Source: Pseudomonas sp. KBW05
Lineage (GTDB): Bacteria; Pseudomonadota; Gammaproteobacteria; Pseudomonadales; Pseudomonadaceae
Length of the DNA: 64,000 nt
Assembly: GCF_003852405.1 (NCBI RefSeq)
Contig: NZ_QAJM01000009.1
Coordinates: 1 to 64,000, forward strand
Reading direction: 5' to 3'
Shown here: positions 1 through 64,000 of the stretch, piece by piece
How positions within the stretch are numbered: the first letter of the stretch is position 1
Layout of the letters: each line of letters starts with the position of its first letter
Notes under the pieces: model-generated
Told to the model about the DNA's origin: nothing
Databases searched by the model: none
What the model saw: the letters and a program-made list of their open reading frames with translations, nothing else
Program-made: the position numbers and the translations under genes

Positions 1-32
1 GCCCGCTCCCACATAAGCCCACTCCCACATTG
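1..32. repeat. Partial REP repeat
   Basis: The window opens inside a repeat ending in GCCCGCTCCCACA, followed by a degenerate second copy. This is the same 3' half seen in the complete REPINs at 4114, 8809 and 46810. The other half lies outside the window. Confidence 0.7.
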
Positions 33-44
33 GGATCTGCGGTG

Positions 45-917
45 TCAGGACGATTGTGCCTCACTGACCAACCAATCCATTAAAGCCTCAAGCCCCACCG
101 AAGGTTCGATCCCCGGCGGATACACCAGGAAATACCCCATCCCCGTCGGCACCCTCAACTCAAACGGCATCACCAACCGCCCCGCCTTCACATCCTCGCC
201 AATCAGCGCACTGTCGCCTATCGCCACGCCAGAGCCTTGGGACGCCACCGTCATTGCCAAATCCAGGGTTTCAAAATGATGCCCCTGGGCCAGGTTGCTC
301 AGCTGCGTGTTCGCGGCTTTCAGCCACAGCGCCCAATCCCGCTCGTCTCGCGTAGGGTGCAACAGCACCTGTTGCTGCAAAGCCAGCGGGCGCTGCAAGT
401 CGCCCAGCAGCGTGGGCGCGCAGACCGGTGTGAGTTGCTCATCGAATAAATGCCGCGCGTCGGGTGGTTGCTCGGCGATGGGCGCGTAGATCAGCGCCGC
501 ATCGAATTGTTCGCGGCGAAAGTCCACGCTGTAAGCCACGGTGGTGGTGAGTTCCACCGGCACGTCCGGGCGTTCTTTTTGCCATTGCATCAGGCGCGGC
601 AGCAGCCAGCGCATCACGCAGGTGGACGCCTTGAGTTGCAGGGTCTGGCGACGGCGGCCGATCTGCTCCACGGCGTCACCGATCAGGCCGAATACCTGCT
701 GCGCGCGCAGCGACCATTCGCGGCCTTCGTCGGTGAGGCTCAAGCCGCGCGCCTGGCGTTGGAACAGCGCGTAACCCAAATGGCTTTCCAGCCCGGCGAT
801 CTGCCGGCTCACCGCGCCTTGGGTGATATGCAGTTGCTCGGCGGCGCGGGTGAAGTTGCAGCACTGGGCGGTGACCCAGAATGTGTGCAGCGCGGGCAGC
901 GGTGGCAGGCGTTTCAT
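45..917 (-). CDS. LysR-family transcriptional regulator, GcvA-like
   Basis: A 290-residue protein of normal LysR length. An N-terminal winged helix-turn-helix (about residues 7-65) contains the typical run FTRAAEQLHITQGAVSRQI, followed by a type-2 periplasmic-binding-like effector domain (about 90-285). The opening PPLPALHTF and the GLSLTDEG wing resemble the GcvA subgroup. It is divergent from the decarboxylase gene at 1029 with about 110 bp between the starts, the classic layout of a LysR regulator and its target operon, so I infer it controls the decarboxylase/aldehyde dehydrogenase pair. The effector is unknown; a keto acid or arginine derivative would fit. Confidence 0.88.
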   Translation of the reverse strand: MKRLPPLPALHTFWVTAQCCNFTRAAEQLHITQGAVSRQIAGLESHLGYALFQRQARGLSLTDEGREWSLRAQQVFGLIGDAVEQIGRRRQTLQLKASTCVMRWLLPRLMQWQKERPDVPVELTTTVAYSVDFRREQFDAALIYAPIAEQPPDARHLFDEQLTPVCAPTLLGDLQRPLALQQQVLLHPTRDERDWALWLKAANTQLSNLAQGHHFETLDLAMTVASQGSGVAIGDSALIGEDVKAGRLVMPFELRVPTGMGYFLVYPPGIEPSVGLEALMDWLVSEAQSS

Positions 918-1028
918 CGCGGTTCAGCCATGACGTGAGGACATGGCTAGTATGACTTTTTATCGATTGTTGCCGCTACCGGCCAGCCGCTCCAATACCG
1001 CCTCGAATCCATAACAAGAGCGACCTCA

Positions 1029-2654
1029 ATGGCGACCTGCGGCGAAGTATTGGTCAACCTCCTCGAAGGCTACGGCGTGGACCAGGTGTTTGGCATCCCC
1101 GGCGTGCACACCGTGGAGTTGTATCGCGGCCTGGCCCGCTCGGGCATCCGTCACGTCACCCCGCGCCACGAACAGGGCGCCGGTTTTATGGCCGACGGCT
1201 ACGCGCGCACCAGCGGCAAGCCCGGTGTGTGTTTCATCATCACCGGCCCAGGTATGACCAATATCACCACGGCCATGGGCCAGGCCTATGCCGACTCGAT
1301 CCCGATGCTGGTGATTTCCAGCGTGCAATCGCGCAGCCAATTGGGCGGCGGGCGTGGCAAGTTGCATGAGCTGCCGAACCAGGGCGCGATGATGGCCGGT
1401 GTCGCCGCGTTCTCCCATACCTTGATGTCAGCAGCGGAGCTGCCCGACGTGTTGGCGCGGGCATTCGCATTGTTCCAGGCCGGGCGGCCACGGCCGGTGC
1501 ATATCGAGATTCCGCTGGATGTGCTGGTGGAAAACGCCGACGCCCTGCTGGGCAGCGAGCCGGTCAGCGTGGCGCGCGCAGGGGCCGCGCCGGCGGCGGT
1601 GAAGCAGATGAGCCAGTTGCTGGCGGCAGCCAAGCGGCCATTGATCCTGGCCGGTGGCGGCGCCATCGATGCGGCGCCCGAGTTGGCCCAGCTTGCAGAA
1701 GCGCTGGGCGCGCCGGTCGCGCTGACCATCAACGCCAAAGGCCTGCTGCCTTCAACGCATCCGCTGCTGATCGGCTCGACCCAAACCCTGGTCGCCACCC
1801 GCTCCCTGGTGGCCGAAGCGGACGTGGTGCTGGCCATCGGCACCGAGCTGGCCGAGACCGACTATGACGTCACCTTCGCCGGCGGCTTCAAGATCCCCGG
1901 CGCCTTGCTACGCATTGATATCGACGCCGACCAGACCGTGCGCAACTACCCGCCGCAGGTGGCGCTGGTGGCCGACGCCCAGATCGCCGCCGAAGCACTG
2001 CTACAGGCATTGAACAGTCAGCCACTGGCACCACGCGATGCCAGCTGGGGCGTGCAACGCGTCGCCCAACTGTGGGCCGAACTGGCGCCCACCTGGGACG
2101 CCGCCACCCGCGCGCAGACCCTGTTCCTCGACACCGTCCTGCAAGCACTGCCCGGCGCCGTCATCGTCGGCGACTCCACCCAACCGGTATACAGCGCCAA
2201 CCTCACGCTGAACCTCGACCACCCGCGCCGCTGGTTCAACTCGTCCACCGGCTACGGCACCCTGGGCTACGCGTTGCCCGCCGCCATCGGCGCCTGGCTG
2301 GGGCGTGGCGACGGGCAACCGGTGGTGTGCCTGATCGGCGACGGCGGCCTGCAATTCACCCTGCCGGAACTGGCCAGTGCCGTGGAGGCACGCACGCCCA
2401 TCATCGTGCTGCTGTGGAATAACCAGGGCTACGAAGAGATCAAGAAATACATGGTCAACCGCGCGATCGAACCGGTCGGCGTGGACATCTACACCCCGGA
2501 CTTTATCGGCGTGGCCAAGGCACTCGGTTGCGCCGCCGAACGCATCCAAGGCATTGAACAGTTGCGCAGCGCCTTGCGCGCTGCGACGGATCGCCAGGGG
2601 CCGACGCTGATTGAAATCGACCAGACACTTTGGATGCAGGAGGTTGCGCAATGA
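1029..2654 (+). CDS. aruI: Thiamine-diphosphate-dependent 2-keto acid decarboxylase, acetolactate-synthase family (AruI-like)
   Basis: A 541-residue protein with the three-domain acetolactate synthase/decarboxylase fold. The N-terminal pyrimidine-binding domain carries the catalytic glutamate in RHEQGAGFMADGYAR (about residue 46). The C-terminal pyrophosphate domain has the metal/ThDP motif beginning GDGG (about 437) and ending WNNQGY. In Pseudomonas, close relatives are annotated as 5-guanidino-2-oxopentanoate (2-ketoarginine) decarboxylase AruI, and the aldehyde dehydrogenase immediately downstream would oxidise the aldehyde product. Substrate choice is inferred from family memory and context; benzoylformate-type or other keto acids cannot be excluded. 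No acetolactate synthase small-subunit gene is adjacent, which argues against branched-chain biosynthesis. Confidence 0.75.
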   Translation: MATCGEVLVNLLEGYGVDQVFGIPGVHTVELYRGLARSGIRHVTPRHEQGAGFMADGYARTSGKPGVCFIITGPGMTNITTAMGQAYADSIPMLVISSVQSRSQLGGGRGKLHELPNQGAMMAGVAAFSHTLMSAAELPDVLARAFALFQAGRPRPVHIEIPLDVLVENADALLGSEPVSVARAGAAPAAVKQMSQLLAAAKRPLILAGGGAIDAAPELAQLAEALGAPVALTINAKGLLPSTHPLLIGSTQTLVATRSLVAEADVVLAIGTELAETDYDVTFAGGFKIPGALLRIDIDADQTVRNYPPQVALVADAQIAAEALLQALNSQPLAPRDASWGVQRVAQLWAELAPTWDAATRAQTLFLDTVLQALPGAVIVGDSTQPVYSANLTLNLDHPRRWFNSSTGYGTLGYALPAAIGAWLGRGDGQPVVCLIGDGGLQFTLPELASAVEARTPIIVLLWNNQGYEEIKKYMVNRAIEPVGVDIYTPDFIGVAKALGCAAERIQGIEQLRSALRAATDRQGPTLIEIDQTLWMQEVAQ

Positions 2655-4081
2655 ACGGTGTATACATCAACGGTGAGTGGCGTGAAGGCAGCCAGGTGTT
2701 GGAGGTCATCAACCCGGCCACCGAAGCGCTGCTGGCGCACGTCAGCGTGGGCGATGCTACGGCAGTGACACTGGCGGTGGATGCCGCCAGCGCAGCCTTT
2801 GCCGACTGGTCAAAAAGCACCGGCCGTGATCGCGGCGCGCTGTTGCGCAAGATCGCCGAGGGCGTGGGCGCGCAGCGTGAACAGCTGATGCACCTGCAGT
2901 CGAGCAACAACGGCAAGCCGCTGTTCGAGGCGGGCATCGATGTGGATGACGTGATCGCCACGTTCGAGTACTACGCCGCAATCGCCGAAGGCCTGGACGC
3001 CGGACAAGACCGCCCGGTCGAACTGCCCAGCACTGACTTCAGCGCGCGTCTGCGCCGTGAACCCTGCGGCGTGGTCGGGCTGATCGTGCCGTGGAATTTC
3101 CCGATGGTGACCACCGCCTGGAAACTCGCTCCGGCCCTTGCCGCGGGTTGCTGCGTGGTGCTCAAACCCTCGGAAGTCACGCCGCTGGCCGAGCTTCGAT
3201 TGGCGCAGATCATCGCTGATGCGGGCTTGCCGGCGGGCGTGTTCAACCTGGTGTGCGGCACCGGTTTGGCGGTGGGTGCACCGCTGGCGGCGGACCCTCG
3301 GGTGGCGAAGATTTCCTTCACCGGCAGCAACGCGGTGGGCGTGCAGGTGATGCAACGCGCGGCCGAAACCATCAAGGGCGTGAGCCTGGAATTGGGCGGT
3401 AAATCGTCGCTGCTGGTACTGGCGGATGCCGACCTCGACCTGGCCGTGGAGCTGGCGTGTGGCGGTGGCTTTTTCAACGCCGGGCAGATCTGTTCGGCGA
3501 CCAGTCGCGTGCTGGTAGCTGACAATTTGGCCGACGAATTCCTGCGACGCTTGCAGCTGCGCGCTGAAGGCATCCGCGTGGCTGATCCGTTTAGCGACGA
3601 CGTGGAAATGGGCGCGCTGATCAACCGCGCGCAGTACCAGCGGGTGCTCGGGCATATCCAGCGTGGCATCGAGGATGGCGCGCGGTTGCTGTGTGGCGGT
3701 GAGCGTCCTGCGGGGTTGGAGAAAGGCTTTTTCATTCGGCCGACGGTGTTTACCGAGGTGCCGCTCGACAGTGCGCTATGGAACGAAGAGATCTTCGGCC
3801 CGGTGTTGTGTGTAAGACGTTTTGCCACTGAAGACGAGGCTATTGCCTTGGCCAACGACAGCGATTTCGGCCTGGTGGCCAGCGTGGTCAGCGCCAATGC
3901 CCAAACCGCCGAGCGCGTGGCCAATGCCTTGCAGGCCGGGCTGGTGTGGATCAACGCGCCGCAGGTGATCTTCCCGCAGACGGCGTGGGGCGGCTACAAG
4001 CAGAGCAGCATCGGCCGCGAGCTGGGGCCGTGGGGGTTGGCGGCGTTTCAGGAGGTCAAGCATGTGATTCGCGCTAACTGA
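2651..4081 (+). CDS. NAD(P)-dependent aldehyde dehydrogenase (betaine/guanidinobutyraldehyde type)
   Basis: A 476-residue aldehyde dehydrogenase. The general-base glutamate lies in SLELGGKSS (about 248) and the nucleophilic cysteine in NAGQICSA (about 282); the cofactor-domain run VPWNFPMVTTAWKLAPAL is typical. I chose the ATG at 2651 because it overlaps the upstream stop (ATGA) and follows a good AGGAGG site, so translation is coupled to the decarboxylase; an earlier in-frame ATG at 2630 lies inside the upstream gene. The likely job is oxidation of the aldehyde made by that enzyme, for example 4-guanidinobutyraldehyde to 4-guanidinobutyrate. The exact substrate is an inference. Confidence 0.85.
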   Translation: MNGVYINGEWREGSQVLEVINPATEALLAHVSVGDATAVTLAVDAASAAFADWSKSTGRDRGALLRKIAEGVGAQREQLMHLQSSNNGKPLFEAGIDVDDVIATFEYYAAIAEGLDAGQDRPVELPSTDFSARLRREPCGVVGLIVPWNFPMVTTAWKLAPALAAGCCVVLKPSEVTPLAELRLAQIIADAGLPAGVFNLVCGTGLAVGAPLAADPRVAKISFTGSNAVGVQVMQRAAETIKGVSLELGGKSSLLVLADADLDLAVELACGGGFFNAGQICSATSRVLVADNLADEFLRRLQLRAEGIRVADPFSDDVEMGALINRAQYQRVLGHIQRGIEDGARLLCGGERPAGLEKGFFIRPTVFTEVPLDSALWNEEIFGPVLCVRRFATEDEAIALANDSDFGLVASVVSANAQTAERVANALQAGLVWINAPQVIFPQTAWGGYKQSSIGRELGPWGLAAFQEVKHVIRAN

Positions 4082-4113
4082 CGCTGAAAATTTCCCTGTG
4101 AAATGAGGACAAC

Positions 4114-4203
4114 TGTGGGAGCGGGCTTGCTCGCGAATGCAGTGTGTCAGTCACTAAAGGTGTTGACTGATGCACCGCTTTCGCGAGCAAGCCCGCTCCC
4201 ACA
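4114..4203. repeat. REPIN (paired inverted REP repeats)
   Basis: A 90-bp unit of two inverted REP arms: TGTGGGAGCGGGCTTGCTCG at the left and its complement at the right, around a spacer containing TGTCAGTC and GACTGATGCA. It is almost identical to the unit at 46810-46899, differing by a few spacer bases. It sits in the gap between the aldehyde dehydrogenase and the next gene, where it may also act as a transcript-end hairpin. Confidence 0.9.
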
Positions 4204-4335
4204 TAAACCAGTCTCCACATTTAGAGAGGTGGTGTGTCGGTCACCCGCAATTTTTAGATAGCGCCTGCGACTTTCTCATTTGCCCCCCTGCCCTGCCCGT
4301 GGCCTGATTCGCCCTCGCTCATTCAAGGCAGGCCC

Positions 4336-5523
4336 ATGGAAAACGTTCAGGCAAAACCCACCACCGCCGTTTGGCTGATGATCAGCGTGGTGCTGGTCGC
4401 CCTTAACCTGCGTCCGTCGATGGCGGCCGTGGGCCCGTTACTGTCGTCGATTCGCGGCGAGGTGCCGCTGAGTTTCAGCAGCGCCGCGTTACTGACCATG
4501 TTGCCGGTGATGGCCATGGGGCTGGCGATGTTTTTCGGCATGGGTGTGGCCAAGCGCCTTGGTGAGCACCGCAGCATTGTGCTGTCGCTGGTGGTGATTG
4601 GCTTGGCGACGCTGTCGCGATTGTTTCTGGATTCGGCGCTGGAGTTGATCGTCAGCGCGATTGCCGCCGGGGTCGGAATTGCCTTGATCCAGGCGTTGAT
4701 GCCGGCGCTGATCAAGTCGCGGTTCAGCGACAACGTTTCACTGTTCATGGGGTTGTACGTCACCGCCATTATGGGCGGCGCGGCGTTGGCGGCGTCGTTC
4801 GCGCCGTTCGTGCAGGTGCAGACCGGCAGTTGGCGTATCGGCCTGGCGGTGTGGGCCGTGCTCGCCGGGTTGGCGCTGGTGTTCTGGTACGCCCAGCGCG
4901 CGGCATTGCCGCCGTTGGCGCAGGCTGGCTCCACTCAACAGGCGTCGTTTTTCGGCAACCGTCGCGCCTGGCTGCTGGCGATCTTTTTTGGTCTCGGTAC
5001 GGCGTCCTACACCTGCGTACTCGCCTGGCTGGCGCCGTACTACGTGGAGCAAGGCTGGAGTGAACAGAACGCCGGTTTGTTGCTGGGCTTTTTGACCGCG
5101 ATGGAAGTGGTCTCAGGCTTGGTCACCCCGGCCATCGCCAACCGGCGCCAGGATAAACGCGGCGTGGTCGCGGTGTTGCTGGTGCTGATTATCCTCGGCT
5201 TCTGCGGCCTGATCCTCAGCCCACAACACCTCAGCCTGTTGTGGCCTTGCCTGCTGGGCCTGGGCATTGGCGGCTTGTTCCCGATGAGCCTGATCCTGTC
5301 CCTCGACCACCTGGACAACCCGCGCCGCGCCGGTGGCCTGACGGCCTTTGTGCAAGGTATCGGCTACCTGATCGCAGGCTTGTCACCGCTGATTGCAGGG
5401 ATAATCCGTGACCAGTTGGGCAGCTTCGAATGGGCCTGGTGGTCGCTGACGGCGGTGGTCGTGGTGATGCTGCTGATCGTCACGCGCTTCAATCCCCAGC
5501 ATTACGCGCGGCATATCCGCTGA
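4336..5523 (+). CDS. Major facilitator transporter, CynX/NimT (cyanate permease-like) family
   Basis: A 395-residue, very hydrophobic protein with about 12 predicted membrane helices. The N-terminal run LVALNLRPSMAAVGPLLSSI is characteristic of the CynX/NimT subfamily, whose members include a cyanate permease and a 2-nitroimidazole exporter. No cyanase gene is adjacent, so cyanate as substrate is not supported; the family label is secure, the substrate is not. It stands alone, and the next gene in the same direction is a LysR regulator 137 bp downstream. Confidence 0.85.
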   Translation: MENVQAKPTTAVWLMISVVLVALNLRPSMAAVGPLLSSIRGEVPLSFSSAALLTMLPVMAMGLAMFFGMGVAKRLGEHRSIVLSLVVIGLATLSRLFLDSALELIVSAIAAGVGIALIQALMPALIKSRFSDNVSLFMGLYVTAIMGGAALAASFAPFVQVQTGSWRIGLAVWAVLAGLALVFWYAQRAALPPLAQAGSTQQASFFGNRRAWLLAIFFGLGTASYTCVLAWLAPYYVEQGWSEQNAGLLLGFLTAMEVVSGLVTPAIANRRQDKRGVVAVLLVLIILGFCGLILSPQHLSLLWPCLLGLGIGGLFPMSLILSLDHLDNPRRAGGLTAFVQGIGYLIAGLSPLIAGIIRDQLGSFEWAWWSLTAVVVVMLLIVTRFNPQHYARHIR

Positions 5524-5620
5524 CGTCGTGTTGCTAACAGTATTTGTCCCACGCCAAACATAGAATCGCCCTACAGAGCTTTCTAATGGCACGGCCGTTC
5601 CGTTAAGCTTTTGCGCTGTC

Positions 5621-5640
5621 TTGTACTGAGTTCGGTACAA
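5621..5640. promoter_or_regulatory. Palindromic operator-like site upstream of a LysR gene
   Basis: A perfect inverted repeat TTGTAC-N8-GTACAA lies 20 bp before the start of the LysR gene at 5661. The position suits an autoregulatory or repressor site. The match to any particular regulator is unknown. Confidence 0.45.
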
Positions 5641-5660
5641 CGGGTTTACGGACGAAACCG

Positions 5661-6596
5661 ATGTTAAACAGTAACTTGCTCAGAAAGCTCGATATGCAGG
5701 ACCTGATGGTGTTTATCGCCGTCTACGACCAGAGCAGCGTTACCGACGTGTCCGAAACGTTGTTCGTCAGCCAGTCCACCGTGAGCTACAGCCTGAAGAA
5801 ACTGCGCACCAGTTTTGAAGATGAGCTGTTTATCAACACGCGGGCGGGCATGCGTCCGACGTACAAGGCCACCAGCATGTATGGCCATGTGCAGAAGATT
5901 CTTGAAAGCATCAACCTGTGCCACGCCGGTGGCCAGGCGTTCGACCCGACGCAAAAGGCGGTGACCTTCAATGTGTGCGCGCCGGAATACTTCGAACAGT
6001 TGATCCTGCCGCGCCTGCTGAAGACCTTCGACCGCGCCGACCTGCCGGTGATCGTCAATGTGCAGAAGCTGGAGACGGACATCCCCGCCGACGACCTGCG
6101 CGAAGGTCGCCTGGACCTGGTGATCTGCTTCGGCCCGAACTTTCACCGCGCCCACAAAGACTTCAAGACGCAGATGCTGCTGGAAGACGACCTGGTGTGT
6201 GTGTTCGACAAGCGCTCAGCGCCGAGGGAGCCCGCTTTCAGCCTGCAATCCTTCGTCGAACGGCGCCATGTGTTCCCCACGCCGTGGACCTCCGACACCA
6301 ACATGATCGACGGCTGGCTGGGGCGCCAAGCCCACAAGCGCCAGGTGATCGCCCGCGCCAACAGCTACGGCGCGGCACTGAAGATGATCACCGGCACCGA
6401 CTTCATCGTGACCCTGCCGCGCCGCGTGCAAAAACTGCTGGCACCGGCCAGTGTGTTTGGCCATTGCGAAGCGCCCAACGGCTTGCCGGGATTCACCCTG
6501 GATATGCAGTGGAATGAAACCAGTGAACAGGACAGTGCCAATACCTGGTTTCGTGAGCAGGTGGTAAAAGTCTGCGCGGACCAAGGCTTGCTGTAA
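5661..6596 (+). CDS. LysR-family transcriptional regulator, NodD-like
   Basis: A 311-residue LysR protein. The DNA-binding helix run TDVSETLFVSQSTVSYSLKKLR (split: TDVSETLFVS / QSTVSYSLKKLR) lies at about residues 28-49, and the effector domain follows from about 95. The start LRKLDMQDLMVFIAVYD resembles the NodD/LeuO-type subgroup. No divergent partner gene is present; the upstream transporter is on the same strand. A palindrome 20 bp before the start suggests autoregulation. Target genes are unknown. Confidence 0.85.
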   Translation: MLNSNLLRKLDMQDLMVFIAVYDQSSVTDVSETLFVSQSTVSYSLKKLRTSFEDELFINTRAGMRPTYKATSMYGHVQKILESINLCHAGGQAFDPTQKAVTFNVCAPEYFEQLILPRLLKTFDRADLPVIVNVQKLETDIPADDLREGRLDLVICFGPNFHRAHKDFKTQMLLEDDLVCVFDKRSAPREPAFSLQSFVERRHVFPTPWTSDTNMIDGWLGRQAHKRQVIARANSYGAALKMITGTDFIVTLPRRVQKLLAPASVFGHCEAPNGLPGFTLDMQWNETSEQDSANTWFREQVVKVCADQGLL

Positions 6597-6602
6597 CACC
6601 CC

Positions 6603-6697
6603 TGTGGCGAGGGAGCTTGCTCCCGCTGGAGTGCGAAGCGCTCCCAAAATCCTGGGGGCCGCTACGCAGCCCAGCGGGAGCAAGCTCCCTCGCCACA
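6603..6697. repeat. REPIN-like inverted repeat, likely bidirectional terminator
   Basis: Perfect 27-bp arms beginning TGTGGCGAGGGAGCTTGC at the left and complementary at the right flank a short spacer. It lies between two convergent genes (LysR ending 6596 and the isomerase ending 6714), where a large hairpin could stop transcripts from both sides. The core differs from the REPINs at 4114 and 46810, so it belongs to another REP class; a single hairpin of the same class is at 21095. Confidence 0.8.
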
Positions 6698-6713
6698 ATG
6701 AATGGGGTGTGGG

Positions 6714-7076
6714 TCAGCCGATGGCGACTTTGCTGTAAGTGTCGCGATCCATATCCCGCACTTCGACGCTCAGTTGCACTTGCACGCCTTCCGGCCAGTC
6801 GCCCAGATCTTGCAGCACGGCCAGCAGGCTCTCCGACAGTTGCTTCTTGATCTGTGGCGAGCGCCCGCTGAGCAACGCCAGGCGCACCGCGACAAACCCA
6901 CGCTCGTTCAGGCCGGTGCCGACGCGAAAGCTGTCGATCTTGATTGCACGGCTTTTGATATCGAACTCGGCGCCGAACTGACCGGAGGCCACCAACGCAT
7001 GGTTCAGGCGCAACAGGGCCTTGTCGGTGTCCAGTTGCATCAGGTTGGCGGTGTATTCCAGGTGCAGGTGTGGCAT
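6714..7076 (-). CDS. 5-carboxymethyl-2-hydroxymuconate delta-isomerase family protein
   Basis: A 120-residue protein of the CHMI/HpaF type in the tautomerase superfamily. The start is set at MPHLHLEYT because family members begin with Met-Pro, and the N-terminal proline exposed after Met removal is the catalytic base. HpaF isomerises 5-carboxymethyl-2-hydroxymuconate in homoprotocatechuate degradation, but no other hpa genes are nearby, so the protein here is a stand-alone copy of uncertain substrate. The conserved core with RVGTGLNERGFVAVRLALLSGR is intact. It lies just downstream of, and in the same direction as, the LysR gene ending at 7132. Confidence 0.82.
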   Translation of the reverse strand: MPHLHLEYTANLMQLDTDKALLRLNHALVASGQFGAEFDIKSRAIKIDSFRVGTGLNERGFVAVRLALLSGRSPQIKKQLSESLLAVLQDLGDWPEGVQVQLSVEVRDMDRDTYSKVAIG

Positions 7077-7131
7077 GGGTGGCTCCGAGACAAACGTAGG
7101 AAGATTCCTAGATATATCACGGATAAAACCC

Positions 7132-8055
7132 TCAGGCTTGAGTTGCCTGCCCCCGGTCACTCATAAACGCTTCCAGCCGTGAGCGCACCCAGCGCTCGGC
7201 CGGGTCGGTGTCCACGTGGCTGAGCCAGACCATGGACAAATCCAGGGTCGGCGTCTCGAAAGGAAACGGCTCACAAAACAGGTGGCCCGACACGGCCATG
7301 GCCTCGGCGGTGTAGTCCGGCAGGCTGGCGATCAGATCGGTACCGGCCAGCAGTGCCGGCAATGCGCTGTATTGCGGCACCGACAACACCACCTGGCGCT
7401 TGCGGCCGATTTCTGCCAGCCACTCATCGGCAAACCCCGACACGTTGGCGGTGTGGGACACCAGCACATGGGGGCGTGAGCAATATTCATCGAGGGTCAG
7501 CGGTGTGTCGGACGCGTCGGCACGCAGGATGCGCGGGAGGATATGCCGCAACAGCTTGCGTTTGGCATTCGCCGGCAGGCCACGGGTCTGGGTGATGCCC
7601 ACGGTGATGTCGCCGGACGCGAGCAGGTCGGGAATGCGCCAGTAGTCCACGTGCTGCACCACGAACACCACGTTCGGCGCTTCCCGGCGCAAGCTGCGCA
7701 GCAACGGTGGCAACAGGCCAAACTCAACATCATCGGATAGGCCGATGCGAAAGGTCATGGTGCTGATGGACGGGTCGAAGTCGTGGGTCAGGCTCAAGGC
7801 CGACGACAGCGAATCCAGGGCTGGCGACAGGTGCTGGATGATTTCCTCGGCGCGCGCCGTGGGTTCCATGCGGTGGCCGACGCGAATGAACAGCGGGTCG
7901 TTGAATAATGTACGCAGGCGGTTGAGGGCCGAACTGATGGTGGGCTGGCCGAGAAACAGCTTTTCGGCAACCCGCGTGACGTTGCGCTCCAGCATCAGTG
8001 CTTCGAAGACCACCATCAGGTTGATGTCGGCCTTGCGTAATTCATTGCGATTCAT
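7132..8055 (-). CDS. LysR-family transcriptional regulator
   Basis: About 307 residues with a standard LysR N-terminus (LFLGQPTISSALNRLRTLF at about 37-55) and a C-terminal effector domain. I prefer the ATG at 8055 (MNRNELRKADINL), which follows an AGGGG site; a start 7 codons earlier is possible. The sequence around DPLFIRVGHRMEPTARA matches the NodD-like class. It may control the isomerase gene downstream or the divergently placed small membrane protein gene; neither is proven. Confidence 0.87.
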   Translation of the reverse strand: MNRNELRKADINLMVVFEALMLERNVTRVAEKLFLGQPTISSALNRLRTLFNDPLFIRVGHRMEPTARAEEIIQHLSPALDSLSSALSLTHDFDPSISTMTFRIGLSDDVEFGLLPPLLRSLRREAPNVVFVVQHVDYWRIPDLLASGDITVGITQTRGLPANAKRKLLRHILPRILRADASDTPLTLDEYCSRPHVLVSHTANVSGFADEWLAEIGRKRQVVLSVPQYSALPALLAGTDLIASLPDYTAEAMAVSGHLFCEPFPFETPTLDLSMVWLSHVDTDPAERWVRSRLEAFMSDRGQATQA

Positions 8056-8183
8056 CGGCGCCTGCCCCTTCCCCAAGACAAGCCGCAGTTTAGAAAGCCC
8101 GTGGGGCTGCGTCTATGTGCACACTGTTCATCGGCAGGCTTTGGGACTATAAATCAGCTTTCCAGGGTCGCAGGAACACCATC

Positions 8184-8363
8184 GTGCTGGTTATTCTCGC
8201 CTTGGCCATTGTCGTGGCCGGGTTCTGCCTATGGATTGTCCGGTTTGTCGCACACCCCACGGTGAGGACGTTGCTGCGGGTGTTTGTCGGTTTGTGCCTG
8301 GCGGCGGCGGTGGCTTTCCTGGTGCTGGCCTCGGGGTTTCCCATTGCGCTGCTGGTCTCGTAA
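8184..8363 (+). CDS. Small membrane protein of unknown function
   Basis: About 59 residues from a GTG start at 8184 preceded by AGGAA; an ATG at 8115 in the same frame would give 82 residues but has no clear ribosome site. Two hydrophobic stretches, VILALAIVVAGFCLWIV and LLRVFVGLCLAAAVAFLVLA, predict two membrane helices with a short basic loop between. It sits 40 bp upstream of the glyoxalase-like gene on the same strand. I do not recognise a family. Confidence 0.5.
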   Translation: MLVILALAIVVAGFCLWIVRFVAHPTVRTLLRVFVGLCLAAAVAFLVLASGFPIALLVS

Positions 8364-8403
8364 TCCAACGTACAGTCATTCTTTGAGCAAGGACCGCTGA
8401 ATC

Positions 8404-8796
8404 ATGAAATTTGCCTACACCATCATCTACGTGCCCGACGTGGCCGCCTCCCTGGAGTTCTTCGAAAAGGCCTTCGGTTTCAGTCGCCGTTTCCTGCATG
8501 AATCGGGGACGTACGGTGAGCTGGAAACCGGTGAGACCACCCTTTCGTTTGCTGCGCATGAATTGGGCGAGATGAATTTCCAGGGTGGGCATGTGCAGGC
8601 GCATGCGTCCAAACAACCCTTGGGCATGGAAGTTGGGTTTGTGACTGAAGATGTGCTCGTCGCCCATGCCAACGCCCTTGCGCAGGGTGCGACTGAATTG
8701 TCGGCGCCGAGCGCCAAGCCTTGGGGGCAAGTGGTGTCTTATGTGCGCTGCCCGGATGGGACGCTCGTCGAGTTGTGCACGCCGATTTCGGGCTGA
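8404..8796 (+). CDS. VOC (glyoxalase/bleomycin resistance/dioxygenase) superfamily protein
   Basis: A 130-residue single-module VOC protein opening MKFAYTIIYVPDVAASLEFFEKAFGF, shown here in two parts: MKFAYTIIYVPDV then AASLEFFEKAFGF. The usual beta-alpha-beta-beta-beta repeats are present, with an ending (CPDGTLVELCTP) that carries the metal-ligand glutamate common in this fold. The length fits a subunit that dimerises to form active sites. Substrate cannot be predicted. Confidence 0.85.
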   Translation: MKFAYTIIYVPDVAASLEFFEKAFGFSRRFLHESGTYGELETGETTLSFAAHELGEMNFQGGHVQAHASKQPLGMEVGFVTEDVLVAHANALAQGATELSAPSAKPWGQVVSYVRCPDGTLVELCTPISG

Positions 8797-8808
8797 GTAT
8801 TGAACCAA

Positions 8809-8913
8809 TGTGGGAGCGGGCTTGCTCGCGAATGCGGTGGGGCAGATGCAAATTTGCTGACTGACCCACCGCATTCGCGAGCAAGCCCGCTCCCACACAA
8901 GCCCGCTCCCACA
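8809..8913. repeat. REPIN with an extra REP arm
   Basis: Two inverted arms with the same core as the unit at 4114 but a different spacer (GCGGTGGGGCAGATG... / ...TGACCCACCGC), followed by a third partial arm GCCCGCTCCCACA. It lies downstream of the VOC gene and before the small gene read on the opposite strand. Confidence 0.85.
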
Positions 8914-8936
8914 GTTGATCTTCACCGTCTGACGGA

Positions 8937-9080
8937 TCAGGGCTTGAGCGGCCGCTCCTGATCCCGCTCGGAAAGCTCTGTACCGTCATCTGGATGCTTC
9001 CAGGTCTGTGGCTTTTCTTCCTCACGTCGCCGGGGTTGCTCACCCTTTGGCGCTTCCCGTGGTTTCTGTTCGTCAGTCAT
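8937..9080 (-). CDS. Small hydrophilic charged protein, 47 residues
   Basis: A short open frame starting ATG at 9080 with an excellent AGGAGG ribosome site seven bases upstream. It starts MTDEQKPREAPKGEQPRRR and ends SERDQERPLKP. The composition is extremely rich in Glu, Arg, Lys and Pro with no hydrophobic core, so it is probably disordered. The strong ribosome site is the main reason to call it real. No function is recognised. Confidence 0.6.
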   Translation of the reverse strand: MTDEQKPREAPKGEQPRRREEEKPQTWKHPDDGTELSERDQERPLKP

Positions 9081-9278
9081 GTCCACCTCCTGTCCTTAAG
9101 AATGGGTCGCACCTTCAAGCATAGAACAGTGTCGGCATTTTCGACGGGGTCGCCAATTGATAGCCAACGCGCATCAATCCATCCAAATTTGTCACTTATC
9201 ATTTCTAAATGTGTCAGCCACTATTCTAGGTCTTAGGCGAAACAAGCACTTTAAAAAGAACGCTGGAGACACAAAACC

Positions 9279-10583
9279 ATGACTAGCCCTACCAGGCCCG
9301 ACGCTGCCCGCTCGAAAGTTGGCGCGGTTTTTCGCGTTACTTCGGGCAACTTCCTCGAACAGTTCGACTTCTTCCTGTTCGGTTTCTACGCCACCTACAT
9401 CGCTGCCGCGTTCTTCCCCGCCGCTAATGAGTTTGCGTCATTAATGATGACCTTCGCCGTGTTCGGCGCGGGCTTCCTGATGCGTCCACTGGGCGCGATC
9501 ATTTTGGGTGCCTACATCGATGACGTCGGCCGCCGCAAAGGCTTGATCGTGACCCTGTCGATCATGGCCAGCGGTACGCTGCTGATCGTGCTGGTGCCGG
9601 GTTATCACACCATTGGCTTGTGGGCACCGTTGCTGGTGCTGCTGGGGCGCTTGCTGCAAGGCTTCTCGGCCGGTGCGGAACTGGGCGGTGTGTCGGTGTA
9701 CCTGGCAGAAATGGCCACCCCGGGCCGCAAAGGCTTCTACACCAGCTGGCAATCGGGCAGCCAACAGATCTCCATCGTGGTCGCCGCCGCGCTGGGTTAT
9801 GGCCTGAACGTGTGGATGGAACCTGCCGTGGTCGCCGATTGGGGCTGGCGCATTCCGTTTGCCGTCGGTTGTGTGATCATTCCGTTTATCTTTGTACTGC
9901 GACGCAACCTGCAGGAAACCGAAGAGTTCGCCAACCGCAAGCATCGCCCGACCATGCGCGAAGTGCTGGCCACCCTGGTGAAGAACTGGACCGTGGTCAT
10001 CGGCGGCATGCTCATGGTGGCGATGACCACCACCGCGTTCTACTTGATCACCGTATACGCGCCGACCTTCGGCAAGACCGTGCTGCAACTGAGTACCTCC
10101 GACGCGCTGCTGGTGACGTTGCTGGTGGCCGTGTCGAACTTTGTCTGGCTGCCCATCGGCGGCACCCTGAGCGACCGCTTCGGCCGCAAGCCGGTGCTGA
10201 TCGCCATGACGACGCTGACCGTTCTGACGGCTTATCCAGCACTGTCCTACGTGGTCAACGCGCCCAGCTTCGCCCATATGCTGGAAACCCTGCTGTGGTT
10301 CTCCTTCCTCTACGGCATGTACAACGGCGCGATGATCCCGGCGCTTACCGAGATCATGCCGGTGGAAGTGCGCGTGGCGGGCTTCTCCCTGGCCTATAGC
10401 CTGGCGACTGCGATCTTCGGCGGGTTCACCCCGGCGATCTCCACCTGGTTCATCCACATCACCGAAGACAAGGCCTCGCCGGCGTACTGGATGATGTTCG
10501 CGGCGGCATGCGCCCTGTGTTCGACCCTGGCGCTGTATCGCCGCGCCAACACGCGCGGGCAGGTGATGCAGGAGGCTGCGTAA
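9279..10583 (+). CDS. Metabolite:H+ symporter-family (MHS) transporter, citrate/tricarballylate type
   Basis: A 434-residue major-facilitator protein with about 12 membrane helices. The start ([20 protein letters not shown]) and the MFS motifs [12 protein letters not shown] and [12 protein letters not shown] after helices 2 and 8 are typical of the MHS group that includes CitA-like citrate and tricarballylate symporters. Its stop overlaps the start of a periplasmic binding-protein gene (TAATG), so the two are co-translated, an unusual partnership for a secondary symporter. A LysR gene lies convergent just beyond. Substrate: probably a carboxylic acid, by family only. Confidence 0.82.
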
Positions 10584-11341
10584 TGAAGCCGCTGCTGAAC
10601 ACCCTGACGGCCCTGGCTCTCGGCGCGTTGGCGCTGACGGCCCAGGCCGAAGAGCTCAAGGTGATGACCTCTGGCGGCTTCACCGCTGCCTATAAACTGC
10701 TGGGCCCGCAATACGCCCAGCAGAGTGGCGACACCCTGAACACCATCCTCGGCCCGTCGATGGGCAAGGCGCCGGAAGCGATTCCCAACCGCCTGGCCCG
10801 TGGCGAACATGCGGACGTGGTGATCATGGTCGGCTATGCCCTCGATGAGTTGATCAAGCAAGGCAAGGTCGACAAGGCCTCCCGCGTGGAACTGGCGGAC
10901 TCGCGCATCGGCCTGGTGGTGAAGGCCGGCGCGGCCAAACCGGCAATCAGCACCGATGCCGAGCTTAAGGCCGTGCTGAGCCAGGCCAAGTCCGTGGCGT
11001 ATTCGGACAGTGCCAGCGGCGTATATGTGGAGAAGGAGTTGTTCCACAAACTCGGCATGCCGGCCAAGGGCAACATGATCGAACGCATCCCGGTGGCCTC
11101 CGTGGTGGCCAAGGGGGACTACGAAGTCGGTCTGCAGCAGGTCGCGGAATTGTTACCGGTGCCGGGGGTGACTTACGTCGGCAAAATCCCGGAAGACGTG
11201 CAGTCCGTGACGCGTTTTGCGGCGGGTATTCCGGTCAACGCCGAACACCCGGCCGAAGCCAAGGCGCTGCTGCAATTCCTCGCCTCGCCCGCGGCGCAAC
11301 CGGTGGTGCAAGCCACCGGCCTGGACTCGGTGTCACGCTGA
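10583..11341 (+). CDS. Periplasmic substrate-binding protein, ModA-like fold
   Basis: About 252 residues from the ATG at 10583, which overlaps the TAA stop of the upstream symporter and follows GGAGG. A Sec signal peptide ([22 protein letters not shown]) is cut around residue 22. The mature protein (ELKVMTSGGFTAAYKLL, DVVIMVGYALDELI) resembles the molybdate-binding ModA-like group of type-2 binding proteins, members of which also bind organic acids. No ABC permease or ATPase is adjacent. It might feed ligand to the symporter or act as a sensor; both are inference. Its last 9 bases overlap the convergent LysR gene. Confidence 0.78.
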   Translation: MKPLLNTLTALALGALALTAQAEELKVMTSGGFTAAYKLLGPQYAQQSGDTLNTILGPSMGKAPEAIPNRLARGEHADVVIMVGYALDELIKQGKVDKASRVELADSRIGLVVKAGAAKPAISTDAELKAVLSQAKSVAYSDSASGVYVEKELFHKLGMPAKGNMIERIPVASVVAKGDYEVGLQQVAELLPVPGVTYVGKIPEDVQSVTRFAAGIPVNAEHPAEAKALLQFLASPAAQPVVQATGLDSVSR

Positions 11342-12235
11342 CCGAAACGGCATCTCCCGCACCAACCGCTCCAACTCCAGCGCCGCCGGTGGCAATGTCC
11401 GCCCGCGGCGCTTGATCAAGCCCACGTTGCGCATCACCTGCGGCTCCACCAGCGGCACACTGACCAGAATCGGGTGTTCGTTCGCCGGCATCGCAATCGA
11501 TGGCACCATCGCCACCCCCAGCCCCGCCTCCACCAGCCCGATCATGGTGGTCACGTGGTGCGTCTCGCAGATGCTCGGTTTTTTCACCCGCACGCCACGC
11601 AGCGCCTGGTCCAGCAGGAAACGGTTGCCGGAGGTCTTGTCCACGGTGATGTAGTCGTGCTCGTAGGCTTCGGCCCAAGGCACACTCTCGCGCCCCGCCA
11701 GCGGATGATCGCGGCGACAGGCCAGCACGTAGCGCTCCTGCAACAGCAACTCGAACTCCACTTCGTCGGCCAGGCTGCCGCTGAAACTCACGCCGAAATC
11801 CGCCTCGCCACTTTCCACCGCATTGCACACCTCACCGGCACTGGCATCCAGCACCCGCAGGCGAATCTTCGGATACAGCTTGTGGAATTCGGAAATCACG
11901 TGGGGCATGAAGTAGTACGCGGTAGACGGCACACAGGCGATGGTGACATTACCCATGCGCGTGGAGGCCACGTTGCTGATGCCCATCAGCGCGATGTCGA
12001 GGTCGTCGAGCATGCGCTCCACCTGCGGCAGGAACGCGCGACCGACCATGGTCAGGCTGACTCGCCGCGTGGTGCGCTCGAACAGCTTGACGTCGAGGGC
12101 GGACTCCAGCTTTTCGATGCGCCGGCTGAGGGCTGGCTGCGAAATACGGATGGCCTCGGCGGCGCCGCGAAAACTGCCTTTGTCTACCACAGCGCGGAAG
12201 GCTTGGAGGTCGTTGAGATCGAAGTTGATGATCAC
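11333..12235 (-). CDS. LysR-family transcriptional regulator
   Basis: A 300-residue LysR protein. The helix-turn-helix run FRGAAEAIRISQPALSRRIEKLE (in two parts: FRGAAEAIRIS / QPALSRRIEKLE) is at about residues 22-44. The effector domain follows, with the usual GLGVAMVPS near 243. It is convergent with and overlaps the binding-protein gene by 9 bp and probably regulates that transport pair; the beta-propeller gene reads away on its other side. Confidence 0.87.
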   Translation of the reverse strand: MIINFDLNDLQAFRAVVDKGSFRGAAEAIRISQPALSRRIEKLESALDVKLFERTTRRVSLTMVGRAFLPQVERMLDDLDIALMGISNVASTRMGNVTIACVPSTAYYFMPHVISEFHKLYPKIRLRVLDASAGEVCNAVESGEADFGVSFSGSLADEVEFELLLQERYVLACRRDHPLAGRESVPWAEAYEHDYITVDKTSGNRFLLDQALRGVRVKKPSICETHHVTTMIGLVEAGLGVAMVPSIAMPANEHPILVSVPLVEPQVMRNVGLIKRRGRTLPPAALELERLVREMPFRSA

Positions 12236-12364
12236 GAGGATGGGCCAGTGAGGTCGATTTGCCGAACATTATCGTACGAATGTAACGGCAACAGGCCTAC
12301 ACGCATTTAAAAAACACCCTCACCTGCGTAGTCTGCATGCCGAATCCAATCGACTGAGCGATCA

Positions 12365-13234
12365 ATGACCACCCCATCCAATAACAAAAACCCATTGCGT
12401 TTCTGGCGCCTCGGAGCCTGCCTCGTAGGCGCTCCGGTGATCGCCGCCCTCGGTTTCTTCGCCTGGCAAAGCTTCTACCCCGTAAGTGCCGCGACCGGTT
12501 GGAGCGTGCAAGTGGTACACCGCGACGTGGCGAAAGCGGCATCGCTGATGCCGTTGTCGGACGGTTCGCTGGTGGTCAGCCAGGAACTCGACAAGGGCAA
12601 GGGCAGCATCGTGCGCATCCACTCCGACGGCTCGCGTGAGGTGGTGGTGGCCAACCTGTCAAAACCCGACGGCATAGTGCCAACCCGTGGCGGTTGGGTG
12701 TTCAGCCAGGAGTCAGACGGCTTACCCGTCAGCTTCTACAAGGACGGCGTGGTTACCGAACTGTTCAAGGGTGACAGCGTGCAAGGCTTGTGGGTTGAGG
12801 GCGACGACCTCTACGCCATCGAGGATCGCAAGCCGGCCGGTCGCCTGCTGCGTTACCGCTGGAGCGACCAGTCGCTGACCGTGTTGCGCGACCAGGTGCA
12901 GGAAGGTGAAGCCATCGTGCGCTGCACGGACGGGCGCCTGCTCTACAACGAGAAGCAAAAGGGCGTGGTGCGCGAGCTGACCGCCGACGGCAGCGACCCG
13001 GTGGTGCTGAGCAATTTGAACCAGCCGACCTTCCTGATGTGCGACGAGCGCGGGCTGTGGATCAATGAGGATGCCACGCATCGGGCGCGGTTGTTGCTGA
13101 TCGATAAGCAGGGGCGCCAGCAGACCATTTTGTCGTTCCTCAAAGCCCCCCAGTCGATTGTGCCGAGCGGGCGCGGGACTTATTTGGTGGCTGAGGGTGG
13201 GAGAAGTCGGGTGTTGGAGCTGACGCCGGAGTAG
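12365..13234 (+). CDS. Membrane-anchored beta-propeller (SMP-30/NHL-like) protein
   Basis: A 289-residue protein with one N-terminal membrane helix (about residues 17-35, ACLVGAPVIAALGFFAW) and an outer domain built of repeated blades such as DGSLVVSQE, GGWVFSQE, DDLYAIED, DGRLLYNE and RGLWINED. This fits a six-bladed propeller related to SMP-30/gluconolactonase or NHL proteins. It should sit in the periplasm tethered to the inner membrane. No catalytic residues can be assigned with confidence and no neighbour suggests a pathway. Confidence 0.72.
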   Translation: MTTPSNNKNPLRFWRLGACLVGAPVIAALGFFAWQSFYPVSAATGWSVQVVHRDVAKAASLMPLSDGSLVVSQELDKGKGSIVRIHSDGSREVVVANLSKPDGIVPTRGGWVFSQESDGLPVSFYKDGVVTELFKGDSVQGLWVEGDDLYAIEDRKPAGRLLRYRWSDQSLTVLRDQVQEGEAIVRCTDGRLLYNEKQKGVVRELTADGSDPVVLSNLNQPTFLMCDERGLWINEDATHRARLLLIDKQGRQQTILSFLKAPQSIVPSGRGTYLVAEGGRSRVLELTPE

Positions 13235-13328
13235 CGTCTATCCCGACGCAGATCACGGCGGCTGACATTGCGACGCTGGCGAACGACAATATTGAGAACG
13301 CTAAAACATTCCCCCAAGTCGGTTTGAA

Positions 13329-13631
13329 ATGGAAAAAATTCTAATCGCCTGCGTAATGATCGCCTGCCTGGCCGGCTGTGTCGGTGCGCAACTTTCACTG
13401 CCAGATGAAAAACACGAGACTGTTTCAGATCAGCGGGATTCAACCGCGAAAGAAGCTGAACGCGAATGGTGTGGGATGACGCTTTGGGTTGGGTTGCCAC
13501 TGCCGCTGAAACTTCCCGTCTGCCAGTCACGTCCTCCTCCGTCATACCTTTATGCATGCGGTCCTTTCATGTTCCTGGGACCGATCATGCATAGCTACGA
13601 GGGGAATGCCTTATGTGGGAAGTTTCTTTAA
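13329..13631 (+). CDS. Small predicted lipoprotein
   Basis: A 100-residue protein with a type-II signal peptide and lipobox LAGC (Cys17). The mature part has the run LPLPLKLPVCQSR and several further cysteines, reminiscent of YceK-type small lipoproteins. The ribosome site is weak. Probably an outer-membrane lipoprotein of unknown role. Confidence 0.62.
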   Translation: MEKILIACVMIACLAGCVGAQLSLPDEKHETVSDQRDSTAKEAEREWCGMTLWVGLPLPLKLPVCQSRPPPSYLYACGPFMFLGPIMHSYEGNALCGKFL

Positions 13632-13695
13632 TCGCCACTGGCGTACAAGAAAACTAACGGTTGCACGGGGCAAGCCCTATGCCAGACGCTTCGCA

Positions 13696-13721
13696 TCGAT
13701 AGCACTGATGATTACTATCGA
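13696..13721. promoter_or_regulatory. Inverted repeat and -10-like element upstream of an efflux gene
   Basis: TCGATAG-N12-CTATCGA forms a 7-bp inverted repeat about 100 bp before the MFS gene. A TATAAT hexamer follows at 13756-13761. Position suggests an operator for that gene, but no regulator is adjacent. Confidence 0.35.
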
Positions 13722-13823
13722 AACGAGCGCCTGCTCGATATTCGCAACCGGTTCATATAATCCTCGCCTGACTCCCTCCCCTCGCCTGGCTTCAGGCGAC
13801 ATGCACCTTGGAACCCCAACACC

Positions 13824-15050
13824 ATGCCAAGCGCCAGCCAGGCCTCCAGTGGCCTTCCCGAACATAATCAGCAAAGCGTCAAACAGCAGTGGCTGGCCAT
13901 TCTCTCGGTAGCCGTGGGCGCCTTCGCCCTGGTCACCAGTGAATTTCTACCGGTAGGCGTGCTCAACGACGTCGCCAGCGACCTCGGCATCAGCGCCGGC
14001 CACGCCGGCCTGATGGTGACCCTGCCCGGCATCATGGCCGCCCTCGCCGCGCCTTTGCTGTCGGTGTTTATTGGCACCATGGACCGTCGCTACCTGCTGA
14101 TCAGCCTGACGCTGATCATGATCATCGCCAACTCGGTCGTGGCCTTCGCCAGCGACTTCAACCTGCTGCTGTTCGGACGCGTGCTGCTGGGCATCAGTAT
14201 CGGCGGTTTCTGGGCCACGGCGATCGCCCTCAGCGGCCGCCTGGCGCCCAAGGGCGTGGGTGTCGCGAAGGCCACCTCGATCATCATGATGGGCGTGACC
14301 CTGGCCACCGTACTGGGCGTGCCCGTCGGCACCTGGCTGAGCGGCCTGATGGGTTGGCGCATGACCTTCCTGGTCACCGCGCTGGTGGGTGTGCCGGTGC
14401 TGCTGGCGCAGGTGTTCCTGCTGCCCCGGCTCACCCCGGAAAAGGCCATTCGCGTCAGTGACCTGCCCGCGTTGTTTATCAACCCACAAGCGCGGGTAGG
14501 ATTGATCGCGGTGTTGCTGATCGGTCTGGCGCACTTTGCCGCCTACACCTACGTTGCGCCGTTCTTCAAACAGAGCGCCGGCTTCGATGGCCCAACGATT
14601 GGCTCGCTGCTGCTGCTCTACGGCGTGGCCGGGGTATTGGGCAATATCTTTGCAGGTTTCGCCGCCAACCGCAGCGTGCGCAACACCTTGCTGCTGGTGG
14701 CCCTGATGATCGGCACCAGCACCGCCCTGTTCCCCCACTTCGCCACCGGCATGACCGGCGCCGCGATGCTGATCGCGCTCTGGGGCTTTGCCTTCGGCGC
14801 CTTCCCGGCGTGCGCCAGCATCTGGATGTTTGTCGTCGCGCCCAAGGACGTCGAACGCGGCATGCCGCTGTTCGTCGCCCTGTTCCAGGTGATTATTGCC
14901 TTGGGCTCGTTCTTTGGCGGGCGCATCGTCGACCAGATGGGCAGCGCGGTGCTGCTGAGCCTGGCCACGATGTTGGTGGGCGCGGGCTTTGTGACGGTGC
15001 TGGTGTTGGGGCGCAAGGTGAGTAATAGCTTGGTGGCTCAGCCGGCCTGA
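13824..15050 (+). CDS. Major facilitator efflux protein, DHA1 family (AraJ/NepI-like)
   Basis: A 408-residue protein with about 12 membrane helices after a hydrophilic N-terminus of about 23 residues. The runs FALVTSEFLPVGVLNDVASDLG and GRVLLGISIGGFWATAIALSGRL (here cut as GRVLLGISIGGFW and ATAIALSGRL) match the AraJ/NepI/SotB branch of drug and metabolite exporters. Substrates in this branch include purine ribonucleosides and arabinose. A strong terminator follows directly. Confidence 0.83.
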   Translation: MPSASQASSGLPEHNQQSVKQQWLAILSVAVGAFALVTSEFLPVGVLNDVASDLGISAGHAGLMVTLPGIMAALAAPLLSVFIGTMDRRYLLISLTLIMIIANSVVAFASDFNLLLFGRVLLGISIGGFWATAIALSGRLAPKGVGVAKATSIIMMGVTLATVLGVPVGTWLSGLMGWRMTFLVTALVGVPVLLAQVFLLPRLTPEKAIRVSDLPALFINPQARVGLIAVLLIGLAHFAAYTYVAPFFKQSAGFDGPTIGSLLLLYGVAGVLGNIFAGFAANRSVRNTLLLVALMIGTSTALFPHFATGMTGAAMLIALWGFAFGAFPACASIWMFVVAPKDVERGMPLFVALFQVIIALGSFFGGRIVDQMGSAVLLSLATMLVGAGFVTVLVLGRKVSNSLVAQPA

Positions 15051-15067
15051 GCAGAACGTTATCGTCC

Positions 15068-15105
15068 AAAAAAGCCTGCTGAGCATTGAGCCCAGCAGGC
15101 TTTTT
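15068..15105 (+). terminator. Rho-independent terminator
   Basis: AAGCCTGCTG ... CAGCAGGCTTTTT hairpin with A and T tracts on both sides, 17 bp after the MFS stop. Confidence 0.9.
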
Positions 15106-15253
15106 CAGTTTTAGGCCGGAGCATCATTTCGGCAATCGCAGTTTCGGCAAATCATTCGTAATGAGCCCTCACACAATGGAACGTGTAAGCCCAAGCGCCT
15201 GAACTAGCCTTGAAAAGGTCGCCGACGTGGCGACAGGCTGATAAGGAGCTTAT

Positions 15254-15382
15254 ATGCCAACGAAGTATCGTGATGCGGTCACCGGGGAGTACGTGACAGA
15301 GGGTGAAGCAAAGAAAAGACCGAGGGAGACGGTAAGGGAGACGGATAAAAAACCTTCGCCAAAGCCGAAGGGTAAGAAGTAG
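15254..15382 (+). CDS. Small basic protein, 42 residues
   Basis: A short frame opening MPTKYRDAVTGEYVTEGEAK with an AAGGAG ribosome site seven bases upstream. The C-terminal half is Lys/Arg/Pro-rich (KKPSPKPKGKK). Short proteins with the YRDAVTGEYVT opening are, to my memory, common as uncharacterised multicopy proteins in proteobacteria. Likely real; function unknown. Confidence 0.6.
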   Translation: MPTKYRDAVTGEYVTEGEAKKRPRETVRETDKKPSPKPKGKK

Positions 15383-15448
15383 GTTCGCGCGGGAGACGTG
15401 GACGCCATATGTCGAATCAGACTTGAAACCCTGACACTCTTGATCCAA

Positions 15449-15470
15449 TGTAATGACAAACGTCATTACA
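15449..15470. promoter_or_regulatory. Operator palindrome of the toxin-antitoxin operon
   Basis: A perfect 9-bp inverted repeat TGTAATGAC-AAAC-GTCATTACA ends 13 bp before the antitoxin start, where RelB/DinJ-type antitoxins bind to repress their own operon. Confidence 0.7.
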
Positions 15471-15483
15471 TGAGGAGTCTTCC

Positions 15484-15723
15484 ATGGCATCCATAAACAT
15501 TCGAATCGACGACGACCTGAAAGCTCGCGCCTATCTGGAGCTTGAGAGACTCGGCGTCACGCCTTCCGAACTGATGCGCCAGGCCCTGCAATACGTGGCA
15601 GATCGCGGTCAATTGCCTTTCAAGCCGGTCCTCATGACTGAAGACGATGAAGCCTTGATGGCCACCGTGCGGGAACGTTTGGCATCCCCCCAACGAGTAA
15701 GGGTTTCGATAGATGACCTATAG
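15484..15723 (+). CDS. RelB/DinJ-family antitoxin
   Basis: A 79-residue protein with the ribbon-helix-helix opening ASINIRIDDDLKARAYLELE and GVTPSELMRQALQYV (about residues 2-38), followed by an acidic C-terminal tail that would wrap the toxin. The start follows a GAGGAGTCTTCC site. Its stop overlaps the toxin start by 11 bases. It should bind the palindrome just upstream and neutralise the toxin. Confidence 0.9.
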   Translation: MASINIRIDDDLKARAYLELERLGVTPSELMRQALQYVADRGQLPFKPVLMTEDDEALMATVRERLASPQRVRVSIDDL

Positions 15724-16000
15724 CCTTGATTTTGATGCGCGCGCATTGAAGGAATGGCAGAAACTCGGCAACACCATCCGTCAGCAGTTGAAGAAGAAGT
15801 TAGTGGAGATACTGAACAATCCACGGATTGAAGCCAATCGCCTGCATGGGCTGCCGGACTGCTACAAGATCAAGCTGCGCAGCAGCGGTTACCGGTTGGT
15901 CTATCAAGTCATTGATCAGGAAATCACGGTGGTAGTGGTGGCCGTTGATAAGCGCGAGCGTGATCAGGCTTATCAAAAGGCGGCAGAGCGTTTGAGCTAG
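15713..16000 (+). CDS. RelE/StbE-family toxin (mRNA interferase)
   Basis: A 95-residue RelE-fold protein. It begins MTYSLDFDARALKEWQKLG, and has the core NRLHGLPDCYKIKLRSSGYRLVYQV (here cut: NRLHGLPDCYKIK / LRSSGYRLVYQV) and the end VVVAVDKRERDQAYQKA. Conserved basic residues (K53-R64 zone, R83-R85) fit ribosome-dependent mRNA cleavage. The cistron overlap with the antitoxin gives coupled expression. A terminator and tRNA-Ser lie next to it. Confidence 0.9.
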   Translation: MTYSLDFDARALKEWQKLGNTIRQQLKKKLVEILNNPRIEANRLHGLPDCYKIKLRSSGYRLVYQVIDQEITVVVVAVDKRERDQAYQKAAERLS

Positions 16001-16038
16001 TCATGCAATGGGTGGCCAATTACAAAAATCACCAAAAC

Positions 16039-16077
16039 AAAAAAGCCCCGTAGCTTATTCAGCTACGGGGCTTTTTC
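16039..16077. terminator. Bidirectional rho-independent terminator
   Basis: AAAAAAGCCCCGTAGC ... GCTACGGGGCTTTTT hairpin with A and T tracts, between the toxin gene and the oppositely read tRNA-Ser. Confidence 0.92.
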
Positions 16078-16084
16078 TATGTAA

Positions 16085-16174
16085 TGGCGGAGAGATAGGG
16101 ATTCGAACCCTAGGTACCGGTGAAGGTACAACGGATTTCGAATCCGTCCCATTCGGCCACTCTGGCATCTCTCC
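16085..16174 (-). tRNA. tRNA-Ser (anticodon CGA)
   Basis: On the - strand a 90-nt tRNA begins GGAGAGATGCC and ends in an encoded CCA. It has a long variable arm as expected for serine, a GGTTCGAATCC T-loop, and an anticodon loop TTCGAAA giving CGA, which reads UCG. It lies just upstream of purC on the same strand and is followed by a strong terminator. Confidence 0.95.
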
Positions 16175-16258
16175 AACGGCGCGCATCATAACAGTGTGTC
16201 TCAGGAAAGCAAAGCTCGAAACGAGATTTTTTTCCGTGCTATCAGATGCTTGCGTCGA

Positions 16259-16972
16259 TTAAAGCGGTACGCCGAGACGATTGGCGACTTCTTCGTAAGC
16301 TTCGATGACGTCACCGAGGCCTTGGCGGAAGCGGTCTTTGTCCATCTTCTTCTTGGTGTCCTTGTCCCACAGGCGGCAGCCGTCCGGGCTGAATTCGTCG
16401 CCCAGGACGATGGAGCCGTCGTGGAATACGCCGAATTCGAGCTTGAAGTCCACCAACAGCAGGCCGGCGTCGTCGAACAGCTTGTTCAGCACGTCGTTGA
16501 CCTTGAGGGACAACTCCTTCATGCGCGCCAGTTGCTCAGCGGTGCCCCAGCCGAACGCCACGACGTGGGATTCGTTGATGAACGGGTCGCCCTTGGCGTC
16601 GTCCTTCAGGAACAGTTCGAACGTGTAAGGATTGAGCTTGAGGCCCTCTTCCACGCCCAGGCGCTTGACCAGGCTGCCGGCGGCGTAGTTACGCACGACG
16701 CATTCGACCGGGATCATGTCGAGCTTCTTCACCAGGCACTCGTTGTCGCCCAGCAGTTTGTCGAATTGGGTCGGAATACCGGCCTCTTCGAGTTTCTGCA
16801 TGATGAAGGCGTTGAACTTGTTGTTCACCATGCCCTTGCGGTCCAGCTGTTCGATGCGCTTGCCGTCGAACGCCGAGGTGTCGTTGCGAAACAGCAGGAT
16901 CAGGCGGTTGGCGTCGTCGGTCTTGTACACCGACTTGGCTTTGCCGCGGTAGAGTTCTTCACGTTTTTCCAT
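16259..16972 (-). CDS. purC: Phosphoribosylaminoimidazole-succinocarboxamide synthase (SAICAR synthetase)
   Basis: A 237-residue enzyme of the normal bacterial length. It joins aspartate to CAIR with ATP in purine synthesis. Signatures are [10 protein letters not shown] at the N-terminus (glycine-rich ATP site), [10 protein letters not shown], and the C-terminal-half [21 protein letters not shown] region that binds metal and substrate. It heads toward tRNA-Ser, with the beta-lactamase-fold gene, bamC and dapA upstream in the same direction, the usual Pseudomonas order. Confidence 0.97.
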
Positions 16973-16999
16973 GATGGGCTCCGCTTTGAGTGAGGTGGG

Positions 17000-17758
17000 C
17001 TAGGCGATGTGTCGCCAGTCGAGCCCTGAATCTTGATCGGCCAGTTGCAGCCAGTCCGGGTCGCACCCGAGGGTGTCGACAAAACATTGCCGGGCAAGCG
17101 TCGGCAGGTTGTTCTTGCTGCTCAAGTGGGCCAGGACCAGGTGTTGCAGGTCTTGCCAGCCCAACTCGTACACCAGGTACGCCGCCTGGTGGTTGTTCAA
17201 ATGTCCCAGTTCGCCGCCCACCCGCTGCTTGAGAAAGCGAGGGTAATGACCACGCGCCAGCAGGTCTCGGCAGTGGTTGGACTCGATCATCAACGCATCG
17301 AGGTCGCGGTAACCGTCCAGTACCTTGGAGCAGTAGGAACCCAGGTCGGTGAGCACGCCGAAACGTCGCTCGCCACCACTGAAGACATACTGCGTCGGTT
17401 CGTGGGCATCGTGGGCGACGGCAATCACATCGATGCCCAGGGCACCGATTTGCAGCTGCTCACCACCGGCCAGGAAACCTGCGGGCTCTATGGGTTTGCG
17501 CATCCCGCGCAAGGTGCCGCGACTGAGGTACACCGGAAGATTGTAGCGCCGAGACAGCAAACCCACGCCATGCACGTGGTCGGCATGTTCGTGGGTCACC
17601 AGTATCGCGCTCAGCTGCGCGGGGTGAACCCCCAGGCGCAGCAGGCGTCGCTCGGTTTCTTTTAACGAGAAACCACAATCCACCAGCACATACGTGTCGT
17701 CATGTGCGACCAGCGTGCCGTTCCCTTGGCTACCGCTGCCGAGAACGGCAAAACGCAT
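17000..17758 (-). CDS. Metallo-beta-lactamase-fold hydrolase (YycJ/WalJ-like)
   Basis: A 252-residue protein with the metal-binding signature THEHADH (about residues 55-61), further ligands around IAVAHDAHEPT, and a C-terminal LVLAHLSSKNN. The opening FAVLGSGSQGNGTLVAH is typical of the YycJ/WalJ group of two-metal phosphodiesterases, some of which act as 5'-3' exonucleases. It is 4 bp downstream of bamC, so both are probably in one transcript with dapA. Confidence 0.86.
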   Translation of the reverse strand: MRFAVLGSGSQGNGTLVAHDDTYVLVDCGFSLKETERRLLRLGVHPAQLSAILVTHEHADHVHGVGLLSRRYNLPVYLSRGTLRGMRKPIEPAGFLAGGEQLQIGALGIDVIAVAHDAHEPTQYVFSGGERRFGVLTDLGSYCSKVLDGYRDLDALMIESNHCRDLLARGHYPRFLKQRVGGELGHLNNHQAAYLVYELGWQDLQHLVLAHLSSKNNLPTLARQCFVDTLGCDPDWLQLADQDSGLDWRHIA

Positions 17759-17762
17759 CGGA

Positions 17763-18878
17763 TCAGCCCAGGTTGTCCTGAATCACGCCCAACACTTTGC
17801 GCGCTGTTTCAGCTGGCGCAACGGTGTTGATGTTCTTCTCGACGGTGACTTGCACGCTTTCGCCAACCTTGCTCAAACGAACCTGGTAACGCTCGGCACG
17901 GGTCTCGATCTCTTCTTTGGTCGGCGCACTGCCAAACAATTTGCTGAAGAAACCTGGCTCTTCATCTTTACGCTCGGCCTTTTCAGCCACGTTGATGTAG
18001 TAGAGGCCCAGGCTGCGGTTGATGTCTTCAACACGCCAAGGGCCCTGCTCCAGGGCACGACCAACGCTGGCCCATGCACGGTCCAGGTCTTCGCCGAGGT
18101 TCAGCACCACGTTGCCGCTGCCGTCTTCGGTGAGGCTGACACGGCTCGGAGTGTCGTAATCACGTGCCGCGAGAAGGGAAACCGAACCGCCCTTCTCGGA
18201 GATACGGCTCATGCTGGCCAGCATCTCGTCGACCAATGCCGAGTCGACACCGGTGTTGACCGAACGGTTGGTGAAATCAACGTTGGCCGTGCTGCCGGCA
18301 GGACGCTCGGCGCTGACCACATAGACTTCACTGGTATTACGCTGCACGCCTGGCTCGATGCGCACACGCACACGGGCTTCGCTATCGGCGGCTACACCAC
18401 CGGCTTGCAGGCGCTTGGCCATGGTGGCGGACAGTTCGCTGCCCTGCTGCCATGCCGTGGTGAATTCACCAGTCTGCGGGCGCTGCTGGTCGATGCGGAA
18501 ACCGTTGTCCTGGAAGAACTGCACGGCCACCGGCCAGACTTCGGCAGGTGGGCGCTGCGCTACGATCCAGCGCGAATCACCGCTTTTTTGCAGGCTGTAG
18601 TCGCTGGCATCCGCCACGGCCGAGATCGGCTGTGGACGTGGCACGACGTACTCACCCTTGGTGGTGTCGTCGGCAACGTTGCGCGGGATCGGCAGCAACG
18701 GGTCAAGGCGCTTGGCGACGTTGACGTCCGGCGGCAGTTGCATCGGTTTGGTTGCTTGTGCTTCCAGGTAATCGCTGCCGCGGTCACGGAAGTAGCCTTC
18801 CGGGCCCCAGATCCAACCGCAGCCACTGGTGCTGGAGATAATCAAGGCAAGTGCGGAAAGTCCGGCCAATCGCTTCAT
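17763..18878 (-). CDS. bamC: Outer membrane protein assembly factor BamC
   Basis: A 371-residue lipoprotein, also known as NlpB. The signal peptide ends in a lipobox STSGC (Cys20), followed by the unstructured BamD-binding lasso GPEGYFRDRGSDYLEAQ and then two helix-grip domains. BamC is a non-essential lipoprotein of the BAM complex that folds outer-membrane beta-barrels. It follows dapA by 17 bp; dapA-bamC linkage is widespread in gamma-proteobacteria. Confidence 0.94.
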   Translation of the reverse strand: MKRLAGLSALALIISSTSGCGWIWGPEGYFRDRGSDYLEAQATKPMQLPPDVNVAKRLDPLLPIPRNVADDTTKGEYVVPRPQPISAVADASDYSLQKSGDSRWIVAQRPPAEVWPVAVQFFQDNGFRIDQQRPQTGEFTTAWQQGSELSATMAKRLQAGGVAADSEARVRVRIEPGVQRNTSEVYVVSAERPAGSTANVDFTNRSVNTGVDSALVDEMLASMSRISEKGGSVSLLAARDYDTPSRVSLTEDGSGNVVLNLGEDLDRAWASVGRALEQGPWRVEDINRSLGLYYINVAEKAERKDEEPGFFSKLFGSAPTKEEIETRAERYQVRLSKVGESVQVTVEKNINTVAPAETARKVLGVIQDNLG

Positions 18879-18895
18879 GCGTAGTGCTTCCTCAA

Positions 18896-19774
18896 TTAAA
18901 CCAGGACGCCGGACTGGCGCAGGGCCTGTCGCAGCGGTTCGTGACAGGCTTCGCTGAGACGGGTGAGCGGCAGACGGATACCGTCCGGCATCATGCCCAT
19001 TTCAGTCAGCGCCCATTTCACGGGAATAGGGTTGGATTCGATAAACAGTGTCTTGTTGAGCGGCATCAGCTTCTCGTGGATCGCACGCGCGGTCACGGCG
19101 TCACCGGCGATGGCGGCGGCGCACATTTCGCTCATGGCACGCGGGGCCACGTTGGCGGTCACGGAGATGTTGCCCTTGCCGCCCAGCAGGATCAGCTCGA
19201 CCGCAGTAGCGTCGTCACCGGAATACAGCAGGAAATCGCTGCTCACGCCGGCCAGGATGTCCTTGGCGCGCTGCAGATCGCCGGTGGCTTCCTTGATACC
19301 GATGATGTTCGGCACGGTGGACAGGCGGATCACGGTCGCGGCCTGCATGTCGCAAGCGGTGCGGCCCGGCACGTTGTAGAGGATCTGCGGGATATCAACC
19401 GCTTCGGCAATGGTGCGGAAGTGTTGGTACAGGCCTTCCTGGGTCGGCTTGTTGTAGTACGGGGTCACCAGCAGGCAGGCATCGGCGCCGGCCTTCTTGG
19501 CGTTCTTGGTCAGCTCGATCGCTTCACGCGTCGAGTTGGCGCCCGTACCGGCGATCACGGCAATACGGCCCGCAACGCGCTTGACCACGAATTCGATGAC
19601 CTGGATGTGTTCTTCCACATCGAGGGTGGCCGACTCACCAGTGGTGCCGACGGCCACAATGGCGTTGGTGCCTTCTTGCAGGTGGAAGTCCACCAGTTTG
19701 CCCAGGCTGTCCCAGTCGAGATGACCTTGTGCATCCATGGGTGTGACCAGTGCCACCATACTGCCCGCAATCAT
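18896..19774 (-). CDS. dapA: 4-hydroxy-tetrahydrodipicolinate synthase
   Basis: A 292-residue TIM-barrel enzyme of the normal length if started at MIAGSMVALVTPM; the open frame extends 60 codons further upstream but that part is atypical. It condenses pyruvate with aspartate semialdehyde in the lysine/diaminopimelate pathway. The Schiff-base lysine is in GIKEATGD (about 161), with the catalytic tyrosine in LYNVPGRTA (about 133) and the TTGE motif near 44. It is divergent from gcvR. Confidence 0.97.
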   Translation of the reverse strand: MIAGSMVALVTPMDAQGHLDWDSLGKLVDFHLQEGTNAIVAVGTTGESATLDVEEHIQVIEFVVKRVAGRIAVIAGTGANSTREAIELTKNAKKAGADACLLVTPYYNKPTQEGLYQHFRTIAEAVDIPQILYNVPGRTACDMQAATVIRLSTVPNIIGIKEATGDLQRAKDILAGVSSDFLLYSGDDATAVELILLGGKGNISVTANVAPRAMSEMCAAAIAGDAVTARAIHEKLMPLNKTLFIESNPIPVKWALTEMGMMPDGIRLPLTRLSEACHEPLRQALRQSGVLV

Positions 19775-20047
19775 GCAACCGCTCCTGCCGGAAAAAGAGA
19801 GCCGTAATGGTACTGGCGCCAAGATGCTTGCACAAGCGAAGTACCGCCTGAGGATGCGTTCTGGCGCAACTAAACGACGGGCAATGCCATCATTGGGCCA
19901 AAGCCTGCCTTCAAGCGGGGCAAAAACCAGCCGTTCACGCAATGAAAACGCCACCTCCTAGCCCTTGGCTGCGCTTTTCGCTACCCTTCAGCCTTTGATC
20001 GATACAGCCCACGCGGTATCGACCGCTCATCGCTTTAGGAAGGCTGC

Positions 20048-20608
20048 ATGTCCACCCCCACAGTTCGCGAACAATTCCTTGTTATCAGTGCCCTCGGCGC
20101 CAACCCCATGGAGCTGACCAACGTCCTGTGCCGCGCCAGCCATGAGAACCGCTGCGCCGTCGTGACCTCCCGCCTGACCCGCCACGGCGAGTGCAGTGCA
20201 CTGGTCCTGCAGATCTCCGGTTCCTGGGACGCCCTGGCGCGCCTGGAAACCGGTCTGCCTGGCCTGGCCAAGAAACACAATTTCACCGTCAACGTGGTGC
20301 GCAGCGCCGCCCTGGAAAACCGCCCGCAGGCCCTGCCCTATGTGGCCTATGTCAGCTCGGCCTACCGCTCGGACATCGTCAACGAGCTGTGCCAGTTCTT
20401 TATCGACCACAACGTCGAGCTGGAGAACCTGACCTGCGACACCTACCAGGCGCCACAAACCGGCGGCACCATGCTCAACGCCACGTTCACCGTAACCTTG
20501 CCGGCCGGCGTGCAGATCAGCTGGTTGCGCGATCAGTTCCTGGACTTCGCCGATGCATTGAACCTCGACGCACTGATCGAGCCTTGGCGCCCACAGAACC
20601 CAATGTAA
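20048..20608 (+). CDS. gcvR: Glycine cleavage system transcriptional repressor family protein, tandem ACT domains
   Basis: A 186-residue protein with two ACT domains (about 10-85 and 95-170). GcvR is a cytosolic partner of GcvA that prevents activation of the gcv operon when glycine is low. The position between dapA and bcp is the conserved Pseudomonas arrangement. GGAAGG upstream supports the start. The family is clear; the regulatory target here is by homology. Confidence 0.88.
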   Translation: MSTPTVREQFLVISALGANPMELTNVLCRASHENRCAVVTSRLTRHGECSALVLQISGSWDALARLETGLPGLAKKHNFTVNVVRSAALENRPQALPYVAYVSSAYRSDIVNELCQFFIDHNVELENLTCDTYQAPQTGGTMLNATFTVTLPAGVQISWLRDQFLDFADALNLDALIEPWRPQNPM

Positions 20609-20618
20609 GGAACGCTCC

Positions 20619-21092
20619 ATGCCGGTTGTCATCGACACACCCGTAGCCGATTTCGAAGCCCAGGCCACCAGCGGCCAGACCTTCAGCCTCGCCGCCCTCA
20701 AGGGCAAGCAAGTGGTGATCTACTTCTACCCGAAGGACAGCACGCCGGGCTGCACCACCGAAGGCCAGGGTTTCCGCGACCAGTACGCGGCGTTCAAGGC
20801 CGCCAACACCGAAGTGTTTGGCGTATCGCGAGACAGCGTGAAGTCCCACGAGAACTTCAAGGCCAAGCAGGAATTCCCCTTCGAGCTGATCAGCGACAAG
20901 GACGAGGCGGTTTGCCAGCTGTTTGATGTGATCAAACTGAAGAAACTGTATGGCAAGGAATACCTGGGTGTGGATCGCAGCACATTCCTGATCGACAAGG
21001 ACGGCGTGCTGCGTCAGGAGTGGCGCGGCGTGAAAGTGCCTGGGCATGTGGATGCCGTCTTGGCGGCAGCCCAGGCGTTGAACAAGGCATAA
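20619..21092 (+). CDS. bcp: Peroxiredoxin, BCP/PrxQ type
   Basis: A 157-residue thiol peroxidase that reduces hydrogen and organic peroxides in the cytoplasm. The peroxidatic cysteine is in STPGCTTEG (Cys45). The second cysteine found five residues later in E. coli Bcp is missing here (Gln50), and another cysteine occurs only at about 95 (DEAVCQLF), so the resolving mechanism probably differs. The gene is 10 bp after gcvR and likely in one transcript. A hairpin terminator follows. Confidence 0.94.
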   Translation: MPVVIDTPVADFEAQATSGQTFSLAALKGKQVVIYFYPKDSTPGCTTEGQGFRDQYAAFKAANTEVFGVSRDSVKSHENFKAKQEFPFELISDKDEAVCQLFDVIKLKKLYGKEYLGVDRSTFLIDKDGVLRQEWRGVKVPGHVDAVLAAAQALNKA

Positions 21093-21094
21093 AT

Positions 21095-21124
21095 TGTGGT
21101 GAGGGAGCTTGCTCCCTCACCACA
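21095..21124. terminator. REP-like hairpin terminator
   Basis: TGTGGTGAGGGAG and its complement form a tight hairpin between the convergent bcp and permease genes. The core matches the REP class at 6603. Confidence 0.7.
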
Positions 21125-21137
21125 GAAGGCCCTACAG

Positions 21138-22211
21138 CTACAACAGCGGTGCTACCACTGGCTCTTGCCGAGGCCACGCATCCAGCACCGCCTTGAACAG
21201 CGTCGCCAGGGGAATCGCAAAGAACACGCCCCAGAATCCCCACAACCCGCCAAACAACAACACCGCACAGATGATCGCTACCGGATGCAGGTTGACCGCC
21301 TCCGAGAACAGCAGCGGCACGAGCACGTTGCCGTCCAGGGTCTGGATAATCCCGTAGACCGCCATCAGGTAGATGAACTGGTCGCTCCAGCCCCACTGGA
21401 ACAACGCGATCAACGTCACCGGCACCGTCACCACCACGGCGCCGACATAGGGCACCACCACCGACAACCCCACCAGCAAGGCCAGCAGCGCGGCGTAGTT
21501 CAGGTCCAGGGCGATGAAGGCGATGTAGGTCACGCCGCCGCAGATGATGATTTCGATGACCTTGCCACGGATGTAGTTGGCGATCTGCCGATTCATTTCC
21601 TCTGCCACGCGAGTGATCAACGCCCGTTCGCGCGGCAGGTAGCCACGCACCCAGCGGCCGATCATGGCGCGGTCCTTGAGGAAGAAAAACACCAGGATCG
21701 GCACCAGCACCAGGTAGATCATGATGTTGACCAGCAACGGCAGGCTGGACAGGGAAAAGGTCAGCGCCCATTGCCCGAACTTTCCGATCTCGCCGCGCGC
21801 CACTTCAATGGCCTGCAACACCTGCTCATCCGACACCAGGTGCGGGTAACGCTCCGGCAACAACAGCAACAACGACTGCCACTTGGCGAGCATGCCGGGC
21901 AGTTCGTTGAACAAGGTGATCAGTTGGTGCCACAGCAACGGCAGCACCACCACGATAAACAGCACCAGCAGCCCCATGAACAACGCGAACACCAACCCCA
22001 CCGCCGCGCCGCCCGGCAAGCGCAAACGCTCCAGGGTGGTGACCAGGCCCTGCATCAGGTAGGCCAGCACCATCCCCGCCAATACCGGCGCCAGCATGCC
22101 GCCCAAGGTGAGCACCGCCGTAAAGGCGAGAAACAGCAGGACCGCCAGCACCACCGCTTCTTCATCGGAGAAATAGCGCTGAATCCAGTCTCGTAACACT
22201 TTGAACATCAA
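21138..22211 (-). CDS. AI-2E/PerM-family membrane protein
   Basis: A 357-residue integral membrane protein with about eight helices and the family core PLLWHQLITLFNELPGMLAKW plus the C-terminal AVYGIIQTLDGNVLVPLLFSEAVNLHPVAI (given in parts). The family was first linked to autoinducer-2 export, but other members act as ion exchangers or permeases, so the substrate is open. It reads in the same direction as the adjacent TusA-like gene, and gene order PerM-TusA-BepA is typical of Pseudomonas. Confidence 0.86.
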   Translation of the reverse strand: MMFKVLRDWIQRYFSDEEAVVLAVLLFLAFTAVLTLGGMLAPVLAGMVLAYLMQGLVTTLERLRLPGGAAVGLVFALFMGLLVLFIVVVLPLLWHQLITLFNELPGMLAKWQSLLLLLPERYPHLVSDEQVLQAIEVARGEIGKFGQWALTFSLSSLPLLVNIMIYLVLVPILVFFFLKDRAMIGRWVRGYLPRERALITRVAEEMNRQIANYIRGKVIEIIICGGVTYIAFIALDLNYAALLALLVGLSVVVPYVGAVVVTVPVTLIALFQWGWSDQFIYLMAVYGIIQTLDGNVLVPLLFSEAVNLHPVAIICAVLLFGGLWGFWGVFFAIPLATLFKAVLDAWPRQEPVVAPLL

Positions 22212-22239
22212 TCAACCTCGGCGTGGTGGGGCTATTTTT

Positions 22240-22479
22240 TCAGGCCTTGCGCAACCAGTAGCGGTACACACCGGCGGCGTCTTCTTCGTGCAACAGGGTA
22301 TGACCGGCCAACCTGGCAAACGTCCGGAAATCCCGCTGGGAGCCTGCGTCCGTGGCGATGACCTTGAGCACTGCGCCGCTGGCCAATCGGTTGAGTTCCA
22401 GCTTGGCCTTGAGCAAGGGCAACGGGCAATTGAGGCCGCTGGCATCGAGTTCGGCATCGAAGGCTACAGCGTCGGTCAT
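22240..22479 (-). CDS. TusA-family sulfurtransferase-like protein
   Basis: A 79-residue SirA/TusA-fold protein with the signature DASGLNCPLPLLKAKLEL. Cys18 in the CPxPL motif is the expected sulfur-carrying residue. TusA passes sulfur for tRNA 2-thiouridine and cofactor synthesis; this may be that protein or one of its paralogues. It is divergent from bepA with about 95 bp between starts. Confidence 0.88.
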   Translation of the reverse strand: MTDAVAFDAELDASGLNCPLPLLKAKLELNRLASGAVLKVIATDAGSQRDFRTFARLAGHTLLHEEDAAGVYRYWLRKA

Positions 22480-22574
22480 GGTTTTACTCCGGGCATCCGT
22501 TTGGGCTGCTTAGAATATCTGGTCCGAAGCTCAGTGTCCGGCTACAGTAAGCTCTTTGTCGAAAGGCTCTGTGC

Positions 22575-24008
22575 ATGACTTTTTTGCGCCCCACCCTGCT
22601 GACGCTGGCTTGCCTGCTGGCCTCCCCAGGCTTCGCTGACGACCTGCCGTCACTTGGCGACGCCAGTTCTGCCATTGTCTCGCCTCAACAGGAATACCAG
22701 CTGGGCCGTGCGTGGCTGGCCTACCTGCGCGGCCAGGTCTCACAGCTCAATGATCCGCAGCTCAAGGATTACGTCGAAACCAGCGTGTACAAACTGGTGG
22801 AGACCAGCCAGGTCAATGACCGGCGCCTGGAGTTCATCCTGATCAACAGCCCGCAGCTCAACGCCTTTGCAGCGCCAGGCGGGATCGTCGGGGTCAACGG
22901 CGGCCTGTTCCTCAACGCGCAGACCGAAGGCGAGTACGCCTCGGTACTGGCCCACGAATTGGCGCACTTGTCGCAACGCCATTTCGCACGGGGCGTTGAA
23001 GCCCAGCAACGCATGCAGATCCCGATGATGGCCGCCCTGCTCGGCGGCATCATCGCTGCTGCTGCCGGTGCAGGCGACGCCGGCATTGCCGCAATTGCCG
23101 GCACCCAGGCTGCCGCCATCCAGGAGCAACGCCGATTCTCGCGCCAGAACGAACAAGAGGCGGACCGCATTGGCATCCTCAACCTGGAAAAAGCCGGCTA
23201 CGACCCACGCTCCATGCCGTCCATGTTCGAACGTTTGGGGCGCCAATACCGCTTTGACGCCAAGCCGCCGGAATTCCTGCTGACGCACCCGGTGACCGAA
23301 TCGCGGATCGCCGACACCCGCAACCGCGCCGAGCAAGCCAAACCTGGTGGCAAGGAAGACAGCCTGCGCTATCAATTGATTCGTGCACGGGTGCAGCTGC
23401 AATACGAAGACACTTCAGGCCTCGCCGCCAAACGGTTCCAGGCGCAATTGGACGAGAACCCCAAGAACGATGTGGCGCGCTACGGCCTGGCCATTGCGCA
23501 GATCAAAGGCTCCCAGTTCAAACAAGCGCGAGAGAACCTGACGGCGCTGCTTGCCAAGGCGCCGAACGACATCACTTACAACCTGGCGCTGATCCAGCTG
23601 GAAATCGACAACAACCATCTGCCCGATGCCCAGCAGCGTACCGATCGAATGCTGACCCAGTATCCCGGCAATTACCCGCTGAATCAGATCCGGGTAGACC
23701 TGCTGCTCAAGCAAAACCGCACCGCCGAGGCGGAGAAGGCCTTGGACGGCCTGCTTAAATCCCGCCCTGATGATCCCGATGTCTGGTATCAAGTCGCCGA
23801 GACGCGCGGCTTGTCCGGCAACATCATTGGCCTGCACCAGGCACGCGCCGAGTATTTCGCGTTGGTGGGCGACTTCCAGCAGGCCATTCAGCAACTGGAC
23901 TTCGCCAAACGCCGGGCGGGCAGCAACTTCCCGCTGTCGTCACGCATCGACGCGCGCCAGCGTGAGCTGATCGAACAGGAACGCTTGGTGAAAGGGATGA
24001 TGAGCTAA
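22575..24008 (+). CDS. bepA: Periplasmic M48 metalloprotease/chaperone, BepA family
   Basis: A 477-residue protein with a signal peptide (cut after GFA, about residue 21), an M48 peptidase domain with the zinc motif HELAH (about 126-130) and the third ligand in NEQEADRIG, then TPR repeats from about 270 to the end. BepA-type proteins assist or degrade stalled outer-membrane proteins such as LptD at the BAM machine. A strong terminator separates it from the convergent mucD. Confidence 0.92.
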   Translation: MTFLRPTLLTLACLLASPGFADDLPSLGDASSAIVSPQQEYQLGRAWLAYLRGQVSQLNDPQLKDYVETSVYKLVETSQVNDRRLEFILINSPQLNAFAAPGGIVGVNGGLFLNAQTEGEYASVLAHELAHLSQRHFARGVEAQQRMQIPMMAALLGGIIAAAAGAGDAGIAAIAGTQAAAIQEQRRFSRQNEQEADRIGILNLEKAGYDPRSMPSMFERLGRQYRFDAKPPEFLLTHPVTESRIADTRNRAEQAKPGGKEDSLRYQLIRARVQLQYEDTSGLAAKRFQAQLDENPKNDVARYGLAIAQIKGSQFKQARENLTALLAKAPNDITYNLALIQLEIDNNHLPDAQQRTDRMLTQYPGNYPLNQIRVDLLLKQNRTAEAEKALDGLLKSRPDDPDVWYQVAETRGLSGNIIGLHQARAEYFALVGDFQQAIQQLDFAKRRAGSNFPLSSRIDARQRELIEQERLVKGMMS

Positions 24009-24021
24009 ACCCATCGCCCAC

Positions 24022-24062
24022 AAAAAAGCCCCGCCTTCATTAACCGAAGGCGGGGCTTTTTA
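24022..24062. terminator. Bidirectional rho-independent terminator
   Basis: AAAAAAGCCCCGCCTTC ... GAAGGCGGGGCTTTTTA hairpin lies between convergent bepA and mucD and can serve both. Confidence 0.93.
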
Positions 24063-24075
24063 TTGAGCTAGCGGA

Positions 24076-25512
24076 TTACTCGGCCAGCTTGAAGGTGATG
24101 AAGCTGGCACGTCCCTGACGCAACACACGCATCGACACCGAGCGATTCTTCGGCAGCGCCTTGGCGATGTCGGTGAACTGCTTGGTGCTGTCGATCGCCT
24201 GATTGTTCAGGTGGGTGATGACGTCACCTGGTTGCAGGCCAATCAGGGACGCAGGACCGTCCTGCACTTCCTTGATCACCACGCCACTCTTGAGGTCGAA
24301 GCTCTTTTTCTGCTCATCGGTCAGCTCGACCACGGCAATGCCCAGGCGATTGCTGCTGCGCTCGGCGCCCGACTTGGCGTTGCCCAGGGCATCCAGCGTG
24401 GCGCCCTCTTCCGGGATGGCACCGACTGTCAGCTCAACGTTCTGGCGCTTGCCTTCGCGGATCACTTCCAGCTTGGCCTTGCTGCCGGCCTTGAGTGCGC
24501 CGACCAGGTGCGGCAGATCCGCCGACATGACGATCGGCTGACCGTTCATGGTCAAGATCACGTCACCCACCTGCAGACCACCTTTGGCCGCTGGGCCGTC
24601 GTCCTGGATCTGTGCAACCAGGGCACCCGCCGGTTTGTCGAGACCAAACGACTCAGCCAGATCCTTGTTCACTTCCTGGATCACCACGCCCAACCAGCCA
24701 CGGCTGACCTTGCCACCGCTTTTCAGCTGATTGGAAACGTCCATGGCCACATCGATCGGGATGGCGAACGACACGCCCATGAAACCACCGGAACGGGTGT
24801 AGATCTGTGAGTTGATGCCCACGACTTCGCCGGCCAGGTTGAACAGCGGACCACCGGAGTTGCCCGGGTTGATCGGCACGTCGGTCTGGATGAACGGCAC
24901 GTAGTTCTCGTTCGGCAAGCTGCGGCCAATGGCGCTGACGATGCCTTGGGTCACAGTGTGGTCAAAGCCGAACGGTGAACCGATGGCGACAACCCACTGC
25001 CCGGCTTTCAAGTCCTGGGATTTACCCAGCTTCAGCACTGGCAGGTCTTTGCCTTCGATCTTCAGCAAGGCCACGTCGGAGCGCGGATCCGTGCCCACCA
25101 GCTTGGCTTTCAGCTCACTGCGATCCGCCAGGCGTACGAGGATCTCGTCAGCGTCGGCAATCACGTGGTTGTTGGTGAGGATGTAGCCATCCGGCGAGAT
25201 GATGAAACCCGACCCCAGGGACTGGGCCTCACGCTGGCCACCGCCACCGCGCGGGGAACGCTGTTGCGGCATGCCGCGCTCGAAGAACTCGCGCAGCATC
25301 GGCGGCAAGCCTTCCAGGTCTGGCATCTGCTGGTTGGAGACTTTGCGATCCGGCAGTTTCTGCGTGGTACTGATGTTCACCACCGCAGGCGAGGCCTGTT
25401 CAACCAATTGGGTGAAGTCAGGCAGCTCGGCCGCTTGCGCAGGCAAGGCCTGGCCCAGCACCAATACCGTGGCGACTATGGATAGATAAGACTTCAAACG
25501 TGGTATCGACAT
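24076..25512 (-). CDS. mucD: Periplasmic serine protease MucD (DegP/HtrA family)
   Basis: A 478-residue HtrA protease: signal peptide (cut after AQA, about 27), trypsin-like domain with His in TNNHVIAD, Asp in RSDVALLK and Ser in PGNSGGPL, then two PDZ domains. In Pseudomonas it clears misfolded envelope proteins and dampens AlgU activation and alginate production. Here it follows mucB after a 235-bp gap that holds a hairpin rather than mucC, so its transcription may be partly independent. Confidence 0.95.
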   Translation of the reverse strand: MSIPRLKSYLSIVATVLVLGQALPAQAAELPDFTQLVEQASPAVVNISTTQKLPDRKVSNQQMPDLEGLPPMLREFFERGMPQQRSPRGGGGQREAQSLGSGFIISPDGYILTNNHVIADADEILVRLADRSELKAKLVGTDPRSDVALLKIEGKDLPVLKLGKSQDLKAGQWVVAIGSPFGFDHTVTQGIVSAIGRSLPNENYVPFIQTDVPINPGNSGGPLFNLAGEVVGINSQIYTRSGGFMGVSFAIPIDVAMDVSNQLKSGGKVSRGWLGVVIQEVNKDLAESFGLDKPAGALVAQIQDDGPAAKGGLQVGDVILTMNGQPIVMSADLPHLVGALKAGSKAKLEVIREGKRQNVELTVGAIPEEGATLDALGNAKSGAERSSNRLGIAVVELTDEQKKSFDLKSGVVIKEVQDGPASLIGLQPGDVITHLNNQAIDSTKQFTDIAKALPKNRSVSMRVLRQGRASFITFKLAE

Positions 25513-25606
25513 ACAGCTCCCGTTACGACGAGCAGGGTTGAGCGACAGGGTTCAAGAAACGTCGGAAACTGCGACCGACATTTTTGTTCCGCGAACAAAA
25601 CAAGGC

Positions 25607-25624
25607 CAGGGCCGACAAGCCCTG
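25607..25624 (-). terminator. Possible attenuator/terminator in the mucB-mucD gap
   Basis: Read on the - strand, CAGGGC-TTGTCG-GCCCTG forms a hairpin followed by the T-rich run GGCCTTGTTTTGTT. A second perfect inverted repeat, TTTTGTTC-N3-GAACAAAA, overlaps just downstream at 25582-25600 and could be an operator. The 235-bp gap holds no supported gene. Confidence 0.45.
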
Positions 25625-25747
25625 ACCTATAAAAAACATGGGGGATTTTTGCAAGTGAAAATGCTGATCCATTCATTTCATGCTCTCGGCAACCGACCCG
25701 GCATGGGCTTCACAGTGAAAGCTCAGGATGAACATAGGATTAACAAC

Positions 25748-26710
25748 TCACGGCTGGGCGGTGGTCTTTTTTTCACCGCGCACGGACAGCGCGATACGTT
25801 CGGCGGTACCAATGGGGATTTCGCCAACAACCGTCACCATCATCTCACCGTCCACCGTATTCAGGCGGCGCGAGACGGCAACCGTAGGGCCCAGCTGGGT
25901 GCGGGTCTCAGTCACGCTTGCGTCGTTTATCGGCTCAAGGAACACCGAGAAACGCGCCAGGCCGTCTTCATACATCAGGCTGTCGACGGTGGCTTTTGTC
26001 TGGGTGTCTTTGCGGGCACTGCTGTTGGTCAGTTGAAAACCCGGGGGCAACCATTCCAGATGCCAGTGATCGGTTGACGCGACTTCTGGCGCGTTACCGT
26101 TGACTGCGGCAATAGCCTTGCATTCGCTGCTGGGCTGCAAATCGCGATCATCGGGCACGGCCGACGTGTTCAAGCGCGTGAACTGGAAACGCTCCAGCAA
26201 CTGCCCCTGGTCATTGAGCAACAGGGACTTGAGCGGCAAGGCGGTTTCACGGTCCAGGTGCAGCTCAAAGCCGTAACGGTATTGATCACGCGGCGTGATT
26301 GAAACGATCACCGCATGACGACCGGCCACGCGGGATTTACCGATGACGGCCAGTTCATAGAATTCATTGAGTTTTTGCGGATCGAGCGCACGTGATGGTG
26401 CATCACGCGAATTACCAAGGCCTGCGACAAGGGCGCCGCTGACACACTGGGTGCGGCCATCCAACCGCACGACTTCCTGGGCAGAGCCATCGAGCTGCAA
26501 GAGCCGCTCACGGACCTGACCGTCCTGGACGCGATGCCAGATGTCATGGGTAGAAAAACTGCCGTTACGCTCGTAGACGAACGTACCTTGAAAGCTTTGC
26601 TGCTGCTCTGCACGCCCAAGTCGAGTCAGCCAGTCTTGGGCTTCATCGGCGTGGGCGGGGAGTGCAAACCAACTACTGAGCAAAAGCGTAAGGAGCGGTA
26701 TGGCGCGCAT
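25748..26710 (-). CDS. mucB: Sigma factor AlgU regulatory protein MucB
   Basis: A 320-residue periplasmic protein (RseB family) with a signal peptide ending HADEA (about 21-24). The LolA-like N-terminal domain begins FQGTFVYERNG, with a C-terminal domain after about 210. MucB binds the periplasmic part of MucA and shields it from cleavage by AlgW until lipid/LPS signals release it. It is directly downstream of mucA on the same strand. Confidence 0.96.
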   Translation of the reverse strand: MRAIPLLTLLLSSWFALPAHADEAQDWLTRLGRAEQQQSFQGTFVYERNGSFSTHDIWHRVQDGQVRERLLQLDGSAQEVVRLDGRTQCVSGALVAGLGNSRDAPSRALDPQKLNEFYELAVIGKSRVAGRHAVIVSITPRDQYRYGFELHLDRETALPLKSLLLNDQGQLLERFQFTRLNTSAVPDDRDLQPSSECKAIAAVNGNAPEVASTDHWHLEWLPPGFQLTNSSARKDTQTKATVDSLMYEDGLARFSVFLEPINDASVTETRTQLGPTVAVSRRLNTVDGEMMVTVVGEIPIGTAERIALSVRGEKKTTAQP

Positions 26711-26725
26711 AAAGCTCCTTACGGA

Positions 26726-27313
26726 TTAGCGGTTTTCCAGGCTTGCTGCGCGAGCATAGGGCAGAGCGGTTTCAGTGCCTTTCAGAGCTGATTCCTGAGC
26801 GTGTTGGCGCAGGTAGCCTGGAAGACGCTGGTCCTGCCAGCCGGATTGCCCTTGCAGAACACCATTGGCCATCGGGCCGGTGGTGTCAGAGCTTTCCTTG
26901 TAGCCGGCCAGTACCGCTGGGCCTTTGACCTGGGGTCCAGCCATCACCGGTTGCTGAGTCTGCTGGGCCAGTTCGGCGCCGGCGATTTCGTCCTGGTTGT
27001 ACAGGCGAACACCTGCCAATACCGCAACGGTCACCGAGGCTGCGACTGCCAGGCGACCCAGGCTACGCCATGGACCACGAGCAGCTTTTGCCGGAACGGC
27101 TTCATCAGCCAGAGCGGCAGAAACGGCCGCAGCAATATCCAGACGAGGGATTAGTAGATCCTTGTGCATCACCGCCCGAGCGACTTGGTAACGAGACCAG
27201 GTGTCACGGGTTTCGGCGTCGTCAAATGCGTTGAGCACTCGACGAAGTTCCAGTTCATCCGCTTCGTTATCCATCACTGCGGACAGCGATTCCTGCAGGG
27301 CATCACGACTCAT
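26726..27313 (-). CDS. mucA: Anti-sigma factor MucA
   Basis: A 195-residue single-pass inner-membrane protein. The cytoplasmic N-terminal sigma-binding domain starts SRDALQESLSAVMDNEADEL, and the membrane helix lies around residue 86-105 (LAVAASVTVAVLAGV). MucA holds AlgU inactive until regulated proteolysis. The frame is full length, so there is no sign of the truncations that cause mucoidy in P. aeruginosa isolates. Confidence 0.97.
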   Translation of the reverse strand: MSRDALQESLSAVMDNEADELELRRVLNAFDDAETRDTWSRYQVARAVMHKDLLIPRLDIAAAVSAALADEAVPAKAARGPWRSLGRLAVAASVTVAVLAGVRLYNQDEIAGAELAQQTQQPVMAGPQVKGPAVLAGYKESSDTTGPMANGVLQGQSGWQDQRLPGYLRQHAQESALKGTETALPYARAASLENR

Positions 27314-27345
27314 GGCGGTTCCTCTCTTGGCTGTCGCCGCTGTCT

Positions 27346-27927
27346 TTAGTTTTCCTGCAACAACGGTTGCAAGGCTTTATCGATGGCTTCCCGGGCCCGG
27401 AAAATCCGTGACCGTACAGTCCCCACCGGACACTGCATGACGCTCGCAATGTCTTCGTAACTCAGACCGTCAAATTCACGTAAAGTTAACGCTGTACGCA
27501 AATCTTCTGGCAGTTGCTGAATAGTGCGATGAACGGTGCCTTCGATCTCGTCGCGCAGCAATGCACGCTCCGGCGACTCGAGATCTTTGAGGCCGTGATC
27601 ACCATCGTAGAATTCAGCATCTTCTGAACTAACATCGCTATCCGGTGGGCGGCGTCCGCGAGACACCAGATAGTTCTTCGCCGTGTTGATGGCGATGCGG
27701 TACAGCCACGTATAAAACGCACTGTCACCGCGGAAATTGCCAAGTGCACGGTACGCCTTGATAAAGGCTTCCTGTGCAACGTCCTGCGCTTCATGGGTGT
27801 CGTGCACAAACCGCACGATCAACCCGAGAATTTTGTGCTGGTATTTCAGCACTAGCAGATCAAATGCGCGCTTGTCGCCGCGTTGAACGCGCTCGACCAG
27901 CTGCTGATCCTCTTCCTGGGTTAGCAT
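27346..27927 (-). CDS. algU: RNA polymerase sigma factor AlgU (RpoE/SigE type)
   Basis: A 193-residue ECF sigma factor; I start it at MLTQEEDQ, the usual family start, two codons inside the longest frame. Region 2 (FDLLVLKYQHKILGLIVRFV) and region 4 (LPEDLRTALTLREFDGLSYEDIA, in parts) are intact. It directs the envelope-stress and alginate regulon and transcribes its own operon algU-mucA-mucB. It is divergent from nadB across a 462-bp gap that holds the promoter below and nothing else I can name. Confidence 0.97.
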   Translation of the reverse strand: MLTQEEDQQLVERVQRGDKRAFDLLVLKYQHKILGLIVRFVHDTHEAQDVAQEAFIKAYRALGNFRGDSAFYTWLYRIAINTAKNYLVSRGRRPPDSDVSSEDAEFYDGDHGLKDLESPERALLRDEIEGTVHRTIQQLPEDLRTALTLREFDGLSYEDIASVMQCPVGTVRSRIFRAREAIDKALQPLLQEN

Positions 27928-27986
27928 GAACACTCCTCGTTGTACTTGAAGGAGGCTTGCATAACTAAACGATCAGGCTTGCAAAC

Positions 27987-28013
27987 ATAGACTAGGACTT
28001 TTCGCAAAAGTTC
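27987..28013 (-). promoter_or_regulatory. AlgU-type autoregulatory promoter of algU
   Basis: On the - strand GAACTT, 16 bases, then TCTAT matches the AlgU/sigma-E consensus (GAACTT-N16/17-TCtga). It lies 60 bp before the algU start. The match agrees with the known self-activation of this operon. Confidence 0.75.
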
Positions 28014-28389
28014 TCCCCCTTCAAGCAAGTTTCCGGCATGCACTGATTTGGCACACACGAAAAACGCAGCACGGGCAACGCCGACTGCGCGAATAATCTT
28101 GTCGCCGGTTTTCTGACGCGTCCAATGCTCCCGACGGGCCAATAAACTCAACGTTTTCCCAGCTTTCGGGCAACCTGCTATTGAGTCGGGGCTTATGCAA
28201 AAAGTTCCCAATTCAATAACCGGCCGATTTACCCACGCCGTGCACCGTAATCTCACATTGCCACGAATGCCCGGCTATTGTGCCGCTCCCCCCCTCTATA
28301 TACTAGTAGCCCGTGTGACCCTTTGATTCGCCGATCCAGGCGTCCTGTTTGCGCCAGCCCTTTGGATCGCTTTTTGCGGAATCCTTCAA

Positions 28390-29997
28390 ATGAGCCAACA
28401 GTTTCAACACGATGTTCTAGTGATCGGTAGCGGCGCGGCCGGCTTGAGCCTGGCGCTGACCCTCCCCGGCCACCTGCGAATTGCCGTACTGAGCAAAGGC
28501 AACCTGGCCAACGGCTCGACATTCTGGGCCCAGGGCGGTGTCGCCGCCGTGCTGGACGACACCGACACGGTGCAATCCCACGTCGAAGACACCCTTAACG
28601 CCGGCGGCGGCCTGTGCGACGAAGACGCAGTACGCTTCACCGTCGAGCATAGCCGCGAGGCCATCCAATGGCTGATCGACCAGGGCGTGCCGTTCACCCG
28701 CGATGAACACGCGGGCAGCGACGACGGCGGTTTCGAGTTCCACCTGACCCGCGAGGGCGGCCACAGCCACCGTCGCATCATCCACGCCGCCGACGCCACC
28801 GGCGCCGCGATCTTCACGACCCTGCTCGAACAAGCGCGCCAACGCCCCAACATCGAACTGCTGGAGCAACGCGTCGCCGTCGACCTGATCACCGAAAAAC
28901 GCCTGGGCCTGGACGGCGAGCGCTGCCTCGGCGCCTACGTGCTCAACCGCGCCAGCGGCGAAGTCGATACCTACGGCGCACGTTTCACCATCCTGGCCTC
29001 AGGCGGCGCCGCCAAGGTCTACCTCTATACCAGCAACCCCGACGGCGCCTGCGGCGACGGCATCGCCATGGCCTGGCGCTCGGGCTGCCGGGTGGCCAAT
29101 CTGGAATTCAATCAGTTCCACCCAACCTGCCTGTATCACCCGCAGGCCAAGAGCTTCCTGATCACCGAAGCCCTGCGCGGCGAAGGCGCCCACCTGAAAC
29201 TGCCGAACGGCGAGCGTTTCATGCAACGCTTCGATCCCCGCGCCGAACTCGCGCCACGGGACATCGTCGCCCGCGCCATCGACCATGAAATGAAGCGCCT
29301 GGGCATCGACTGCGTCTACCTGGACATCAGCCACAAGCCCGAAGCCTTCATCAAGACGCACTTCCCAACCGTCTACGAGCGTTGCCTGACGTTCAACATC
29401 GACATCACCAAAGGCCCGATCCCCGTGGTCCCGGCCGCGCACTACACCTGCGGCGGCGTGATGGTCGACCAACACGGCCGTACCGACGTGCCCGGCCTGT
29501 ATGCCATTGGTGAAACCAGCTTCACCGGCCTGCACGGTGCCAACCGCATGGCCAGCAATTCGCTGCTCGAATGCTTCGTCTACGCCCGCTCGGCGGCGGC
29601 GGACATCCTTGAACAACTGCCGCGCATCGCCGTGCCAGACGCCCTGCCCCGCTGGGATGCAAGCCAGGTCACCGATTCGGACGAAGACGTGATCATCGCC
29701 CACAACTGGGACGAGTTGCGCCGCTTCATGTGGGACTACGTGGGGATTGTGCGTACCAACAAGCGCCTGCAACGCGCGCAACACCGCGTGCGGCTGCTGC
29801 TGGATGAGATCGACGAGTTCTACAGCAACTACCGAGTAAGCAGAGACCTGATTGAACTGAGGAACCTTGCCCAGGTAGCGGAACTGATGATCAGGTCTGC
29901 CATGGAACGTAAGGAATCTCGGGGCCTGCACTACACGCTGGACTATCCAGAGATGCTGCCAGAGGCGAAGGATACGATCCTTACACCGACCTTTTGA
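28390..29997 (+). CDS. nadB: L-aspartate oxidase, chimeric: host body with element-supplied C-terminus
   Basis: A 535-residue flavoprotein that oxidises aspartate to iminoaspartate for NAD synthesis. The FAD-binding opening [19 protein letters not shown], active-site region THPTC-like [13 protein letters not shown], and GASFTG-like [18 protein letters not shown] are intact. The final 55 codons (29832-29997) come from an inserted element: the protein is nearly unchanged but the codons differ, and the host's own 3' end is now at 36341-36533. The enzyme should still work. It is divergent from algU as in other pseudomonads. Confidence 0.96.
29814..29831. other. attL core repeat
   Basis: CGAGTTCTACAGCAACTA, identical to attR at 36341. 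It encodes EFYSNY of NadB. Host nadB sequence is to the left, and the element's own copy of the nadB 3' end is to the right. Confidence 0.9.
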
Positions 29998-30038
29998 GGC
30001 ACGTTAGGAGCCCATAGCGTAGCACCATAGGACCCCGA

Positions 30039-30069
30039 TTTGTAACAGCTTTGGCTCACATTTGTCCCA
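30039..30069. promoter_or_regulatory. Putative recombinase arm-type sites, left end
   Basis: TTTGTAACAG (30039) and TTTGTCCCA (30061) both occur again, in the same order, at the right end (36253 and 36264). A shared TTTGTNNCA unit near both ends is what integrase arm-binding sites look like. A 7-bp inverted repeat GGACCCC/GGGGTCC encloses this pair (30030-30081). Confidence 0.55.
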
Positions 30070-30218
30070 ACGCTGGGGTCCCTATCGCCTGCCCGCAAGG
30101 GTCCTTATCGTGCGCCTGAGCGAGCGTGCGAGGGCCTACGGGGGTAAGCGCGCCCAGAGAGTATTAAAGGTGATCGCTCAGCTTTTTCTCTCAAATTCTA
30201 AAGGGACCTCAAGGAGTT

Positions 30219-30273
30219 CCTGTGTGAAATCTGAATAACCTGCGAGCCAATGGCCCACGAGATTTCACACAGG
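30219..30273. repeat. Perfect 14-bp inverted repeat downstream of the left operon
   Basis: CCTGTGTGAAATCT at 30219-30232 and its exact complement at 30260-30273 enclose a 27-base loop. It lies right after the last leftward gene of the element. It could end or process the phage-polymerase transcript, or be a packaging or protein site; it lacks the T-run of a normal terminator. The rest of the stretch from nadB's stop to this point holds no gene. Confidence 0.6.
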
Positions 30274-30277
30274 CCCC

Positions 30278-30505
30278 CTACATGGCTGTCATTACATCGC
30301 TTAACAGATCGTGGGTAAGCTCAATGAGACCCTCAGGCACGGCGACCCCGCTGACTATGGCAATCATGGCGACTACCTTCCAGAAGCTGGGAGATTTAAC
30401 GATAGCCTTGAGGACAGCTAACCGAACATCTTTCGCATGGTCATAGGGCCCTCCTTGAATCAGCCAATTAACGTAATGAAATAACGTATCACTGAAAGAA
30501 CCCAA
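30278..30505 (-). CDS. Small membrane protein, holin-like size
   Basis: A 75-residue frame with one strong hydrophobic segment (FWKVVAMIAIVSGVAVPEGLI, about 41-61) flanked by charged residues. The TTG start at 30505 has GAGGAG only two bases away, so the true start is uncertain; a better site AAGGAGGGCCCT further in leads to a different, very short frame. It is last in the leftward operon after the capsid-like gene, where a holin or membrane effector could sit. Function not established. Confidence 0.5.
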   Translation of the reverse strand: MGSFSDTLFHYVNWLIQGGPYDHAKDVRLAVLKAIVKSPSFWKVVAMIAIVSGVAVPEGLIELTHDLLSDVMTAM

Positions 30506-30539
30506 GACTCCTCATAGGGAGCCTCAGGACTTCATCCAT

Positions 30540-31553
30540 CTATTCGCCCAGCGTCACACGAGTGACCATTGGGAAATCTACCAGCTCAACTTGGAGCTTC
30601 TCGGCTGGGTCGGCTGGGTTTGCCAGCTTGAGTTGCACCTTGGCCTGAGCCATTACATCAGCCACACCAATGATCTCTACGTCCCATGCTGCTGCATTGG
30701 CGTTACGGGTCGCATGGATCTGCCACACATCGCCATCACCATCTTGGCGGAAGCTCAAAGAGGCCATGTCTTTAGGAAGCATAAAGATGCCGAGGTCTTC
30801 ACCAGAATAGAACTGCGTACCACAACCCAATAGCTCCTCTACATCCGACAAACCAGCTCGTTGAGCAGCACGCTCAAGACCAGCGACTTCCTTTGCAGGA
30901 ATCAGCAACACAAAGTCAGACAGCGAAGTGCCAACGGCTTGGTTGATGTTCATGGTCAGGCCGTCAATGATGTCCTCTGCGCGTTCGCGTGGGTTCTTCG
31001 ATAAGCCAGTCAGTGCCTTGGTCTCGGTGGATGCAGCACTGGTCAGGATCTTCGCAATGGTCGCCCCACAAGACAGCTCAAAGTCTTTCAACATCTTCTC
31101 GGCCATCTGACCCATGCCATTGGCAGTGAAACCAGCAATCATGTGGTGGTCGAAGAACGTTTGACGGAAAGAGAACAGAGCGGCGTGCGGGGTCGCCTCA
31201 CAGAACAGGAAGTCACCAGCGGCTGCCTCACCCTTCTCAAAGGTCGAGTCATCGTAGATGGATTTACGGGGATCGAACTCAACGCTACGGTCTTGCATCA
31301 GCATAATCTGCTGTGTGGTTGGCTCAGTGCCCTTAGGGCGGAACTCACAGGGGATTGCGTCCTCTGCCGCCGCTTCCCAGTCACCGCCGTTAAAGTAGTC
31401 GTCAAGGCCCTCTGTAAGGATCTCAACGAACGTCTCAGCGCCAGTTGCGCCGTTGTCCTTTACCTCAGCCGAGGAGTTAAAACGGATGATGCCGCCTTGC
31501 TCAGTGATAGCGGTAGACCAGTTGGTGGGCTTGATGTATTCGTTAGTTTTCAT
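30540..31553 (-). CDS. Putative phage capsid-like protein
   Basis: A 337-residue protein with an AAGGAG ribosome site. I do not recognise a close family. Length, absence of signals or catalytic motifs, and the pattern of a central helix-rich part (about 195-230, LIPAKEVAGLERAAQRAGL) followed by strand-rich segments (GEDLGIFMLPKDM, WDVEIIGVADV) resemble HK97-fold major capsid proteins. The neighbouring order, small basic helical protein then this, mirrors scaffold-capsid pairs of podoviruses. If correct, the element makes its own shell or alters the helper's. An unrelated structural role is possible. Confidence 0.45.
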   Translation of the reverse strand: MKTNEYIKPTNWSTAITEQGGIIRFNSSAEVKDNGATGAETFVEILTEGLDDYFNGGDWEAAAEDAIPCEFRPKGTEPTTQQIMLMQDRSVEFDPRKSIYDDSTFEKGEAAAGDFLFCEATPHAALFSFRQTFFDHHMIAGFTANGMGQMAEKMLKDFELSCGATIAKILTSAASTETKALTGLSKNPRERAEDIIDGLTMNINQAVGTSLSDFVLLIPAKEVAGLERAAQRAGLSDVEELLGCGTQFYSGEDLGIFMLPKDMASLSFRQDGDGDVWQIHATRNANAAAWDVEIIGVADVMAQAKVQLKLANPADPAEKLQVELVDFPMVTRVTLGE

Positions 31554-31609
31554 GTGGGATCTCCTTGAGTTGTTCGAAGTGATGTTCTTTGTGGCCCGCT
31601 TAGCTGTTG

Positions 31610-32002
31610 TCAGTTACGACGAGCTGCGCGAATGGCCGCACCGTGTGCCCGGATGTCTGCTGCTCGTTTCTCTTTGGCTTCACGAGCCCGAGCCACTTCA
31701 AGGCGTGTAGGTGCCTGATAGGAAGCGCATCGGTCTGCGTGGAACTGAGCGTCACGGAGCTGAGCTGCTCGAAGGTCTTCACCTGCTTTGATCTCTTGGC
31801 GGGCCAGCGAGGTCTGCTCAGGGAATGCTGAGGTACTGAGACCAGCTTCGATGTACTGGCGCACGATGGCCGTGATCGAACTGTGATTCTTACCAGCAGC
31901 AGCGATAAGACCTGCGAGCATTACGCCCTCGGCATAAGCCTTGGTCACGGGTTGGCCTTGAACGGTCAAGGAGTTGTCACTGAGTTGGATGTCGAGCTTC
32001 AT
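31610..32002 (-). CDS. Small protein in scaffold position
   Basis: About 130 residues from the ATG at 32002, preceded by AAAGGAG; the longer upstream frame has no ribosome site. The N-terminal half is compact (MKLDIQLSDNSLTVQGQ), and the C-terminal third is a highly charged, Ala/Arg/Lys-rich predicted helix (RLEVARAREAKEKRAADIRA) ending RRN. The gene is first after promoter P3 and directly before the capsid-like gene. A scaffold or size-determining role is inferred from position and composition only. Confidence 0.6.
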   Translation of the reverse strand: MKLDIQLSDNSLTVQGQPVTKAYAEGVMLAGLIAAAGKNHSSITAIVRQYIEAGLSTSAFPEQTSLARQEIKAGEDLRAAQLRDAQFHADRCASYQAPTRLEVARAREAKEKRAADIRAHGAAIRAARRN

Positions 32003-32283
32003 ATTGGGGTTCTCCTTTGAGAGACCCTTAAGCCAAACCTTGCCGCCATGATCGCGTGACCAATGGGGAAAGGAGACCCGCACGGGATCAACAAGGTTTG
32101 CTTAAAGGTATTGGATTGAAGGTGGTTTCACAGTCCTGTGGGGTTAACTTGGCGGGGACTGTAGGAGCGCCTCTGTGCTGAATGGCGGACAGCGAGGAGG
32201 TTCCGGTGTGGTGCATAGATTGCCCACTACTGACGCTTAGGGCGCATCGTGGGACCTTGAGGAGACCATGGGTGATTGATTCC

Positions 32284-32306
32284 CGTGGCCGTAGTGAGGT
32301 TTTTTA
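32284..32306 (-). promoter_or_regulatory. Phage-type promoter P3 (T7/gh-1-like)
   Basis: Read leftwards: TAAAAAACCTCACTACGG then CCACG. It matches P1 and P2 at 18 of 23 positions and, from memory, the gh-1 phage consensus TAAAAACCCTCACTRTGG. It lies about 280 bp before the scaffold-position gene and should drive that operon. Confidence 0.8.
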
Positions 32307-32315
32307 CGACAGTTC

Positions 32316-32633
32316 TCAGGCCAGCATTATCGGCTGACTGCTCATCGGAATGGACAAGTCACAGCGAACAAGCGTCTTCAAACTGAGACCGTCTTCAAGA
32401 GCTTCCTTGAGCGCTTCCATACATCGCTGGTTTGTTATGAGGCCAATGTAGGGAAGCGTCACCGAGAGGTCGTAAACGGTGCCCAATTCGGGGTCACGCG
32501 AACGGCCTGGAGCATTCACCTTAGAGACCAAGGCGCGGATCGTAATAAGCGATGTCCGGCGTGGCTTGGTGAACACCCTGTTAATCAAGGCGAGCTCAGC
32601 GGTTGTCGGAATGGTTTTCTTAAAGTTGCTCAT
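32316..32633 (-). CDS. Unknown protein, 105 residues
   Basis: A 105-residue, mildly basic protein starting MSNFKKTIPTTAELALINR, whose ATG overlaps the stop of the KilA-N gene (ATGA), so it is translationally coupled. The C-terminal part (ALKEALEDGLSLKTLVRCDL) is helical. No motif is recognised. It ends 10 bp before promoter P3, separating an upstream unit (KilA-N plus this) from the downstream capsid-like unit. Confidence 0.7.
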   Translation of the reverse strand: MSNFKKTIPTTAELALINRVFTKPRRTSLITIRALVSKVNAPGRSRDPELGTVYDLSVTLPYIGLITNQRCMEALKEALEDGLSLKTLVRCDLSIPMSSQPIMLA

Positions 32634-33163
32634 TTAGCGAATCCTCTTAGGCCGTCTCTGGCTGCAAGGGCGGCTGCTTGAGCCTCTGTAAGGTTGCCTT
32701 TAGCGATAGCTGAGCGTAGGCCCTGTACGGTGTTACGGTGCCCCAGAGAGCTCCATTGGCACTTATTATTGAATGTCATGCGCTTGAGGATGGATGCACT
32801 GTGATCGTTTCCCAAAGAGGCCATCTTGTCAGCAACGATCAAAGCTACTTCTGGTAGCTCAAGGATCGCCTCGAAGGCGTCATAGACAAGATCTTTGAAT
32901 TCATCCGAGACCCAGCCCGCATATTCAAGGGTTGCGCGTTTGGTCGCCCATGAGCCTGCACCATTGGAGCTGTGCAAATTTTGCATAGCTTCCATTCGTT
33001 TAGCCTGCTTGGTCCGCCACTGCGCAGGTCCGTTCTTTACTGGTAACTTTAAGGTTCGCCAGATATCAGTTAGGTCCCACTGCCCTGCATTATTGGCCTT
33101 GAATGCTTGACCTTCTATAATGATGACGTGCCCAGCGTGCTTATGTTTGATGTCAGTGATCAT
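32630..33163 (-). CDS. KilA-N domain protein
   Basis: About 177 residues starting MITDIKHKHAG, with AAGAGGAA upstream. I prefer this start because the longer frame would begin upstream of promoter P2. The KilA-N core is visible: QWDLTDIWRTL, then GSWATKRATLEYAGWVS and DEFKDLVYDAFEAI (about 28-115). KilA-N is a DNA-binding domain of phage regulators and antirepressors. A C-terminal region after about 125 (NNKCQWSSLGHRNTVQGLR) may be a second binding part. Likely an early regulator or anti-helper protein; the role is inferred. Confidence 0.82.
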   Translation of the reverse strand: MITDIKHKHAGHVIIIEGQAFKANNAGQWDLTDIWRTLKLPVKNGPAQWRTKQAKRMEAMQNLHSSNGAGSWATKRATLEYAGWVSDEFKDLVYDAFEAILELPEVALIVADKMASLGNDHSASILKRMTFNNKCQWSSLGHRNTVQGLRSAIAKGNLTEAQAAALAARDGLRGFAK

Positions 33164-33310
33164 TTGTCTATTCCTCTTGTTTGCTTCCTCAGGTTCGCTC
33201 CCACAGCCCAGCGCAGAGACCCGACAAAGGTTCTGGACGGTGGCATGAAGAAGCAAACAGGAAGACTCTGCGATTATCTGTGTGATGCCCAGCGATGGGC
33301 GTGGTGTGTC

Positions 33311-33333
33311 TGTAGCCTTAGTGAGGGTTTTTA
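33311..33333 (-). promoter_or_regulatory. Phage-type promoter P2 (T7/gh-1-like)
   Basis: Read leftwards: TAAAAACCCTCACTAAGG then CTACA, differing from P1 at one base of 23. It lies about 150 bp before the KilA-N start. Confidence 0.88.
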
Positions 33334-33363
33334 CGACCACTTGCTTCACATGGCCCGAGAGAA

Positions 33364-33839
33364 CCTCTTAAAGTAAACCAAGCACCACTGGTGTAAACGA
33401 TCACTTGCAGCCCTGCTTAATCTTACTCTCGGCAAGCAGGGGTAATTATTGCCGCAAGACAAATCCCTTCCAAGAGAAACCTATAAGTCCTTTCTTAAAG
33501 ACAAAAGAATAGATTTATATAAAGATAATTATTAGATAGTTCTCAATGAGTAATCTTTAAGATCTTTAAGTTAAGGTCCCCGTGAACATTGAGCAATACA
33601 CGGTGGCCCCAATCCCGTGCAAGGCTTCTCAGCGATGCCCTAAAAGGCACCGACTTACGATCAGCAATATCAATGTTCGCTCCTCCCTACTGGAGCCAGA
33701 CGCTTAGTCTGCTTACCGGGGACGGTTGAGCGTTGGCGTGTCACCCTGTGGGTGATCGCTCTTGGCACTCTGTAGTCTCAGGTCAAATGGTAGGAATCTG
33801 AATGTACAGGCAGGATTTATTTCTGTGTGTCTGCCTACC
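33364..33839. other. Gene-free leader between promoters P1 and P2
   Basis: No supported frame on either strand. It contains an AT-rich block (about 33485-33565) and a small hairpin CACCC-TGT-GGGTG (about 33742-33755), and would form the long untranslated 5' part of a transcript from P1. It could hold host promoters, a replication or packaging site, or a noncoding RNA. Confidence 0.55.
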
Positions 33840-33862
33840 TGTACCCTTAGTGAGGGTTTTTA
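33840..33862 (-). promoter_or_regulatory. Phage-type promoter P1 (T7/gh-1-like)
   Basis: Read leftwards: TAAAAACCCTCACTAAGG then GTACA. The core AACCCTCACTAA is the T3-type recognition sequence, and the spacing matches gh-1-type promoters. It is the rightmost of three leftward copies and is divergent from the small gene at 33969. Confidence 0.88.
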
Positions 33863-33968
33863 AATAGTTCTTGACAAGTGACAAGAAGAAATATTTTAGA
33901 TATGACAACTTTCATGAAATCAGATGTGGCACAATGACATCTTTTGGCAACCTAACCAAGGAGACTCA

Positions 33969-34163
33969 ATGCCTTACACACTCCTCATCCTCAAACTGAT
34001 GGGTGCCCAATTGGTAATCAACTTCGTAGCAACGCTAATCACCTCAGGCATGCGACCGTCAATCAATGTGGCACGGCGCAAAATCATGCAGGCTCTATGG
34101 GCAATCTCTGGGTTTGCATTCATTGGAGCTGTCGTGTGGGACGTTTTCAAGATGTTCAAATAA
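33969..34163 (+). CDS. Small two-helix membrane protein
   Basis: A 64-residue protein starting MPYTLLILKLMGAQLVIN with an AAGGAG site; a longer frame start at 33924 is less likely. Two hydrophobic segments (about 4-22 and 43-60) flank a basic loop with SINVARRKIMQ. It is the only rightward gene in the element. A perfect host-type -35 (TTGACA, 33871) lies about 95 bp upstream, though its -10 is poor, so it may be expressed in the lysogen. Unknown function; exclusion or defence is a guess. Confidence 0.62.
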   Translation: MPYTLLILKLMGAQLVINFVATLITSGMRPSINVARRKIMQALWAISGFAFIGAVVWDVFKMFK

Positions 34164-34534
34164 TCCCCATTGCGATTGGGTTTGTGGACTCACCTGCGCT
34201 GTAGGGGCCAGTCTTGCGAATGGTCTGTAGGACTTCCTCTGTGACCCACTTTCGGAACGGCTCAGAGGCTGGTGCGCGTCCCCCGTAGGAGCATCTGATA
34301 GGCCGCAGCCTCAGTAAAAACTCAGCTCCTTGACTGCACGTTAGGGAGCTTTGGTAAGGTATCTACATTTGGTATAGACCCTAATGTGATAGCTCCAGAT
34401 GTCCCTGAGTACCCGGCGTGACGGCTGACCTGCTGACTTGGTTTCTTCAAGCCAGCGGCGCGGGCAACCTGAACAGCCACAAACAGCAGTTCATGCTCAG
34501 GGTGGCCGACAAGAACGTCCAGTTCGACACCCAT
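34156..34534 (-). pseudogene. Bro-N domain (antirepressor-like) gene, broken
   Basis: The N-terminal part reads MGVELDVLVGHPEHELLF and VARAAGLKKPSQQVSRHAG, then hits an in-frame TGA. Directly after it the same frame continues VFTEAAAYQMLLRG, and after one extra G in a GGGGG run the next frame gives GRAPASEPFRKWVTEEVLQT and IRKTGPYS. Together these are the classic Bro-N fold order. One stop and one frameshift make it a pseudogene unless there is a sequencing error. Its last bases overlap the small gene on the + strand. Confidence 0.78.
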
Positions 34535-34544
34535 AAAGTTGCGC

Positions 34545-34838
34545 TTAAAAATCCTGCCTAACTTTATAAGTAATTGTCCTCGGGGTTGTTTTAGGAATGT
34601 GTTCCATCAGCACCACACATTCACCAACAACATATTTTATTGCTTTGACAGCCTCCCACCCCTGACAGGCCGAGCTATTTATTTTGAATGTTCCGAGCTT
34701 GTGCACTCCCCCTTTAGCACCGACATGCAACTTGCTATTTAACTTAAGGTGATAACTGGTCACTTCAACAATTAACGACTTGTCATCGACAAGTATTAGT
34801 TCAAGCGTAGGCTTAGACTTAACGGGATTAGTTTCCAT
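34545..34838 (-). CDS. Unknown small protein downstream of the integrase
   Basis: About 97 residues from the ATG at 34838 (METNPVKSKPTLELILVDDK); a TTG at 34853 overlapping the integrase stop is the alternative. The protein is rich in strand-like segments with lysines and no recognisable motif. It probably shares a transcript with the integrase. Confidence 0.55.
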   Translation of the reverse strand: METNPVKSKPTLELILVDDKSLIVEVTSYHLKLNSKLHVGAKGGVHKLGTFKINSSACQGWEAVKAIKYVVGECVVLMEHIPKTTPRTITYKVRQDF

Positions 34839-34849
34839 ACAAGTATCTC

Positions 34850-36298
34850 TCAATTGTTGTCTGTCAGCTTAAAGGATTTGCTCAACGCCTCAGCCATCCG
34901 TTCTACCTGAACGGCGCTGCCAGATCCATACAGATCATAACTAATCGACCCCGACGAATGCCCCAAGATTGCCTCAGCGGTCCCCACAGGCACCTCAGCG
35001 GCCTTCAAGGCACCGGCCAGCGAGTGACGTAACGAGTGGAAGGTCTGGGTCCGATCAGTGTTCAGGCTCAAGACATCTCGCAACGCCCCATTAAGCACGT
35101 TTGAGAACTGACCAGCGCCTAACGTGAACAGCCGAGAGTCAGAGCTATCGACAAACGCAAGGAACGCTTTTAGGTCAAACCCATAGGCCGCATCGGTCAA
35201 CGGTATGACACGCAGAGCATTCTTGGTCTTGGCTGTCTTGCCATCGTTCCTATTGATATCGATGACCCAAACGCCCCCAACCTGCTTAACGTCCGCCTTG
35301 GTCAACTGCCTGAGTTCTTCAATGCGGGTCCCAGTGATGACCCCAAGGGACAACGCCCAGCGCTGCCATACATCAGCAGATAGGCCGTTAGCGTAGGACA
35401 TAAGCAACTGGACCTGATCCTGAGAGAACGCCTCACGCGAGCTGTCAGCATCCTTGGATAGCTTCAACCCCTTATCGAAGCTCTTGTCGATGTAGCCATT
35501 ATGAACAGCCCAATCCATGACAGTTGATAGCCGGGTGAGTAGCTTGTTCACAGTGGAACCTTTGCGGTCCTCAAGGAGTTTTGCCTTGAGTGCCACCATG
35601 TCAGCCCGAGTGTGCCCTTTAAGGTCGAGCTCTCCCAGAGCAGCGCTAATAGCAGCACAAGACGACTTAACGTCTCGCATAGTGCTGGCCTGTACGTTGT
35701 CCTTTTGCTCCGCCATATAGAGCCCAGAGAGATGCTCGAACGTCAGTGCGTCAGAAGCGTTTACAGATAGGGACAGACAAGGGGCTACAGGCGTGCCACC
35801 AGGGATACCTCTGAGTTCCTCAACGATCCCGATCAGCTTACCCGGCCTGCCCTTCAAACGTTCCTGAGCAGCCTCCAGAATGTCCTCAGCTTTGCTCGCG
35901 GCCCTTTGTTGATCAACGGTCATTGGCCCTTTAGCTGATGCCTCGCGAAGCGATAGACGTAACTCGTCGTAGATTATTTCGTAGGCCACCAGTGAGTCAT
36001 CACCATGAGCCATAGTCAGGCACTCCTCAGCGATGTCTGCCAACCGTTCTCTGAGCTCATCCCACGTCGCCTCTGGGTTATCCAAGTGGAAAGCAGCCAG
36101 CGTCTTGAGGATGTCCTTGGAGATGGTCATAGCAGTAGCCTTGTCTGTGGTCCTGAGCGATAGCGTGTAGAAGCCCTTAGCGGTTCCTTGAGGGCGAAGG
36201 CGAAGGTAATAGCGACCAGACCGGCGATAGTGGTACGGCTTGGCGAGCGCAGTTTGTAACAGGTTTGTCCCACTTTGGGAGCGGCGGTTGACGGTCAT
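34850..36298 (-). CDS. int: Tyrosine recombinase (integrase) of the nadB element
   Basis: A 482-residue phage-type integrase. The N-terminal part (KPYHYRRSGRYYLRLRPQG) is the arm-binding region, a SAM-like core-binding domain covers about 185-270, and the catalytic domain has Arg in TGTRIEELRQL, His-x-x-Arg in FHSLRHSLAG, His in LGHSSGSISYD, and the tyrosine nucleophile in DLYGSG. Its start lies 43 bp from attR and its reading direction is into the element. It should integrate and excise the element at the 18-bp nadB core. Confidence 0.93.
   Translation of the reverse strand: MTVNRRSQSGTNLLQTALAKPYHYRRSGRYYLRLRPQGTAKGFYTLSLRTTDKATAMTISKDILKTLAAFHLDNPEATWDELRERLADIAEECLTMAHGDDSLVAYEIIYDELRLSLREASAKGPMTVDQQRAASKAEDILEAAQERLKGRPGKLIGIVEELRGIPGGTPVAPCLSLSVNASDALTFEHLSGLYMAEQKDNVQASTMRDVKSSCAAISAALGELDLKGHTRADMVALKAKLLEDRKGSTVNKLLTRLSTVMDWAVHNGYIDKSFDKGLKLSKDADSSREAFSQDQVQLLMSYANGLSADVWQRWALSLGVITGTRIEELRQLTKADVKQVGGVWVIDINRNDGKTAKTKNALRVIPLTDAAYGFDLKAFLAFVDSSDSRLFTLGAGQFSNVLNGALRDVLSLNTDRTQTFHSLRHSLAGALKAAEVPVGTAEAILGHSSGSISYDLYGSGSAVQVERMAEALSKSFKLTDNN
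36253..36272. promoter_or_regulatory. Putative recombinase arm-type sites, right end
   Basis: TTTGTAACAG (36253) and TTTGTCCCA (36264) repeat the pair at the left end. They lie inside the first codons of the integrase gene, so integrase binding there could also repress its own gene. Confidence 0.55.
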
Positions 36299-36340
36299 CG
36301 GCTGAAACCCCTGTATCCATTGGGTTTAGCCTCAAAGGGT

Positions 36341-36358
36341 CGAGTTCTACAGCAACTA
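36341..36358. other. attR core repeat
   Basis: Identical to the attL core at 29814. To its right the original host nadB sequence resumes; to its left is the non-coding upstream of the integrase. Confidence 0.9.
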
Positions 36359-36533
36359 TAAAGTCAGCCGCGACCTGATCGAGTTGCGCAACCTGGCCCA
36401 AGTGGCGGAACTGATGATTCGCTCCGCCATGGAACGCAAGGAAAGCCGCGGCCTGCATTACACCCTCGACTACCCCGACCTGCTGCCCGAGGCCCGCGAC
36501 ACTATTCTGGTGCCAACCACCTACGGCGACTGA
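36341..36533 (+). pseudogene. nadB: Displaced host 3' end of nadB
   Basis: Encodes [18 protein letters not shown] onward to the natural end PTTYGD and stop, in host-like codons. Cut off from the rest of nadB by the element and without a start. Its last 32 bases overlap the convergent ygfX gene, which was presumably the arrangement before insertion. Confidence 0.95.
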
Positions 36534-36948
36534 ACTTCAAGCGCACCCGCAGGCGTCGATGCAGATCGGCGGCCTGCGAATCGGCAGGCACACAGATCGA
36601 GCGCACCCACCACTGCCCCGGCACCCGGTAACGCAGCACCACGATCAACGGCAACGCCAGGCTGTCGGGACGCAACTGCACGCCGTGCCAGCCACGTGCG
36701 GCGCTCCACAACTGCCAGCCGCCTTCATCGCGGCGCAGGCCACGAACCGACGAACGGTGGGTCAGCAGCACATGGCGCGGTAAAACCCAGGCAGCATGCG
36801 CCAGGCACACCAGCACGCCGAGGCTTGAGTAAGGCAGGTCGAGGGACAACAGCGCACCCAGCGCGAACAGCTGGGCAAGGAGATACGCCGCCAGCAACAG
36901 CCGTGAGGCCTGCCAGCGGCATTCAAACGTATTACTTGGGCTGGACAC
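36502..36948 (-). CDS. YgfX-family membrane protein (CptA-like)
   Basis: A 148-residue protein with two N-terminal membrane helices (about 14-55) and a basic cytoplasmic domain ending [12 protein letters not shown]. The GTG start overlaps the end of sdhE by 17 bases. YgfX and SdhE form a conserved pair; in E. coli it was described as a toxin-antitoxin (CptAB), although SdhE's main role is flavinylation. Its 3' end overlaps the displaced nadB fragment. Confidence 0.82.
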
Positions 36949-37186
36949 GATCCAGAATCATCCGAACCATGCGCTGCAGCTCCGGGTCTTCAGATTCGGC
37001 GCGTTCCATGAACCAGCCGAACATGTCCTGGTCTTCGCATGTCAGCAGCCGGACGTAGAGGTCGCGGTCCACCTTGTCGAGCGTCGCGTAGACCTCTTTG
37101 GTGAAAGGCACCAACAACACATCCAACTCCAGCATGCCGCGACGGCTGTGCCAGTAGAGGCGATTGATTTCTACATCTTCGACCAT
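36932..37186 (-). CDS. sdhE: FAD assembly factor SdhE
   Basis: An 84-residue SdhE/YgfY protein, started at [20 protein letters not shown]. The RGMLELD motif (about 16-22) carries the conserved RGxxE used for covalent FAD attachment to succinate dehydrogenase. A longer upstream frame lacks family similarity. It is co-transcribed with ygfX and divergent from ygfZ. Confidence 0.93.
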
Positions 37187-37326
37187 GGAGCGCTCCTCAA
37201 ATAGGCGGCAAGTATACAGGCCCGGCCGCACCGGAACAGTCGGCTTTGGTCGCCCCATACGGAAACTATCCATTTGCCGGGCGCCCCTCTATGATGCACC
37301 CATGACTTTTTGACCTGCGATGACCC

Positions 37327-38268
37327 ATGGCTGACTCCGCTTTCTTCTGCCCCCTGTCCCACGAAGGCGTCCTCGCCGTCCGCGGCGCCGACGCTGCCAA
37401 GTTCCTGCAAGGGCAACTGACCTGCAACCTCAATTACCTGAGCGACACCCAGGCCAGCCTCGGCGCGCGCTGCACGCAAAAAGGGCGCATGCAGTCGAGC
37501 TTCCGGATCCTGCTGCAAGGTGACGGCGTGTTACTGGCCATGGCCAGCGAACTGCTGGAACCGCAACTGGCCGACCTGAAGAAGTACGCCGTATTCTCCA
37601 AATCCAAACTCACCGACGAAAGCGCCGCCTGGGTTCGATTCGGCCTCATCGGTGCGGATCAGGCACTCGCCGCTCTCGGCCTTGAACTGCCCGCCGACAC
37701 CGACAGCGTTGCACGCACTGAACGCTTGATCGCCATTCGGGTTTCGCCCGACCGCGCCGAACTCTGGGTGCCCGTCGAACAGGCCGATACCGTACGCAGC
37801 CAATTGGCGGCACAGCTTAAAGAAACCGATCTGAACGAATGGCTGCTGGGGCAGATCCGCGCCGGCATCGGCCAGGTCATGCCGCAAACCCGCGAGCTGT
37901 TCATCCCGCAGATGCTCAACCTGCAGGCCGTCGGTGGCGTCAGCTTCAAGAAAGGCTGCTACACCGGCCAGGAAATCGTCGCGCGCATGCAGTACCTGGG
38001 CAAGCTCAAGCGTCGCCTGTATCGCTTGCGCCTTGATGAGGCCGAGATGCCCGAGCCAGGCACCCCACTGTTTTCCCCCAGCCATAACAGTTCGATCGGC
38101 GAAGTGGTGATTGCAGCAAAAGCTGACCAGGCGGTTGAACTTTTGGCCGTGTTGCAAGCCGAAGCAGCCGACAGTGGCGATGTGCGCCTCGGCACCCTGG
38201 AAGGTCCCGGTTTGCACCTGCTTGACCTGCCTTACACACTCGACCGTGATCGAGAGATCCAGCGTTAG
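37327..38268 (+). CDS. ygfZ: Folate-binding protein YgfZ (iron-sulfur cluster maintenance)
   Basis: A 313-residue protein related to the glycine-cleavage T-protein. The diagnostic motif KGCYTGQEIVAR, with its conserved cysteine, lies near residue 217. It helps repair or assemble Fe-S enzymes using tetrahydrofolate. The link with sdhE is conserved in gamma-proteobacteria. Confidence 0.93.
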   Translation: MADSAFFCPLSHEGVLAVRGADAAKFLQGQLTCNLNYLSDTQASLGARCTQKGRMQSSFRILLQGDGVLLAMASELLEPQLADLKKYAVFSKSKLTDESAAWVRFGLIGADQALAALGLELPADTDSVARTERLIAIRVSPDRAELWVPVEQADTVRSQLAAQLKETDLNEWLLGQIRAGIGQVMPQTRELFIPQMLNLQAVGGVSFKKGCYTGQEIVARMQYLGKLKRRLYRLRLDEAEMPEPGTPLFSPSHNSSIGEVVIAAKADQAVELLAVLQAEAADSGDVRLGTLEGPGLHLLDLPYTLDRDREIQR

Positions 38269-38304
38269 TCGCCGTACCTTTTTGCAACACCCTAGAGATC
38301 ATGA

Positions 38305-39126
38305 ATGAACAAGCTGGCGGAAAAAGTCCAACAGGCTTTGATTACGGCCATCGATAACGATGACCTGGTTCTGCCGACATTACCGGAAGTGGCGCTGAAA
38401 ATTCGTCAGGCCGCTGAAGACCCGGAAATCAGCATCAGCCACTTGAGCAAAGTGATCGGGCGCGACACCGCGCTGTCGGCGCGCCTGATCAAAGTGGTCA
38501 ACAGCCCGTTGTTGCGCGCGACCCAGGAAGTCACCGACCTGCACACCGCCATCACCCGGCTGGGCACCAACTACAGCAGCAACCTGGCCATTGGCCTGGT
38601 GATGGAACAGATCTTCCACGCCCGCTCCGAAGCGGTCGAGCAGAAGATGCGCGATGTCTGGCGCCGCAGCCTGGAAGTGGCGGGCGTCAGCTATGCGTTG
38701 TGCCGCAGCCACAGCCAGCTCAAGCCGGACCAGGCTGCCCTGGGCGGCCTGGTGCATCAGATTGGCGTGCTGCCGATCCTGACCTATGCCGAAGACCATT
38801 ACGAACTGCTGTCGGACCCGGTGGCACTCAACCATGTGATCGATAGCATCCACCCGCTGCTCGGCGACAAGCTGCTGCGCGGCTGGGATTTCCCGGAGAT
38901 GCTGGCCAACCTGCCGGGACAGTACCTGGATATGGAGCGTGACTCCCCTACCCTCGACTACATCGACCTGGTGCAAATCGCCGTGTTGTATTGCTATCGC
39001 GGCACTGACCATCCCTTGGCGAATGTCTCGGCCGCCACCCTGCCGGCACTCAAGAAGCTGCGGATCGACCCCTACAGCGAAGCCCTGCGCGCCGAGCTGG
39101 ATGAAGCACGCTCGATGTTCTACTGA
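38305..39126 (+). CDS. HDOD-domain signalling protein
   Basis: A 273-residue protein consisting almost wholly of an HDOD domain: LPTLPEVALKIRQAAEDPEI and ISHLSKVIGRDTALSARLIKVVNSP are the usual start. HDOD proteins bind partners in chemotaxis, cyclic-di-GMP and stress signalling and lack the HD hydrolase metal set. It follows ygfZ by 36 bp. Confidence 0.9.
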   Translation: MNKLAEKVQQALITAIDNDDLVLPTLPEVALKIRQAAEDPEISISHLSKVIGRDTALSARLIKVVNSPLLRATQEVTDLHTAITRLGTNYSSNLAIGLVMEQIFHARSEAVEQKMRDVWRRSLEVAGVSYALCRSHSQLKPDQAALGGLVHQIGVLPILTYAEDHYELLSDPVALNHVIDSIHPLLGDKLLRGWDFPEMLANLPGQYLDMERDSPTLDYIDLVQIAVLYCYRGTDHPLANVSAATLPALKKLRIDPYSEALRAELDEARSMFY

Positions 39127-40512
39127 TCAGCCGGCGATAAAGCTCACCCGTACCTTCAAGCCCGCCCGCTCGCCATCGTGCAGGCTGATCTGCGCCAGGT
39201 GCGCGCGGCAGATCTCGCCGACAATCGCCAGCCCCAGGCCAGACCCCAGGCCCTGCTGGCTGCGTCGGTAGAAGCGCTCGAACACTCGGTCGCGCTCATC
39301 CAGCGGGATGCCCGGGCCATCATCTTCCACTTCCAGCACCGCCGGCGCCGTGACCCGCAAGATCACATTGCCACCCGGTGGCGTGTGCGCCAGAGCGTTG
39401 TCCACCAGGTTGCTCAACAGCTCGTTCAACAACGTCGGCTCGCCACGCAGCCACACCGGCTCATCGGCTTCCAACGCCAACGCCACGCCACGCGCATGGG
39501 CCAAGGGCGCCATGGCCATGCCCAATTCCCGCGCGAGCTGGCTGAGGTCGAGCAACTGCGCACCGCCCTCGGCAATCGCCCGCGCGCCGTTTTCGATACG
39601 CGCCAGGGACAACAGTTGATTGGCCAGATGGGTCAGGCGATCGGTACCCTGGGCGGCGCTTTCCAGGGTGCTGCGCCAGGTCGGCGGGTCTTCGGCACGC
39701 AGGCCCAGTTCGAGACGGGCCTTCAGCGCGGCCAACGGTGTGCGCAGTTCGTGGGCGGCGTCGGCAATAAACTGCGCCTGGCGCTCGAACTGACCGCGCA
39801 GGCGTTCGGTAAAGTGATTGAGGGAACGCACCAGCGGGCCGAGCTCATGCTGCACTTCCACCAGCGGCAACGGCCGCAGGTCGTCGGGTTGGCGCTCTTC
39901 CACGGCGGTGCGCAAGCGCTCCAGCGGGCGCAACGCCGCGCTCACGGCGAACCACACCAGCAGCAACGCGCCCACCGCGAGCATGCCCAGGCGCAGCAAA
40001 GTGTCGGCCATCAGGCTGCGGGCCATGCTGACGCGCGCTTCATCGGTTTCAGCCACGCGAATTTCCGCCATGCCGTTCATGTTCGGCTCGGAAACCGCCT
40101 TGAGCAGGCTCACCACACGCACCGGTTGCCCCTGATACACCGCGTCGTAAAAGCGCGCCAGGGCCGGATAATCGTCGGTGCGCGGCGTACCGGGCGGCGG
40201 GCCGGGAAGGTTTTCGTAGCCGGAAATCAGCTTCTGATCAATGTCATTGACCTGGTAATAAATGCGCCCGGCGCTGTCGTAGGCGAAGGTATCCAGCGCC
40301 ACATAGGGCACGTTGGCGCTGAGGGTGCCGTCGACCTGGGTCAACCCGGCGGCGATGGTCCGCGCCGAGGCGAGCAAGGTGCGGTCGTAGGCAGTGTCCG
40401 CCGCCTCGCGCCCGTTCCAATAGGCACTCATACCGCTGGCGAGCATCAACAACACCAGCAATAGCGCCAGATTCCACAGCAGGCGCCAGCGCAGACTGCT
40501 GGGTTTATGCAT
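39127..40512 (-). CDS. tctE: Sensor histidine kinase TctE
   Basis: About 461 residues from the ATG at 40512, overlapping the end of tctD by 8 bases. A membrane helix at the N-terminus (LLWNLALLLVLLMLASGM), a periplasmic sensor domain, a second helix (about 172-190), HAMP, the H-box AHELRTPLAALKARL with the phospho-acceptor histidine, and the N, G1 and G2 boxes (NLVDNALAHT, DDGPGIP, GSGLGLAIV). With TctD it senses external tricarboxylates and turns on the porin and Tct transporter genes beside it. Confidence 0.92.
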   Translation of the reverse strand: MHKPSSLRWRLLWNLALLLVLLMLASGMSAYWNGREAADTAYDRTLLASARTIAAGLTQVDGTLSANVPYVALDTFAYDSAGRIYYQVNDIDQKLISGYENLPGPPPGTPRTDDYPALARFYDAVYQGQPVRVVSLLKAVSEPNMNGMAEIRVAETDEARVSMARSLMADTLLRLGMLAVGALLLVWFAVSAALRPLERLRTAVEERQPDDLRPLPLVEVQHELGPLVRSLNHFTERLRGQFERQAQFIADAAHELRTPLAALKARLELGLRAEDPPTWRSTLESAAQGTDRLTHLANQLLSLARIENGARAIAEGGAQLLDLSQLARELGMAMAPLAHARGVALALEADEPVWLRGEPTLLNELLSNLVDNALAHTPPGGNVILRVTAPAVLEVEDDGPGIPLDERDRVFERFYRRSQQGLGSGLGLAIVGEICRAHLAQISLHDGERAGLKVRVSFIAG

Positions 40513-41176
40513 CACGCGCTTCCAGCAAATAGCCGAGGCCACGGAAGGTCACGATGGCGATCGGTTGGCCGTCGAGTTTCTTGCGCAAGCGGTGCACGTA
40601 GATTTCGATCGCATCGGGGCTGGCTTCTTCATCCAGGCCGAACACTTGGGACGCCAGTTGCTCTTTACTCATGACCCGCCCCGGACGCGCAATCAGCGCT
40701 TCCAGCACTGCTTGCTCGCGGGACGTCAATGTCATCAGCTCGCCACCCACCGTGAAACGGCGAGTGTCGAGGTCGTAGACCAGCACCCCGCACGTCTGCT
40801 GGCGCTCGCCGCCCAACACGCTGCGCCGCAGCAGAGCCTTGACCCGGGCCTCCAGCTCAGTCAGCTCGAACGGTTTGGCGAGATAATCGTCCGCACCAAG
40901 ATTCAGGCCATGCACACGGTCTTTCACGTCACTGCGCGCGGTCAACATCAACACCGGCAGATTTTTCCCACGCGCCCGCAAGCGCGCCAGCACCTCGAAA
41001 CCGTCCATGCGCGGCAAGCCCACATCCAGGATCGCTGCGGCGTACTCCTCGCTGCTCAAGGCCAGGTCCGCGGCCACCCCATCGTGCAACACATCGACGG
41101 TCAAACCCGTGCTCTTGAGCGCCTGGGCGACACTTTCGGCGAGTTGCAGGTGGTCTTCAACCAACAGGACACGCAT
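40505..41176 (-). CDS. tctD: Response regulator TctD (OmpR family)
   Basis: A 223-residue regulator. The receiver domain (about 1-115) has its phospho-acceptor Asp in AILDVGLPR (Asp51) and Lys in DYLAKPF. The winged-helix output domain follows (about 125-220, EIYVHRLRKKLDG). It is divergent from the opdH-tctCBA operon. Three 11-bp-spaced direct repeats in the gap are its probable binding sites. Confidence 0.94.
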   Translation of the reverse strand: MRVLLVEDHLQLAESVAQALKSTGLTVDVLHDGVAADLALSSEEYAAAILDVGLPRMDGFEVLARLRARGKNLPVLMLTARSDVKDRVHGLNLGADDYLAKPFELTELEARVKALLRRSVLGGERQQTCGVLVYDLDTRRFTVGGELMTLTSREQAVLEALIARPGRVMSKEQLASQVFGLDEEASPDAIEIYVHRLRKKLDGQPIAIVTFRGLGYLLEARDA

Positions 41177-41261
41177 GGATTTGTACCTCGTTCAGGGGTG
41201 GGCGACGCCACGCTTTGGCGGGCAGTTTACAGGCGCCGCCTGCCCTGTGAAGCCCGAAAAC

Positions 41262-41291
41262 ATTGAAAGGCCATTGAAAGGTTAGTGAAAG
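41262..41291. promoter_or_regulatory. Direct repeats, probable TctD binding sites
   Basis: ATTGAAAG at 41262, ATTGAAAG at 41273 and AGTGAAAG at 41284, spaced exactly 11 bp, lie in the divergent tctD-opdH gap. OmpR-family regulators bind such one-turn direct repeats. Confidence 0.65.
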
Positions 41292-41410
41292 CTTCGCCCT
41301 TTAGCATCCAGTCACGGTGGTCTATGCCCACCGAGCTGCCTTCGCGCCGCGCCCGAAAAACGCCTTGAAGCGTTTTCGTCAAAATAAGAACAATAACGGA
41401 GTACACCACG

Positions 41411-42703
41411 ATGCTGTCGACACAGCCCCAGGCATTCTCGCCTGTGCGTTTTTCCCGCCTGACCCAGACCGCCCTCGCCAGTGCCGCTGCCCTTGCCGGC
41501 TTTTCGCCGCTTAGCCAGGCTGCCTTCTTCGAAGACAGTAGCGGTACCCTGGAAACCCGCAACATGTACTTCAACCGCGACTTCCGCGACGGCACCAGCG
41601 CGCAGCAATCCAAGCGCGACGAATGGGCCCAGGGCTTCATGCTCAACCTGCAATCAGGCTACACCGACGGCACCGTCGGCTTTGGCGTGGATGCGCTGGG
41701 CATGCTCGGGGTCAAGCTCGACTCCAGCCCCGACCGCACCGGCACCGGCCTGCTGCCGACCCACGATGATGGCCGCGCCGCCAACGAGTACTCCAAGCTG
41801 GGCCTGACCGGCAAAGTAAAAATCTCCGCTACTGAACTGAAGATTGGCTCACTGGCCCCCGAACTGCCGATCCTCAAGCCCAACGACGGGCGCATCCTGC
41901 CGCAGACCTTCAACGGCGGCCTGATCACCTCCAAGGAATTCAAGAACCTGGTGTTCACCGGTGGCCGCCTGGACAAAGCCAAGGACCGCGACGACAGCAA
42001 CTACGAAGACATCGCCCTCAACAACAAGAACAGCCGCTTCGTCAGCGGCGCCACCGGCAAGCACTTCAACTTCGGTGGCGTGGACTACAAGTTCGCCGAC
42101 AAGATCACCGGCAGCTACCACTTCGCCCAACTCGACGACGTGTACCGCCAGCACTTCCTCGGCCTGGTCGCCGCCCGCCCGATGGGCCCCGGCACCTTCG
42201 CCACCGACCTGCGCCTGGCGATCAGCGATGACACCGGCAGCGCCCGTGGTGGCAAGATCGACAACAAATCCCTCAACGGCCTGTTCAGCTATGCCCTCAA
42301 TGGCCATAAGCTCAGCGCCGGCTACCAGCACATGTCCGGCGACAACGCATTTCCGTACGTGGATGGCAGCGACCCGTACCTCGTCAACTTCGTACAGATC
42401 AACGACTTTGCCGGCGCCGAAGAACGCTCCTGGCAGGCGCGCTACGACTTCGACTTCGTCAAACTGGGCATCCCCGGCCTGAGCTTCATGAGCCGTTACA
42501 TCTCGGGTGACAATATCAAGCTCAAGAACGGCGACACCGGCAAAGAGTGGGAACGCAACAGCGAGATCAAGTACGTGGTGCAAAGCGGCACGTTCAAGGA
42601 TGTGGCCGTGCGCCTGCGCAATGCCACCTACCGCTCCAACTACTCAGCCCGTGATGCGGATGAAATGCGCGTGCTGGTCAGCTACAGCGTCGCCCTTTGG
42701 TAA
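41411..42703 (+). CDS. opdH: OprD-family outer-membrane porin (OpdH-like, tricarboxylate)
   Basis: A 430-residue outer-membrane barrel protein with a signal peptide ending SQAA (about 37). The mature start FFEDSSGTLETRNMYFNRDF is a hallmark of the OprD family, and the last residue pattern (VLVSYSVALW) fits outer-membrane insertion. Placement before tctCBA and across from tctDE points to the OpdH branch, which takes up cis-aconitate or citrate. Confidence 0.9.
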   Translation: MLSTQPQAFSPVRFSRLTQTALASAAALAGFSPLSQAAFFEDSSGTLETRNMYFNRDFRDGTSAQQSKRDEWAQGFMLNLQSGYTDGTVGFGVDALGMLGVKLDSSPDRTGTGLLPTHDDGRAANEYSKLGLTGKVKISATELKIGSLAPELPILKPNDGRILPQTFNGGLITSKEFKNLVFTGGRLDKAKDRDDSNYEDIALNNKNSRFVSGATGKHFNFGGVDYKFADKITGSYHFAQLDDVYRQHFLGLVAARPMGPGTFATDLRLAISDDTGSARGGKIDNKSLNGLFSYALNGHKLSAGYQHMSGDNAFPYVDGSDPYLVNFVQINDFAGAEERSWQARYDFDFVKLGIPGLSFMSRYISGDNIKLKNGDTGKEWERNSEIKYVVQSGTFKDVAVRLRNATYRSNYSARDADEMRVLVSYSVALW

Positions 42704-42738
42704 GTAGCCACTCATAACAACAAAGACGGAGATAAAAC

Positions 42739-43722
42739 ATGACCCTTTCACTGCGTAAATTGGCCCTCGCCGCCGGCTGCGTACTGTTCGCTGGCCAACT
42801 GCTGGCCGCCGAAGAACCCAAGCGCCCGGAATGCATCGCCCCGGCCTCCCCTGGCGGTGGTTTTGACCTGACCTGCAAACTGGCGCAAAGCGCGCTGGTC
42901 AACGAGAAGTTGCTGAGCAAGCCGATGCGCGTGACCTACATGCCCGGCGGCGTCGGTGCGGTGGCCTACAACGCCGTGGTCGCCCAGCGCCCTGCGGATG
43001 CCGGCACCTTGGTGGCGTGGTCCAGCGGTTCGCTGCTGAACCTGGCCCAGGGCAAATTCGGCCGCTTCGATGAAAGCGCCGTGCGTTGGTTGGCAGCGGT
43101 CGGCACCAGCTACGGTGCTATCGCGGTGAAAGCCGACTCGCCCTACAAGACCCTCGACGATCTCGTCAAAGCCCTGAAGAAAGATCCGGGCAGCGTAGTG
43201 ATCGGTTCCGGCGGCACCGTTGGCAGCCAGGACTGGATGCAAACCGCACTGATCGCCAAGGCCGCCGGGATCAACCCGCGTGAGCTGCGCTACGTGGCGC
43301 TTGAAGGCGGCGGCGAAATCGCCACCGCCCTGCTCGGTGGTCACATCCAGGTGGGCAGTACCGACATCTCCGACTCCATGCCACACATCCTCAGCGGTGA
43401 CATGCGCCTGCTGGCGGTGTTCTCCGAAGAGCGCCTGGACGAGCCGGAAATGAAGAATATTCCTACCGCCAAAGAACAAGGCTACGACATCGTTTGGCCT
43501 GTAGTACGTGGCTTCTACCTCGGGCCAAAAGTCAGCGACGCCGACTACGCCTGGTGGAAAGACGCGTTCGACAAACTGCTGGCCTCCGACGAGTTCGCCA
43601 AGCTGCGTGACCAGCGCGAGCTGTTCCCGTTCGCCATGACCGGCCCGGAGCTGGACACCTACGTGAAGAAACAGGTGGCTGACTACAAAGTGCTGGCCAA
43701 AGAGTTCGGCCTGATCCAGTAA
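42739..43722 (+). CDS. tctC: Tripartite tricarboxylate transporter binding protein TctC
   Basis: A 327-residue periplasmic protein of the TTT (Bug) family with a signal peptide cut after LLAA (about 24). The ligand loops PASPGGGFDLTCKLAQ and MPGGVGAVAYNAV are present. It binds citrate-like acids and delivers them to TctAB. A ribosome site GGAG lies upstream. Confidence 0.94.
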   Translation: MTLSLRKLALAAGCVLFAGQLLAAEEPKRPECIAPASPGGGFDLTCKLAQSALVNEKLLSKPMRVTYMPGGVGAVAYNAVVAQRPADAGTLVAWSSGSLLNLAQGKFGRFDESAVRWLAAVGTSYGAIAVKADSPYKTLDDLVKALKKDPGSVVIGSGGTVGSQDWMQTALIAKAAGINPRELRYVALEGGGEIATALLGGHIQVGSTDISDSMPHILSGDMRLLAVFSEERLDEPEMKNIPTAKEQGYDIVWPVVRGFYLGPKVSDADYAWWKDAFDKLLASDEFAKLRDQRELFPFAMTGPELDTYVKKQVADYKVLAKEFGLIQ

Positions 43723-43785
43723 CCGCCCCTGCCTGTCACATGGCCACGCCCTCTTCAACCAGGCGGCGTGGCCCAGGAGTTTCAC

Positions 43786-44244
43786 ATGCTCTTACAACGC
43801 ATTTTCGCCAGCATCATGCTGCTGGTCTGTGCCGGTCTCGCGCTGATGGCGTGGCCGTACCAAGCCGCATTTTCCTACGAGCCGGTCGGGCCACGTGCCT
43901 ACCCGCTGCTGATGCTCGGGCTGATGAGCCTGGGCCTGATCTACATGATCATCCGCCCACAGCCGACCAAACACACCGAAGAAGAACCGGCGCTGGACCG
44001 CGAAACCTTGATCAAGATCGGCATCTGCGTCGGCCTGTTGATCGTGTTCGCCGGCACCTTCGAGCCCCTGGGTTTCATCCTCAGCAGCATGCTGATCGGC
44101 ATCCCCATGGCGCGCCTATATGGCGGCCGCTGGTTGCCGAGCGTGGTGATCGTCAGCCTCATGGCCATCGGCCTGTACCTGCTGTTCGATAAAGCCATGG
44201 ATGTACCGCTGCCCCTGGGCCTGCTCGACGTTCTGGAGAACTGA
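43786..44244 (+). CDS. tctB: Tripartite tricarboxylate transporter small permease TctB
   Basis: A 152-residue membrane protein with four predicted helices. Started at MLLQRIFASIMLL, which follows CCAGGAG; an in-frame ATG six codons earlier is less likely. It forms the small membrane subunit with TctA. Its stop is 1 bp before the tctA start. Confidence 0.9.
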   Translation: MLLQRIFASIMLLVCAGLALMAWPYQAAFSYEPVGPRAYPLLMLGLMSLGLIYMIIRPQPTKHTEEEPALDRETLIKIGICVGLLIVFAGTFEPLGFILSSMLIGIPMARLYGGRWLPSVVIVSLMAIGLYLLFDKAMDVPLPLGLLDVLEN

Positions 44245-44245
44245 T

Positions 44246-45760
44246 ATGGATACTTTCAGCTATTTGGGCCAGGGCTTCGGCGTTGCACTGTCCCCTTATA
44301 ACCTGGTGACCGCGTTGTGCGGCACCTTGATCGGCACCGTGGTCGGCCTGTTACCGGGCCTGGGCCCGATCAACGGCGTGGCGCTGTTGATCCCCATCGC
44401 GTTCGCCCTGGGCCTGCCGCCGGAGTCCGCGCTGATCCTGCTGGCGGCCGTGTACCTGGGCTGCGAATACGGCGGCCGGATCAGCTCGATCCTGCTCAAC
44501 ATCCCGGGCGAAGCCTCCACCGTGATGACTACCCTCGACGGTTACCCAATGGCCCGCAAAGGCCTGGCTGGTGTGGCGCTGTCGTTGTCGGCATGGAGTT
44601 CGTTCATCGGCGCGTTTATCGCCACCTGCGGCATGGTGTTGTTTGCGCCGTTGCTGGCCAAATGGGCGATTGCCTTCGGCCCTGCGGAATATTTCGTACT
44701 GATGGTGTTCGCGATTGTCTGCCTCGGCGGCATGGCCGGTGACAAGCCGTTGAAGACGTTTGTCGCGGCGCTGATCGGACTGTTCCTCTCGGCGGTGGGC
44801 ATCGACGCCAACAGCGGCGTGTACCGCTTTACTGGCGACAACATCCACCTCACCGACGGCATCCAGTTTGTCGTACTGGTGCTGGGCCTGTTCTCCATCA
44901 GCGAGATCCTGTTGCTGCTGGAAAAAACCCACCGTGGCCAGGAAGCGGTGAAAGCTACCGGACGGATGATGTTCAACTTGAAGGAAGCGTCCGCTGTCTT
45001 CGTGGTGAATATCCGCTGCGGCCTGCTCGGTTTCATCATGGGCGTGTTGCCGGGTGCCGGCGCCACCTTGGCCTCGGCCGTTGCCTACATGACCGAAAAA
45101 CGCCTGGCCGGTGCCAGCGGTAAATTCGGCCAGGGCGACATGCGCGGCCTCGCCGCCCCGGAAACCGCGATTGGTGCTTCTGCCTGCGGCGCCCTGGTGC
45201 CGATGCTGACCCTCGGCGTACCCGGCTCGGGCACCACGGCGGTGATGATCGGCGCGCTGTCGCTGTACAACATCACCCCCGGCCCGCTGCTGTTCCAACA
45301 GCAACCCGACATCGTCTGGGGCCTGATCGCGTCGTTGTTTATCGCCAACATCATGCTGGTGATCCTCAACATCCCGATGATCCGCATCTTCACGCGCATC
45401 CTTGCCGTGCCGAACTGGGCGCTGGTGCCAGTGATCGCGATCATCACCGCGATTGGTGTATACGCGGTTCACGCCACCACCTTCGACCTGTTCCTGATGG
45501 TCGGCATCGGCATCTTCGGCTACATCCTGCGCAAGCTCGACTTCCCGCTGTCGCCGGTGCTGCTGGGCTTTATCCTCGGTGGCCTGATGGAGCAGAACCT
45601 GCGCCGGGCGCTGTCGATTTCCAACGGTGCGCTGGACATCCTCTGGTCGAGCCCGATCACCTTTGGGGTGTGGGTCCTGACCGCGCTGATGCTGGCCTTC
45701 CCACTGGTGCGCATCTATCGCAAACGTGCCTTGCAGCGTCGTGCCGTGGCCGATGTCTGA
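44246..45760 (+). CDS. tctA: Tripartite tricarboxylate transporter large permease TctA
   Basis: A 504-residue protein with about 11-12 membrane helices, started at MDTFSYLGQGFGVALSP. The two conserved family glycine-rich repeats are visible: GLLPGLGPINGVALLIPIAF and MGVLPGAGATLASAVAYM. It couples cation influx to tricarboxylate uptake. The 3' end overlaps the next gene. Confidence 0.94.
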   Translation: MDTFSYLGQGFGVALSPYNLVTALCGTLIGTVVGLLPGLGPINGVALLIPIAFALGLPPESALILLAAVYLGCEYGGRISSILLNIPGEASTVMTTLDGYPMARKGLAGVALSLSAWSSFIGAFIATCGMVLFAPLLAKWAIAFGPAEYFVLMVFAIVCLGGMAGDKPLKTFVAALIGLFLSAVGIDANSGVYRFTGDNIHLTDGIQFVVLVLGLFSISEILLLLEKTHRGQEAVKATGRMMFNLKEASAVFVVNIRCGLLGFIMGVLPGAGATLASAVAYMTEKRLAGASGKFGQGDMRGLAAPETAIGASACGALVPMLTLGVPGSGTTAVMIGALSLYNITPGPLLFQQQPDIVWGLIASLFIANIMLVILNIPMIRIFTRILAVPNWALVPVIAIITAIGVYAVHATTFDLFLMVGIGIFGYILRKLDFPLSPVLLGFILGGLMEQNLRRALSISNGALDILWSSPITFGVWVLTALMLAFPLVRIYRKRALQRRAVADV

Positions 45761-46790
45761 GGTCACCTTTAAACATTGGTGGGGAACACCGCTGGTCGGC
45801 CTGGCCGGCGGTTACCTGGCCAGCCTCGTCGGCTGGCCTTTGCCGTACATGGTCGGCTCGTTGCTGGCGATCATCCTGGTGCGTTGCCTCACGCCGTGGC
45901 AGTTGGCGGAAATTCCCGGCGGGCGCAAATGCGGCCAATGGGTAGTGGGCATCGGCATCGGCCTGCACTTCACCCCCGTGGTGATCGAGCAAGTGATGAG
46001 CCACTTCGGGCTGATCTTCTTTGGCGCGCTGGTCACCAGCCTGTCGAGCGTGGTCGGCGTGTGGCTGATGCGGCGCAGCGGAGAAGACCGCGCCACCGCG
46101 TTTTTCTCCAGCATGCCCGGCGGTTCCGGCGAGATGGTCAACCTCGGCGCACGCAATGGCGCGGTGCTCAGCCGTGTCGCGGCGGGGCAGAGTCTGCGGG
46201 TGTTGGTGGTGGTGTTGTGTGTGCCGGCGATCTTCAAGTATGTGCTTGAAGGCGGCGCGCCGCAGTTTCATCCGGCGCCGGTGAGTTGGCCTTGGCTGTT
46301 GGCGTTGTTTCCACTTGGCGCGTTGGTGGCCTGGGGTTGGCAGCGTTTACGTCAGCCGAATCCGTGGTTGTTCGGACCGTTGCTGGTGAGTGCGACGGCC
46401 AGTGTTGTGTGGGATCTGCATATCGGCCTGCCCGATGGCGGCAGCCAGATCGGCCAATGGTTGATCGGCAGCGGTTTGGGCTGCCACTTCAATCGGCAGT
46501 TCTTTCGCCGGGCGCCGTCGTTCATGGGCCGCACCTTGATCGGCACTGCGCTGACCATGGCGCTGGCGACGTTGGCGGCGGTGGGGCTGAGCGCGCTGAC
46601 TCATCTGGACTTGCGCTCGTTGACCCTGGGCATGATGCCCGGCGGGATTGCCGAGATGAGCCTTACGGCAGAGACCCTGCAATTGTCGGTGCCGTTGGTG
46701 ACGGCGATGCAGGTGATGCGCTTGTTGTTTGTGTTGTTTCTGGCTGAACCACTATTCCGACACTGGAACCGCCAGCCGGAAAAGCTTTAA
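45753..46790 (+). CDS. AbrB-family (DUF/ammonia-monooxygenase-like) membrane protein
   Basis: A 345-residue membrane protein with about ten helices in two similar halves, each with GGSGEMVNLG / GGIAEMSLTA-type motifs (SMPGGSGEMVNLGA and MMPGGIAEMSLTAE). Started at MSEVTFKHWWGTPLVG, where the ATG overlaps the tctA end by 8 bases. The name in databases (AbrB or ammonia monooxygenase) is misleading; the role may be exchange of an ion or acid with the Tct system. Its translational coupling to tctA is the main clue. Confidence 0.82.
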   Translation: MSEVTFKHWWGTPLVGLAGGYLASLVGWPLPYMVGSLLAIILVRCLTPWQLAEIPGGRKCGQWVVGIGIGLHFTPVVIEQVMSHFGLIFFGALVTSLSSVVGVWLMRRSGEDRATAFFSSMPGGSGEMVNLGARNGAVLSRVAAGQSLRVLVVVLCVPAIFKYVLEGGAPQFHPAPVSWPWLLALFPLGALVAWGWQRLRQPNPWLFGPLLVSATASVVWDLHIGLPDGGSQIGQWLIGSGLGCHFNRQFFRRAPSFMGRTLIGTALTMALATLAAVGLSALTHLDLRSLTLGMMPGGIAEMSLTAETLQLSVPLVTAMQVMRLLFVLFLAEPLFRHWNRQPEKL

Positions 46791-46809
46791 AAACGTCACA
46801 CCGTTCAAA

Positions 46810-46899
46810 TGTGGGAGCGGGCTTGCTCGCGAATGCAGTGTGTCAGTCACTGAAAATGTTGACTGATGCACCGCTTTCGCGAGCAAGCCCGCTCCCACA
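46810..46899. repeat. REPIN (paired inverted REP repeats)
   Basis: A 90-bp unit nearly identical to that at 4114-4203, with TGTGGGAGCGGGCTTGCTCG arms and the same GCAGTGTGTCAGTCACT spacer start. It lies between the convergent AbrB-like and ung genes. Confidence 0.92.
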
Positions 46900-46917
46900 T
46901 TCGATTGCGGTTAACTG

Positions 46918-47610
46918 TTATACCGACGGCAACCGCCACTCAATCGCCGTCTCGCCATTCTGCTCAAGAAACTTGTTGGTACGGCTGAAATGCCCGCAAC
47001 CCAAAAACCCGCGATACGCCGACAACGGTGACGGATGCACCGAGGTCAGCACCAGGTGCTTGGTGGCATCGATCAGCTTCTGCTTGCCTTGGGCATGGGC
47101 GCCCCACAGCAAAAATACCAGGTGCGGCTGATGCGCGCTGACCACTTCGATAATCCGATCAGTAAAGAACTGCCAGCCCTTGCCCGCATGGGCGTTGGCG
47201 TTGGCGCGTTCCACGGTCATGGTGGTGTTGAGCAGCAACACGCCCTGGTCGGCCCAGCTTTGCAGGCAACCGTGGTTGGGGATGTCGATGTTCAGGTCGC
47301 GTTTGAGTTCTTTATAGATATTGAGCAGCGACGGCGGCGTTGGGATGCCCGGTTGCACAGAGAAGCAAAGACCATGGGCCTGGCCGGGGCCGTGGTACGG
47401 GTCCTGGCCGAGGATCACCACCTTGACCTTGTCCAGCGGCGTGGAGTTGAGCGCGTTGAAAATCAGCGGGCCGGGCGGATAGATCTCTTTGCCGGCCGCA
47501 TGTTCATCGCGCAGGAACTCGCGTAACTGGTTCATATATGGTTGCTCGAACTCATCGCGCAGGGCGTGCTTCCAGGTGGGTTCGAGTTTGATACGGTCGC
47601 CTTCGGTCAT
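46918..47610 (-). CDS. ung: Uracil-DNA glycosylase
   Basis: A 230-residue family-1 enzyme that removes uracil from DNA. Motifs are complete: the water-activating loop [20 protein letters not shown] (Asp in GQDPYH), the uracil-binding [10 protein letters not shown], and the DNA-intercalation loop [13 protein letters not shown]. It is divergent from the hydrolase gene at 47747. Confidence 0.97.
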
Positions 47611-47746
47611 GTTGGAATGGTCTTGTCAAAAAGAATGAGGCGAACCCTAGGAAAGCCGACCCCGCTTGTCAATTGATCTGACACACCACCAGCACTTTCC
47701 TACGAAGCGATCATACTCATCCTCTACCTTCCCGAATGAGGTCACG

Positions 47747-48859
47747 ATGAACCTGCACTTCGAAGAGCTGACCGGCAGCGACGGTGCCCGCATCGGTATC
47801 GCCAGCCTGGACGCAGAAAAATCCCTCAACGCCCTTTCCTTGCCGATGATCCTGGCCCTGGACGAGCGCCTGGACAGTTGGGCGAAAGACCCGAATATCG
47901 TTTGCGTACTGCTGCGCGGCAATGGGCCCAAGGCCTTTTGCGCCGGAGGCGAAGTGCGCAGCCTCGCGATGGAATGCCGTGAGCAACCCGGTGTTGTACC
48001 GGCGCTTGCTGCACAATTTTTTGCGGCGGAATATCGCCTCGACTATCGCCTGCATACCTACCCAAAACCGGTGATCTGCTGGGGCCACGGCTACGTGCTC
48101 GGTGGAGGCATGGGCCTGTTGCAAAGTGCATCGGTACGCATCGTCACGCCGAGCAGCCGCCTGGCCATGCCCGAGATCAGCATCGGCCTGTACCCGGATG
48201 TGGGCGCCAGTTGGTTTTTGTCGCGCCTGCCGGGCAAGCTCGGGTTGTTCCTCGGCCTGACCGGTGCGCATATCAACGGTCGTGATGCCTTGGACCTGGG
48301 CCTGGCCGACCGCTTCCTAGGCGATGACCAGCAAGATGAGTTGATCGACGGTTTGCTGCAATTGAACTGGCAGGAACAAACGCCGATGCAGCTCAACAGC
48401 CTGCTCAAGGCCCTGGCCCAGGAGGCGCTCAGCCAGCAACCCGAAGCGCAGTGGCTGCCGCGTCGGGCACAGATCGACGAATGGCTGGATGTCGGCGATG
48501 TACGCTGCGCCTGGCGCGCCTTGAGCCAGTTGCGCGACCACAACGACCCGCTGTTCAGCCGCGCCGGCAAGACCCTGAGCGAAGGCTGCCAGTTGACCGC
48601 GCACCTGGTGTGGGAACAGCTCCAGCGTGGCCGTCAGTTGTCCCTCGCCCAGGTGTTCCAGATGGAATACACCGTGAGCCTGAACTGCTGCCGCCACCCG
48701 GAATTTGCCGAAGGGGTACGCGCGCGGCTGATCGACAAGGATCAGCAGCCCCATTGGCATTGGCCGGATGTGAATACGGTGCCCCAAGCGGTGGTGCAGG
48801 CGCATTTCCACAAAGCGTGGGAAGGCCGGCACCCCCTGGCGGATTTATCTGAGCGTTAA
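47747..48859 (+). CDS. Enoyl-CoA hydratase/isomerase-family protein, 3-hydroxyisobutyryl-CoA hydrolase-like
   Basis: A 370-residue crotonase-fold protein, started at MNLHFEELTGSDGAR. The oxyanion-hole motifs PKAFCAGGEVRSL and WGHGYVLGGGMGLLQ are present, and the longer C-terminal region (about 210-370) is that of the hydroxyisobutyryl-CoA hydrolase group used in valine breakdown. No other valine genes are adjacent, so exact activity is inferred. Its last four bases overlap the convergent lipoprotein gene. Confidence 0.85.
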   Translation: MNLHFEELTGSDGARIGIASLDAEKSLNALSLPMILALDERLDSWAKDPNIVCVLLRGNGPKAFCAGGEVRSLAMECREQPGVVPALAAQFFAAEYRLDYRLHTYPKPVICWGHGYVLGGGMGLLQSASVRIVTPSSRLAMPEISIGLYPDVGASWFLSRLPGKLGLFLGLTGAHINGRDALDLGLADRFLGDDQQDELIDGLLQLNWQEQTPMQLNSLLKALAQEALSQQPEAQWLPRRAQIDEWLDVGDVRCAWRALSQLRDHNDPLFSRAGKTLSEGCQLTAHLVWEQLQRGRQLSLAQVFQMEYTVSLNCCRHPEFAEGVRARLIDKDQQPHWHWPDVNTVPQAVVQAHFHKAWEGRHPLADLSER

Positions 48860-49221
48860 CGGTGCCCGCGATGGCCGCCGTCACCACGCCCGCCTCGGTC
48901 GTGACCACCGCGATTGTCCCAACCCTGGTTCGGGTAAGGCCGGTAACCGGGCCGTGGATAATAACGCGGCGCTGGCTGGTAATAACGCGGTGCCGCTTGA
49001 TAGTAGCGTGGCGCAGAATAGTAGCGCGGAGCAGGATAGTAGCGCGGTGCTGGCGTGTAATAGCTGCGCCCATAGTAGGAAGAACCGCCGCCGTAGTAAT
49101 ACGCTGGCGCCGGGGTGGTGTAGACCTCGGAGCGATAGTAGGTGCCGCCACCGTCGTAATAGGGCACACACGCGGACAAGGTCAGGCCGAGCAAGGCAGT
49201 GAGTAGCAGTCGTCGATACAT
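48856..49221 (-). CDS. Tyrosine/proline repeat lipoprotein
   Basis: A 121-residue predicted lipoprotein: signal peptide with lipobox LSAC (Cys18), then an extreme low-complexity domain with repeated units such as PAPRYYPAPRYYSAPRYYQA and a Gly/Arg/His-rich tail (RGGHDRGGRGDGGHRGHR). About one residue in five is tyrosine. Proteins like this occur in Pseudomonas envelopes, but the role is not known to me. Convergent overlap of four bases with the preceding gene. Confidence 0.8.
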   Translation of the reverse strand: MYRRLLLTALLGLTLSACVPYYDGGGTYYRSEVYTTPAPAYYYGGGSSYYGRSYYTPAPRYYPAPRYYSAPRYYQAAPRYYQPAPRYYPRPGYRPYPNQGWDNRGGHDRGGRGDGGHRGHR

Positions 49222-49452
49222 GGCGGCCTCCTGGACCGCGGAAGAGCTCCTCCAGCGACGCTGGGGGGCGGCATTCAGCTTTCACCGAATGACGAAATAT
49301 CTGACATCAAAAACCGAATCTGGTGCGTTTTTGACACAGCTTGAAACACGTAGATCGGACGACCGGAGGGCCTTGGTTTTCCCGCCCGTTTGGCACCTGA
49401 CGCGGCGACGCTGTATCGTGCCACCCCACCGAGATCCAGCCTGAACCGAGCC

Positions 49453-49665
49453 ATGACCACGCCAACCCTCTGCCCCGCCTGCGGCGCCCGCAACGACTGC
49501 ACCCTGGCCGACCCACGCACGGCCGACCAAGCGTGTTGGTGCTACGGCGTCAGCATCGACCCGGCCGTGCTTGAGGCGTTGCCCGATGCGTTGCGCAACC
49601 AGGCTTGCCTGTGCCCACGGTGTGCTCAAGTGGACGCGCAATTGCGCGGCGATGAACAGCCGTAA
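49453..49665 (+). CDS. Cysteine-rich CWC-family protein
   Basis: A 70-residue protein with CPACG, a single Cys, CWC and CLCPRC motifs, which would bind zinc or a similar metal. The CWC motif names the family. Started at the ATG at 49453. Its stop overlaps the start of the pseudouridine synthase gene, so they are translationally coupled. Confidence 0.85.
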   Translation: MTTPTLCPACGARNDCTLADPRTADQACWCYGVSIDPAVLEALPDALRNQACLCPRCAQVDAQLRGDEQP

Positions 49666-50357
49666 TGCGTGTTGATCGGTTCCTCAGCAACCTGCCGCGT
49701 TTCAATCGCCAGCAGGTGCGCGTATTGCTGGTTGAACGGCGTGTGACGGTGGATGGCGTGGCGGTCAGCGATCCCCATCACGAGGTGCGCGAATTCAGCC
49801 GTGTGTGTGTCGACGATGAGGTGTTGCAGGCCGGCAAACCGGCGCGCTACTTCATGCTGCACAAGCCGCAGGGGTGTGTGAGCGCCACGTCGGACCCACA
49901 ACACCCGACCGTCCTCGACCTGCTGGATGTGCCGGACAAAGGTGAGCTGCACATCGCCGGCCGTCTGGATTTCAACACCACCGGTCTGATGCTGATCACC
50001 AATGACGGCCAGTGGTCGCGGCGCCTGACGCAACCGCAGACCAAACTGCCCAAGGTTTACCTGGTGGAGACCGAGCAAACGATCGGCCCCGAATATGCCG
50101 CGACATTTGCCGCCGGCCTGTACTTTGCCTTTGAAGACCTCACCACCCAACCTGCCACCCTGGAGCTGCTGGGGCCAAGGGCGGCGCGATTGGGCATTGT
50201 CGAAGGGCGCTACCATCAGGTGAAGCGCATGTTCGGGCATTTCGACAACAAGGTGATCGGCCTGCATCGCGAACGGATGGGGCCTCTGGTGTTGGATGCG
50301 AACCTTGCGCCGGGGGAGTATCGGGCACTGACCGACGACGAGATCCGACAGGTCTGA
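49665..50357 (+). CDS. rsuA: 16S rRNA pseudouridine synthase, RsuA type
   Basis: A 230-residue enzyme with an N-terminal S4-like RNA-binding domain (about 1-55) and a catalytic domain with Asp in GRLDFNTTGLML (about 103). The C-terminal GRYHQVKRMF motif is also present. RsuA makes pseudouridine at position 516 of 16S rRNA. Coupled to the CWC gene by a TAATG overlap. Confidence 0.88.
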   Translation: MRVDRFLSNLPRFNRQQVRVLLVERRVTVDGVAVSDPHHEVREFSRVCVDDEVLQAGKPARYFMLHKPQGCVSATSDPQHPTVLDLLDVPDKGELHIAGRLDFNTTGLMLITNDGQWSRRLTQPQTKLPKVYLVETEQTIGPEYAATFAAGLYFAFEDLTTQPATLELLGPRAARLGIVEGRYHQVKRMFGHFDNKVIGLHRERMGPLVLDANLAPGEYRALTDDEIRQV

Positions 50358-50663
50358 CGACCGTTCAGCCGGTGATGGCAAAAAACCAGTTTGGCGCCTT
50401 GCGAGGTGGCGCCTGTGCTGCTTGAATCAAACCGTCAGCCGAAATATGACTGGCGAGTCGCCTATAACCTCCAAGAAACACTTTGCCCCCGCCCGCGCTT
50501 GATCTACGGGCCTTCCAGGCAAAACCGCCCGCCATAACAACAGCCGTCGACCAGCCGTCATCGGATCGACATGGGCCTCCCTTTTCCAGGCGTATGCCTA
50601 CCTGTCACAAAGCTCGTGCAGAGTTATCTGCGCGCCCTACCCGCTTGCCAGGAGTCTTACGAC
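50358..50663. other. Intergenic region upstream of phaG
   Basis: About 300 bp without a supported gene. It contains a GGCGCC-N9-GGCGCC hairpin (near 50394-50414) that may end the rsuA transcript, and presumably the phaG promoter, which I cannot identify clearly. Confidence 0.4.
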
Positions 50664-51548
50664 ATGAGGCCAGAAATCGCTGTGTTGGATATACAGGGTC
50701 AGTATCGGGTTTACACGGAGTTCTATCGCGCGGACGCTGCTGCAAAGACCATCATCATGGTCAATGGCTCCATGGCCACCACGGCATCCTTCGCCCAAAC
50801 CGTGAAAAGCCTGCACCCGCAATTCAATGTGGTTTTGTACGACCAGCCCTACGCTGGCCGTTCCAAAATCCATAACCGCCATGAGCAAATGCTGACGAAG
50901 GACATCGAAGGCCAGATCCTCCTGGAACTCATCGACCACTTCGCCGCCGAACACGTGCTGTCGTTCTCCTGGGGCGGCGCCGCCACCCTGGTCGCCCTCG
51001 CCCACCGCCCGCGGCGCGTGGAGAAAGCGGTGATCAGCTCGTTCTCACCGGTCATCAACACGCCCATGCGTGACTACCTTGAACGTGGCGTTGACTACCT
51101 CGGCAACCTCGACCGCGACCGCGTCGGGCACCTCGTCAACAACACCATCGGCAAACACCTGCCGTCGTTGTTCAAGCGCTTCAACTACAAGCATGTGAGC
51201 AGCCTGGCCGAGCACGAATATGGGCAGATGCACTTCCACATCAGCCAAGTGCTCAACAGCGATCGGCTGTGCTACCTCAAGGCGGCCAAGCAGATCGACA
51301 TTCCGGTGCTGTTCTTGAACGGCGAATGGGACGAATACACCAGCGCCCAGGACGCCAAGCTGTTCGGCCAGCATGTGGCCCACAGCAGCTTCAGCACCAT
51401 CCAGGCAACGGGGCACTTCCTGGACATGGAGCACAAGGCCGCGTGCCGGGACAGCCGGGAGGCCGTTGTTGGGTTTCTGAAGTCGCAGCGGCCGGTCAGT
51501 CGATTGCGTTATCACCAAGGTCAGACTCAACATGCCTTTGCGATCTAA
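50664..51548 (+). CDS. phaG: (R)-3-hydroxyacyl-ACP thioesterase/transacylase PhaG
   Basis: A 294-residue alpha/beta hydrolase. The start MRPEIAVLDIQGQYRVYTEF and the end QHAFAI agree with the P. putida PhaG I recall. The nucleophile serine is in SFSWGGA (about 102), and the acid and histidine are in the NGEWDEYT and TGHFLDME regions. It diverts 3-hydroxyacyl groups from fatty acid synthesis to medium-chain polyhydroxyalkanoate. RhlA of rhamnolipid synthesis is the nearest relative, but no rhlB is adjacent. Start chosen by CCAGGAG. Confidence 0.92.
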   Translation: MRPEIAVLDIQGQYRVYTEFYRADAAAKTIIMVNGSMATTASFAQTVKSLHPQFNVVLYDQPYAGRSKIHNRHEQMLTKDIEGQILLELIDHFAAEHVLSFSWGGAATLVALAHRPRRVEKAVISSFSPVINTPMRDYLERGVDYLGNLDRDRVGHLVNNTIGKHLPSLFKRFNYKHVSSLAEHEYGQMHFHISQVLNSDRLCYLKAAKQIDIPVLFLNGEWDEYTSAQDAKLFGQHVAHSSFSTIQATGHFLDMEHKAACRDSREAVVGFLKSQRPVSRLRYHQGQTQHAFAI

Positions 51549-51551
51549 TTG

Positions 51552-51583
51552 TGTGGGAGCTGGCTTGCCTGCTCCCACATAGG
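51552..51583. repeat. REP-like hairpin
   Basis: TGTGGGAGCTGGCTTGCCTGCTCCCACA: inverted arms with a REP core variant, just after phaG. Likely terminator. Confidence 0.7.
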
Positions 51584-51656
51584 CATGTAACCCACACATT
51601 TTTGAAGAAAAACTTCAAATCCGGGTGAACATCTGGTACAAAGTCAGCCGCTCTGA

Positions 51657-51730
51657 GCGGGTATAGTTTAATGGTAGAACAGTAGCTTCCCAAGCTTCCG
51701 ACGAGGGTTCGATTCCCTCTACCCGCTCCA
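51657..51730 (+). tRNA. tRNA-Gly (anticodon CCC)
   Basis: A 74-nt tRNA starting GCGGGTATAGTTTAATGG and ending with encoded CCA. The anticodon loop TTCCCAA gives CCC, reading GGG, and the T-loop is GGTTCGATTCC. It is the likely attachment gene for the prophage whose integrase begins about 180 bp downstream. Confidence 0.96.
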
Positions 51731-51912
51731 CCTTTTCAATCCCTCGTTATCCCTCCCCCTCCCGAAACGCCCCAATCCCCCGAAAACACTGAACAAACTC
51801 AACTCCCCGCTGATCCCTTCTATTCCCATCCATACCCCCATTGCCCTTGATTCCGTGTATGGCGAGATGTATGGTGCCGAACACTTCGAACCAAACCATA
51901 CAAAAACCAACC

Positions 51913-53172
51913 ATGAAACGATCCGAAATCAAGCGTCGGCCATTGGCTGATACGGTGCTGGCCTCCCTGGAGCCAGAGGAAAAGGAATACCGCGAGAACT
52001 ATGGAATTGACCGGCTTTATTTCGTGGTCAGCAGCACCGGCCGCAAGCGCTGGGAGCTGCGATTCAAGAAGCCCGACGGCAAGTGGGGCTGGCACGGCCT
52101 GGGTTCGTATCCTGATGTCACTGCCAAAAAGGCCAGGGACAAGGCTCAGGAAGCCCAGCGACTGAACGCCGATGGCGTTGATCCCATCACCCACAAGGCA
52201 AACATCAAGGCGTCCAGAGATGCAGCCCAGGCGAACACGTTCAAGGCTGCCGCCGATCTGTGGTTGGAAAAGAAGGTCAAGGACGGCCGGGCCGAGAAGA
52301 CGCTCGCCGGGATCAACGGTGCTCTGACCAACGACATACTCCCCGCCCTGGGCAGTAAGCCGCTGAACAAGATCACACGCGCCGACTGCGCCAACCTCCA
52401 GGCGAGTATCGAGAGCCGTGGTGCCCACAACACCGCCGAGAAGGTGCGCGTGTGGGTCAACCAGATATTCGGCCTGGCCATCGCCAGGGGCATGACTGAG
52501 AACAACCCGGCCAGCAACCTGATAGACATTGCCGAGAAGGCGCCAGCGGAAACGCAGTACCCACACCTGGTGGAAGCTGAGCTGCCGGAATTTCTGTGTG
52601 CCCTTGAGGCGTCGAGTAGCGGCACGATTGTACGCACGGCGTCATGGCTCACCCTGCTGACGGCTTCGCGCCCGGGCATGACGCGCTGGGCGGAATGGAG
52701 CGAGGTGGATATAGAGGGTGCATTGTGGACCGTGCCAGCCGTGAAGATGAAGATGCGCCGCGACCACGTCGTGCCGCTCCCCGTCCAGGCGGTCGAGATG
52801 ATCAAGGACCTCCAGCGGCTTACCGGACGATCCCGCTACCTGTTCCCCTCCAGCGGCGAAAAGGTTCCGGTCATCTCTGATGCATCGATCAACAAGTGCT
52901 TCGCGCTGATCGGCTACAAAGGCCGCATGACCGGCCACGGCAGCCGGCACACCTGCGAAACACTGCTGTCCGAATTCGGATGGGACGAGAATTGGCGCGA
53001 CATGCACCTGGCTCATAAGAAGGCGGGACTCAAGGGCGTCTACGACAAGGCGACGTATCTACCCCAGAGGCGGAAGATGGTGCAGTGGTACGCCGATTAC
53101 CTCGACGCACTGCGGGAAGGCATGACAGACAGCAAACGGGCCGAGTTCAAAAGCAAGGTGAACGCCGGGTAA
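51913..53172 (+). CDS. int: Prophage integrase, P4/DUF4102-type tyrosine recombinase
   Basis: About 419 residues started at MKRSEIKRRPLADTVLASLE. The N-terminal arm-binding domain (RKRWELRFKKPDGKWGWHGL) is the DUF4102 type common in tRNA-targeting islands. The catalytic domain has Arg in TASRPGMTRWAEWSEVD, His-x-x-Arg in GHGSRH, a second His in LAHKKAG, and the Tyr in VYDKATY. It lies 183 bp from tRNA-Gly and reads into the prophage. It probably inserts at the tRNA 3' end. Confidence 0.93.
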   Translation: MKRSEIKRRPLADTVLASLEPEEKEYRENYGIDRLYFVVSSTGRKRWELRFKKPDGKWGWHGLGSYPDVTAKKARDKAQEAQRLNADGVDPITHKANIKASRDAAQANTFKAAADLWLEKKVKDGRAEKTLAGINGALTNDILPALGSKPLNKITRADCANLQASIESRGAHNTAEKVRVWVNQIFGLAIARGMTENNPASNLIDIAEKAPAETQYPHLVEAELPEFLCALEASSSGTIVRTASWLTLLTASRPGMTRWAEWSEVDIEGALWTVPAVKMKMRRDHVVPLPVQAVEMIKDLQRLTGRSRYLFPSSGEKVPVISDASINKCFALIGYKGRMTGHGSRHTCETLLSEFGWDENWRDMHLAHKKAGLKGVYDKATYLPQRRKMVQWYADYLDALREGMTDSKRAEFKSKVNAG

Positions 53173-53277
53173 TCCGGCGCCACCTCCCCTGCGCTACCCC
53201 CTCGCCGGCGGGCGTGTAGCATTCCGCCATCCAACAAACTACAGTTCACCCCTATGAAAATTCGCAAGGAGCATGCA

Positions 53278-53487
53278 ATGACCTCTTTCATCACTCGTGT
53301 CATCACCGCGCTAAAGAACTCGCCTAAGAAAACCGACGAAGCCATGCGCGCCGAGTTCATGGATGAGCAGGTAAATCGAGACGGCGCGAGCACGATCAAT
53401 TTCACCCGAGACAAAGACGGCGCCTTTGCAGACGCCGCCATCGAGGCTGATTATCGAAATTGGGTACGGCTCTACATGTCGGTGTAA
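53278..53487 (+). CDS. Unknown small prophage protein, 69 residues
   Basis: Started at MTSFITRVITALKNSPKKTD with an AAGGAG site; a longer frame from 53254 is possible. It is hydrophilic after a short amphipathic start, with acidic/aromatic C-terminal segment AAIEADYRNWVRLYMSV. It has its own direction between the integrase and the opposite-strand virion genes, the place where prophages carry extra cargo genes. No family recognised. Confidence 0.6.
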   Translation: MTSFITRVITALKNSPKKTDEAMRAEFMDEQVNRDGASTINFTRDKDGAFADAAIEADYRNWVRLYMSV

Positions 53488-53502
53488 CGATATCTAAACC
53501 AA

Positions 53503-55554
53503 CTAACCGATTCGCTCAATCGTCAACCTTGAGTCGTATGTTGCGTGCCCAAAGTTAGCTGTCGTGGCGAAGATGAACCCTACAAACGAAATAGTGTTCG
53601 CCGCATTCAGCTCAACTTCGTAATCGAAGTTGAACACCATCACGTTAGAAGAGAACCCAGCAGCCGCCTGAAGCACCACAGCAACGTTGTTAATGCGCAA
53701 CTCGGCATAGCTGCTGGTAGCGCTGTAGCCAGGCGCCGTAAACACCAGTACGGCCTTGATTCGATACAGCCCCTGCTGTGTAGCGGGAACAGTAAAGACG
53801 CCGCTTGGCACGTCGTAAGCGAGATGGTCATCCCGCACCACCGTAGCAAACATGATCGGGGTACCCGTGTTGACCGCAAGCACCTGAAGAGCCCCCACCC
53901 TTCTTACGCTGGTATAAATCGGGCCTGGGTTGTTGATGTTCTTGAAGTTGCGCCTAATACCTGCGCCAGTGCAGTCATGGACCCACAGTAGCGCTGGCTG
54001 CTTGTCGGCTTCATCCGAAAGAACCATCGGGCCATAATCGCCAGGGCAGTACATGTCGCGTAGAACGTTTTGCCCAACCGCGCCATACACATAAACGCGG
54101 CAATCAATGATTCCGTCCGAAATGTTTACGCCTTTCGTGCGCTCAAGAAAGATAGCGCCGCCACCGGTAGTGTTGTTCGCATAGAAGTTGGTGCCCGTGA
54201 TCGACAGGCCGTTTATCACATCGCTCATGTACAGGTTGTACTGGACGTTGTGATTGATGTTGCCGCCAGCGATACCGCCGTGGGCGTGATTGACGCCGCC
54301 AAAGGACTGCAACCCGTCTTTGTCGTTATCAACGATCTGAGGATTCACAATCCGAACGTTGCCAGCAGTGGTTTTCATGCCGAATTCAGAGCACTGCGTA
54401 AAGTGCGGATTGGTGATGGTCATGTACTCGGCGCCCGGAAGATCTTCGTACCCCTTGTAGCAACGGTGCCCACCACAGTCGATCATCCGGCCACCCTCGT
54501 AGCGCTGAACACCGACGTTCCCGGACATGTAGAAGCCATGGCCCGGCATATCGAAGGCGGTGATCCCATGCACCAAGAACCGTTTGGACGAATTGACCTC
54601 AATGCCTTTCTGGGTTCCTACCGCCTTCCCTGTACCCTGAATGACTGCCGGGCCGATAACTCCCGTATCGTGCGACTGGTACATAAAGCACATGGTTCCG
54701 CCATAGGTGCCGGGGTAAAGCTTCGACCCGGCAAGCAACCAGATCTGCCCTGGCCCTGGGATGAACTGCCCCTGCACAAGGCAAGTCACGCCGCGCGCGT
54801 CGATGATGCCAGGGCCCGAAGCAGACGCGGCCTGAAAGGCTGCAAGGTTGTTTGTAGTCAGATCTTCAACGATTGCACCGTACATGCGGATGTTGCGGCT
54901 ACGACGCATGGCCAGGGCCAGGCTATTGGGAACGCCTGGTGCGGCCCAGTCAAAACCAATCGCCGCCGCACCGGCAGGACTGGAAAGATACTGAACCGTT
55001 TTGACATCGTTATTTGGGTCCAGGTAGGCGATATTTGATGCGCTGTTGATCGGCCCTTGGCCGCTCGATAGCACCAATGCAATCTGGTCCTTGACGTCTT
55101 TCCAGTTCGTGGCAGCGTTATCAACCTTATTGGCCGAAGCCAGGTTGATGATCCCGTTACCCTTGGCCCGGTAAAAGCCATTGCCGTCCACGTCGAAAAA
55201 GCCCAGCGATAGAGCCCTGGCGCTGTATCGCAACAACTGTTTGAGGGCCTGCCAGATCCTGTCGAAGTCACGGTTGACGGTGCTCGACAGGAAGTCGCCG
55301 TTTTCCTGATAGTCGTTCAGGCGCTGAAACGGGACGTCCAATTGCAGCAGCAGGGCCCCCAGGGGCGCGACAGTAAATGTGATTGTGCTTTGGGGGGCGC
55401 CAATTCCTGAAACGGTGAAGCCTGACGTCACCTCAACGTCGTTCAGGTAGACCTTGAGGTCGGCAGCCCCCAGCAGCAGGAACGGAATGGTATAGACGGT
55501 TGCGATCCCGTTGGCGGCATAACGCTTTTCGGTTGGCCCTTCTGGAACTGCCAT
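53503..55554 (-). CDS. Phage tailspike with T7-tail-fibre-like N-terminus and beta-helix body
   Basis: About 683 residues started at MAVPEGPTEKRYAANG after AAGGGG. Residues 1-125 resemble the T7 gp17 N-terminal attachment domain (IPFLLLGAADLKVYLNDVEV; VNRDFDRIWQALKQLL). The middle (about 260-560) is a right-handed beta-helix with repeating turns (GMKTTAGNVRIVNPQIVDND, INGLSITGTNFYANN) as in polysaccharide-cleaving tailspikes. The last 130 residues look like a C1q/TNF-type trimer cap. It probably degrades host surface polysaccharide; catalytic residues cannot be assigned. Confidence 0.85.
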   Translation of the reverse strand: MAVPEGPTEKRYAANGIATVYTIPFLLLGAADLKVYLNDVEVTSGFTVSGIGAPQSTITFTVAPLGALLLQLDVPFQRLNDYQENGDFLSSTVNRDFDRIWQALKQLLRYSARALSLGFFDVDGNGFYRAKGNGIINLASANKVDNAATNWKDVKDQIALVLSSGQGPINSASNIAYLDPNNDVKTVQYLSSPAGAAAIGFDWAAPGVPNSLALAMRRSRNIRMYGAIVEDLTTNNLAAFQAASASGPGIIDARGVTCLVQGQFIPGPGQIWLLAGSKLYPGTYGGTMCFMYQSHDTGVIGPAVIQGTGKAVGTQKGIEVNSSKRFLVHGITAFDMPGHGFYMSGNVGVQRYEGGRMIDCGGHRCYKGYEDLPGAEYMTITNPHFTQCSEFGMKTTAGNVRIVNPQIVDNDKDGLQSFGGVNHAHGGIAGGNINHNVQYNLYMSDVINGLSITGTNFYANNTTGGGAIFLERTKGVNISDGIIDCRVYVYGAVGQNVLRDMYCPGDYGPMVLSDEADKQPALLWVHDCTGAGIRRNFKNINNPGPIYTSVRRVGALQVLAVNTGTPIMFATVVRDDHLAYDVPSGVFTVPATQQGLYRIKAVLVFTAPGYSATSSYAELRINNVAVVLQAAAGFSSNVMVFNFDYEVELNAANTISFVGFIFATTANFGHATYDSRLTIERIG

Positions 55555-55579
55555 GACTTGCCCCTTTGGTGGTGGCGGG

Positions 55580-57202
55580 CTAGTAGTCCACTTGAACCTC
55601 ATGAACACCCGCATCTGGGCGCCAATCGTCACGCCGGGTCTCTGTCGGTTTCCCGACTATTCGGCCAATGCGCACAGGGGTTTGGGCTATGCCGCCAGCA
55701 CCGGAGTCGATGTAGTCGTCTTCCTGGGTGGTCAGTGCTGGGTTGAAGTCGCGCATCTGGTCCCAGATGATTTTCAGCACCTCGACGTGCGCCCACAGGA
55801 AGCGCGCTGACAGCGGTGATTCGAAGGCGTCGAGGATGCGTTTCTGTTTGTTGGTGCTGGAGTGTTCCTCTCCTATCCCGCAACCTGTGCCCTTGAGTGC
55901 CTGCTTAAGGATCGCGGGAGCGAACCCGCCAGGGCCGTTTGTCTCGATGATCACGCGCGGAATTTGATACCTGACCACCAATTCGCGGATCTGGTGAACC
56001 TGGCCCCCGCAGATCCTTTCCCTCTTATCGAACTCCGCAATTTCCCCTGTAAGCCCCACGGCCAAGTGCCAATAAAGCTGCCCGCGCGCGTCGGTGAGGA
56101 TCAGCGAGAAAGCCGATGCGTCGGACTTGATCTTACCCAGCGAGCAATCCCAATAGGCCACGGCCCCCACGATCTGCGTGGCGCCTAGGTACATCGCCGC
56201 GGCGTTGTTGGCGTAGCGCATGACCGGCTGAACGTCGTACGGGATGATGCGCGCGGGGTCTAGGCGAACCTCTGTGACGGGTTTCGAGTGGAGCTGATAC
56301 TGCGAGTCCCATTCGTTGATGGTACGGGTTTCACGGCGCCGGGTTTCCAAGGTGGCCATGTCGAAGCGTTCAGGCCAGGCGCTACCGGCGTAGCAATCCA
56401 CAAGTGTGCCGGGCGGCGCAAAGAAGGCGATGCCGGTTTTGGTGGCTTGGTAATCCCTGCCCAGCACCAGCACGCGGGCGTGCTTGCCGATGCCGGAGAA
56501 CACAACTTCGGGCACGAACGGAACGTCATAAGCGTTCTGCTTGGCGTCCTCTATCCGGTGCTCCTGGGCGAACATGCGAATGGTCAGGCAGTCGGCCCCC
56601 ATGCTTTCAAGTTCGTCGTACAGGCTGTCGTGGGTGTGCGGCGTGCCGATATAGAGCTTGCTGCCACCCGGCACCAGAATGTGCGTCTGCTCGCCCAGGC
56701 GATAGCGCAGCTTCTCCCGCGCCTCGGGCGTCTGGATGTTGCGCGGCACCTCCACGTCATCGTTCTGGCACTCGTCCGCACGGGCCGAAGTAACGTTGGA
56801 CAGGATGCCCTTGGCGAACATGCTGGCGTTACGGAAGTCGGTGGCACCTTCAACCCACCATTGCTCGACCGTGCCCTGGTTGGGTGGCAACAGGTGGCGG
56901 GTCAGTGGGTGGTTGCGGATAACGTTCTGCGTATCGCGGCTGGTCTTGTAGGCCGTGGGGTCCGACTCCGACTGGTGCAGAATTCGATAGGTCGGGTCTT
57001 TGTAATACAGCCACGCGTTGTAAATCGCCAACAGCGTCGATTTGCCGAAGCCCCGGAAGCAACGCAAAACGGCCAGAGGTCCTTTGGCCTCCAGCCATAT
57101 CAGCGCTTGTACGTGGATGAACGGCACATCCCATCGCATGCGCCGCGCCCACAGCATGAAAAAAATCAGTAGGCTGACTTTCTTTTCAGGCTCAGTGGAC
57201 AT
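55580..57202 (-). CDS. Phage terminase large subunit
   Basis: About 540 residues started at MSTEPEKKVSLLIFF, overlapping the small-subunit gene. An ATPase domain with the Walker A variant CFRGFGKST (about 48-56), a Walker B region near TSARADECQNDDVEV, and a C-terminal nuclease domain with Asp-rich motifs (AYWDCSLGKIKSDASAF; QEDDYIDS). It pumps DNA into the procapsid. The type is like podoviruses such as BPP-1. Confidence 0.88.
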   Translation of the reverse strand: MSTEPEKKVSLLIFFMLWARRMRWDVPFIHVQALIWLEAKGPLAVLRCFRGFGKSTLLAIYNAWLYYKDPTYRILHQSESDPTAYKTSRDTQNVIRNHPLTRHLLPPNQGTVEQWWVEGATDFRNASMFAKGILSNVTSARADECQNDDVEVPRNIQTPEAREKLRYRLGEQTHILVPGGSKLYIGTPHTHDSLYDELESMGADCLTIRMFAQEHRIEDAKQNAYDVPFVPEVVFSGIGKHARVLVLGRDYQATKTGIAFFAPPGTLVDCYAGSAWPERFDMATLETRRRETRTINEWDSQYQLHSKPVTEVRLDPARIIPYDVQPVMRYANNAAAMYLGATQIVGAVAYWDCSLGKIKSDASAFSLILTDARGQLYWHLAVGLTGEIAEFDKRERICGGQVHQIRELVVRYQIPRVIIETNGPGGFAPAILKQALKGTGCGIGEEHSSTNKQKRILDAFESPLSARFLWAHVEVLKIIWDQMRDFNPALTTQEDDYIDSGAGGIAQTPVRIGRIVGKPTETRRDDWRPDAGVHEVQVDY

Positions 57203-57530
57203 GACCACCCTTCTGCATCCGGTCGATGATGGCCTGGGCCTCACGCTCGGCAGCAGCTAGTTCGCCGTCCAGTTCATCAGCAGCATCACCATCGTCCTTG
57301 CCTGGCTTCTGCTTATTCAGGACGCCGGTAATGTTCACCACCTTGAGCAGCAGCGTCATGGTGGCGGCGGCGTTCTTCTTGCTCCAATAGCGATCACCCC
57401 GTTCCTGCTGGGTGAGGTCGGAGGGGTCTTTCTTTGCCCCGGGCCAATTCGCTGGGTCTACCTCATGAATAACAACTTCGCCGAGGCTTTCGCTCAAGGC
57501 CTGCAACCGGGTTATTTGATCGTCGCGCAT
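57192..57530 (-). CDS. Probable terminase small subunit
   Basis: About 112 residues started at MRDDQITRLQALSESLG, overlapping both neighbours. A helical protein with a coiled C-terminal part (ELDGELAAAEREAQAIIDRM). Assigned from its place directly upstream of the large subunit and from size; sequence similarity is not obvious to me. Confidence 0.6.
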   Translation of the reverse strand: MRDDQITRLQALSESLGEVVIHEVDPANWPGAKKDPSDLTQQERGDRYWSKKNAAATMTLLLKVVNITGVLNKQKPGKDDGDAADELDGELAAAEREAQAIIDRMQKGGHVH

Positions 57531-60070
57531 TACTTCGCTCCTACTGCGGCGCCCAGGTTCGGCGCGCGATCTGGTGTCGAATCGCCCGGCTCCCACCAGT
57601 ACGACTGCTTGAATTCCTTGCGGGCGCGCTGCTTCATCCGGCGCAGGTAGCCCGGCGAGAAGTAATCCTGCAGTTGGTTGAAGATCAGGTGGTCGGTGGC
57701 GGCTTTGGTGTACCAGAGGTTTGCACCGGGTATGTGGGACTTGGCCAGGCGCACCAGCTTGCCCCCGGTTTGGTTGACCTCGCCGTCTGCGGCGTTGTCC
57801 TTCAACTTGAAGATGGATTCCAAATCCCCGGCAATGGGGCCGCTCAGGGCTGCAAGCGGGGAACTACCACCCTGCGACGTGTCGGAGAACAGGAAGTCGC
57901 CGTACAGACCCATGGCGCCACCCTTGAGAAATGAGGCAAGGCCGAAGCGCAGGCCCGGTACGCCCCATTTCTTATCATCGGTGATGTCCTTTGGATCGCG
58001 GCCGGCAGCAATCTCGCCCAACTGGATGGCCATTCCGCCCAGCACCGTGGTGGATGCGACTAATGCAGCCAGATACCCAGCCTTGCCCCATCCTTCCTGA
58101 GCCATGCCGCGCGCGCCGTGGCGCATGATCATGCCGATGGAAAAGCTCTTGAACTGCCAGAACGAGCGGACCAGCTCGCCTTTCATGGTTCCGCGCTCTA
58201 CGCCGCCGTGCATCATGGCTTTCTCGCGGGCGCCGGGTTCAATGATTGCCATGTTGGTTTCATCCAGTACGGCGCCCAGCAGCTTGGTGGCGGCCTGATC
58301 CTTGAGGCGCTGCGGGGTTGTCTTGAGTTGCTGAGCCATCGCCGTCAGATCGGCGTCCGGGATGCGGTAGATGCTGTTCGCCGTCAGTACGGTGTCACCC
58401 ACGCCGCGCCAGTCCTCGGGCTGGGCCATGCGCCACACAGACCAATCCGTCTCGGTGACACCCTGGCCCGCCAGGCGCTTGGCGTCGGCTGGGTCCATGG
58501 CTGCAAGGGTCGGATGGCGTCGGGACATATCGCCAATCGTGTCCAGCATGGTCGCGCCGAACGCGCGCTGGGAGCCGGCGGTCAATGCGTTCAAGCCTGA
58601 CGCCTGCATAACCTTGCTGGCAGCGGTCTGGGAGAACTTGGCGATACGCCCAGCCACCTGTTCGTTGGTGCCAAGGCCGTCGGCGCCGAAGCGGTTCAGG
58701 CTGCCGATCAGTTGATTCAGGCCCAGGCCCGCGCGCTGCGCAAGGCGGCGGTCCCCGGCGCTGGCCGGGTTGAGCATGCGGATTTCGTTGGCGAACACCT
58801 TCATCACCGGCATTCCGTTCATGGACGCGGTGAGGCCCAGCGTTCCCTGGTCAGTGACCGACGTCAGTACGGCGGAGCCCAGGCGGCTGGCGACGTTGAG
58901 CGCGCGGTAGGTGTCGAAGCCATTCGCCAGCGCGGCAGACACTGGCGGTTCGCGGGTGGCGGCCACTTCCTCGTAAAGGTGTTCGATCTTCTTGCGCTGC
59001 TTGGCAGTCTTGGCCAGGTCGTTGGGCTTGGCGGTGTCCATGGCCTTTTGCCCGGAATCCAAGAAGTAACGCATTTGGTTGGATGGGTTGGGGCCAAGGG
59101 TTTCCACCAGGGCAATATCCCGCGATGCACGGTCGATGTGCCCGATAAGCAGCTCCAGCAGGTTATGGTCTCCATATGCCTTCTGGGCGGCGATGAAGCT
59201 TTCGGCGTCCTTGTAATGGATCTGCCGCGACTCACTCCCGCGGTTGGCGCGCATGCCGTTACCAGCTGCCTGCCCGGGCTGCATCTTGTTGGCGCCACCC
59301 GTGGCCAACGTGGTCCAGGCATGCCCGAGGAAGTCGGCCAGCTCGGCGTCGTTCATCGGCGTCCCATCTTCCTTGAGGTACTTGCCACGGTTCGCCCACT
59401 TCACATGATCGGCGACCCACTTGGCCTGGTCCTTGGCCACCTTCACCTGGGAGTGGTCGCGCGGCATGGACCAGTCGTCCAGCAAGCCCACATCACCACC
59501 GGCACGGTTGAAGCGCTGGCGCAGTTGCTCGGCGGTGTCCTTGAATTGCTTCGCTGCGGTCTTGGCCACTGCGCTGCCGGAGTCCTCGCCGTGCAGCTCT
59601 CGCACCAACGCCAGGTTGCCGGCTTCGTTCTGGAACAGGCCCAGGAACTTGCCCTTAGTCTGGTCGATCACGTCAAGCATGCGGCTCATAGAGTCGTCGC
59701 GGATTGCCCGCGCAGATGATTCAATCGACAGAATCCCGCTTTTGCCGTCGGCGGAAAACGCCAGTACCCGGTCGAGGCCTTCAAGTGGTTGATCCGGGAA
59801 GCGCTTCATATAACTGTCGATGCGGTCGTGGGCCAGGATGGTCAGGGCCACACGCTTTTTCTTGAGGTTCGCCTCTTCCACCAGATCCTTGGCGGACTTG
59901 GCGGCAGCTTCGTTGAGCCGGTCAGCGGCGGTTTTGGATTGCCAGGTGGTGTCGGTCTGCGCCAGTTGCTTCATATTGCGGCGCACGCGGTTCTCGATGC
60001 CCTGGATTTCCTGCTGGTTGAGGGGGCGGCCAATTGCCTGGGTTACGGCCTTGATGCATTCGGGGCGCAT
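57530..60070 (-). CDS. Large internal virion (ejection) protein
   Basis: An 846-residue, mostly helical protein. It includes a C-terminal hydrophobic segment YLAALVASTTVLGGMAIQLG near 690, as expected for podovirus core proteins that thread into the host membrane during DNA ejection. Rich in Ala, Gln, Lys, with long charged helices. Its place between the terminase genes and two other large virion genes supports the assignment. Exact counterpart (gp15- or gp16-like) is unknown. Confidence 0.68.
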   Translation of the reverse strand: MRPECIKAVTQAIGRPLNQQEIQGIENRVRRNMKQLAQTDTTWQSKTAADRLNEAAAKSAKDLVEEANLKKKRVALTILAHDRIDSYMKRFPDQPLEGLDRVLAFSADGKSGILSIESSARAIRDDSMSRMLDVIDQTKGKFLGLFQNEAGNLALVRELHGEDSGSAVAKTAAKQFKDTAEQLRQRFNRAGGDVGLLDDWSMPRDHSQVKVAKDQAKWVADHVKWANRGKYLKEDGTPMNDAELADFLGHAWTTLATGGANKMQPGQAAGNGMRANRGSESRQIHYKDAESFIAAQKAYGDHNLLELLIGHIDRASRDIALVETLGPNPSNQMRYFLDSGQKAMDTAKPNDLAKTAKQRKKIEHLYEEVAATREPPVSAALANGFDTYRALNVASRLGSAVLTSVTDQGTLGLTASMNGMPVMKVFANEIRMLNPASAGDRRLAQRAGLGLNQLIGSLNRFGADGLGTNEQVAGRIAKFSQTAASKVMQASGLNALTAGSQRAFGATMLDTIGDMSRRHPTLAAMDPADAKRLAGQGVTETDWSVWRMAQPEDWRGVGDTVLTANSIYRIPDADLTAMAQQLKTTPQRLKDQAATKLLGAVLDETNMAIIEPGAREKAMMHGGVERGTMKGELVRSFWQFKSFSIGMIMRHGARGMAQEGWGKAGYLAALVASTTVLGGMAIQLGEIAAGRDPKDITDDKKWGVPGLRFGLASFLKGGAMGLYGDFLFSDTSQGGSSPLAALSGPIAGDLESIFKLKDNAADGEVNQTGGKLVRLAKSHIPGANLWYTKAATDHLIFNQLQDYFSPGYLRRMKQRARKEFKQSYWWEPGDSTPDRAPNLGAAVGAK

Positions 60071-60133
60071 GGGCTTGCTCCTGTTTGAATGGGAGCAAGC
60101 CTATGGTTGCGGGATAGACGGTTTCCCGACTAT

Positions 60134-62044
60134 TTAAAGCCCTCGTTGCAAGAAGCAGGCGGCGGCGGCGGCAAAGCCTTTGGCGTCCTGGGTGGCCTGG
60201 GCGATGTCTGCGTCTGCGCTGGCGAGCAGTTCACGGGCTGACACGGTGATGGGGTTGCCGTCGGCGTCCATGGCGCCCGTGCCAATGCGCATATCCTCGA
60301 CGCGGGCCAGGATTTCGTCAGCGACCTGCACGACCGGGTCAGATACGGCAACCTCACCTTTCGGTGCTACGGCTGGATCGTTTTCAGCTGGTGCATTTTT
60401 TGCACCAGTTGGCTTTCCACCTGGTACGGAATCTGCCTTGGGCGCTGCGCCTTCCGGTTTTGGGGCCGCTTTGGGGGCCGGAATATCCAGCGGCTTGGGC
60501 TGCAACGTTGGGTCGGCGCGCTCGATGTCATCGAGGATGCGGGTTATTTCCTGGCGGGCGATCTGCGCCATGGTCAGCTTGGTGTTGGCCTCGGCAATAC
60601 CAGACGATAGCGGGCTCTTGTCGAAGCCCTTCACGATGGCGTCGGCGCGCTGGCTCAGTCGATCCTGAAACCGCTGCGGAACCTCGCCACGATCCATGGC
60701 GTTCAGGTCTGCACGGGCTTGCTCGGCGCTGCGGTTGCCGCCGAGGGCCTCATTCAACGAGGCTTGGCGGTCGGCCAGATCCAGGCGATCCGCCTCGATT
60801 GCCTGGCGCGCTGACTGCTCGGCCTGTTTTCGCCCCTGGCCCTGCCGCTGGAACTCTTTGGCTCGGGCCTTGAACGAGTCATCAAGGGCGGCAATGCTTT
60901 GTGCCACGGTGGATAGTTCGGCCTTCACGTCCTTAACGTTGGGCAATATGCCGGATGCCTCTTGCTCCAGTTCGACACGCAACTTCGGCTCCAGATCCTG
61001 GCGCGCGGTGACCAGCGCCGAATCACGCGACGGAGCAACTACCGAGGATTCCTCGGCTGTTCGCAGGAACTGTGCACTGTGGATGTTATCGGGCAGCACC
61101 ACCGGCTCGCCTCGCTGCAACTGGTCGATGACCGAACGGATTGCATCCTGGTGGGCCATGGCCGACTTGGGATCAACCGGCGCACCCGGCGCGGTGTCGA
61201 TATCGGCATGCTGATTGGTGCGCTCGGTTAGCGCGGCGTCGACCTGGGCAGCCGTCGGGCGGCGGAAGTTGGCCCGGCCAATACCGAAGAACGCCAACCC
61301 CATGATGGCGTCAGTCGCCAGGGCCGTTCCGTCCATGACTTTGTACTGGGCGGCCTGCGTGTGATAGCCGTTGCTCTCCAGTAGTGAAGCAGTGGCGCCG
61401 CGCCCAGCCATACCCAACCCAACGTTCGCTCCCACAGCGATTGCAGCATCACCCAATATCGGTTTAACGAACTTTGCGGCGGGCAGCGCAACGCCAATGC
61501 CCGTGACTGCGGCGTCGATCAAGCCCTTTTTGGTCGCGGTGGATTCGTCCAGGCCTTCAGCCATACCCACTTGCTTGCTGGCAAAGCCAGCAGGCGCACC
61601 AGCAGCCAACGCAGCACCAGCCGGGCCGGCAACTACAGCGCCAGCAATGGTGCGCGGCAGTACGGCAGCGGCTTCGCCCAGGATCTGGCCGACAACGCCA
61701 ACCTCTGTTGGGTCGGGGCGCAGGCTCATGACTGACTTGGCGGTGGACTCGCCGATGTCGCGGGCCTGGGTTTCCCGGAACTGCTGCTGATCAGCCACCT
61801 GGCCGTCATCGGGGAAGTAGGACGAACCGATGTTCAAATCAGATTCAACCGCCAGGCTGCCCAGTTGCAGCGCGGTGGATTGCATGCTGCGTCCGCCTTC
61901 GATGGCGCCACGCAGAAGGTTGGGCCCGATAGTACCGAGCGCGCCGGTGAACACGCCGGGGGCGAGCTTATCGGCCGTGCGGTCAAGGCGCTGGTCCTGG
62001 CTGCGCGCCTCGCTGTCTTCGATCATTCCGTCTAGCCAGCTCAT
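60134..62044 (-). CDS. Phage internal virion/ejection-type protein
   Basis: A 636-residue protein. The N-terminal third holds Gly/Ala-rich hydrophobic segments (AVVAGPAGAALAAGAPAG; IGVALPAAKFVKPILG); the middle is a long charged coiled-coil (about 335-480), and the C-terminal third is a Pro/Ala/Lys linker and helix. Composition fits a membrane-active ejection protein. Its start overlaps the end of the upstream gene by 4 bases. Confidence 0.62.
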   Translation of the reverse strand: MSWLDGMIEDSEARSQDQRLDRTADKLAPGVFTGALGTIGPNLLRGAIEGGRSMQSTALQLGSLAVESDLNIGSSYFPDDGQVADQQQFRETQARDIGESTAKSVMSLRPDPTEVGVVGQILGEAAAVLPRTIAGAVVAGPAGAALAAGAPAGFASKQVGMAEGLDESTATKKGLIDAAVTGIGVALPAAKFVKPILGDAAIAVGANVGLGMAGRGATASLLESNGYHTQAAQYKVMDGTALATDAIMGLAFFGIGRANFRRPTAAQVDAALTERTNQHADIDTAPGAPVDPKSAMAHQDAIRSVIDQLQRGEPVVLPDNIHSAQFLRTAEESSVVAPSRDSALVTARQDLEPKLRVELEQEASGILPNVKDVKAELSTVAQSIAALDDSFKARAKEFQRQGQGRKQAEQSARQAIEADRLDLADRQASLNEALGGNRSAEQARADLNAMDRGEVPQRFQDRLSQRADAIVKGFDKSPLSSGIAEANTKLTMAQIARQEITRILDDIERADPTLQPKPLDIPAPKAAPKPEGAAPKADSVPGGKPTGAKNAPAENDPAVAPKGEVAVSDPVVQVADEILARVEDMRIGTGAMDADGNPITVSARELLASADADIAQATQDAKGFAAAAACFLQRGL

Positions 62045-64000
62045 TTGACGATCACCATGATTGGTTGCTTGGTGTCCGGGTCGATCTGCACCCGGCCGGC
62101 GTTCAACAGGTAATAGGAGCCCTCTTTGCCTGGCACCGGTGACAGCGGCATATCCTCCAACTGGCTGACCGGGATTTTGCTGGTCTTGGCCATGCCCTCG
62201 ATCTGCATATCGACGGACTTGTTGAAGGCGTCGTCGTCCATGCCGTAAGGCTTGATCACCCGGGCGCCCGCTCGCTCAGCAACACCGCCGGTTGCCATGT
62301 CGAACGCGGACTGGGATGTCTTGCTGTCGAGGTCGTCGCCTTCGTCGTACTTCAAACCCTTCGACGCCGCGGTGCCTGCATACAGCGACTTGAACGCCAG
62401 GTAGGCCTGTTCGCGCTGCGGCGTGCCCGGTACAAGCGATGCGCCTGCATGCTCGTCGAAGGCTTCGCGGAATAACTTGTCCTTCGGCAGTGGCACCGAC
62501 TTGTCAGCAAGCACCTTGGCGCCCGACAGCAGCGTGCGGGGAACGTCCGTGCCGTCGGCGCCCTTGAGCCCACGGAACTGGGCCATTCCGGCAAGCGTGG
62601 CGATAGGGTCGTCAGCCACCAACGGCTTGAGCGCGGCGGAGAAGTCAGCGCCTGACGGGGACGATGCAGCGATAGCGCCGAACAGTTGCAGCTTTGTCCC
62701 GTCGTCGGCCTGCTTGATCAGCGATGACAGCATGGTCTGCTCTTCCGGCTTCCACGGGTTGCGGGCAACCTCGGGGCCGTACGCCTTGCGCACAGAGTTG
62801 ACCACGTCGAATCGGTCGGCGATCTGCTCACCCAACTTTTGCTGGCCTTCCGGAGTGGCGATGCCGGACACATCAAGCGGCGCCACATCGGCGCCAGTGC
62901 GCAATGCGTTGAAGGTCAGCGGGTTTTCCCGCATCAGTTTGATGTTGTTGTCCACGGCGGTCTGCAACCGGTTCAGGTTGGCTTGCTGGGCAACGCTGCC
63001 GCCATTCGCCTGCATCTGCTGGCGCTGCTGGTCAATGAACTGCTGGGCGACCGCTGGCGGCTGCCGTAGCAGGCCCTGCACCTGGGTCATTTCCCTCATG
63101 CGGGTATTGAACTCGCCAGCGGCTGACGTGCCGGACAGTGCCGACTTCCACCGCTGCTGGTCTGCCGGGGTTGGCGGAACGCCCGTGGAGGCCTGCCGGT
63201 CCATCTGGGTCAACACTCGTTCGGCCTTCATTTCCCGCATTTCGGCCTGGCGCTGCTGGTGTTCCTTCACCTGGAAGATTCGACCGCTCACGGTGTTGAG
63301 CAACTGGTTGCGTTTCTCCGGGTCCAGCTTGTGGGCGTAGAAACCGTCCTCGGCGGTCAGGTCATGTTCAACCTTTTGCAGGCTGCCCAGGCTTTCCCGC
63401 GATTCGATAACGCGCTGTGTCGCGTGTGTGGTCCAGTTGCCGTCCTTGAATTCCTGCTTCTTGCTGGCCCAGGACTCGCCGAACGCCAGGCGCCCAGCAA
63501 CGTCGATGTCCTCGGCGTCCATGCGGGCATTGATCTGCTCGACGTTCGCCCCCGGCATTGCCGCGTCTTTGCCCAGCATATCCATGCGGGACGTCAGATC
63601 GCTCTGTGCCGACTGAATGCGGCCCTTTGCGGCTGATGCACGGATGCTATCCAGGCCGCCCAACTGCATGCGCTTTAGAGAGTTACCAATTTCACCCTGC
63701 TGTGCTTGGTCAAGCCCAGGCGTTTCCAATGGGTCAAGCTTCGACACTGCGCTATTGAAGGCCTCTTCGGACTTCTCGTACGGCAGTTTGCCGGTGCGCA
63801 TTTGTTCATCAAGATCCGTAGCAATGGTCTTGATTTGAGACTCGCGATCGATCAAAGCGTTGCTGGCCTTAACTCGCGCAAGTGCTTGATTTTCCTTGTT
63901 TATATTATCAAGAACACCAAGCGCGGCGTTTTGCACGGTGCTTGCTGCCTGTTGCGCGGCCTGGGCCTCCCCACGAGTATCCACGGTGATGACGCGGTTC
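62041..64000 (-). CDS. Phage internal virion/ejection-type protein, 5' end beyond window
   Basis: At least 650 residues; the reading frame is open to the window end, so the start is missing (a GTG at 63984 is possible but lacks support). It is helical and Gln/Ala/Lys-rich with runs like QMQANGGSVAQQANLNRLQ and no enzyme motifs. The last gene seen of the leftward virion operon. Confidence 0.62.
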   Translation of the reverse strand, partial: NRVITVDTRGEAQAAQQAASTVQNAALGVLDNINKENQALARVKASNALIDRESQIKTIATDLDEQMRTGKLPYEKSEEAFNSAVSKLDPLETPGLDQAQQGEIGNSLKRMQLGGLDSIRASAAKGRIQSAQSDLTSRMDMLGKDAAMPGANVEQINARMDAEDIDVAGRLAFGESWASKKQEFKDGNWTTHATQRVIESRESLGSLQKVEHDLTAEDGFYAHKLDPEKRNQLLNTVSGRIFQVKEHQQRQAEMREMKAERVLTQMDRQASTGVPPTPADQQRWKSALSGTSAAGEFNTRMREMTQVQGLLRQPPAVAQQFIDQQRQQMQANGGSVAQQANLNRLQTAVDNNIKLMRENPLTFNALRTGADVAPLDVSGIATPEGQQKLGEQIADRFDVVNSVRKAYGPEVARNPWKPEEQTMLSSLIKQADDGTKLQLFGAIAASSPSGADFSAALKPLVADDPIATLAGMAQFRGLKGADGTDVPRTLLSGAKVLADKSVPLPKDKLFREAFDEHAGASLVPGTPQREQAYLAFKSLYAGTAASKGLKYDEGDDLDSKTSQSAFDMATGGVAERAGARVIKPYGMDDDAFNKSVDMQIEGMAKTSKIPVSQLEDMPLSPVPGKEGSYYLLNAGRVQIDPDTKQPIMVIVK

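Follow-up and report, generated by a model that had tools for sequence, protein, structure and literature searches.

What kind of element occupies the 3′ end of nadB in Pseudomonas sp. KBW05, where 6.5 kb of DNA bounded by 18-bp repeats (29814–36358) lie inside the gene in the window, that is, the whole 64,000-nucleotide stretch analyzed here? A preliminary description had taken it for a satellite wired to a T7-like helper phage, with clear ends and an integrase of its own. The insertion site is defined by these features:

28390–29997, + strand: nadB, the target gene (ORF call, the repeat, and uninterrupted nadB in relatives)
29814–29831, no strand: left 18-bp att core (exact repeat)
36341–36358, no strand: right 18-bp att core (exact repeat)

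The repeats lie exactly where the ends had been claimed, embedded in a 168-bp repeat of the nadB 3′ end that is 77% identical. nadB stays whole, as its 3′ end is supplied by the element, while the displaced native end runs on from the right att core to about 36508. Among relatives, 11 of 12 genomes gave a match, and in all seven loci examined (L090–L096) nadB residues 1–533 were uninterrupted beside the right flank, representing the empty site. No RNA families were found in 29500–36800. Within the element, the following genes were assigned:

34850–36298, − strand: tyrosine integrase, related to the Warsawvirus integrase (PF00589, E 5.4e-16)
34545–34853, − strand: 102-aa protein, function unassigned (ORF call)
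34159–34546, − strand: broken Ant (Bro-N) gene fragment, also present in Ghunavirus phages (sequence comparison)
33924–34163, + strand: 79-aa membrane-like ORF on the opposite strand (ORF call)
32630–33349, − strand: KilA-N-like regulator (239 aa as longest ORF)
32316–32633, − strand: 105-aa protein, family c4, function unassigned (family recurrence)
31610–32002, − strand: 130-aa protein in scaffold position, family c2 (family recurrence)
30540–31553, − strand: 337-aa capsid-like protein with a predicted HK97 fold, family c1
30278–30505, − strand: 75-aa small, probably membrane protein, family c9 (ORF call, family recurrence)

The tyrosine integrase at 36298–34850 bears out the claim of an own integrase, and the att cores, the integrase and the empty sites together indicate site-specific integration by the element itself, as expected of a satellite. 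The KilA-N naming held only in part, since the match to KilA-N itself stayed under the Pfam cut-off (20 vs. 23.8 bits), whereas a family of phage regulators did match (2.6e-7); translation of this regulator may start at 33163, giving 177 aa. The 79-aa ORF is possibly a host-transcribed gene, and its holin-family match was sub-threshold (15.4 bits vs. a cut-off of 28.8). No Pfam or PHROG family could be assigned to the capsid-like, scaffold-position and small proteins of the window. The broken Ant gene (34546–34159) had been passed over in the preliminary description, as had a junction copy (30210–30132) and an AT-rich block (33574–33515).

Autographiviruses are the T7-like phages, and T7 is among the best-studied viruses. 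Promoters of the single-subunit phage polymerase type had been claimed at three places, and all three were present and directed leftward, at 33864–33841, 33335–33312 and 32308–32285:

33841–33864, − strand: first T7-class promoter, gh-1-like
33312–33335, − strand: second T7-class promoter, gh-1-like
32285–32308, − strand: third T7-class promoter, gh-1-like, 1–2 mismatches from consensus
33515–33574, no strand: AT-rich block (18% GC), 285 bp downstream of the first promoter

The promoter sequence TAAAAACCCTCACTA had seven matches in the whole 6.5-Mb genome, of which the three in the element were the best (0, 0 and 1 mismatch) and the other four had 2 mismatches each. Across 32 elements, 44 promoter sites were found in sense and 0 in antisense orientation, with 26 elements having one and none in 347 kb of flanks; in this count three of 35 loci (L042, L054, and L068) without bounds were omitted, bounds outside nadB were generous and placed by eye, and the 12-base motif was derived from the window's element, so that the window and its close relatives inflate the number. 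The promoter classes differed between elements and matched different helper genera, resembling Ghunavirus, Warsawvirus and Pifdecavirus, and in enterobacteria Kayfunavirus. In detail, the L052 promoter was identical over 24 nt to a Ghunavirus (Henninger) site, that of L071 matched a Warsawvirus site at 23 of 24 nt, those of L044, L062, and L063 were Pifdecavirus-like, and in Enterobacter L075 the site ahead of the capsid gene was identical to a K1F site over 25 nt. In some E. coli copies promoters of two types stood in tandem, an arrangement that would make a single satellite responsive to helpers of two kinds; L064 had no good promoter. The AT-rich block is possibly a promoter-primed replication origin. 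Counted with a distance of 250–370 bp, such a block occurred in 14 of 25 elements vs. 1.8 expected, an enrichment that is only suggestive, as the distance was chosen after a first listing and the element set contains close relatives.

A further likeness to helpers was found near the opposite end of the element:

30132–30210, − strand: copy of the helper concatemer junction (nhmmer, phage-only model from five phages, E 6.3e-13; 13791–13869 when oriented)

This copy corresponds to the left side of the right terminal repeat plus the start of the repeat, and it is presumed to be the packaging signal. The junction model, built from the five phages with no element sequences, matched 26 of the 35 Pseudomonas loci at E ≤ 0.0022 (23 of them below 1e-9), all in sense orientation and all beyond the capsid gene, whereas matches in L046, L063, L064, L065, L066, L050, and L070 were weak or absent. 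The K1F junction matched all eight enterobacterial loci (E 6.7e-8 to 2.6e-4).

Could the locus instead be an integrase-bearing, Warsawvirus-like T7-like prophage that has decayed and lost most of its genes? Its integrase, Ant fragment, promoters and junction are indeed like those of autographiviruses, a group in which some members have an integrase; the Warsawvirus integrase matched 34 of 38 elements and the Warsawvirus Ant 11 of 38, and L071 shares 200 bp at 97% identity with phTUNSv. However, 26 helper-phage proteins, RNA polymerase, portal, terminase and tail included, gave no match in the 38 elements (tblastn, E 1e-3, a search weak for the shortest proteins), nor was a lysis gene of the helper detected in them, so that the elements are not visibly decayed prophages and their virion gene set is incomplete, as in satellites. 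The single-subunit RNA polymerase gene that would mark an autographivirus prophage occurred in none of the 38 elements and nowhere in the window's genome, where gh-1 RNA polymerase found no match, although the search did detect the enzyme in a control phage (E 0). Likewise, none of eight window proteins exceeded a curated cut-off for terminase, portal, tail or lysis families, as had been claimed. In addition, many species share the compact gene order, and the capsid-like protein lacks a profile match to helper capsids or a match in phage records and is under purifying selection. A decayed prophage is thus very improbable.

The capsid-like protein is predicted with modest confidence to have an HK97 fold (pLDDT 56.6, low TM-scores). 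A profile search of solved structures returned a single match at E 1.3, which was taken as chance. No match was found in 50,697 phage records, and descent from the helper capsid was unsupported, as profile comparison of satellite and helper capsids revealed no relation. The capsid-like and scaffold-position genes recur across the family and have evolved under purifying selection (dN/dS 0.06–0.21 in the 11 comparisons, of 12 made, that yielded a ratio), and some capsid proteins have Big_2 domains at the C-terminus. These data bear on whether the satellite might travel, PICMI-like, as multimers in full-size helper heads, with the HK97-fold protein serving interference or head remodeling. The 6.5-kb unit is far smaller than a 40-kb T7-like genome, a junction is reportedly enough, in principle, for T7 packaging of foreign DNA, and a satellite capsid unrelated in sequence to helper gp10 might not fit the portal of the gp10 head. 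We nevertheless consider multimers in helper heads less likely than not, since a conserved capsid and scaffold-position pair under selection, with Big_2 domains on some capsids, resembles a shell gene.

Of the 399 Pseudomonas genomes searched, 31 had the capsid gene, and the gene set recurred in many Pseudomonas genomes with promoters in conserved places, nadB being the site in 18 of 35 loci. One distant plasmid match to the capsid-like protein led to an enterobacterial branch, a homologous family whose promoters and junction are both K1F-type; of 5426 E. coli genomes, 309 had its capsid homologue (about 1 in 18 complete genomes); the seven E. coli loci analyzed were chosen from match lists, not at random, and genes outside the window were called with a simple ORF picker. 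The E. coli copies were inserted at tRNA-Gly and ynfE, those of Pseudomonas at nadB and other sites. In samples drawn by phylum (398 genomes) and by class (369 genomes), the profile matched the window's own genome alone; this profile may miss the E. coli branch, so the family may still occur more widely. At the DNA level the capsid gene was 98.4–98.9% identical to the copies of P. viridiflava and P. proteolytica, while identity to P. viridiflava was 92% in nadB and 88% in the flank, and to P. proteolytica 89% and 85%, respectively; this closeness was counted as suggesting mobility. No free-virion copy was seen, the viral-collection matches lying on contigs of 18–76 kb; among the first five such loci (L077–L081) sense promoter sites occurred only in L081, and in L077 and L078 the roughly 2 kb ahead of the capsid gene contained no such site.

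Some copies carry cargo that invites another explanation, a phage-triggered defense island in which the polymerase of the infecting phage would activate phage-blocking regulators and a capsid-like decoy, with no travel of the element in particles. The E. coli copies have a PD-T7-4 homologue (E 1.7e-97), L061 has a RecD-like helicase and a nuclease, and the promoter wiring suits a trigger; satellite life and interference are, moreover, compatible. However, such an island would need neither junction nor integrase, yet 26 of 35 Pseudomonas loci and 8 of 8 enterobacterial loci retain the junction, and near-identical element cores occur in different species. We therefore regard a pure defense island as improbable.

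At the level of sequence, the element is an integrated unit that encodes an integrase and a capsid-like protein of its own, has helper-type promoters at its operon starts and carries a copy of the helper junction. Helper-type promoters, the junction copy, and integrase and Ant genes in common tie the family to autographiviruses, and the recurrence of the gene set, with no helper RNA polymerase or helper virion genes detected in 38 elements, upholds the satellite interpretation of the preliminary description. The satellite reading is strongly supported, and the element is very probably a phage satellite of autographiviruses; we infer its packaging, particle form and transfer. The satellite would be quiescent within nadB as long as no T7-like phage is present; an infecting phage would then produce its single-subunit RNA polymerase, and this enzyme would transcribe the operons of the satellite and may also prime its replication, at the first promoter and AT-rich block, with helper replication proteins. 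The integrase would excise the element, concatemers would form, and the helper terminase would recognize the junction and package satellite DNA into a shell of the satellite's HK97-fold protein with helper portal and tail, the particles being released by helper lysis. The full proposal, to which we give slightly less than an even chance, is of a satellite family of T7-like phages widespread in Pseudomonas and enterobacteria, with promoters read only by the helper RNA polymerase and a junction read by the helper terminase, both classes varying together with helper genus, a smaller HK97 shell of its own with borrowed portal and tail (a hybrid particle), and replication primed by helper transcription at the promoter and AT-rich block.

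No report of a natural satellite of T7 or its relatives was found in the literature searched. If the proposal is true, the helper polymerase is the inducer and the helper junction the packaging tag, a simple and legible control logic, and helper range is therefore readable from sequence. Because the family occurs in common E. coli and its helper class comprises model phages, it is quickly testable. It would also explain the frequent overlap of the anti-T7 defense gene PD-T7-4 with an integrase gene, which was noted by those who discovered PD-T7-4 (PMC9519451).

The best reading is a new satellite family, compared here with PICMI, cfPICI and PLE; other satellites on record include marine VEIMEs, Tycheposons and soil satellites (PMC11389934). 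Pfam and PHROGs named no P4 core genes such as alpha, psu or sid on the window's eight proteins. The PLE of Vibrio cholerae is a satellite of a virulent phage that parasitizes ICP1 and remodels its coat; it has its own integrase, as the present element does, but is not known to have autographivirus promoters or an autographivirus junction. cfPICIs have a fuller packaging module, including terminase and portal, and temperate helpers; the 38 elements had no terminase or portal match to T7-like proteins, and eight window proteins matched no such families. Warsawvirus and Ghunavirus share promoters, concatemer junction and Ant with the satellite, and Warsawvirus also the integrase; however, they are complete phages of about 40 kb with RNA polymerase, portal, terminase and tail, and their capsid protein is not detectably related to the satellite's. 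Chung and Hinkle reportedly made artificial T7-transducible plasmids in 1990, in which a T7 origin and a concatemer junction make foreign DNA packageable, but these were built plasmids with no integrase or capsid gene. cfPICIs are described as capsid-forming PICIs that produce their own capsids (PMC10803314, PMC11389934), and the window's element carries a gene for a putative capsid protein. PICMIs occur in Vibrionaceae, adjoin fis, depend on virulent helpers, have no capsid genes and are packaged as full-size concatemers (PMC10803314). The present family resembles them as a very small integrated, putative satellite of virulent phages that would need the helper for its particles, but it inserts at nadB and other sites, tRNA-Gly and ynfE rather than fis, and differs from PICMI as there described in its predicted capsid-like gene, helper-polymerase promoters and T7-type junction.

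The preliminary description claimed clear ends with 18-bp repeats and an own integrase, and both were present: the element extends over window positions 29814–36358, ends in exact 18-bp repeats and carries a tyrosine integrase. The repeats are embedded in a 168-bp duplication of the nadB 3′ end (copies 77% identical); nadB runs on into the element-supplied tail, its native tail having been displaced to the right end of the element. In the seven loci examined from relatives, nadB is intact and adjoins the right flank. Reading leftward, the integrase gene is followed by one for a 102-aa protein, a broken Ant gene, the KilA-N-like gene, genes for proteins of 105 aa and 130 aa (the latter in scaffold position), the gene of the 337-aa capsid-like protein and one for a small protein of 75 aa. 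The Ant fragment (34159–34546) is broken in that its likeness to phage Ant runs on across two reading frames; the Bro-N genes of the Pseudomonas elements L053 and L071 are longer. On the plus strand, opposite to the helper-type promoters, a 79-aa membrane-like ORF (33873–34163 including an upstream TTGACA) could be a host-transcribed gene.

Relatives of the 337-aa protein were found in 31 of 399 Pseudomonas genomes, counting the window genome itself, and 34 fetched regions plus the window made up 35 loci, with L042 and L074 being two halves of a single P. proteolytica element. Recurrence of the gene set at nadB, which had been proposed as a check, was found, nadB being the insertion site in 18 of the 35 loci. 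The kept gene order is integrase, variable genes, a protein of family c4 or c5, scaffold-position protein and capsid-like protein, and a KilA-N or pRha protein often accompanies this capsid core, after or before it. End repeats, mostly diverged gene-end copies, were detected at E below 1e-5 in 22 of the 27 loci complete enough for the test. The dN/dS values were 0.06–0.21 in 11 of 12 comparisons of capsid and other genes, the remaining comparison being saturated, and these genes are under purifying selection. Compared with the window, the P. viridiflava copy is identical in DNA by 98.4% in the capsid gene, 92.1% in nadB and 88.2% in the flank, and the P. proteolytica copy by 98.9%, 89.3% and 84.7%, respectively; since the capsid gene is closer than nadB and the flank, the core transfers between species.

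The nadB versions in L055 (oriented 3060–16110) and L062 (oriented 3080–16040) are about 13 kb, twofold larger with the same core, and carry several antisense genes, which had no match in Pfam or PADLOC. In L061, a PD-(D/E)XK nuclease gene and a RecD-like helicase gene (7147–10121) precede the capsid core and resemble candidate defence systems; a transposase gene (rve domain) splits the integrase gene of L052 (oriented 8620–9732); and L071 has a nadB-like 3′ end (oriented 14875–15159, 71% identity) with no full nadB nearby.

An Enterobacter hormaechei plasmid protein, 27% identical to the capsid-like protein, gave entry to a branch in E. coli. There, a DNA search with the Enterobacter capsid gene matched 309 of 5426 genomes, 302 of them across most of the gene. 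In the seven opened E. coli loci (L082–L088), insertion is after tRNA-Gly in four and in the DMSO-reductase gene by ynfD in three. The Pseudomonas and enterobacterial groups are homologous in their capsid proteins (hhalign 99.8%, E 6.5e-28) and in their scaffold-position proteins (93.6%, E 2.1e-7). Phylum and class samples, searched with a profile without demonstrated reach to the E. coli branch, gave matches from the window genome alone. Insertion sequences of the IS66, IS21 and IS3 families lie inside several E. coli copies. A DUF4145 gene adjoining the integrase in L082 (4681–5334) matches the anti-T7 system PD-T7-4 (E 1.7e-97), and similar genes occur in L083, L084 and L086.

With at most one mismatch, AAACCCTCACTA had 44 sense-strand and no antisense sites in 32 Pseudomonas elements, being present in 26 of them, and none in 347 kb of flanks; shuffled motifs gave a mean of 0.6 matches (maximum 13). 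Two further elements, L061 and L062, were added when 12 of the 35 loci were scanned with position weights. By sequence, the element promoters fall into classes of known phage promoters. The L052 promoter is identical across 24 nt to a site of the Ghunavirus Henninger, that of L071 differs by one base from a Warsawvirus site, and those of L044, L062 and L063 score as promoters of the Pifdecavirus phage phiIBB-PF7A (23.7–30.4 of at most 37.7 bits). The 30-base window promoter query matched 80 phage records, 66 of them Pseudomonas phages, including gh-1, in which the promoter is annotated. The eight enterobacterial loci had 17 sense and no antisense sites of TCACTATAGGG at up to one mismatch, one of them, in L085, being poor; one promoter is identical across 25 nt to the K1F site preceding the K1F capsid gene, and the enterobacterial query matched 377 phage records, largely enterobacterial T7-like phages. 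Some of these loci have a second promoter kind, AATAAACCCTCACTATAGGG, about 30 bp from the TCACTATAGGG type, as if such tandem promoters would answer two helper types:

L083, 5371–5413: tandem pair of different T7-class promoters, ~30 bp apart
L084, 2611–2653: tandem pair of different T7-class promoters, ~30 bp apart
L086, 744–787: tandem pair of different T7-class promoters, ~30 bp apart
L088, 3575–3615: tandem pair of different T7-class promoters, ~30 bp apart

T7-like phages package from concatemers, which are cut at the terminal repeat border. A junction model was built from the border sequences of five Pseudomonas phages (45 bases per side or near that). It matched 26 of the 35 loci with E values no worse than 0.0022 (in 23 loci below 1e-9), and all 26 matches are on the sense strand, past the capsid gene and ahead of the element end. 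The window copy is:

30210–30132, minus strand (sense): junction copy, model match E 6.3e-13

Among the nine other loci, L072 and L074 are cut short by contig ends, and L046, L050, L063, L064, L065, L066 and L070 gave noise-level scores (E 0.03 or worse). The remaining model matches, none better than E 0.47, are probably noise. The K1F border matched all eight enterobacterial loci (E 6.7e-8 to 2.6e-4), once per locus at that strength and also past the capsid gene. No other single finding argues as strongly for helper packaging as the copying of two helper lineages, in two bacterial orders and at the same element position.

The phage polymerase, terminase, portal, tail and lysis genes that the preliminary description held to be absent were indeed not matched: 26 of 28 phage proteins, covering RNA polymerase, replication, portal, scaffold, capsid, tail, internal core, lysis and terminase, matched none of 38 elements. 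Of the two others, both from Warsawvirus, the integrase matched 34 and Ant 11 of the 38. The window Ant fragment is 77–81% identical in DNA to Ghunavirus copies, and L071 and Warsawvirus phTUNSv have 200 bp in common at 97%, as well as the same promoter class.

Starting from what is observed, namely integration, the gene set, the promoter and junction copies, conservation and spread, the element would be silent until a T7-like phage infects, whose polymerase would then transcribe it. It would excise after helper infection and replicate, perhaps primed at the first promoter, because the most AT-rich block often lies 250–370 bp past a promoter (14 of 25 elements vs. 1.8 expected, at a distance picked after a first look). 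The helper terminase would cut concatemers and package the element DNA, and particles would be assembled with the helper portal and tail; the shell, which may be an own small head or the helper head, is the least certain part.

The literature searched, in which preprints and subscription journals were thinly covered, listed no satellite that has promoters or a junction of autographivirus type, and an earlier description of one may exist. PICMI, the nearest known system by size and helper life style, does not fit, and neither, probably, does cfPICI, the nearest by having a capsid gene.
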